From a virus, in the IMG/VR virus record IMGVR_UViG_3300032006_000058, positions 1-29,460 of that record: DNA of 29,460 bases. One strand, 5' to 3'. Position 1 is the stretch's first letter. The number at the start of each line of letters is the position of its first letter. This document shows, one piece after another, positions 1 to 29,460 of the stretch. The notes under the pieces were generated by a model, which ran no database searches, was not told the DNA's origin, and was given only the letters and a program-made list of their open reading frames with translations. Made by a program: the position numbers and the translations under genes.

Positions 1-1778
1 ATGCGGTTACTAGTGCGAAGATAGCAGATGATGCAGTTGGAAATGATCAGTTAGCTAGTGGCCTCACTTTAGGAGGAAATACTACAGCTACTATAGCAAC
101 AGCAGCACAACCGAATATAACTTCTCTGGGCACTCTTACAGCTCTGCAAGTTGATAATATTAATATTAACGGTAATACAATTTCCAATACAGATACAAAT
201 GGAAATATAGTTATAACTGCTAATGGAACAGGAAATGTTAATGTAAATACAGATGTTTTCGCTATACAAGGAACAGAAGGAGAATCCGCCACTTTGGCAC
301 TACAAGCTGATGAAGCTGATGATGCAGGAGACGGATGGAAACTTACACATAATACTAACAATACACTTAGTATTAAAAATGATATATCAGGCTCTGAAGT
401 AGATCATATGACTTTTACTCCTCACGCCACGGTAGCTAGTTCAACAGTAACTATACCAGGAAAAGTCGGTATAGGTGCTACTTCTTTAACAAGAGAACTA
501 ACAGTCCAAGAAAATGGACAGTCAGATATTTCTATTGTTGCTGCAACGAATCAATATGGTCAACTTTTATTTGGAGACACAGATGCAGATAACAAAGGCA
601 TCGTTGCATATAATAATACTACTGATATATTAGAAATATGGACTTCGGGTTCTGCAAGAATGAGTATTGATTCTGGCGGTCATATAGGTATAAAAACTCA
701 AACGAGAGAAGATGGAAGTACTGCAATGGCTTTTCCTCTTACTATTACTGGTGCAAACGACGGTGGAAATATTATTGAAGCACATAGAACGGCTAATTCA
801 AAAGTGCAACTGTATATGTCCACTGGAGGAATAAGCTATCTGGATGTTAGCGGAACTGCTCCACAATTAAAGATTAGAACAAGTGGTACAGACAGAGTAA
901 ATATACATGAGTCAAATGGTTATGTAGGATTGGTAGGCTCAAGCGATGTGCGTTTAACTTTAAGCTCTAATGGTACAGAAGGAACAAACAGCGCTCCTTT
1001 TGTAAGAGGAAATAGTGCTGGATTGAGTTTAAACACTGGATCGGGTGACTTCATGATGGAGTTTAACGGTACAGAAAAATTTAAAATTGATAGCTCCGGT
1101 AGAATGTACCTTTCAGGAAGCTCTGCTACACCAGGAAGTGCTGCCGAAGAATCTTTTATTTATCACGATAATTCTGGAGCAACAGCACTCTGTTTAGGTT
1201 CAAACTACGAAAGTACAAGTGCTCAAATTCGCTTTATGAATAATACAGACGTTCTAGGCGCAATGACAGGAAGTACAGCCGCAGTTTCAAGATTTACTTG
1301 GGGTAGAACAAGTGATAGTGTAAGTTCAAATGGATTTCAATGTAACGGAACTGGATCAGTATATGCTAGTACTTCTAACAGTAATAATTCTTATCATTAT
1401 TATAACACTTCTACTAGCGGTTATGTATTTTATGTAACTGCTTCGGGTTCGGTTGCACGAGTTTCTGAAAGTACTATTTCGGATCAGCGAATGAAGAAAA
1501 ATATAGTAGATATTCCTGAAGGGTTAAGTACTATAAAAGCTTTGCGTCCAGTAAAATTTGATTGGAATGAAACTGCTCCTTCAAGAGAAACAAATGTACG
1601 AGGATTTATAGCACAAGAAGTAGAAAAAGTAATGCCAAGTTTAGTAGGCGATTTTTTAAGCGATAAAATTTCTGACGCAAAATCCGTTAAATCAGGAGAG
1701 CTAATTCCAGTACTCGTTAAAGCAATTCAAGAACTTTCCGCAGAAGTAGAAAGCCTCAAGGAGAAGTTAAATGGCTAA
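1..1778 (+). CDS. Tail fibre protein with C-terminal peptidase S74 domain (5' end outside window)
   Basis: Reading is open from base 3 with no stop, so the gene starts upstream of the window. The TTG at 294 is only the first internal start-like codon. Bases 99-146 encode a TAAQPNITSLGTLTAL repeat typical of marine phage fibres, preceded by an IADDAV-type motif. The middle is Ser/Gly/Thr/Asn-rich with beta-type repeats (VGIG, SARMSIDSGGHIGI). From about base 1479 the C-terminus is an S74 intramolecular chaperone domain. The Ser codon at 1479 starts the motif SDQRMK, giving the Ser and Lys (+5) of the self-cleavage dyad, followed by the GFIAQEVE segment and a terminal coiled coil. By family knowledge this domain folds the trimer and then cuts itself off. 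The protein is probably a receptor-binding fibre. It abuts the next fibre gene (8-base overlap), which has an AAGGAG site. Confidence 0.85.
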   Translation, partial: AVTSAKIADDAVGNDQLASGLTLGGNTTATIATAAQPNITSLGTLTALQVDNININGNTISNTDTNGNIVITANGTGNVNVNTDVFAIQGTEGESATLALQADEADDAGDGWKLTHNTNNTLSIKNDISGSEVDHMTFTPHATVASSTVTIPGKVGIGATSLTRELTVQENGQSDISIVAATNQYGQLLFGDTDADNKGIVAYNNTTDILEIWTSGSARMSIDSGGHIGIKTQTREDGSTAMAFPLTITGANDGGNIIEAHRTANSKVQLYMSTGGISYLDVSGTAPQLKIRTSGTDRVNIHESNGYVGLVGSSDVRLTLSSNGTEGTNSAPFVRGNSAGLSLNTGSGDFMMEFNGTEKFKIDSSGRMYLSGSSATPGSAAEESFIYHDNSGATALCLGSNYESTSAQIRFMNNTDVLGAMTGSTAAVSRFTWGRTSDSVSSNGFQCNGTGSVYASTSNSNNSYHYYNTSTSGYVFYVTASGSVARVSESTISDQRMKKNIVDIPEGLSTIKALRPVKFDWNETAPSRETNVRGFIAQEVEKVMPSLVGDFLSDKISDAKSVKSGELIPVLVKAIQELSAEVESLKEKLNG

Positions 1779-3180
1779 ATCAATAAGTAGATACTTAGCA
1801 GATATATCAAGTACTTCTGGTGTGCTAGACGGTACACTATCTACTGCCGCTCAAACAAATATAACTTCATTAGGTACACTAAGTTCTTTAACTGTAAGCG
1901 GCTCTGCGGCTATGACTTTAACAACTGCCGCACAACCGAATATAACTTCAGTTGGTACATTAAGTTCTTTGTCTACAAGTGGTAATATTTCTATTACGGG
2001 GTCTAACAATGAGTTAAGGCTGTATGAAGGAGCAAACTATGTAGGATTTGAAGCTCCTGCATTAAGTGCGGATAAAATTTGGGTTTTACCTGCGGCAGAC
2101 GGAAGTAGTGGACAAGCTTTAATAACAGATGGAAGCGGTAATTTATCTTTTGCCGCAGGCGGAAAGTCAACAGAAGAAATACAAGATATTGTAGGAGCAA
2201 TGTTTACAAGTAATACAGAAACAAGAGGCTCTCTCACTTATCAAGATGGAGATGGAACAATAGATTTAGTAGTTGATGATATGACTGCTGTTACAACTAT
2301 AAATAATAATGCAAACAATAAAGTTATAACCGGAAGTGGTACTGCAAATACTTTAGAAGCAGAAGGGAATCTTACTTTTGATGGCACTACTTTAGCTCTA
2401 GCGCAGGCTTATCTGTCTCATCCTACTGCTTATACATATCAAACATTAAAAGTACAAAATGATGGAGGAGACCAAGTATGTATCGATCTTCATAGAGATA
2501 ACGGAACTAAAGTTGGTACTTTTTATGGTAATACTAGTCATGAACAAGGATTTTTAAGTTCAACATACGGTTGGGTATTAAAAGTAGACAATAGTGGAAA
2601 TGTCATGCCCACAGGATATATAGGATTAGGAGGTTCGGCAAGTCCCTCCAACAATTGTCAACTTTCACATCCTTCAACAAGTTCTTGGCAAACCTTAAAG
2701 ATTAAAAATGCTGATGATACTAGTCAATGCGCAATCGAACTGCACAGTAGTCAAGATACTAAACGATGTATAGTTTATGGAGCTACTGATTATTATGGAT
2801 TTTTAACTCAATCAGCAGGTTGGAGTTGGAAAGGAGATAGCAGCGGTAACTGGATTGCAACAGCAAACGTTACAGCATATTCAGATATTAGACTAAAAGA
2901 AAAAGTAAATACTATTCCAAACGCACTTGAAAAAGTAACAAAATTAAGAGGAGTAGAGTATACTCGAATCAGTACACAAGAAAGAGAAATCGGAGTTATA
3001 GCACAAGAAGTAAAAGAAATAGTTCCTGAATTAGTAACTATTACAGATGGTAGAACTGAGGCAGATCCAGACGCTTTACAAGATCTACATACAATGAAAT
3101 ACCAAAATACGGTAGGCTTATTAATTGAAGCAATAAAAGAACTCAAAGCAGAAGTTGATGAGTTGAAGGGAAATAAGTAA
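1771..3180 (+). CDS. Tail fibre protein with peptidase S74 domain
   Basis: 469 residues. The ATG follows AAGGAG within the end of the preceding gene. The N-terminus carries two copies of the TAAQ(T/P)NITS(L/V)GTLSSL repeat (1843-1890 and 1924-1971). An LPAADGSSGQALITDGSG linker (about residues 106-125) follows, like that in the 1010-residue fibre. Two related shaft segments each contain a SHPxxxxxQTLK(V/I)(Q/K)N motif, at about residues 214-226 and 299-313, which looks like an internal duplication. The S74 domain starts at Ser371 in SDIRLK (Lys376), with GVIAQEVKEIVPELV and a terminal coiled-coil heptad stretch. The expected role is a trimeric fibre whose last 99 residues are released after folding. 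The stop overlaps the next ATG (TAATG). Confidence 0.85.
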   Translation: MAKSISRYLADISSTSGVLDGTLSTAAQTNITSLGTLSSLTVSGSAAMTLTTAAQPNITSVGTLSSLSTSGNISITGSNNELRLYEGANYVGFEAPALSADKIWVLPAADGSSGQALITDGSGNLSFAAGGKSTEEIQDIVGAMFTSNTETRGSLTYQDGDGTIDLVVDDMTAVTTINNNANNKVITGSGTANTLEAEGNLTFDGTTLALAQAYLSHPTAYTYQTLKVQNDGGDQVCIDLHRDNGTKVGTFYGNTSHEQGFLSSTYGWVLKVDNSGNVMPTGYIGLGGSASPSNNCQLSHPSTSSWQTLKIKNADDTSQCAIELHSSQDTKRCIVYGATDYYGFLTQSAGWSWKGDSSGNWIATANVTAYSDIRLKEKVNTIPNALEKVTKLRGVEYTRISTQEREIGVIAQEVKEIVPELVTITDGRTEADPDALQDLHTMKYQNTVGLLIEAIKELKAEVDELKGNK

Positions 3181-3374
3181 TGCATATTAGTTATTGTAGT
3201 AGAACAGACCCTGGTAGTGATCGACCTCCCCAAATAGTTGTTCATTATTTACACGATGATGGAAGTATAGAAAAAGAGGTTATAATTACAAGGTCTAGCT
3301 TTGATGCTACCCATTCTACGGAACTAGAAAGAGCGCTTCATCACGCTATTTTTGGTGTAGGAGATCTCCCCTAA
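3180..3374 (+). CDS. Small protein of unknown function in the fibre operon
   Basis: 64 residues. It is coupled to the fibre gene upstream by a TAATG junction, with AAGGGA about nine bases before the ATG, and to the next gene by another TAATG. The N-terminal half reads as a short beta segment (PPQIVVHYLHDDGSIEKEV) and the C-terminal half as a helix (ELERALHHAIFG). No known family is recognised. Coupling to both neighbours supports it being translated. Its place between two structural genes suggests a fibre accessory or assembly role, but that is inference. Confidence 0.6.
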   Translation: MHISYCSRTDPGSDRPPQIVVHYLHDDGSIEKEVIITRSSFDATHSTELERALHHAIFGVGDLP

Positions 3375-3940
3375 TGCCAAATCTAGTAAGATCGAGTGGA
3401 TCACTTAAATTAGCAAAAACTGGTGCCTCTTACTCAGGGTCTCTACCGCAACTTAGAGAAGACTTTGAGAGTGTATTTTTTGATACATATTATGGCTCTC
3501 AAAATAGTGTTTCTATGTCTTCGTTATATAGAACTTCCGGTACGGGAGATTTAACAGGACTTAGTTGGGGAGGAAATTGGTATGAAGGAGTATCTGGTTA
3601 TTCAACTTTAAATTACTATTATTCTAAATTTGGAGATCCCACATACACCAGTACTAATTATCTTGTTCGAAGAAGTCACTCGAGCCCTTATCCTAATCAG
3701 TTTTATTGGCAGGGTACCTTAATTGGAACAGCAAATGCAAGCAGTTCTTCTTCTAATGATATGCATTTACTGACAACAGGTGGGTATACTTATTCAAGAG
3801 GGGCATATCAGTATAATGATGGAACTTACTCTTATTACGGTATTGCAAAAGAAGAATCTAATTCGAATATTCCTACAAGCGGAGCAATTAGTATGGGCAT
3901 GTTTTACGGAAAGGGTCCTTTAAGACACTCATATAATTAG
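3374..3940 (+). CDS. Tyr/Ser/Gly-rich putative virion or tail-tip protein
   Basis: 188 residues, very rich in Ser, Tyr and Gly, with no ITSLGTL or VGIGT repeats, so it is not built like its neighbours. The N-terminus (MPNLVRSSGSLKLAKTGAS) and the C-terminal IPTSGAISMGMFYGKG resemble short motifs that recur in marine phage tail proteins (IPxSGxISxxxFYG). The middle contains aromatic strands and a run of Ser (NASSSSSNDMH). There is no signal peptide or membrane segment. The composition suggests an extended, surface-exposed structural protein, perhaps a small tip or decoration protein. The start is at a TAATG junction with AGGAG ten bases upstream. Function unproven. Confidence 0.6.
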   Translation: MPNLVRSSGSLKLAKTGASYSGSLPQLREDFESVFFDTYYGSQNSVSMSSLYRTSGTGDLTGLSWGGNWYEGVSGYSTLNYYYSKFGDPTYTSTNYLVRRSHSSPYPNQFYWQGTLIGTANASSSSSNDMHLLTTGGYTYSRGAYQYNDGTYSYYGIAKEESNSNIPTSGAISMGMFYGKGPLRHSYN

Positions 3941-3950
3941 GAGCAACTAA

Positions 3951-6900
3951 ATGGCATTAACAAAAGTATCAGCAGCGATGTTCAGTACAGCCGCACAGAC
4001 TTCAGATTTAAATCTGGACGATGGTACGCTGTTTATTGACTCGTCTGAAAATAAAGTAGCAATCGGAAATACAGCTCCTGCAGAAGCATTAGATATTACA
4101 GGAAATTTAACTCTGCGCTCAAGAGGATATGTAAAATTACAAGACGCCTCTGGAGGTCAGTTTGTTGCTTTAAGAGCACCTGCTACAGTAAGTAGTAGTG
4201 TTACTTGGAGCTTACCCGCTGCTGATGGTTCAAGTGGTCAATCTCTAGTCACCGATGGCTCCGGAGCACTAACTTGGCAGACAAATTATTTATCTGTATC
4301 TGCTGGAACTGGAGTAACGGTTTCAAGTAATACAATTTCAATCGGACAAGCAGTAGCTACGAGTGATTCTCCGACTTTTACAAACTTAACACTTTCTGGA
4401 AATCTTACAGTAAATGGATCTACAGTAACTAATTCAGCTACGAATACCACTATTGAAGACCTACTTATAGAGCTAGGGACAGGAACAAGTGGAAGCCCTT
4501 CAAGTGACGCAGGTATAGTAATCGAAAGAGGTTCTTCGGATAATGTATTTATGGGCTGGGACGAGAGTGCTGATGTAATTGTACTTGGCACAGGTTCCTT
4601 TACTGGAGCAAGCTCTGGAAATCTGACTATTACTCCTGCAACATTACATATAGGAAGTATTGGTATAGGCAACGCATCTCCGGATGTATCATTAGATATT
4701 GGAAGTAAAACAGACGCTATACACCTTCCCGTTGGTACAACAGCACAAAGGCCGGGATCTCCTGCAGCAGGATATTTTCGTTATAATAGCACATTAAGTA
4801 AGTTTGAGGGCTATACTACTGCATGGGGAGAAATCGGTGGAGGAGGTTCTAATAGTATAGTAACCGATACCTTTACAGGAAACGGGTCTACTGTTGATTT
4901 TACACTTTCATCCGCAATGTCAAGTGTAAATAACTTGATAGTATTCGTAGATGGAGTTTACCAAAATCCTGAGGCTTACTCTCTTCCAGCATCTACAACA
5001 CTTAGATTTAGTGCGGCTCCTGCAAATAGTCGTAAAATAGTAGCATATGGAATAACAGGCGTTGTAACTGGCTCAAACTTAAATATTGATAGCTTTACGG
5101 GCGATGGATCTGATCTAACTTTTACACTCAGTATTACTCCAGTAAATGAAAACAACACATTAGTATATGTTGGTGGTGTTTATCAGCAAAAATCAGTATA
5201 TAGTGTTAGTGGTACTACTTTAACTTTTGGAAGTGGAAATGCTCCGCCAAACGGAGCAAGCATTGAAGTAGCTACTTTTAATCAAACAGATATAAATGTT
5301 CCAGTAGATAATACAATTACTACTGTGAAGATAGTAAATGATGCAGTAACCGCAGATAAGATAGTAGATAACATAGCACTGCCAGGTAATATAACTACTA
5401 CTGGCACATTAACTCCTACAGGAGTTTTAACCGCAAACGCGGGTGTAGTGGTAGATAACATTACAATAGATGGAACGGAGATTGATCTTTCTTCTGGTGA
5501 CTTAATAATAGACGTTGCGGGAGATATTACTCTTGATGCTGGCGGTGCCGAGATTAACTTTAAAGATGACACGGTACTATTTGGTCAGTTTCAAAAGTTT
5601 TCAGATAATTTTAATATTAAGTCTACCATCTCGGATGGAGATTTAGTTTTTCAAGGAAATGATGGTGGTTCTACTATCAATGCTCTCATTCTTGATATGT
5701 CAGACGAAGGAAAGGCTACTTTTAATAGCGGTATAGTTTCTACAGGAGCACTAATTAGAGCTGCCGCTAGCGGTGCTACTGCAGATGCCGGTGCTGACGA
5801 CCTAGTTGTTGAAAACTCTAGCAATGCTGGTATATCCATACTATCAGGAGCAAGCTCTAGTGGGGCTATTTATTTCGGAGATAGTGGTTCTGCTTATGAT
5901 GGCTATATACAATACGATCAAACAAATAGAAAATTTAATTTTATAACTGCTACAAGCGGTGGAATAAGCATTGACTCCTCTGGTAACCTTCTTCCTACAG
6001 TAAATAACACCATGTCTTTAGGTTCTTCAGGTGCTCGCTACTATCAAGTATGGGCAGGTACAAATATGATTTCTCCTACATACATAGCAACAGGAAATGT
6101 CGCTACAGGAGGATACCAGTTAACAAATACAGGTGGAGACGGAAAACCTGCTCTTACTTCTGACGCAAATAATTGGACAATTATACGTCCGGTAGCTTCT
6201 GGTGCAGATGTTGCTATAAATAACTTTGCAAATACAGCAAATCTATTTACAATTACAGATGAAGGAAACGTAGGATTAAATGAAAATACTCCTACTTCTT
6301 ACTATTCTAAAACTTTTCAAATAAATGGTAGTGGAAATACTTCAGCGATTAAGATGACAAATACCTCGACGGGAAATGCAAATAATCGAGGACATGATAT
6401 TGGTTCAGATGTAGCGGACCTTAGACTTGTAAATAGAGAAGCAAATGGTCATATTCAGCTCTATACTACCGCAGTACAGGATACGACTATACTTGCACTT
6501 GATGCAATGGAAGACGGACAAGTACGAATGCCTAAAAATGCAACATTTGAAGCTTCTGGTTCTGGAGGTTGGACAAGTGATTTATCAACTCAGTGGCACG
6601 GACTTATTGATACAGAAAGACACGATGCTAACGGAGATTTTGATAACACAAACGGAAGATTTACAGCTCCTCATGATGGGTATTACATACTTACAATGAG
6701 TGTTTATGCTAACAAAAACACAACCACTGCATCAGGTGGTTATATGCATCCAGCAATATGGATAAATGGTGCGTATAGTTGGATGGGAGGAAGCAGTCCT
6801 TATACAATATTTGGAAGTGCAGCCTCAAATCATTCCGTTGCGGGCTATCCAGATGGAGTTACAATTACTCGAACAATCTATATGGCATCTGGAGACTATG

Positions 6901-6983
6901 CAGAAGCTAAACTATACGTTAACGGTACTTTCAGAATTTATCAAAATTACAACTACTTCGCCGGTGGTTACCTAGGAGGATAA
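3951..6983 (+). CDS. Large tail fibre protein with C1q-like C-terminal domain
   Basis: 1010 residues, the largest gene here, with ATG after TTAGGAG. Visible layout: an N-terminal VAIGNTAPAEALDITG repeat and an LPAADGSSGQ linker, then a segment ending in LPVGTTAQRPGSPAAGYFRY. Next come two tandem repeats of about 65 residues at residues 305-368 and 380-444, each with FTG(N/D)GS...FTLS...VYVGGVYQ-type strands. A DNAVTADKIVDN-like joint follows, then the shared GDLxIDVAGDI module (residues 516-593), and finally a C1q-like jelly-roll from about residue 865 (NGRFTAPHDGYYILTMSVY). By family knowledge C1q-like folds are trimeric and bind ligands, so the C-terminus is the likely receptor-binding tip. 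The small HCNEK gene follows directly. Confidence 0.85.
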   Translation: MALTKVSAAMFSTAAQTSDLNLDDGTLFIDSSENKVAIGNTAPAEALDITGNLTLRSRGYVKLQDASGGQFVALRAPATVSSSVTWSLPAADGSSGQSLVTDGSGALTWQTNYLSVSAGTGVTVSSNTISIGQAVATSDSPTFTNLTLSGNLTVNGSTVTNSATNTTIEDLLIELGTGTSGSPSSDAGIVIERGSSDNVFMGWDESADVIVLGTGSFTGASSGNLTITPATLHIGSIGIGNASPDVSLDIGSKTDAIHLPVGTTAQRPGSPAAGYFRYNSTLSKFEGYTTAWGEIGGGGSNSIVTDTFTGNGSTVDFTLSSAMSSVNNLIVFVDGVYQNPEAYSLPASTTLRFSAAPANSRKIVAYGITGVVTGSNLNIDSFTGDGSDLTFTLSITPVNENNTLVYVGGVYQQKSVYSVSGTTLTFGSGNAPPNGASIEVATFNQTDINVPVDNTITTVKIVNDAVTADKIVDNIALPGNITTTGTLTPTGVLTANAGVVVDNITIDGTEIDLSSGDLIIDVAGDITLDAGGAEINFKDDTVLFGQFQKFSDNFNIKSTISDGDLVFQGNDGGSTINALILDMSDEGKATFNSGIVSTGALIRAAASGATADAGADDLVVENSSNAGISILSGASSSGAIYFGDSGSAYDGYIQYDQTNRKFNFITATSGGISIDSSGNLLPTVNNTMSLGSSGARYYQVWAGTNMISPTYIATGNVATGGYQLTNTGGDGKPALTSDANNWTIIRPVASGADVAINNFANTANLFTITDEGNVGLNENTPTSYYSKTFQINGSGNTSAIKMTNTSTGNANNRGHDIGSDVADLRLVNREANGHIQLYTTAVQDTTILALDAMEDGQVRMPKNATFEASGSGGWTSDLSTQWHGLIDTERHDANGDFDNTNGRFTAPHDGYYILTMSVYANKNTTTASGGYMHPAIWINGAYSWMGGSSPYTIFGSAASNHSVAGYPDGVTITRTIYMASGDYAEAKLYVNGTFRIYQNYNYFAGGYLGG
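5496..5729 (+). repeat. Shared fibre module, copy 1 (in the 1010-residue fibre)
   Basis: Encodes residues 516-593. Pattern: GDLIIDVAGDITLDAGG, then INFKDDTVLFGQ, GNDGGSTINALILDMS and ATFNS. The same order of blocks occurs at 7381-7611 and 9084-9317. In this fibre it lies mid-protein, whereas in the other two it starts at residue 43. Confidence 0.75.
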
Positions 6984-6984
6984 A

Positions 6985-7245
6985 ATGGCAAATTATACAA
7001 TAACATTAACAGACGCACAAGTCAAAGCACTAGAAACAGTGATAATTGATATAGAAGACTGGATAGAACATCAAGGCAAATCTCGTGCTTTAAAAGCTCA
7101 AAAACAGATTTCACAGCTTTTACTTACTCATTGTAATGAAAAAAATATAGCAATGGCACAAGGGCTTGATGCACAAGTAGACCAAGCATATACTTTAGGT
7201 TTAGTGAAAAAAGCAAGCTCAGAAGCGCCTCCCCGCCCGGACTAG
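6985..7245 (+). CDS. HCNEK small protein A, paralogue of the gene at 12478; candidate fibre accessory protein
   Basis: 86 residues, with ATG preceded by CTAGGAGGAT, one base after the fibre stop. The N-terminus MANYTITLTDAQVKALE resembles short helical proteins of unknown function seen in marine phages. Residues 42-77 match residues 43-78 of the protein at 12478-12762 (20 of 36 identical by hand alignment), including HCNEK, a following IA.A.G and QAY. The protein looks mostly helical and soluble. It lies immediately after a C1q-tipped fibre and before a fibre gene, which fits a fibre-specific assembly factor or a structural adaptor. No biochemical function can be read from the sequence. Confidence 0.7.
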   Translation: MANYTITLTDAQVKALETVIIDIEDWIEHQGKSRALKAQKQISQLLLTHCNEKNIAMAQGLDAQVDQAYTLGLVKKASSEAPPRPD

Positions 7246-7254
7246 GAGTAAATA

Positions 7255-8958
7255 ATGGCACTAACAACCATACCATCAGAATTATCATCAGTATCAGGAA
7301 TCGCAGATTCTTCTGACGCTACAGCTATAACTATTGATTCTAGCGAGAACGTTACTTTTGCCGGTAATATCCTTAAAACAGGCGATTTAACTGTCGATGT
7401 GAGTGGAGATATAACTCTTGATGCTGACGGTGGAGATATAAACTTTAAAGACGGAGGCACCTTATTTGGTCAGATTTCAAATTCGTCTGGGCTTTATTTA
7501 GTTTCTAATGTCTCTGATGCAGATATATTTATTCGTGGAAATGATGGTGGCAGCTATGTTAACGCTCTCACTTTTGATATGTCAGCAGCAGGAGCGGCAG
7601 CGTTTAATAGTTATATAACTTCTACAGCAGTTTATGGTAAAGATGATGGGAATACTGGTATCCAGTTTGATGGATCTGACGTTATCACTTTACATACTGG
7701 TGGTGCGGAGAGGATGCGTTTTGATAGTGCTGGAAAAGTAGGAATAGGCGTCGATCCTGACACTTTACTTCATGTTAAACACGCTGGTGGTAGCTTTGAT
7801 GAGGTAGCAAGACTTACAGCTGTAGCAAACTCCGCTAATGATGGGGCCTTCTTAGGGTTTCATGGAAACTCAACTAGTAAATTTTATGGATTTATTGGTG
7901 GCTATGATATTGATACAAATAAAGGTGGTGTAAAAATTGGCGTTGGTAATGGTGAAACTGCTATTGCTGATTCGATGACCAAAATGACGATTGATAATAC
8001 TGGGAAAGTAGGAATAGGAACAACTCCAAGTGGAGCCACATTGCATGTTGTAAGTGCTGGAACTGGGGTAAAAGGAAGATTTAGTGACGGATCGTCAGAG
8101 ACTCTTGATATTGGTATCGATCTAGCAACTAACAATAACCATGCTTATATCGATCAGCCAAACTCAGGAATGATCCAGTTTAGAAGAGGTGGATCGCCTA
8201 AAGGACAATTAACTGCGGCGGATGACTGGGTTTTTGGAGGAGACTCCTATAATGGTGGGTATACAAATGGTTATCCAGCAACAAATATTTCTACAAGCTA
8301 TCGTTATTATTTTTTCTCCTCTGCAAACATGGATGCAAGATTCAATGCTCAAGGCAGCAATGGTGCCTATTTAGGACTATTTGGTGGTGCTACTCGTTTA
8401 AATAATGATGTAGGATACATGGTATTTGGTTCAAATACAAATGGTAACGGAGGCTCTTGGAGTGCTTACTTTAAGCATGTAGTTGGTAGTAATGCCGCCG
8501 TAGGACAATTAAGCGCGTATACTTGTGATGGTTCTTCTTGGTATGAAGTTTGGAGAGCACAATATACTGGAACTAATAAATTCTTAACTCATAATGGAGC
8601 AGTTGGAAATATCTCGTCTGACCAACGACTAAAAAAGAATATAAAAGATTTCTCTTATTCATTGGATGTTTTCAAAACTCTAAAGCCTAGAAACTTTGAA
8701 TGGATAAATACAGATCAACACGAAGAGGGTGTTCAGCAGGGATTTATAGCGCAAGAACTCCCTGATGATTTAAAGTTTGAGAATCCATTAGAAGAGAAAG
8801 TTATGTCTGGTAATACTGGACAAAAAATAGATAATCCAGACTTAGAACTGATTCCAGACAAAGGTGCGCTATCAAGTGCTTTAGGATCACAAGATGCTAT
8901 GTACGTTTCAGTTATTCAACAACTAATAGCAAGAATAGAAGCATTGGAGGCTAAATAA
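7255..8958 (+). CDS. Tail fibre protein with peptidase S74 domain
   Basis: 567 residues, ATG after CTAGGAGT. The first 45 residues contain GIADSSDATAITID, shared with the last fibre (12766). The GDLxVDVSGDI module follows at residues 43-119, shared with two other fibres. The shaft has two repeats of the type (A)ERMRFDSAGKVGIG...LLHV and MTIDNTGKVGIGTTPSGATLHV. The S74 domain starts at Ser455 in SDQRLK (Lys460), with QQGFIAQELP and a final helix QQLIARIEALEAK. It should fold as a trimer, with self-cleavage before Ser455 releasing about 113 residues. The stop overlaps the next ATG by one base (TAATG). Confidence 0.85.
   Translation: MALTTIPSELSSVSGIADSSDATAITIDSSENVTFAGNILKTGDLTVDVSGDITLDADGGDINFKDGGTLFGQISNSSGLYLVSNVSDADIFIRGNDGGSYVNALTFDMSAAGAAAFNSYITSTAVYGKDDGNTGIQFDGSDVITLHTGGAERMRFDSAGKVGIGVDPDTLLHVKHAGGSFDEVARLTAVANSANDGAFLGFHGNSTSKFYGFIGGYDIDTNKGGVKIGVGNGETAIADSMTKMTIDNTGKVGIGTTPSGATLHVVSAGTGVKGRFSDGSSETLDIGIDLATNNNHAYIDQPNSGMIQFRRGGSPKGQLTAADDWVFGGDSYNGGYTNGYPATNISTSYRYYFFSSANMDARFNAQGSNGAYLGLFGGATRLNNDVGYMVFGSNTNGNGGSWSAYFKHVVGSNAAVGQLSAYTCDGSSWYEVWRAQYTGTNKFLTHNGAVGNISSDQRLKKNIKDFSYSLDVFKTLKPRNFEWINTDQHEEGVQQGFIAQELPDDLKFENPLEEKVMSGNTGQKIDNPDLELIPDKGALSSALGSQDAMYVSVIQQLIARIEALEAK
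7297..7365 (+). repeat. Conserved N-terminal coding block GIADSSDATAITID, copy 1
   Basis: 69 bases that match 12805-12873 at 62 positions by hand count, with a central run of 24 identical bases. The copy begins at residue 15 of the 567-residue fibre. The flanking bases diverge immediately, so this is a short shared block rather than a duplication of the whole gene. Confidence 0.8.
7381..7611 (+). repeat. Shared fibre module, copy 2 (in the 567-residue fibre)
   Basis: Encodes residues 43-119: GDLTVDVSGDITLDADGG, INFKDGGTLFGQ, GNDGGSYVNALTFDMS and AAFNS. It is alignable end to end with the copies at 5496 and 9084. Confidence 0.75.
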
Positions 8959-10406
8959 TGGCGAATACAAAAGTAAAAGCAGAACAACTAGAAGCCGCAC
9001 AGACTAATATTACTAGTTTGGGAACGCTTACAGCTCTGACTGTAGATGATATTACTATTGATGGCTCTACTATATCAGATGGAGGTGATTTGACGATTGA
9101 TGTCGCTGGCGATATTATTCTTGATGCTGACGGTGGAGATATTATTCTTAGAGATGGAGGCACTAACTTTGCACATCTATCTAATTCTAGTAATAATCTT
9201 CTTATTCGATCTGCAATAAATAATGCTGATATAGTTTTTCGAGGTTATGATGGTGGCTCAGAAATTACATCCCTTACTCTTGATATGTCAGATGCCGGAG
9301 CAGCTACTTTTAATAGCACAGTCACAGCAGTAAAGTTAGTCAGCACGAACGGTGTTATAGAGCTAGATGACAATGGCTCACATAACGGTGTTATTAATGT
9401 ACCCGCTTCTTTGTTTATCAATATAGATAGCGACGGAAATAGCGCTGGTGAAGATTTTATTATCGGCAAAGACCGTACTGCAACATCTGGTGGAACGGAG
9501 CTTTTTAGAATTGATGAAGGTGGAAATGTAGGCATAGGCACTTCCGATCCAAAAAGAATGCTTCAAGTGGGAGACAATACTCAAGCAATTGCAGCTCTTT
9601 CTCTTCAAACTACTACTTCTGGACTTTCTAGAATATACATGGGAGACAATGATGGAACTTCTGCTGAATATACAGGAATGATTTCATACGCTCATTCTGA
9701 TGACTCTATGCAATTTTTTACTAGTAGCACAGAAAGAATGCGTATTCATTCAGATGGTAAGGTTGATGTAAAAAACTCTGGCACGGATAAAGTAGCGAGA
9801 TTTATAAACACAGGAAGCGGTACTCAAGGCATTACAGTAGGAACTACCACTGCAGATAATGCCGGAAAAGGTATACACCTATCCCACGATAACTCTAGTA
9901 CAGCTTATGTACATGCGTATAATTATGCAGGCGCAAGTTTTGATAACTTAGAACTTAGAGGAAACACTGTATCTACAGTAGGAGGAACTGGGCATAACGT
10001 ATTTAGAGCTTGTGCTAATGGTCTTTTCTCAATCGGATCTGCAACTTACACACAAGGAAGAATTAGGCAATATGTTTATACTGCTTCAATTAGTAATGGC
10101 GTTGAAGTTGATCTTTTCTACAATGGAGGCGCTTATGATGATCTTCATTTACTTATAACGGTAGAGGCTACTCATTCAGGTAGAACCTATAGAACAAGAG
10201 TAGGTCCTTTTGGATATTATCAATCTTTACCTACTCTAAGTGCAGGAGTAGGTTTGGATTTTACTCAAGAAACGGTTAACACAGGCAGAAGAAGAATAAA
10301 ATTTAATAATACTAGCGGCTATACTGCTGCTACTTATATTTCTGCACTAATTTTTGGTGATAATAGTGTAGTTGTTGAGAACGGTGCAATTTCAGACCTA
10401 CTTTAA
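8958..10406 (+). CDS. Tail fibre protein with an unrecognised C-terminal tip
   Basis: 482 residues, with TTGGAGG a few bases before the ATG. The N-terminus has one AAQTNITSLGTLTALTV repeat, then the GDLTIDVAGDI module (residues 43-120), then GNVGIGTSDPKRMLQV and STERMRIHSDGKVDV shaft repeats. The last roughly 120 residues (from about SIGSATYTQGRIRQYVYT) are neither S74 nor C1q by eye. They are rich in beta strands (VEVDLFYNGGAYDDLHLLI, TYRTRVGPFGYY). No SDxRxK or GRFTAP motif is present. It is a likely receptor-binding fibre with a different tip. A small gene with a YPxMEEQLDMLYWD motif follows. Confidence 0.8.
   Translation: MANTKVKAEQLEAAQTNITSLGTLTALTVDDITIDGSTISDGGDLTIDVAGDIILDADGGDIILRDGGTNFAHLSNSSNNLLIRSAINNADIVFRGYDGGSEITSLTLDMSDAGAATFNSTVTAVKLVSTNGVIELDDNGSHNGVINVPASLFINIDSDGNSAGEDFIIGKDRTATSGGTELFRIDEGGNVGIGTSDPKRMLQVGDNTQAIAALSLQTTTSGLSRIYMGDNDGTSAEYTGMISYAHSDDSMQFFTSSTERMRIHSDGKVDVKNSGTDKVARFINTGSGTQGITVGTTTADNAGKGIHLSHDNSSTAYVHAYNYAGASFDNLELRGNTVSTVGGTGHNVFRACANGLFSIGSATYTQGRIRQYVYTASISNGVEVDLFYNGGAYDDLHLLITVEATHSGRTYRTRVGPFGYYQSLPTLSAGVGLDFTQETVNTGRRRIKFNNTSGYTAATYISALIFGDNSVVVENGAISDLL
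9084..9317 (+). repeat. Shared fibre module, copy 3 (in the 482-residue fibre)
   Basis: Encodes residues 43-120: GDLTIDVAGDIILDADGG, ILRDGGTNFAH, YDGGSEITSLTLDMS and ATFNS. It begins at the same residue number as copy 2, which points to domain shuffling near the N-terminus. Confidence 0.75.
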
Positions 10407-10417
10407 AGGAGAATAAA

Positions 10418-10771
10418 ATGGTACAAGAATGGGTAAATGGAAAACTAGTTGATCTTGATGTAAGTGCACAGCCTAAAAAAGCAGAATATGTAGCTGCTAA
10501 GCACCCAAAAGATGATGACAGAGAACTTATAGATGTTGAAACAGGAAAACCTTTTAATAGTAGGGAAAGATTTAGTCATTTTGATTTTTTAGTTAATATG
10601 CATGTTGTTAATAGAGAGTATCCTCCTATGGAGGAACAACTTGATATGCTTTATTGGGATAAAGTAAATGGTACTGAAAATTGGAAAGCTGCGATTGATA
10701 AAGTAAAAGCAGACAATCCAAAGAGTGATACAAGCGATATGTCCAAATTAAAAGACGAATTTGGACTATAA
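10418..10771 (+). CDS. Small tail-associated protein with YPxMEEQLDML motif (XkdW/YorD-like tail protein)
   Basis: 117 residues, ATG after AAAGGAG. The segment YPPMEEQLDMLYWDKVNG followed by W-K-A-x-I-D-K-V-K-A-D-N-P-K matches a motif that recurs in small phage tail or fibre-associated proteins (YPxIxDQLDxLWH...IKxVKDxYPK), related to the XkdW/YorD group. I recall this as a common annotation but cannot check it here. The N-terminus (VQEWVNGKLVDLDVS) is a short beta segment and the end is charged and helical. It lies directly after the fibre with the unusual tip. A role in fibre attachment or assembly is inferred. Confidence 0.6.
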   Translation: MVQEWVNGKLVDLDVSAQPKKAEYVAAKHPKDDDRELIDVETGKPFNSRERFSHFDFLVNMHVVNREYPPMEEQLDMLYWDKVNGTENWKAAIDKVKADNPKSDTSDMSKLKDEFGL

Positions 10772-10794
10772 AAAGACAGTGTAGGAGAAGTTAA

Positions 10795-12468
10795 ATGGCA
10801 AATACAAAAATCACAACAAATGTTATAGCAGATGACGCAGTTACCAGCGATAAACTTGGTGGTGATTTGACTATGCCTGGCCATGTGTCTCTTGCAGATA
10901 ACAAAGAACTCAGAATTGGAACAGGAAACGACTTAGTAATAAAACATGATGCAACTGATACAATTTTTACCAATACTACTGGAAATTTAGTACTAGCAGG
11001 AAGCCATGTATATATTGCGAATGCGGCAAATAATGAATATATGGGCTTGTTTATTGCAGATGGAGCAGCAAGCTTAAGATTTAATAATATAGAAGAACTC
11101 GCAACCGTTAGTGGTGGAGTTTATATTCCGAATAAGATTGGGATTGGTGTTAATGCTCCAACAAGCCCTTTACATATAGCTAGTGCAACAAATAGAACAT
11201 TATTACTGGACTATACTGCAGGTTCTGGTGGTTATACTTGGGCTTCTTTTAAACAAAGCGGAACAGAAAAATTTAGAATTTTTGGTGATTATACTGCTGG
11301 TTATTTATCCTTTTATAATGAAACACAAAGTGCGCATCAATTAACACTGGAGTCTAGTGGGAAAGTTGGAATTGGTACTTCAAGTCCTGCTTCAGCATTG
11401 CATATTTTAGAAAGTCATACAACTAATGTTACTACGTACGGTGAATTAGTTTCCGGCACTAGTCTTACTATAAATGGAAATAGTTCAGAAGGTTCAGATG
11501 TTTTAAGAGTAGGAGCTATGGCAAACGGCACTGGCGATTACTTTATAGATGTATCAAATTCCAGCGGCTCATCCGACTATAACTTATTACTAAATCCTTT
11601 TGGTGGAGGAATTTATAAAGGGACAACTGCAACTAGAACGATGTCGGGCGTTGCACCAGAATTTTTTATTGAAGGCACTGACTATGATAGTGCTTCTATA
11701 GGTATAGTAATAAACGCAAATGGAGCGATTGATTGTCCTGCTCTATTTTTTGGTAAGTCGAGAGGAACATCAGACGGTTCAAATACTGTTGTTCAAAATG
11801 GTGACCGAGTATTCAGTATGCGTATGGATGGGTCAGATGGCACTAATCTAGAACAAGTCGCTATTATAGAAGCACACGTTGATGGAACTGTTGCAAATAA
11901 TAGTATACCAGGTCGAATGACCTTTATGACAACCAACACTGGAAGTCAGTATGCAACAGAAAAAATGCGTATTGATAATATGGGTCGTGTTACTATGCCT
12001 TCACAACCTGCAGCAATTTATCATTATACTAATTCTAATCAAGATGGCGCATATGGATATTCTTGGCCAGGAACAGGTGCTCAGTCTGTTATCTGTAAAC
12101 CACAAGGTGCAACTCTTAATCGAGGCAGTATATATAATGCTAGTACAGGAGCCTTTACTGCTCCTGTAGCAGGAGTATATCGTTATGCTGTACATGGAAA
12201 TCTTTACACTAATAATCTGAACGCTAGCGCATATTACACAATACGAATATATAAAAATACATCACATTATGTTTATCATTATGAAAGTAATAGTATTAAT
12301 AATGCAAATGGGTGGGTTTATGTTAATATGGGCGGAATTATCAGCATGGCAGCAAGTGATTACCTTAGATTTGAATTAAAAACAAATAATTTAAGTACCT
12401 CTGGAGTTAATGGCTTTGGATTCGACTTAAGTCAATATACTCACTTTGAGTTTCAATTGCTTTATTAG
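10795..12468 (+). CDS. Tail fibre protein with C1q-like C-terminal domain
   Basis: 557 residues, ATG after TAGGAGAAG. The N-terminus is MANTKITTNVIADDAVTSDKLGGDLTM, an IADDAVTxDKL joint seen in other fibres. A GNDLVIKHDATDT...GNLVLAGS segment follows, the DLxIxHD-type module common in marine phage fibres. The shaft repeats are NKIGIGVNAPTSPLHIASA and GKVGIGTSSPASALHILES. The end, from about residue 405, is C1q-like: ASTGAFTAPVAGVYRYAVHG, then RIYKN, and finally FEFQLLY. The expected role is a trimeric receptor-binding fibre. Its C1q tip is more diverged from the other two than they are from each other. The second HCNEK gene follows. Confidence 0.83.
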   Translation: MANTKITTNVIADDAVTSDKLGGDLTMPGHVSLADNKELRIGTGNDLVIKHDATDTIFTNTTGNLVLAGSHVYIANAANNEYMGLFIADGAASLRFNNIEELATVSGGVYIPNKIGIGVNAPTSPLHIASATNRTLLLDYTAGSGGYTWASFKQSGTEKFRIFGDYTAGYLSFYNETQSAHQLTLESSGKVGIGTSSPASALHILESHTTNVTTYGELVSGTSLTINGNSSEGSDVLRVGAMANGTGDYFIDVSNSSGSSDYNLLLNPFGGGIYKGTTATRTMSGVAPEFFIEGTDYDSASIGIVINANGAIDCPALFFGKSRGTSDGSNTVVQNGDRVFSMRMDGSDGTNLEQVAIIEAHVDGTVANNSIPGRMTFMTTNTGSQYATEKMRIDNMGRVTMPSQPAAIYHYTNSNQDGAYGYSWPGTGAQSVICKPQGATLNRGSIYNASTGAFTAPVAGVYRYAVHGNLYTNNLNASAYYTIRIYKNTSHYVYHYESNSINNANGWVYVNMGGIISMAASDYLRFELKTNNLSTSGVNGFGFDLSQYTHFEFQLLY

Positions 12469-12477
12469 GAGAAAAAA

Positions 12478-12762
12478 ATGGCAAAAACAATTACAATAGA
12501 AATAACAGATTCGGAATATCGCTGTTTGGAATATATAACGGAGAATCCAAGTGATTTTGTAGACAATGCTACTACTTTTCGAGCAAGAGCAGCAAAAGAT
12601 GAAATACTTCCGTTACTAATAGCTCACTGTAACGAAAAAAGTATTGCTTTAGCAACAGGAGAAGCCGCTCAAATAGAACAAGCTTATAGTCTTAAAGTTA
12701 TAAAAACTGCGAAAGAACGAGATGCAGAGGCGGAAGCAGACCTAGCCAAGAAAGAGGAGTAA
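12478..12762 (+). CDS. HCNEK small protein B, paralogue of the gene at 6985
   Basis: 94 residues, ATG after TTAGGAG. It starts MAKTITIEITDSEYRCLEYI and carries HCNEKSIALATGEAAQIEQAY, matching the paralogue upstream most strongly over residues 43-78. The N-terminal halves are more diverged but share the pattern of a short beta strand then a helix. The tail is highly charged (RDAEAEADLAKKEE). Like its paralogue it follows a C1q-tipped fibre and precedes a fibre beginning with the GIADSSDATAITID block, so its role is probably tied to those genes. Function unknown. Confidence 0.7.
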   Translation: MAKTITIEITDSEYRCLEYITENPSDFVDNATTFRARAAKDEILPLLIAHCNEKSIALATGEAAQIEQAYSLKVIKTAKERDAEAEADLAKKEE

Positions 12763-12765
12763 TTA

Positions 12766-14547
12766 ATGGCATTAACTAAAATACCAAGAGGTTTATTAGA
12801 CACCGGAATTGCAGATTCTTCGGACGCTACAGCTATAACTATTGATGCTAACGAGAATGTTACTTTTGGTGGTACTATAAATGTTACCGGAGATGGAGAC
12901 GATATAATTGTTAGTTCAGCCGATCATGAGTTAGTTTTGATAGGTAATAGAGGCTCAAGCGGAGCTAACTTAGACAAAGCTTACATTCGTATGAAGTCTG
13001 AAAGCACGAATACTGTTGTCATTGATACAGCAGGTGTTTCTTATTTTAATGGCGGCAATGTTGGTATCGGTACTACAAGTCCCGGTACTTTATTACATTT
13101 GTATAACTCTAGTAATGCTCAAATGACTTTTCAAAATTCTACGACAGGAACAACTGTAGGCTCAGATGGATATGATATTACTCTTCAAGGCAGCGATATT
13201 TATCATATTCTCAGAGATAGCGGTAATCAACGTTTTTATACTGCGGGAACAGAAAGAATGCGTATTGATTCTGCTGGAGACGTAGCAGTAGGTTCAGTTA
13301 CAACTTTATTAAGATTGCAAAGCGTTAATAGCGGTACAGGAAGTTTACCAACTGATGGAACAGTAGGAATTACAGCGGCAAATGCAAACATTCCTTTTGG
13401 TGTTCATAACGAATCTAACTCAGCAACTTACTCAGGTATTGCGTTTGAAACTAGAACTTCTGGAGCTTCAAGATGGTTAATTGCTAATGAGTGGAAATCC
13501 CAATATTTAGGTGATTTAGTTTTTTCTAGAAGAACAGGTGGAACTTCTAGTGCTGAAGCTATGCGTATTGACAGTAGCGGCAATGTTAGTATAGGCGATA
13601 GCACTGCTGATAGATTGTTTCATGTAAAAAGATCAGACTCTGGTGGTACAGTTGCAAAATTTGAAAATAGTGCTGGAACAGTATATATCGAACTAAATAC
13701 AGCTAATCAAGCTGGGGGCGATGCAGGATATCTGTCCTATGACTCTAGTAAAAACTTAGGCCTTTGGACGGATGATACACAGCAAGTTACAATTAAAAGC
13801 AACGGACATGTTGGTATAAATAGTGACAATCCATACACTAGATTCGAAGTTGTAGGTACTTCAACAGCAGCATATTCTGCGACTGGTTTTAATGCCTATT
13901 CTCAAATTGGTTTAAAACAGCCCGACAATAACGGAGGATATACAGGAATTAGATTTACAAATACTGGAGGTAACTACGAAGGATTTATTGGGTTTACTCA
14001 AACAACTGCTTCGCCCAGTACAAAAGCAGATTTTGTTGTTCAAGGGTATAATAGAGATTCAACAGCGTATCAAGAAAAATTTAGAATTACTGACGGAGGA
14101 GAAATTTCAACTCCTCAAAATCCTGTATTTATGTGTACCGGAACAGGCGGTTGGACTGCCATTTCAGGTGATAATATAATAAATACAAGTGTGTTTTCAG
14201 TAGATTATGATCGAGGAGGCAATTTTACTGCGTCAAATGGAAGGTTTACTGCTCCTGTAACAGGGTTTTATCTATTTGTTTTTCATACCTATACAAGAGC
14301 AAATAATACTAGCGGATATGTTTATCCTAAATTTTATGTAAATGGCAGTGGATATGCTGATGGCTCTAATACTATGATACAACACTATCAAGGACATGGA
14401 GACGAAGACAAAGGCACCTGTAACACTGCACACATATATCTTACTGCGAATCAGTATGTTCAAGTGGGGCATAGTGCTCATGGAAATAGTAATCCAATAT
14501 CATATCACGGAGCTTCACTAGGATTTTCCGGACACCTAATAGGGTAA
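12766..14547 (+). CDS. Tail fibre protein with C1q-like C-terminal domain, last gene of the fibre operon
   Basis: 593 residues, ATG after AGAGGAG, three bases after the upstream stop. The N-terminus MALTKIPRGLLDT leads into GIADSSDATAITID. Shaft repeats are GNVGIGTTSPGTLLHL, TERMRIDSAGDVAVG, AMRIDSSGNVSIGDSTADRLFHV and GHVGINSDNPYTRFEVVG. From about residue 445 the C-terminus is C1q-like, with a GTGGWT lead-in and NGRFTAPVTGFYLFVFHTY. This lead-in and core resemble the tip of the 1010-residue fibre (GSGGWT, NGRFTAPHDGYY). It has no downstream small partner. Transcription should stop at the hairpin four bases after its TAA. Confidence 0.83.
   Translation: MALTKIPRGLLDTGIADSSDATAITIDANENVTFGGTINVTGDGDDIIVSSADHELVLIGNRGSSGANLDKAYIRMKSESTNTVVIDTAGVSYFNGGNVGIGTTSPGTLLHLYNSSNAQMTFQNSTTGTTVGSDGYDITLQGSDIYHILRDSGNQRFYTAGTERMRIDSAGDVAVGSVTTLLRLQSVNSGTGSLPTDGTVGITAANANIPFGVHNESNSATYSGIAFETRTSGASRWLIANEWKSQYLGDLVFSRRTGGTSSAEAMRIDSSGNVSIGDSTADRLFHVKRSDSGGTVAKFENSAGTVYIELNTANQAGGDAGYLSYDSSKNLGLWTDDTQQVTIKSNGHVGINSDNPYTRFEVVGTSTAAYSATGFNAYSQIGLKQPDNNGGYTGIRFTNTGGNYEGFIGFTQTTASPSTKADFVVQGYNRDSTAYQEKFRITDGGEISTPQNPVFMCTGTGGWTAISGDNIINTSVFSVDYDRGGNFTASNGRFTAPVTGFYLFVFHTYTRANNTSGYVYPKFYVNGSGYADGSNTMIQHYQGHGDEDKGTCNTAHIYLTANQYVQVGHSAHGNSNPISYHGASLGFSGHLIG
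12805..12873 (+). repeat. Conserved N-terminal coding block GIADSSDATAITID, copy 2
   Basis: Partner of the block at 7297-7365. It begins at residue 14 of the 593-residue fibre, and both copies sit just downstream of an HCNEK gene. Confidence 0.8.
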
Positions 14548-14550
14548 TAA

Positions 14551-14573
14551 AAAAGGGGCTTTACGCCCCTTTT
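14551..14573. terminator. Bidirectional intrinsic terminator between converging operons
   Basis: AAAAGGGGC (14551-14559) pairs with GCCCCTTTT (14565-14573) around a five-base loop TTTAC. The stem is 9 bp with a GC core and A/T flanks on both sides, so it can end transcription from either direction. It sits between the fibre-operon stop (14545-14547) and the stop of the leftward operon (14575-14577), filling almost the whole gap. Confidence 0.9.
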
Positions 14574-14574
14574 C

Positions 14575-14820
14575 TTATTGTACCGTCTCAGCTTCTGCTG
14601 GCTCTTCTTCTGGTTTCTCGACTTCTGTAGTCAAGAGATCAGTAAAGCCTCGCTTCGCTACTTCAAGCTGGTCAAGACGGGCTTTTGACTGCCCAATCTG
14701 AGTTTCCAAGTCTTGAATCTGAGCAACACAATATCTTGCCTGATCTGACAAATCCTCAATGACATAATTCTTGTCATTCAGTGTTAGAACAGGTTTATCA
14801 TTGGCTTGCGCTTCGGCCAT
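14575..14820 (-). CDS. Small coiled-coil protein, DUF6447-like, of unknown function
   Basis: 81 residues. The ATG is preceded by ATAGGAGAC. Layout: a beta-like start (VLTLNDKNYVIEDLSD), then a long predicted helix with heptad-like spacing (QIQDLETQIGQSKARLDQLE), then an acidic tail (EVEKPEEEPAEAETVQ). The pattern 'L.(D/N)...Y..EDLSD.A.....QI..L...I......L..A' matches a small protein family common in marine phages, which I recall as DUF6447. The match is from memory. It is the last gene of the leftward operon, ten bases after nrdB. Function unknown. Confidence 0.7.
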   Translation of the reverse strand: MAEAQANDKPVLTLNDKNYVIEDLSDQARYCVAQIQDLETQIGQSKARLDQLEVAKRGFTDLLTTEVEKPEEEPAEAETVQ

Positions 14821-14829
14821 TGTAGTCTC

Positions 14830-15789
14830 CTATTTAAAGATATCTTTCCAATTTCCACTAGTACTTGCACGTGCGTACTCAGTGGCCCTATTTTCGAAAA
14901 AGTTAGTATGCTCCACTCCATTTAGAATATAATCTAACCATGGTAATGGATTGTCTTTACTGTGAAATATTGCTTTCATACCTATTCCTAGAAGTCGTCT
15001 ATCCGCAATGTAGCGAATATACTCTTTTACTTCTGCGGCAGTAAGACCAGTAATCTCTGCCTCTTCAAAACAAGTATCTATAAAAGCATCTTCTAGCTCA
15101 ACAACGCGCTCTGCAGCGCAATAGATTTCATACTTCAACTCATCGTTCCAAAGTTCTGGGTTCTCACGAATAAACTCCTTAAAAAGTCTACTCATACTTT
15201 CTACGTGTAAGGTTTCATCCCGAATGCTCCACGTAACAATCTGTCCCATTCCTTTCATATAGTTATGACGAGGAAAATTCAAAAGTATAGCAAAACTACT
15301 AAATAACTGTACACCCTCTGTGAAAGCACTGTATACAGCCATAGTCTTAGCTAGCCCTACTCTTGTATCCGTATCAAACTTACTCAAGTACTCATGCTTA
15401 TCTGACATGGCTTGTACCTGAGTAAACATTTGATACTCACTATCGTCATAACCAAGCGTCTCTAGTAAAAGAGAATACGCTTCTTGATGTACTGCTTCCA
15501 TATTTGCAAAAGCAGATAACATCATTCTTACTTCTGGCTGCTTAAATGTAGGCAGATAGTGGGTAGCATACCCACAAGCCACATCTACGTCAGCCTGAGT
15601 AAAAAACCTAAAAATGTTTGACAACAGTTTTCTATTGTCATCACTTAATTTTTCTCTATAATCCTTTAGATCATCCGCAAGGGTTACTTCATCAGGAAGC
15701 CAGTGCATATGTTGCTGCTGCTTATATGCCTCAAATGCCCACGAATAATTAAACGGTTTATAATAATTCCTTTCGTCTAATAATCCCAT
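14830..15789 (-). CDS. nrdB: Ribonucleoside-diphosphate reductase small subunit (class I, NrdB-type)
   Basis: 319 residues. It holds the di-iron tyrosyl-radical cofactor and passes the radical to NrdA for ribonucleotide reduction. Visible ligands: Asp67, Glu98 and His101 in EAVHQEAY, a later Glu in TEGVQLF, and Glu and His in RDETLH. Tyr105, four residues after His101, sits exactly where the radical Tyr122 of the E. coli protein would be, so this is a tyrosyl-radical enzyme rather than a Tyr-less variant. Asp67 to Glu98 has the 31-residue spacing of the E. coli Asp84-Glu115 pair. The ATG directly follows the nrdA stop (GAGGGATAGATG), so the subunits are translationally coupled. Confidence 0.95.
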   Translation of the reverse strand: MGLLDERNYYKPFNYSWAFEAYKQQQHMHWLPDEVTLADDLKDYREKLSDDNRKLLSNIFRFFTQADVDVACGYATHYLPTFKQPEVRMMLSAFANMEAVHQEAYSLLLETLGYDDSEYQMFTQVQAMSDKHEYLSKFDTDTRVGLAKTMAVYSAFTEGVQLFSSFAILLNFPRHNYMKGMGQIVTWSIRDETLHVESMSRLFKEFIRENPELWNDELKYEIYCAAERVVELEDAFIDTCFEEAEITGLTAAEVKEYIRYIADRRLLGIGMKAIFHSKDNPLPWLDYILNGVEHTNFFENRATEYARASTSGNWKDIFK

Positions 15790-17565
15790 CTATCCCTCAC
15801 ACGCCAAACAACCTTCTTCATCATCAAAATCGAATATATACTCTCTGAGCTTCTCATCCGATACTACCTCGGCTCTCTTCAGAGCTTCGCTTCGTAGATA
15901 ATAAAGAGTTTTTAGTTTCTTAGTCCACGCCATTAAATGTACGTTATGTAATTCTTGTTTTGATACATCAGCAGGAAAAAACATATTGACACTTTGTGCT
16001 TGACAAATATGTTCTTGTCTATCTGCAGCGTGTTCTACCACCCATCTCTGGTCTAGTTCTACAGCCGTTTTAAACGTATCTTTCTCGTATTCAGTTAAAC
16101 ACTCAAGATGTTGTACTGATCCATTATTTGTAATAATAGTTTTCCAAACCTCTTCTGTGTTTTCTCCTTTCTCTTCTAACAGTTTTTCTAAAAAAGGATT
16201 TTTTAAGAGTGCGCTTCCTGTCTTAGTTTTCTGTGTAAATGCGTTAGCCCTGTAAGGCTCAATGCTAGGGGAAGTGTTACCACAAATAATACTGCTGCTA
16301 GCATTAGGAGCAACGGCAAGCAAATGAGCATTACGGACACCACCGCTGTACCACTTACTGTCAGGGCATTCTCCACGCTCGTCTGCCAACTCTCGAGTAG
16401 CCTTGGATGCTTCAGTTTTGATGTGTGAGAAAGCCCTAAGGTTAAAACTTTTTGCCATAGCACTCTCGAATGGTATTCCTCGTTTCTGGAGGTAGGCGTG
16501 AAAACCCATTGCTCCGAGACCCAACGATCTTTCTTGCGATGCAGAAAACCTCGCACGCGCCAACTCATCTGGCGCATTGTTGATAAAATACTCGATAACA
16601 TTGTCGAGCATGCGTATAAGGTCAGGAATAAAAGTCTCGCTAGAGGACCACTCATCAAATTTCTCCAAGTTTACACTCGATAAACAGCAAACTGCTGTTC
16701 TCGTATCATCTGTAGGGAGAGTAATCTCACTACATAAATTGCTTTGATGCACTTTTAAGCCAAGTGCTTTCTGAAACTCTGGTAGAGCTTCGTTTATAGT
16801 ATCTTCAAACATTATATATGGTTCGCCAGTTTCTACTCGATTCTGGATAATTTTTATCCACAATACTTTTGCAGAAACAGTCTTTCTCACTTCTCCCGAA
16901 TGTGGATCAATTAGATCCCAACTATCATCAAATCCTTCCGTAGTTGTAGCATTTGCGATAAGCTCCATAAACTTGTTTGAGATTATAACAGCATGATGAA
17001 GATTAATAGACTTACGATTAATGTCGCCTCCAGTAGGCTTGCGTACATCCAGAAACTCTTCGATCTCGGGATGGTCGATCGGTAAATACGCCGCATAAGA
17101 ACCTCTCCTAGTTACCCCCTGACTGAACGCAAGCATCTCAGCATCAACAACTTTCAGAAAAGGTATAACTCCTGTACTCTCACTTCCACGAGATGTCTTA
17201 GATCCTACACTTCTTACATCTCCCCAATATCCACCAATACCTCCGCCTACAGACGAAAGCCATGCGTTCTCTGTATAGTGTCCTGCAATCCCACCACGGC
17301 TGTCTCCTACATAGTTTAGAAAACAACTGATTGGTAATCCTCTACTACTTCCTCCATTAGAAAGAACTGGCGTAGAGAACATAAACCAGAGTTGACTTGC
17401 ATAATCGTACAAACGCTGTGCATGGTCATCATCATCTGCAAAAGTTTTCGCCGCACGTGCGAAAGCTTGCTGAGGTGAAGTTTCATCATCTAGTAGGTAT
17501 CTGTCTTCTAGTGTCCTTACACTAAAATCGGGCAATAACTCGTCTCTTTCATAATTTATTTGCAC
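15790..17565 (-). CDS. nrdA: Ribonucleoside-diphosphate reductase large subunit (class I, NrdA-type), no ATP cone
   Basis: 591 residues, starting at GTG after AAGAGGAATAA. It catalyses reduction of ribonucleotides to deoxyribonucleotides with NrdB. Visible active-site residues by analogy with the E. coli enzyme: Cys81 (PISCFLN), Asn276/Cys278/Glu280 in SNLCSE, Cys293 in TAVCCLSS, Tyr555-Tyr556 in KTLYYLRS for radical transfer, and a C-terminal CLAC redox pair (Cys586, Cys589). The protein starts close to the catalytic barrel. The roughly 100-residue ATP-cone that switches the E. coli enzyme off with dATP is absent, so dATP shut-down is probably missing. No glutaredoxin or thioredoxin gene is visible nearby, so host reductants are likely used. 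Confidence 0.95.
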   Translation of the reverse strand: MQINYERDELLPDFSVRTLEDRYLLDDETSPQQAFARAAKTFADDDDHAQRLYDYASQLWFMFSTPVLSNGGSSRGLPISCFLNYVGDSRGGIAGHYTENAWLSSVGGGIGGYWGDVRSVGSKTSRGSESTGVIPFLKVVDAEMLAFSQGVTRRGSYAAYLPIDHPEIEEFLDVRKPTGGDINRKSINLHHAVIISNKFMELIANATTTEGFDDSWDLIDPHSGEVRKTVSAKVLWIKIIQNRVETGEPYIMFEDTINEALPEFQKALGLKVHQSNLCSEITLPTDDTRTAVCCLSSVNLEKFDEWSSSETFIPDLIRMLDNVIEYFINNAPDELARARFSASQERSLGLGAMGFHAYLQKRGIPFESAMAKSFNLRAFSHIKTEASKATRELADERGECPDSKWYSGGVRNAHLLAVAPNASSSIICGNTSPSIEPYRANAFTQKTKTGSALLKNPFLEKLLEEKGENTEEVWKTIITNNGSVQHLECLTEYEKDTFKTAVELDQRWVVEHAADRQEHICQAQSVNMFFPADVSKQELHNVHLMAWTKKLKTLYYLRSEALKRAEVVSDEKLREYIFDFDDEEGCLACEG

Positions 17566-17578
17566 TTACTTATTCCTC

Positions 17579-18409
17579 TTATAAAATACTAGAACACTTT
17601 TCTTGGATGTCTTCTATATTTTCTAGTCCAATAGCCTCGTTCGCATATGCGAGTAGATCCATAAGTTCAAAATTTCTCAATAATACTTCCTTATGTTCAT
17701 TTAGGCTTTGAATATATTTATACTTACTATCTATCGGACAAGCATCATAAATATCAAAAAGAGTTCCATACTGTGATACCAAAGTGGCTGCGCGTTTTGG
17801 ACCGATTCCTGGAATACCAGGAATGTTGTCCCCACTGTCGCCAGTTAGGCATTTGATTGTAATGTAGTCTTCAATAGGAAATTCATGTGTCTCTCTCCAA
17901 TTATCTACTGTTGTTTCCTTTCTGTTCACATAAGAAAACCTAGAAACATTATCTTTTATCAATAAGTCCCAGTCTCTATCTGAACTTATTAGCCATATCT
18001 GAGAAGCATTAAGGTTAGCACTCAAATACGCGGCTATATCGTCTGCTTCTACTCCATCATATTGAAGTACAATACAGGTCTCTTCTAAACATCTCAAGAC
18101 ATAGTGCATCTCATCGTAGAACTGTTGAAATGCCTGTTTTTCTTGGTCTGTCTGTTTCTCGTACCTTTCTTTTCTATCTAGTTTGTACTCAGGATATATA
18201 CCTTTTCTAAACTTACTGTTACCTTTATCACAGGTGATGATAACTGTCCCACAACCGTAGGAGTTAGCAAATGAATTAACAGTTTTGATATAGTCTTCAG
18301 AAAAGTCTGTTCTGTTTTGATGCTTCCATCTAAACCCTAAGTTTAGTGCATCAACTATTAGTATCCTATCCTTGTCTCGCGTTCGCAAGCTCTGAAACGT
18401 TTTCGCCAT
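17579..18409 (-). CDS. 5'-3' exonuclease / flap endonuclease (PIN-like, T5 D15 family)
   Basis: 276 residues. It likely removes RNA primers and 5' flaps or degrades DNA from 5' ends. Metal-binding acidic residues appear in order: Asp20 (ILIVDALNLGFR), Asp61, Glu121/Asp123/Asp124 (GVEADDIAA), Asp144/Asp146 (SSDRDWD) and Asp191/Asp194 (TGDSGDNIPG). The helical-arch basic stretch FRKGIYPEYKLDRKER and the helix-hairpin-helix GIPGIGPKRAATL (residues 198-210) complete the family signature. The start lies 44 bases inside the upstream nuclease gene with only a weak GAG element ahead of the ATG. The polymerase upstream lacks its own 5' exonuclease domain, so this gene supplies that activity separately. 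Confidence 0.93.
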   Translation of the reverse strand: MAKTFQSLRTRDKDRILIVDALNLGFRWKHQNRTDFSEDYIKTVNSFANSYGCGTVIITCDKGNSKFRKGIYPEYKLDRKERYEKQTDQEKQAFQQFYDEMHYVLRCLEETCIVLQYDGVEADDIAAYLSANLNASQIWLISSDRDWDLLIKDNVSRFSYVNRKETTVDNWRETHEFPIEDYITIKCLTGDSGDNIPGIPGIGPKRAATLVSQYGTLFDIYDACPIDSKYKYIQSLNEHKEVLLRNFELMDLLAYANEAIGLENIEDIQEKCSSIL

Positions 18410-18842
18410 TTATAAATCTCGGTTTTTCGTTTATTAACCACTCTTCTGCTATCATTACATAACAACCCAAGTGTCCCACATACATATACTTCTTTGTTTT
18501 CTGGGGCTCATCACGAACTGCCACAAAGATTTTCGATCTATTATACTTAAAGAATAACACAGGTTTTCTTTCTGTTTTCTTAGCTTGTTCTACTGCTTGA
18601 TCCCACCATCTAATAAACTCACTTGATTTATTAGTAAGTATCTTATCATCGAAGTGTGAGTTTTTGTAAAACTTTACTTCTATACAGTAGATCAATGCTG
18701 TGTCTGGAACAAACAGGTCTCCTTTCATAAAAGGTAAAGCACCTGACATAGGCACTCTCTCAAAAGGTAAACCTGTATGTTTTCTCAATAGATCCTTTAC
18801 TTGTTTTTCTCCCTCGGCTCCTTTGGCTCGGGAATCAACCAT
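18366..18842 (-). CDS. PD-(D/E)xK nuclease, Holliday-junction-resolvase-like
   Basis: 158 residues, ATG after AAGGAG. The N-terminus SRAKGAEGEKQVKDLL with Glu12, then GD at 41-42, then IEVKF with Glu55 and Lys57, gives the E...D...ExK active site of the restriction-endonuclease fold. RVPMSGAL before the Asp, the WWDQAVEQAKK helix and the PVLFFKYNR strand match small phage nucleases often annotated as Holliday junction resolvases. A role in resolving branched replication or recombination DNA is likely, fitting the gp46/gp47 genes in the same operon. Single-strand or host-DNA cleavage cannot be excluded. It overlaps the exonuclease by 44 bases and the protease by 8. Confidence 0.82.
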   Translation of the reverse strand: MVDSRAKGAEGEKQVKDLLRKHTGLPFERVPMSGALPFMKGDLFVPDTALIYCIEVKFYKNSHFDDKILTNKSSEFIRWWDQAVEQAKKTERKPVLFFKYNRSKIFVAVRDEPQKTKKYMYVGHLGCYVMIAEEWLINEKPRFINGENVSELANARQG

Positions 18843-19272
18843 TCTTTTTCTCCTTTTTACGGGCAGCTAAGTACCCTAAAAATAGTTTTACACTAGTGGT
18901 ATATGCCCAGAATAAAAAACGATGAAAAGTGTATCCTTTATCTAAATAGTCTTGCTTAGTCAACCACTCTTTCTGCCAGTTATCTGTATATAACCCTCTG
19001 TGTCTTAGGACTGCGTGTCCTCCATCTCTAGGAGACTTTGTGTAACATATCTTACTTCTGCCAATTAATATGGACATCATCATTACAAATATTTTTCTAT
19101 TGCATATATTGTAAAGTATAGTAAGAGCAAAGTCTTCACAATCTCCTCTATAAGGCTTTTCTTTCATTATGTACCAAGCCTCTCGTTTGCCAAACTGATC
19201 AGAGTCACTTACATAAGTAAAGTTCTCTACTACTTCTACCAGTTCGTCTTGCATCTTGTCTGTTATTCTCAT
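18835..19272 (-). CDS. Transglutaminase-like cysteine protease (BTLCP/LapG-type, peptidase C93)
   Basis: 145 residues. The motif YRGDCEDFAL places the nucleophile Cys45. GGHAVLRH places His86 and the following TDN places Asp97, the triad order of bacterial transglutaminase-like cysteine proteases (BTLCP, which includes LapG). No signal peptide is seen. Residues 116-136 are strongly hydrophobic and followed by RKKEKK, so the protein may be anchored to the inner membrane by its C-terminus. The ATG immediately follows the stop of the two-helix membrane protein gene, so the two are probably co-translated. The substrate is unknown. LapG cleaves a large surface adhesin in Pseudomonas, but a shared function is only a possibility. 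Confidence 0.8.
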   Translation of the reverse strand: MRITDKMQDELVEVVENFTYVSDSDQFGKREAWYIMKEKPYRGDCEDFALTILYNICNRKIFVMMMSILIGRSKICYTKSPRDGGHAVLRHRGLYTDNWQKEWLTKQDYLDKGYTFHRFLFWAYTTSVKLFLGYLAARKKEKKNG

Positions 19273-19557
19273 CTACTTTTTCCACTTCTTTAGCCAAGTG
19301 GCGTCTTGTCTTTCTGCATCTTTAAATGTAGCATAAGTTACGAAAATTGCTGCCAGTACTCCTACATGACCGTATATTAAAGGAGCAAGCCCTGCCCATC
19401 CTGCAATTAATGCAGAGAAAGCTAGCGACCAAAATATTGAAAGCACAAACATAATATACATTTGTACACTCATATTTCCTATAAACCGAAATGGATTGTA
19501 CTTTAGATTCATTATAGAATCGAAAGTGTAATAACACCATAGTATAGCTTTTTTCAT
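19273..19557 (-). CDS. Small two-helix membrane protein, holin-like candidate
   Basis: 94 residues, ATG after AAGGAGAAAA. Two hydrophobic segments are visible: about residues 31-55 (MSVQMYIMFVLSIFWSLAFS onward) and about 57-78 (LAPLIYGHVGVLAAIFVTYA). The N-terminus is basic and aromatic and the end is charged (KDAERQ...WLKKWKK). Size and topology would suit a holin or a membrane partner for the protease encoded next. No endolysin gene is visible in the window, so a holin role is unsupported beyond topology. It lies within the recombination/RNR operon. Confidence 0.6.
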   Translation of the reverse strand: MKKAILWCYYTFDSIMNLKYNPFRFIGNMSVQMYIMFVLSIFWSLAFSALIAGWAGLAPLIYGHVGVLAAIFVTYATFKDAERQDATWLKKWKK

Positions 19558-19566
19558 TTTTTCTCC

Positions 19567-21375
19567 TTAGACTTCTAATCTACTTATGTTTTTCTCTTTT
19601 ATTACCTCTATCTTTTCTAGTAGAGGGTGAGTCCAACCATGGGAAACAATATATGTGTTTAACCCTTCTTCTGACAACAATACTTCTACTAGTTTCTCTC
19701 TTCCCGTTTCATCTAATACATTAATAACTTCATCTAAAAATAGAACATTGATCCTACTCTTAGAGATACTACTCATTAATTTTCTTATAGAAATTAGAGT
19801 AGCAGTATTCACTCTCGCTAACTCACCACTACTGAGTGCGAGTATGTCTACATTATTTCCATTGTCTGACAATGAGACATTTAGCTTATCATTCTCAACA
19901 ACAAAGTTTATGTTGAAACGACCGTCGCTTAACTCAGCAAGATACTCATTTGTCAAATCTTCAAACTCTTTCACAAGGTTTTCTAGCTTGTAAGCTATTA
20001 AACCATTAGTAGAGAAAGCTCGTTTTAATACTTCTAGATTTGTCGAGATTTTTTCTTGCTCAGATAATTCTTTCTCAATTCCTTCAAGCTCTCGTTCAAA
20101 CTCTGTTGTTTGTTCTTCGATGACTTGGATTCTTGTATTGTGTTTTTGTCGTCTACTGTTTTCATCAATAGTCTCCTTTAGTTTCTTGCTAGTCTCGTTT
20201 AACTTAGCTCTCAATTTTTCGATACTACGTTCTAACTGATTACCATCAAGAAGGTCTGACGACAGAGTTTGATCTACTCTGCCGTACAGATCCTCAAAGT
20301 CTTTTTGTTTCTTCTGCTTATTTGCTATTATAGAATTAAGACTTTTTATTCTATCGATCTCTACTTCGAGACTATTTACGTCGCTTTCCGCCTTTTGGCT
20401 TTTTTGGACGCTTAGGTTTTTTAGGTTTTGAATTACCGTAGGGTTTACCTCCTGCTGGCATGTCGGGCACTCCTTTTTTAGACTACTCAAATGAGCAATC
20501 TCCTTGGCGGATTCTTGTATAATTCGCCTGTTCACTCCCACTTCAGTCATAAGCTCATCATATGACTGTATTCCTTTCTCTTCGTCTCCTACTAGCGTAA
20601 AATCGGTAGGAGAAATATTTCGAAGTAGTTCTTTGTATGTATTATTTTCTCGGATTTTTTTATTTTTTTCGGAAATATTTTCAAAATCTAATCGTAATGA
20701 ACGTAATTCTTTCTCATCTTCTTCCGAGATTTTTGGTAAATTTAACTCGGGTAGTATGTTGGTAGACTCCAATTTATTGTCTTCGAGCCATTTCAATATG
20801 GTATCTGACTTAGCCGAAAGCGTTGTCAGCTTAGTATTAATCTCCTTGGAAACTTCTCGAAACACCTCGTAATATTTACCGTATTCTTCAACTCCAAATA
20901 AGTCTACCAAAAACTTTTTTCGATTTGCATCGGTAGTTGTTAGAAACTGTAAGCTAGCATTTGTACTCTGGTATACTAGCTGAGAAAATGTTTTAAAGTC
21001 AAGTCCAAGAACTTGTTCCAGTGTTTTATATGTGTTAGTTGCTGTGTGGCTAGAAATATCTTCTTTGCCTCTATAGAGTTTTACTTTAATTGTACCTCTG
21101 CTTCTTCGTACTTCTACTCTATATTTTTCATTTTCCACAGCAAAATCAAGGAATATATTATATCCCTTGTTGAATTCTCGATTCTGTATCTCAGCTTTCT
21201 TGATGCCTTTGGAGTTCTTGTTAAAAAGTACCTCTTCTAATATGAGAGGTATTGAAGATTTTCCTGCACCATTTTTTCCTAAAAGCTGTGTTAAGGTAGT
21301 ATCATTTAGATCAATTGAATTATTACTACCATAACTGAAACAATTATCCCATTGCAATTTCTTTAGAGTAATCAT
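19567..21375 (-). CDS. Recombination nuclease ATPase subunit (T4 gp46 / SbcC / Rad50-like)
   Basis: 602 residues, close to T4 gp46 and far shorter than bacterial SbcC. Walker A is GKNGAGKSS (33-41), with the Q-loop in SQLVYQS near 131-137. A long coiled coil is interrupted by the zinc-hook CPTC (Cys303, Cys306). The ABC signature is LSSGELA (514-520), Walker B VLFLDEV (Asp548, Glu549) and the switch His579 in VSHG. With the gp47-like partner it should form an ATP-dependent nuclease that processes double-strand ends for recombination-dependent replication and may help degrade host DNA. The start is inside the partner gene (32-base overlap) without a clear ribosome site, so coupling is likely. 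Confidence 0.94.
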   Translation of the reverse strand: MITLKKLQWDNCFSYGSNNSIDLNDTTLTQLLGKNGAGKSSIPLILEEVLFNKNSKGIKKAEIQNREFNKGYNIFLDFAVENEKYRVEVRRSRGTIKVKLYRGKEDISSHTATNTYKTLEQVLGLDFKTFSQLVYQSTNASLQFLTTTDANRKKFLVDLFGVEEYGKYYEVFREVSKEINTKLTTLSAKSDTILKWLEDNKLESTNILPELNLPKISEEDEKELRSLRLDFENISEKNKKIRENNTYKELLRNISPTDFTLVGDEEKGIQSYDELMTEVGVNRRIIQESAKEIAHLSSLKKECPTCQQEVNPTVIQNLKNLSVQKSQKAESDVNSLEVEIDRIKSLNSIIANKQKKQKDFEDLYGRVDQTLSSDLLDGNQLERSIEKLRAKLNETSKKLKETIDENSRRQKHNTRIQVIEEQTTEFERELEGIEKELSEQEKISTNLEVLKRAFSTNGLIAYKLENLVKEFEDLTNEYLAELSDGRFNINFVVENDKLNVSLSDNGNNVDILALSSGELARVNTATLISIRKLMSSISKSRINVLFLDEVINVLDETGREKLVEVLLSEEGLNTYIVSHGWTHPLLEKIEVIKEKNISRLEV

Positions 21376-22303
21376 GAAAAGTACTTAATACATCCTTTAC
21401 TTTAGTTTCGTCTAGTTCTAGAATATAACTTAAATATTCTACTAATTCTTCTTCTATTGTCATTTCTTTGTCGAGAAGAAGTGCTGTCTCTGTTTTTCTC
21501 TTGATAACTTTTTTATCTAAGAGTTCTGTGTTGGCTACCGCAGACAAGTCTGCCATATCGCCTTCTAATTCATAAATTGTATGATGGTAATCTGTAGGAA
21601 CCATCTCGTCTTCTGACGTTACTGTTTTTCTTAATAACTGTGGTAATTCAAACTTATACCACTTCCAACTAAGTGCCGCATCTGCTTCAATAATTATGTA
21701 TCCTGTTTCTACTTCTGTTCTATGAAACTGTGTCGTCATAGGACTGCCAGGATATACAATGTTTAACTGTGTATTTGTACGGCTATGTAAGTCTCCTGCG
21801 AATATTGTAGGAAACAATTCAAATCTTTTTAGGTCTACTTCTGGCGTTACATGAGGAGGAATCGCTCCCCGTACGTGAGTGAAAAGCGGCTTTCGTATAC
21901 TAAAGTCTTTAGCGTGCCATTTTCCGTGTAACTCACAGTAGGGGAGCACCCCAAACTGATCTTCACTATAGATAGAATCTACGATTTCTATGAGAGAATT
22001 CACCTCCTTAGATGCTTTTTTCAGTTGTGTTAGAAAAGTTTGATGTTTTTTAGTGGCTTCATGATTTCCGTCGTATATTAAGGTACGAACCCCCACGCCA
22101 CTGATGAACTCAAAGTATAGTTCTAACTCTGTCATTGTGGGGATTCTATCGAATAAATCCCCTCCAATGACATGAAGATCAACTTCGTTTTCTAGTCTAT
22201 GTATCTTTTCAAAGAACATACTATACCGTTTACGTGCCCACTCTTCTGGCACATTCTTCTGACCTACTTTTAAGTGCCAGTCGGCAGTAAACAGTATTTT
22301 CAT
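21344..22303 (-). CDS. Recombination nuclease subunit (T4 gp47 / SbcD / Mre11-like metallophosphoesterase)
   Basis: 319 residues. The calcineurin-like metal site is complete: Asp8 and His10 in FTADWH, Asp49 in GGDLFDR, Asn80-His81-Glu82 in DGNHE, His143 in FTHVRG and His173 in AGDLHSR. It should act as a manganese-dependent exo/endonuclease driven by the gp46-like ATPase encoded next. The C-terminal third is helical and is probably the ATPase-binding part. The gene starts at a TAATG junction with the SSB gene, so SSB, gp47 and gp46 are translated as a coupled block. Confidence 0.94.
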   Translation of the reverse strand: MKILFTADWHLKVGQKNVPEEWARKRYSMFFEKIHRLENEVDLHVIGGDLFDRIPTMTELELYFEFISGVGVRTLIYDGNHEATKKHQTFLTQLKKASKEVNSLIEIVDSIYSEDQFGVLPYCELHGKWHAKDFSIRKPLFTHVRGAIPPHVTPEVDLKRFELFPTIFAGDLHSRTNTQLNIVYPGSPMTTQFHRTEVETGYIIIEADAALSWKWYKFELPQLLRKTVTSEDEMVPTDYHHTIYELEGDMADLSAVANTELLDKKVIKRKTETALLLDKEMTIEEELVEYLSYILELDETKVKDVLSTFHDYSKEIAMG

Positions 22304-22935
22304 TAGTAAGGTAAATCCTCTTTTAATTCTTCTTCTACATCTTCAGGCACATCTGCAGAACCTCTAGTCACTCCTTCTAAGAATTCTTTTTGAGATTCGG
22401 CAGTTGGTCGAGGAAGAAGTTCTTCCATAGACTTTAAGCCTTCAATTAGTTTTTGCTCGTCTTTGTCTAAAGCACGAACTTTACATTTAAGAGCCTGTAA
22501 CTGATACTCTACGTTATACACGTTAGGCCCAGTCTTAACTCTCTTAAAGTTGATGTCCCATCCAGTTTCTGGATCTGTGGGGTCACCTAAATCATCTGCG
22601 GCAAGCATAACTTGCTCAAGAAGTTTCTTTTTAAGATTCAAAATCTTAACTTCGCCATTGTGAATACACTGAATAGCGTACGCCCAACCACATTTCTTTT
22701 CGGGGTGAAACTTCCTAACCCAATCTGTTTCTGCATTATCAAAAGTTTCTGAGTTTCGATTAAATGCCAAACACTCCATAGGAATGTTTTTATTGTTGTC
22801 ACCAGTAACCCAGTAGACATATCTAGGAAGTATATCTCCTACTAGCCTTACACTGTTGTCACCGTCTACATACTGATACTGTACCAGCGATGATTTTTGG
22901 GCTGAACCCTTTGCGTCTCCAAATTTTAGAGCCAT
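22303..22935 (-). CDS. Single-stranded DNA-binding protein (gp32-like)
   Basis: 210 residues, with a strong AAGGAG site before the ATG. The start MALKFGDAKGS leads into an OB-like core: GDNSVRLVGDILP, then WAYAIQC, then GEVKILNLKKKLLEQV. Next comes the 'DDLGDPTDPETGWDINFKR' segment typical of T4-like SSBs in marine phages. Cys55, His77, Cys82 and Cys90 could form a zinc site like that of gp32, although the spacing differs. The C-terminus is acidic (DVPEDVEEELKEDLPY), as expected for recruiting replication and recombination proteins. The neighbouring gp47/gp46 genes support the call. The family match is by motif recall. Confidence 0.8.
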   Translation of the reverse strand: MALKFGDAKGSAQKSSLVQYQYVDGDNSVRLVGDILPRYVYWVTGDNNKNIPMECLAFNRNSETFDNAETDWVRKFHPEKKCGWAYAIQCIHNGEVKILNLKKKLLEQVMLAADDLGDPTDPETGWDINFKRVKTGPNVYNVEYQLQALKCKVRALDKDEQKLIEGLKSMEELLPRPTAESQKEFLEGVTRGSADVPEDVEEELKEDLPY

Positions 22936-23327
22936 ATTTTTCTCCTTGCGTCTTCATACTTAAAGTGGATGAGTCCATCCTCTAAAGTAAGTAGTCTGTT
23001 GTTGTCGATTGCGTCTTCTTCTACATTAGCGTGAAAGAAGTCTAGTGTTGTTGTACGTCCGTGAACGTACTTTACAAAGCTACGAAAACTAGCTAAAGAA
23101 ATGTACTGCATTATCTCCGCCATCTCATAGTTTCGTCTCTTTAAAAAGATACTTTCGGGATTCACTAAAAAACAGTCTCCTTCGTAATTTTTTTCAAAGT
23201 ATCGAAAGATTCTATCTTTTTTATTAGTAGGAACCTGTTTATACGTCAACCAATGTATGATTGAAAGTATATCGTTGGTTTTTCCACCTGTATCTTTTAC
23301 GATTTTTTTCCAATTAAAAAGTATCAT
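22926..23327 (-). CDS. Conserved phage protein of unknown function upstream of SSB
   Basis: 133 residues. MILFNWKKI at the start and the SLASFRSFVKYV, TTTLDFFHA and NNRLLTLEDGLIHFKYE segments recall small proteins of unknown function near SSB or replication genes in marine phages. There is no membrane segment or catalytic motif. It overlaps the SSB gene by 10 bases. The ATG at 23327 lies only three bases from a consensus -10 hexamer and has no ribosome binding site, so transcripts from that promoter probably lack it. The gene may be translated from read-through mRNA, or start later (for example at a GTG near residue 56). I kept the ATG because the N-terminus looks conserved from memory. Confidence 0.65.
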   Translation of the reverse strand: MILFNWKKIVKDTGGKTNDILSIIHWLTYKQVPTNKKDRIFRYFEKNYEGDCFLVNPESIFLKRRNYEMAEIMQYISLASFRSFVKYVHGRTTTLDFFHANVEEDAIDNNRLLTLEDGLIHFKYEDARRKIWL

Positions 23328-23329
23328 AT

Positions 23330-23358
23330 ATTATATCAAAGTCGCCTATGAATGTCAA
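23330..23358 (-). promoter_or_regulatory. Sigma70-type promoter P2, perfect consensus
   Basis: On the minus strand: TTGACA (23358-23353), 17-base spacer, TATAAT (23335-23330), with TG one base before the -10 (extended -10). All twelve hexamer bases match consensus. It lies in the 42-base gap between the helicase stop and the next gene. It should drive the SSB, gp47, gp46, membrane protein, protease, nuclease, exonuclease and nrdAB unit using host RNA polymerase. The expected +1 is near 23324-23322, just downstream of the annotated ATG of the 133-residue gene. Confidence 0.88.
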
Positions 23359-23369
23359 GAACTATTTTT

Positions 23370-24650
23370 TTATATGTTTTTGATTTCATATCCCTGCTTC
23401 ATGTAGTATCCCTTGCGGTTATTGGCTTGTTTTCTAGCAGTATTCCCTTTAAGGTTTATATCCACAATTATGGGATCTTTCTTACCTTCTTTTATTCTTA
23501 TCACACGTCCTATTAACTGCGTTAGTAAAGGATCGTTATTTACAGGCGTACCCAGTACAAGGCAACTTAGTGCATCTAACGACACGCCCTCTGAAAATAT
23601 TGACTGTGTGCCAAACAATACATTCTTATCTTTATTGATCTGTTCCATCATAGCAGGTCTTTCTTCGTGAGGTGTTTCCCCAGTTATCACAATAGCAGTA
23701 GGTCCCACTAAATTGGCACACTTTTTTAAGAACTCTACTCTATCTCCTACTACTAGAACTTTATGACCTTTTGCAGCATAGCTTGCAGCTATGATTGCTA
23801 CTTCATGTTGATACTCTTCATTGTAAGCAAGATGGTTTATCTTCTTAGCCCAGGGAGTACCACCTCCGTCTAGAAATCGTATCTCTGAATGTACGATATT
23901 TATTTTAGGCGGCATATAATTTTCTTTAGGTGGAGAGTAAACTGTAGGGCTAAAGTAATCCCTAAATACGACATGCTTTCCATCTTTTCTCTCAATTGTT
24001 CCTGACAGTCCAATTTTGTACCGTGCACGACACTTATCGACAATTTTCCTAAACGTCGGAGACGATACATGGTGCATCTCATCAAGTATGATTGTCCCGA
24101 ATTCATTAGCTATGTCGGGTACTCGCCTTGTGAGTGTTTGTACATTACCTATGACGATTGGACCTGTTAGGTCGAACTTTCCACTACCTATTATGGCAGG
24201 TTTAAATCCAAATACTTTTTCTACTTCACGTTCCCACTGACTTCTTAGTGCTACAGTATGAACAATTACTAATGTTTTCTGTTTTAGTTTAGCGGCAATG
24301 GCTAAACCTGTAAATGTCTTACCCCAACTGACCCAAGCGTTGATTATACAGTTGTCTTCGATTGCGTCGTAGACTTCTTTTTGACTCGCACGTAACTCGT
24401 AGCGAAAATCTGGGAAGTCCATCGGCGCAAGCGTTCTTTTATCCGATATTTCATACTCCTCAGGTATCAAATCGAATCGACCAGATGGAACTGTTATCAT
24501 ACCTTGCTTAACTATGCCCATATTTTTAATAATCGTAGGCGGATCAAGAGGATTATACGACGGTATAGAGTATGTCAACTCTTTATCTATAATCCCTTGA
24601 GTGGCAGGGTCTATGTTCATGTAAATTTTATCAGATACTACTGCTTTCAC
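23370..24650 (-). CDS. SF2 DNA helicase, UvsW-like
   Basis: 426 residues, GTG start just after the upstream stop. Motifs: RASQKEVYDAI (Q90), motif I WVSWGKTF (106-113), motif II DEMH (190-193), motif III SGT (216-218), motif V region FSEGVSLDA and motif VI QLIGRVIR (378-385). The first roughly 80 residues resemble an N-terminal substrate domain like that in UvsW and related phage helicases. Motif I has VSWGKT where GxGKT is usual, though Lys and Thr are kept. Likely role: unwinding or remodelling branched DNA, controlling R-loops and recombination-dependent replication. No DnaB-type replicative helicase is visible in the window. The P2 promoter lies immediately downstream of the stop. Confidence 0.9.
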   Translation of the reverse strand: MKAVVSDKIYMNIDPATQGIIDKELTYSIPSYNPLDPPTIIKNMGIVKQGMITVPSGRFDLIPEEYEISDKRTLAPMDFPDFRYELRASQKEVYDAIEDNCIINAWVSWGKTFTGLAIAAKLKQKTLVIVHTVALRSQWEREVEKVFGFKPAIIGSGKFDLTGPIVIGNVQTLTRRVPDIANEFGTIILDEMHHVSSPTFRKIVDKCRARYKIGLSGTIERKDGKHVVFRDYFSPTVYSPPKENYMPPKINIVHSEIRFLDGGGTPWAKKINHLAYNEEYQHEVAIIAASYAAKGHKVLVVGDRVEFLKKCANLVGPTAIVITGETPHEERPAMMEQINKDKNVLFGTQSIFSEGVSLDALSCLVLGTPVNNDPLLTQLIGRVIRIKEGKKDPIIVDINLKGNTARKQANNRKGYYMKQGYEIKNI

Positions 24651-24652
24651 AA

Positions 24653-25225
24653 CTATCTCGTAATCCTTTGTTCATATCTAGCTTCCGTTTCTATCCACCA
24701 AGGTGGTTTTTCACGTCCCTTCCAAGAAGCAAAGGTAGCTTTATCTGCATGATAAAATCTACGGTAAGCTGCTATTGCGTCTTGACCTTTAAGCTCGTCT
24801 GGCATAGCCTGAGCAAAAGGAGTGAGTCCATCTCTTGGTAAGCATAGTGGATCTGGGAGTTTGAGTATGACACTATGCACTGATTTGTGGCTTTTTCCAT
24901 ATCGGTATCCGTACTCGCTATTGAGAGCCAGCGCATAGCAATATAGCCATTCATAATTATCCAAGCTAGTACGACCCCAGATAGTACAAGGGTGGTTATA
25001 CATAGTTGGAAGGTAGGGAAAGTCTCGTTCTTCATTTTTCTTTGCTTCCTTTAACACAGCCCACTCTTCTGATGTGAGCTTTCTTGGAATATACCCTAAA
25101 TACTTATCCACCCAATGATTAGTACACAGCATTTGTGCGGCTTCTAGGGGCATCTTTACAATGTGCTTATCTACATGATACTCTGCACATTTATCAATGT
25201 CTGTATCTAAAACAAATATATTCAT
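24653..25225 (-). CDS. Conserved phage protein with HxDKHxxK motif, function uncertain
   Basis: 190 residues, in an ATGA overlap with the upstream gene. MNIFVLDTDIDKCAEYHVDK, then HIVKMPLEAAQMLCT, YNHPCTIWGR, NYEWLYCYALALNSEYGYRYGK, TPFAQAMP, AAYRRFYHADK and PPWW form a conserved pattern seen in many aquatic phages. Some database entries of this type carry a pyrimidine-dimer-glycosylase label, but I cannot verify that and see no T4 endonuclease V motif. Conserved His, Asp, Lys and Cys at the start suggest a metal or catalytic site. Its position between polymerase and helicase suggests DNA or nucleotide metabolism. Confidence 0.6.
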   Translation of the reverse strand: MNIFVLDTDIDKCAEYHVDKHIVKMPLEAAQMLCTNHWVDKYLGYIPRKLTSEEWAVLKEAKKNEERDFPYLPTMYNHPCTIWGRTSLDNYEWLYCYALALNSEYGYRYGKSHKSVHSVILKLPDPLCLPRDGLTPFAQAMPDELKGQDAIAAYRRFYHADKATFASWKGREKPPWWIETEARYEQRITR

Positions 25226-25704
25226 ATTTTTCTTTTAGTATCCTTCTTCTGTTTTTCCGCGAACTCATATAATAGCCACGGATGTGATTTTTCGTATAAT
25301 ATTCCCGCCCAAGTCATACCGCCTTCTGGCGGTCTGGGGACTTCGAAAGGAAAATTTATGTCTTCAATCCATACTAAACTTGCATGATCCTTAGTCTGTA
25401 CTTTCTTAATTAAATGGTACTTTAAAGGAACCATTCTAGATTTTTCATAGCTAAATACTTGTCCTTGCTCGTTAATAAATCTTTTAGCCGAAGATTTGAG
25501 TAATGATGGGATATCATGCACCGCCTTAGTTAATGGGTAGATATTAGGATAAGAAGTTTGTAGTCTACGTCTACCTAATGTTGACCCTGCACTATTCTTA
25601 TCATCTAAACACTTTCCATCGGCGAACAGAATCCCATCGATCTCTTCAATGTCAGCATTTTCTGGCAATATAAAAAGAGGAAATGTTAAGTCTGCTAAAA
25701 CCAT
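25222..25704 (-). CDS. Conserved phage protein of unknown function
   Basis: 160 residues. The segments DGILFADGKCLDDKN, STLGRRRLQTSYPNIYPLT, AVHDIPSLLKSSAKRFI, PRPPEGGMTWAGIL and PWLLYEFAEKQKK look like a compact alpha/beta protein conserved in marine phages. No catalytic motif is recognised. There is no clear ribosome site before the ATG. The end of the small ORF at 25695-25793 overlaps its start by 10 bases, so it may be translated by coupling. It shares an ATGA overlap with the next gene. Its position after the polymerase gene suggests a replication role, which is inference. Confidence 0.65.
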   Translation of the reverse strand: MVLADLTFPLFILPENADIEEIDGILFADGKCLDDKNSAGSTLGRRRLQTSYPNIYPLTKAVHDIPSLLKSSAKRFINEQGQVFSYEKSRMVPLKYHLIKKVQTKDHASLVWIEDINFPFEVPRPPEGGMTWAGILYEKSHPWLLYEFAEKQKKDTKRKI

Positions 25705-25793
25705 GCTATCAGTATATTACTTACTATGAAGCAACAAGTTATAACGCCAACAATTTCTATAAACCATTTCCATCTAGACTCCCATTTGTCCAT
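25695..25793 (-). CDS. Possible 32-residue single-helix membrane peptide
   Basis: A short ORF in the gap between the DNA polymerase and the 160-residue gene. It starts at an ATG inside the polymerase's last codons (+1 frame) and ends at TAG within the next gene. It reads MDKWESRWKWFIEIVGVITC, then CFIVSNILIAWF: a short charged and Trp-rich N-terminus and one hydrophobic helix of about 22 residues. No good ribosome binding site is seen upstream. In its favour, it fills an otherwise unusually long gap, is cleanly membrane-like, and its stop overlaps a gene that also lacks a ribosome site. It could be chance. Confidence 0.4.
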   Translation of the reverse strand: MDKWESRWKWFIEIVGVITCCFIVSNILIAWF

Positions 25794-28056
25794 AGGTTTT
25801 GTCGTATTTTCCAAAGCTATAATCCTCTCCCACATCGAAGTCACATCCGACAGGGGCTCCTTCTATCACACAACCTTCGCGGGGTTTCTGAACGAAGTAT
25901 TTTAGTTTTTCACAATAATAGTCTACCTCATGCTCAGGCACTTCTGCAAGTATCGAGTCGTGAACAAGAGCAAAAATTCGACTTTTTAAGTTATGTTCTT
26001 TGATATGTCTATTCATATCTATTGCACCCAATAAATTTATATCGGATGCTGTTGACTGCACGAGGAAGTTAATACCACTTCGTACTTCGTGGGAGGCGAC
26101 TCCCTTGTCACTGCTAAACACATTAGGAAGCCTACGCTTACGCCCAAAGATAGAATAAATATATCCTTTCTGTTGAATTTCATTCTTCATATTCTCCAAC
26201 CAGTACTTTAGCTTTGAGAATTCTCCAAAGTAATCATCGATCACTTCTTGTGCTTCGTTTAGACTAAAGTACGTTCCTGAGTCTTTTGTGACTTGTTGAG
26301 ATATTTTGTGCGGGCCTGCACCGTACATAATTCCGAATGTAACAGCTTTAGCCGCCTGTCGTTTAACAGAGTAATACTCTGCTACTTCTTCTACTTCACA
26401 CGGTAAGTGAAATACTGTCTTAGCGATAGTACTATGAAAGTTGCCTCCCTGTCGAAATACATTCTGTAGCTTTTTATCTTTAGCAAGTATTGCAGCTACG
26501 TATACCTCGGCAGTGGTTAAGTCCATTGCGACTATCTGATGGCCTTCCTTAGCCTTGATACATCCCTTGACAATAGGATTGTCACGAGGAATCTGTTGCA
26601 TATTTAGTTTGCCGGAACTGCTAAGGCGACCAGAAGTAGTACCGTGAAGATTAAAATTGGTACGGAGATGGCTGTCCCTGTCCAACTGTGGAATGATTTT
26701 ATCAAGGTACGTGTTCTTAATCTTGCTCTTCTGCCTAATGTCGAGAATGAGTGTCGGAACCTCATGTTGTTCTCCTAGTTCTTGTAGGACTTCTGCATCT
26801 GTTGAGTGGGCTCCTGTCCCAGTCTTCTTACCTGTAGGCTTGAGTCCTATAAAGTCAAACAGTAACTTACGCAGTTGAAGAGTACTGTTTGGGTTAAAGT
26901 CTTTGCCCTGAAATTCCTGAAAATTTCTTACTTCTTGATGTTTCTCTAGCTTCTCGATGGCTAATTGAATATCTTTTTCCATCAAGTTTTGAGAAATCTC
27001 TAGTCGTTTTCTGTCAAACGGGACACCCGTATCCTGCACATCTTTAAGAAAGTTCATGGCAGGAATAAGTAGATTTTTGTAGACTCTACGGATCTGTGGG
27101 TCTTTGTTTAGCTCTGCTTCAAAGACCTGATATATTCTGTATGTAACACACGCATCCATAGCGGCATAGACTTGTATAAGGTCAAAGGGAATCATATCCC
27201 AAGTAAAGTCACCTTTGAGAAAACCGTTCCTACGACAGTAATCGTCTATAAAGTCATACATCGGTTTCTCATAGTCTCCGTATGGAGTATGCTTGATAGC
27301 CAAACCTTTAAGGCCGTGATTGCCTGGTACTTCGTTAAGCATATAAGACATAAGCATAGTATCGTCTATATTAGGAAACTCGAAATTGAAATGATACTCA
27401 AGCATAGCCAAGTCAAACTTGGCATTGTGCATGATAACACCTTTTTCTCGAAACATAGATTGCATCTCATCAACTATCTCTTCGTCAATACAATCAGTAC
27501 TAATATATACGGCAGTCTCATCTTCCACAGCCATACTAATACCTAGTATATAACCGTCACGAGGATAAAGACCTGTAGTCTCTGTATCTACAGCAACCTT
27601 AGGACTGTTACTTGCTCTCGCTGCTTTTACCCATGCAAGAGCTTCTGCAGTATCTGTAATACCATAGAACTTAGACTCATCAATCTTCACGCTTTTGAGT
27701 TCTCCAGAGATGTACTTCTTGAGCTTACTCAAGGCATCATCCCACGTCTCACGTGCTTCTGGTTTGAACGCAAGCATGCCTGGATTGATAACAGGAATAT
27801 ACTTGTCTTCAATCAAACGACCACAATGTTCTGTGATAGAACGTTCTCGTGTAAAGTGTTGTAGTGCTTCCGATCCAACAAGTATAATAAATTCATAATC
27901 ATCTATGTCAATATCTATATCGACATCTCTCTTCAATATCTTCTTCTTTGTTTTGTCTGAACACAGCGAAAACCTATCAAACTGAAAGTCATTGTCGAAG
28001 TGACGAATGAAATCAGTTTTACTAGGTACTTTCTCTACTAGTGCTACATTAGCCAT
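25774..28056 (-). CDS. polA: Family A DNA polymerase with UDG-like N-terminal domain and 3'-5' exonuclease
   Basis: 760 residues, with AAAGGAA before the ATG. Layout: residues 1-118 resemble the uracil-DNA-glycosylase fold (FIILVGSEAL at 56-65, GRLIEDKYIPVINPG at 79-93). The proofreading exonuclease has Asp157/Glu159 (DTETTG), Asn211/Asp215 (HNAKFD) and Asp301 (YAAMD). The polymerase core has motif A MDLTTAEVYV (Asp512, Glu517), motif B RQAAKAVTFGIMYG (Arg566, Lys570, Phe574, Tyr578) and motif C VHDS (His699, Asp700). It is the replicative polymerase. Phe at the 762-equivalent (Phe574) is usually linked with lytic phages. Motif A lacks the common SQIExR. The gene overlaps the primase by 8 bases. 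Confidence 0.95.
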   Translation of the reverse strand: MANVALVEKVPSKTDFIRHFDNDFQFDRFSLCSDKTKKKILKRDVDIDIDIDDYEFIILVGSEALQHFTRERSITEHCGRLIEDKYIPVINPGMLAFKPEARETWDDALSKLKKYISGELKSVKIDESKFYGITDTAEALAWVKAARASNSPKVAVDTETTGLYPRDGYILGISMAVEDETAVYISTDCIDEEIVDEMQSMFREKGVIMHNAKFDLAMLEYHFNFEFPNIDDTMLMSYMLNEVPGNHGLKGLAIKHTPYGDYEKPMYDFIDDYCRRNGFLKGDFTWDMIPFDLIQVYAAMDACVTYRIYQVFEAELNKDPQIRRVYKNLLIPAMNFLKDVQDTGVPFDRKRLEISQNLMEKDIQLAIEKLEKHQEVRNFQEFQGKDFNPNSTLQLRKLLFDFIGLKPTGKKTGTGAHSTDAEVLQELGEQHEVPTLILDIRQKSKIKNTYLDKIIPQLDRDSHLRTNFNLHGTTSGRLSSSGKLNMQQIPRDNPIVKGCIKAKEGHQIVAMDLTTAEVYVAAILAKDKKLQNVFRQGGNFHSTIAKTVFHLPCEVEEVAEYYSVKRQAAKAVTFGIMYGAGPHKISQQVTKDSGTYFSLNEAQEVIDDYFGEFSKLKYWLENMKNEIQQKGYIYSIFGRKRRLPNVFSSDKGVASHEVRSGINFLVQSTASDINLLGAIDMNRHIKEHNLKSRIFALVHDSILAEVPEHEVDYYCEKLKYFVQKPREGCVIEGAPVGCDFDVGEDYSFGKYDKTYGQMGV

Positions 28057-28885
28057 ATAAAAATTCCTTTAAGTCATTTACTCTTTCTGGAGTTAAGTCT
28101 CCAGGATCTGTTCCTTTTGCGATAGGAATAACATCCGACTGCAGTCCTCCTTCGTTACATAAGTCTGTAACTTTTTCCGCAGCTTGTTCGCCTGCTATAT
28201 CTCCATCAAAAAATATGTGTATTCCTTTTACTCCTAGTATCTTTAATAATGATATCTTATAAATATCCATGTTGTTTGTACCAAAGCAGCAAACGGCATT
28301 TGTGATTCCCTTGTCAATAAGGTTAAGAGCATCAAAAATACCTTCTACTAATACTATTGTTCCTTCTTTTATATCTGGCACAGAAGGAAACAGTGGCATC
28401 TTACTGCCGCGAGGGTGAATCATGTACTTAGGTTCAATAGTTGTATCCATTGCACGACCTAGAAATACTCTCACCTTTCCAGTTATGTCTCGTATAGGAA
28501 ACACTAAACGACCTGCATACTCTTTCTCAAAATGAGTAAACGCCTCGAATTGGGCCAATGTATCAGCACTGATACCACGAAAGGCTCCTACATATCGTGT
28601 AGAGGCTTCTGGTATTCGTAAGCCTACATTCTCAGATCGTATGGCTTGTACTTTAGATTTTACTTTATGCAACCGAACTTCCTTAGCACTTGGAGCTGCC
28701 CCGAAGTGAGAAAATATATTACCTTTAAATCCACAACTAAAACAATGCATGACTCCCGTAACCTTATCTACTCGAAGAGAAGGATTACGATCGTCATGGT
28801 CAGGGTTTAAGCACTTAATCTGAAAGTCTTGTCCAGATAAAGTGTAAACTAACTTTTGCTTATTTAGAAGTTCTATTACATCCAT
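28049..28885 (-). CDS. DNA primase with CHC2-type zinc finger and TOPRIM domain
   Basis: 278 residues. The zinc site is C25-x4-H30 ... C48-x2-C51 (KCLNPDHDDRNPSL, HCFSCGFKGN). The TOPRIM fold shows Glu181 in VLVEGIFDAL and Asp227/Asp229 in FFDGDIAGEQAA. It makes RNA primers for the neighbouring polymerase. It ends soon after TOPRIM with no RecA-like helicase, unlike T7 gp4, so primase and helicase are separate in this phage. The ATG coincides with the predicted +1 of promoter P1 and has no ribosome binding site, so its mRNA may be leaderless. Overlap with the polymerase gene implies coupled translation. Confidence 0.92.
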   Translation of the reverse strand: MDVIELLNKQKLVYTLSGQDFQIKCLNPDHDDRNPSLRVDKVTGVMHCFSCGFKGNIFSHFGAAPSAKEVRLHKVKSKVQAIRSENVGLRIPEASTRYVGAFRGISADTLAQFEAFTHFEKEYAGRLVFPIRDITGKVRVFLGRAMDTTIEPKYMIHPRGSKMPLFPSVPDIKEGTIVLVEGIFDALNLIDKGITNAVCCFGTNNMDIYKISLLKILGVKGIHIFFDGDIAGEQAAEKVTDLCNEGGLQSDVIPIAKGTDPGDLTPERVNDLKEFLYG

Positions 28886-28891
28886 TGTTAT

Positions 28892-28920
28892 ATTATCTCA
28901 GATTTTAACATAAATGTCAA
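28892..28920 (-). promoter_or_regulatory. Sigma70-type promoter P1, near-perfect consensus
   Basis: On the minus strand: TTGACA (28920-28915), 17-base spacer, GATAAT (28897-28892), with TG one base before the -10. Eleven of twelve hexamer bases match consensus. The -35 overlaps the stop codon of the upstream gene. The predicted +1 (28885) is the A of the primase ATG. It should drive the primase, polymerase and helicase unit from host RNA polymerase. It shares with P2 the flanks TC before the -35 and ATT-AT-like bases after it. Confidence 0.88.
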
Positions 28921-29138
28921 GATTTAATTTCATGTTGATACTCATCCAGTTCAGTAACTTGTGCACGCTTTCTTGTTCTGCCGTTAGAATAAGTAGTTGT
29001 TATTCCTACTACTCTACTTCCTCCGTCGTCTGTATAGTCTCTTGCCCATCTATGTGCCAAATTACTATACGGAGTATGTCCGTGATATCGGGTCGTTATT
29101 CCATCTGCAGTTACTATTTCCATTAAGTATGTTTTCAT
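28917..29138 (-). CDS. Small protein of unknown function
   Basis: 73 residues from the ATG at 29138. A longer reading from 29156 is possible, but the 29138 ATG has an ideal AAGGA six bases upstream and forms a TAATG junction with the preceding gene. MKTYLMEIVTADGITTRYHG looks like a small beta strand pair. SNLAHRWARDYTDDGGSRVVGITTTY and a basic GRTRKRAQ stretch follow. No known domain is recognised. The basic patch would suit nucleic acid binding, but this is speculation. Confidence 0.6.
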   Translation of the reverse strand: MKTYLMEIVTADGITTRYHGHTPYSNLAHRWARDYTDDGGSRVVGITTTYSNGRTRKRAQVTELDEYQHEIKS

Positions 29139-29460
29139 TACTTTTCCTTCGTCCAAATAGTCAAAGAATATTTATTTCCAGACTCTAAGGGGCTGCATCT
29201 ATGTGGATGCGTTAGTTTTCCGGGCCAGCATATCAGAGTACCGACAGGAACATTTTTATTATCCCATTCTTGTCTAGGAAACTCTAGACTTGCTCCTCTA
29301 TATAAATTATTTAATTTTACACTTGCACTGATATAACTATCATCATGGTGCAAAGATAAAGAACGTTGTCCTTCCATGCTGTACTTTACTGCGAACAGAG
29401 CATCAATTTCAAACTCATCACATCTCCAGTAATCGGACAAAGTCGGTCCTATCTCTTCAA
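29138..29460 (-). CDS. 2-oxoglutarate/Fe(II)-dependent oxygenase, prolyl/lysyl-hydroxylase-like (5' end outside window)
   Basis: Only the C-terminal part is present. The frame stays open to the window edge, so the TTG at 29440 is not the real start. FAVKYSMEGQRSLSLHHDDS carries the HxD iron ligands (His-His-Asp), followed by the beta strands SYISASVKLN. GTLICWPGKLTHPHRC then carries the distal His ligand. GNKYSLTIW ends the fold with Lys where Arg usually binds 2-oxoglutarate. The pattern fits the procollagen-hydroxylase-like group of oxygenases common in marine phages. Substrate unknown; protein or nucleic-acid hydroxylation are both possible. It is upstream of and coupled to the 73-residue gene. 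Confidence 0.83.
   Translation of the reverse strand, partial: EEIGPTLSDYWRCDEFEIDALFAVKYSMEGQRSLSLHHDDSYISASVKLNNLYRGASLEFPRQEWDNKNVPVGTLICWPGKLTHPHRCSPLESGNKYSLTIWTKEK

Follow-up and report, generated by a model that had tools for sequence, protein, structure and literature searches.

A predicted uracil-DNA-glycosylase fold, apparently catalytically dead, at the N terminus of a T5-type phage DNA polymerase

Uracil-DNA glycosylases (UDGs) fall into several families: family-4 UDGs carry an iron-sulphur cluster on four cysteines, family-2 MUG enzymes carry NPS at motif 3, and vaccinia D4 belongs to family 1. That a UDG can serve replication apart from its catalysis is already known, as two studies describe D4 as binding A20 and as having a catalysis-independent role in replication (PMC1936997, PMC3946371). 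D4 differs from the domain described here in being a separate protein, still an active glycosylase, that acts through A20. Among phages, SPO1 gp31 and the PolA of vB_EalM-132, PMBT14, Serbin and ctfzr933 have a UDG-fold module directly before the exonuclease and polymerase domains, the same arrangement as in the polymerase analysed here, and the PaBG polymerase is counted with them (PMC7412058). A further family-A polymerase, from phage phiLo (9qhs, 1142 residues), has a solved structure, for which a literature search found no paper. In the literature covered, to which most subscription papers did not belong, no statement of a UDG fold in T5-type polymerases was found.

The window, the whole stretch of DNA analysed, is a small marine phage contig of 29,460 nucleotides (IMGVR_UViG_3300032006_000058, positions 1–29,460). 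An ORF on its minus strand (25774–28056) encodes a family-A DNA polymerase of 760 aa, with a 3'-5' exonuclease domain at residues 133–316 (27109–27660, minus; Pfam PF01612, E = 1.8e-23) and a family-A polymerase domain at residues 377–724 (25885–26928, minus; Pfam PF00476, E = 1.6e-79). Pfam assigned no family before residue 133 of the 760-aa polymerase; a match to PHROG 17 (DNA polymerase) reaches over residues 32–119 (E = 1.6e-5). An AAGGA lies 8 nt ahead of the ATG, which overlaps by 8 bp the end of the TOPRIM primase gene directly upstream (28049–28885, minus; ORF and domain matches), so the polymerase N terminus is well placed, and the start is shared among relatives, with at most four in-frame codons between the prior stop and the matched start in 58 of 79 loci. 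The window and T5 have one gene order in common, namely primase, polymerase, ~160-aa protein, D10-type helicase (23370–24650, minus, in the window; domain matches), SbcD and SbcC, and the window therefore carries a T5-like replication module, whose gene set also includes an SSB-like gene.

The N-terminal domain (residues 1–120; 27697–28056, minus) is shared with other phages. It is 80–92% identical in seven close IMG/VR relatives, at least 580 of 600 further candidate IMG/VR stretches among the matches listed carry it, and a query with the domain only matched 386 of 50,697 phage records at E ≤ 1. Among named phages, the closest full-length matches listed come from T5-like polymerases of Vibrio and Aeromonas phages, to which the entire protein is ~42% identical. 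Phage T5 polymerase (pol, AAS77168, L015) and other Demerecviridae polymerases open with the same domain, in the same place and with the same neighbours, although in T5 the loop leading to the third strand is longer and SPA stands where the window has NPG. A tree of the polymerase domain (25 rows) united all 11 T5-type rows in one clade (support 100/98). Judged from these sequence comparisons, the domain is an N terminus common to T5-type polymerases, a step beyond the first-pass annotation, which was made from the window alone, and provides, as far as the literature covered shows, the first testable identity for the N-terminal region of the classic, highly processive T5 polymerase. In Proteus phage PM135 (L008:3995-7729) the polymerase annotation is split in two by an intervening endonuclease gene.

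That first-pass annotation had proposed a UDG-like fold for the region, and comparison of a predicted structure of residues 1–120 with the UDG families bears this out. The AF2 model built on a 51-sequence alignment (pLDDT 94.0, pTM 0.88), the only one used, as a single-sequence run reached a pLDDT of 43.1, has the four-stranded alpha/beta/alpha fold of the UDGs. In VIA-align, applied as a second look at Foldseek's list, family-4 UDGs occupied the top ranks (1ui1, Z = 12.9, rmsd 2.5, 120 residues; 4zbx, Z = 12.7), followed by UdgX (Z about 11), the phiLo polymerase 9qhs (Z = 9.5) and thymine-DNA glycosylase (Z = 8.4). The best structural matches, family-4 UDGs (1ui0/1ui1, 4zbx, TM0511) and UdgX, span Z = 10.1–12.9. 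All but one of rows 1–41 (n = 40) were UDG-superfamily entries or 9qhs, row 37 being a protein of S. mutans that is uncharacterised; clearly unrelated chains began with a sphingosine kinase (Z = 6.8). Foldseek alone returned no match at E ≤ 0.001 against the PDB, with flavoproteins in the top rows; against viral models it placed the T5-like Gostya9 polymerase first (E = 1.7e-10), followed by models of phage PolA and of UDGs, the best of them at E = 4e-5. By this model, residues 1–120 are predicted to form a UDG fold.

The late half of the domain also resembles UDGs in sequence to an above-chance degree. Residues 56–95 had been read as fitting the late part of the UDG superfamily, and residues 48–115 scored 33.0 when aligned to a profile built from 80 family-4 UDGs, for which 300 column-shuffled profiles reached at most 20.4. 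The three segments on which that fit was based, ILVGSEAL (58–65), SITEHCGR (73–80) and VINPG (89–93), are all present: the first lies within the third strand and subsequent helix (FIILVGSEAL, residues 56–65; 27862–27891, minus; AF2 and profile alignment), the second is, by the alignments, the counterpart of UDG SITKVRG (27817–27840, minus), and the third leads into NPGMLAFKPE (residues 91–100; 27757–27786, minus; alignments and column counts), the counterpart of the UDG HPAYLLRNP loop with Asn for His. A kinship with the SPO1 polymerase module, raised in the first pass, emerged as clear profile homology: residues 42–119 matched ten phage polymerase UDG-like domains, including the decayed members Goe26, BHU-17 and RcTiptonus (the last without a Pfam UDG hit), with an hhalign score of 67.2 (E = 1.2e-10), and none of 150 shuffles was as high (≤20.3). 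The 9qhs sequence in turn shows a weak match (E = 0.023) to the UDG domain of SPO1. The window domain stayed below the Pfam PF03167 gathering score (SPO1, as positive control, 83.1 bits), Pfam UDG matched 14 of 51 domain members weakly (best E = 0.0093), and a PDB-sequence profile search recovered TM0511 in the right register at E = 1.0, on par with unrelated chains. The N-terminal half alone gave no profile signal against family-4 UDGs.

Residues 4–16, VALVEKVPSKTDF (28009–28047, minus), contain the first strand and motif 1, as placed by the AF2 strand at residues 4–8, the structural range, a permissive hhalign and column counts. A register that set this strand on the second UDG strand (global hhalign) was rejected because the VIA-align match starts at 1ui1 residue 33, which pairs with the first aligned residue of the model, and the SPO1-type alignment concurs; the permissive hhalign sets VEKVPSKTDF opposite SPO1 VQENPFDYEY. 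Motif 1 reads EKVPS in the window domain, and a GxxPG-type motif with a catalytic Asp/Asn/Glu did not occur among 108 distinct T5-type sequences, which were drawn from 136 rows (79 of 80 loci of one search, L017 being left out as the contig of L006; 45 of 79 of another, contigs that were near-identical or already included being left out by eye; 11 further loci; and the window). The first-pass annotation had found no early GxAPG motif, which agrees with the missing sequence signal against family 4, but since strand and loop are kept in the predicted fold and in the hhalign pairing, the motif is degenerate and not absent.

The residues of catalysis are lost, as had been suspected. By alignment, K9 falls at the position of E52 of UdgX, a residue named in mutant entries, which we take to have the role of the family-4 catalytic Glu, and across the 108 sequences this position holds Lys (n = 42), Ser (32), Thr (27), Pro (3), Ala (2), Asn (1) and Arg (1), with Asp, Glu and Gln at zero. 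Position 10, where families 1 and 2 have their catalytic Asp/Asn, is Val in the window and Asn or Gln in six relatives (four and two), and Gly occurs at positions 8 and 12 in 0/108. The motif-3 His of HPx, position 91, is Asn in 97 sequences and Ser in 11, never His. N91 thus confirms the earlier reading of NPG in place of HPS, yet NPG alone is weak evidence of death because the MUG enzymes of family 2 also have NPS there; it is the combined losses that make glycosylase activity very unlikely, and we infer that it would be absent in the test tube. A still active glycosylase with unusual residues and a MUG-like NPx could appeal to the MUG motif and to the Asn or Gln in 6/108 relatives, but given the window's K9 and V10, the lone Asn at position 9, the universal loss of the motif-1 glycines and the shortened pocket segment described below, it is barely credible. 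The domain looks, from its sequence, catalytically dead.

The uracil pocket appears to have been reduced as well. Residues 27–47 (27916–27978, minus; AF2 and column counts) hold the second strand and a shortened segment, with a conserved KKxLKxDxDI, that replaces the family-4 N..KCRPP..NR region. Motif 1 and the third strand are separated by 46–56 residues in 107 of the 108 sequences (66 in the other), compared to 77–78 residues in 60 of the 61 family-4 UDGs, from the 80, in which the spacing was measured (one outlier, 148). About 27 residues are missing here from the T5-type domain, a feature beyond the first-pass reading, and the reduced distance means a shorter stretch in the place where family-4 enzymes have KCRPP and the pocket Phe. 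At the recognition-Asn position, as placed by MAFFT alignment, Cys (n = 83), Ser (12), Ala (7) and Thr (6) account for 108/108 sequences. The window domain has two cysteines (32 and 78) in place of the four iron-sulphur cysteines of family 4, and the stretch ahead of motif 1 is absent. Compared to family-4 UDGs and UdgX, then, the window lacks, or has in shortened form, the catalytic Glu, the pocket segment, the motif-3 His and the iron-sulphur cysteines.

In archaeal family-B polymerases an N-terminal pocket senses template uracil and stalls synthesis, and a comparable sensor of uracil or a modified base, binding the template and stalling the polymerase without cutting, has been considered here; uracil sensing was among the functions suggested in the first pass. 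Its basis would be the UDG fold, the thymidylate-synthase-type genes beside full-length UDG-polymerase fusions (7/8 annotated loci) and the modified template in the solved phiLo polymerase, from which base reading may be the ancestral role. This suggestion is weakened by the shortened pocket-Phe segment and by the replacement of the recognition Asn in every sequence, motif 1 is rewritten, and no thymidylate synthase was seen within the stretch covered at annotated T5-type loci. We regard a sensor as improbable. A processivity role, another of the first-pass suggestions, may still apply.

Despite these losses the domain is kept. All 68 testable loci found via the polymerase domain alone retain it; these come from the best-scoring 80 of 581 loci, and so are close relatives, 12 of the 80 having no upstream sequence. 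Mean pairwise identity across 55 non-redundant polymerases is 51% in the domain, compared to 53% in the exonuclease and 62% in the polymerase domain, and its pN/pS is 0.07–0.17 in 7/7 comparisons (exonuclease domain, 0.11–0.19), with dS near saturation. Conservation is highest on the old active-site face, made up of the loops that come after the strands (KKxLKxDxDI, NPAMLxFKPE), where 42 post-strand residues have an entropy of 1.21 versus 1.72 elsewhere, a difference equalled by 1 of 119 circular shifts, this set having been chosen with conservation already in view. By these measures the domain is under purifying selection and not debris. A vestigial passenger of the polymerase, without function, would be in keeping with the decay that this module shows elsewhere among phage polymerases, but the retention in 68/68, the low pN/pS and an identity close to that of the exonuclease domain render it highly improbable.

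Fold kinship, family membership, motif loss, retention and the conserved face were computed in this analysis, and the explanation we favour, with a probability of roughly 0.55, is a pseudo-glycosylase derived from a module of the SPO1 kind whose face was kept as a binding surface beside the exonuclease. Residues 1–120 would descend from the glycosylase module fused to SPO1-kind phage family-A polymerases, a module that in the T5-type clade would have been shortened and stripped of its catalytic and uracil-pocket residues, and would be kept under purifying selection because the former DNA-binding and active-site face still serves binding. Adjacent to the 3'-5' exonuclease domain, this face may grip DNA or pack on the exonuclease, and its binding could influence the division of the primer end between synthesis and editing. 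Most likely the domain serves the polymerase in binding or as a scaffold, a final step that we infer; a role towards DNA or the exonuclease in particular is proposed with low confidence, and is placed first partly because Andraos, Tabor and Richardson in 2004 reportedly found T5 polymerase lacking 30 N-terminal residues to retain about half of its polymerase and a fifth of its double-strand exonuclease activity.

The mean net charge of the domain (−2.1; window, −4) compared to the average of family-4 UDGs (+4.1) makes it mildly acidic. This counts against a straightforward grip on DNA and leaves room for a docking role, in which the former active-site face would bind another replication protein (primase, D10-like helicase or SSB) and not DNA. 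The conserved face, the fixed primase-polymerase-helicase neighbourhood in T5 and the window, and the A20-binding, catalysis-independent role of vaccinia D4 (PMC1936997, PMC3946371) are consistent with docking. Against it, T5 polymerase is known to work without accessory proteins. Docking is a possible but doubtful reading.

The pseudo-glycosylase reading places the T5-type domain in a wider set of phage polymerases in which the module appears to decay by grades, another aspect that the first reading did not include. Among those compared here, GEAPG, the KCRPP motif, HPA and the cysteines are all retained in the ctfzr933 polymerase (L258:2869-5283). In PMBT14, Serbin and Lebethron motif 1 is changed, but HPA and the cysteines remain; SPO1 and Exiguobacterium 132 lack the cysteines and still carry HP. 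At motif 3 the decayed forms read GP (Goe26), QS (BHU-17) and SP (RcTiptonus). The SPO1-type PolA aligned here have the full-length fold and most keep HP (Goe26 and BHU-17 do not), unlike the T5-type polymerases, in which the module is shortened. The occurrence of decayed forms in more than one tree clade suggests repeated loss of the glycosylase motifs, in a tree whose deep placement is unsure owing to the long branches of T7, N4-like 24-32N, Bowtie, Goe8 and VH2_2019; the last two are UDG-like by eye and have no Pfam match. A scan of viral contigs for relatives of the SPO1 domain found none. The observation of SPO1-like polymerases thereby becomes a series from an apparently intact to a fully decayed glycosylase, and raises the question of what use a replicative polymerase makes of a repair-enzyme fold after repair ceases, a question already put for vaccinia D4. 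More tentatively, and with the odds somewhat against it, the UDG module may be an old N-terminal component, common among phage family-A polymerases and repeatedly and independently turned from a glycosylase into a pseudo-enzyme, the 'unique N terminus' of T5 being its most reduced form and the old active-site face now controlling the switch between synthesis and editing.

Several further features were observed. The ctfzr933 polymerase, with its apparently intact family-4 UDG domain, is a possible active glycosylase-polymerase fusion. At the eight annotated loci of full-length UDG-PolA fusions (L255–L260, L262 and L014), the thymidylate-synthase-type neighbours are hinting at a tie with modified or uracil-derived DNA; the exception, L260, has no annotated thymidylate synthase and a dCMP deaminase, and L261 is without annotation. 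Within the window, a 190-aa PHROG 624 protein (24653–25225, minus) has a sub-threshold Pfam match to a pyrimidine-dimer glycosylase (21.0 bits, cut-off 23), and a 2OG-Fe(II) oxygenase-like ORF (29138–29458, minus) runs off the contig end. Positions 3–14547 (plus) hold a series of tail-fibre-like genes, several of which match the same families (PHROG 9942, 18345 and 15750), a pattern suggestive of multiplication inside the module.
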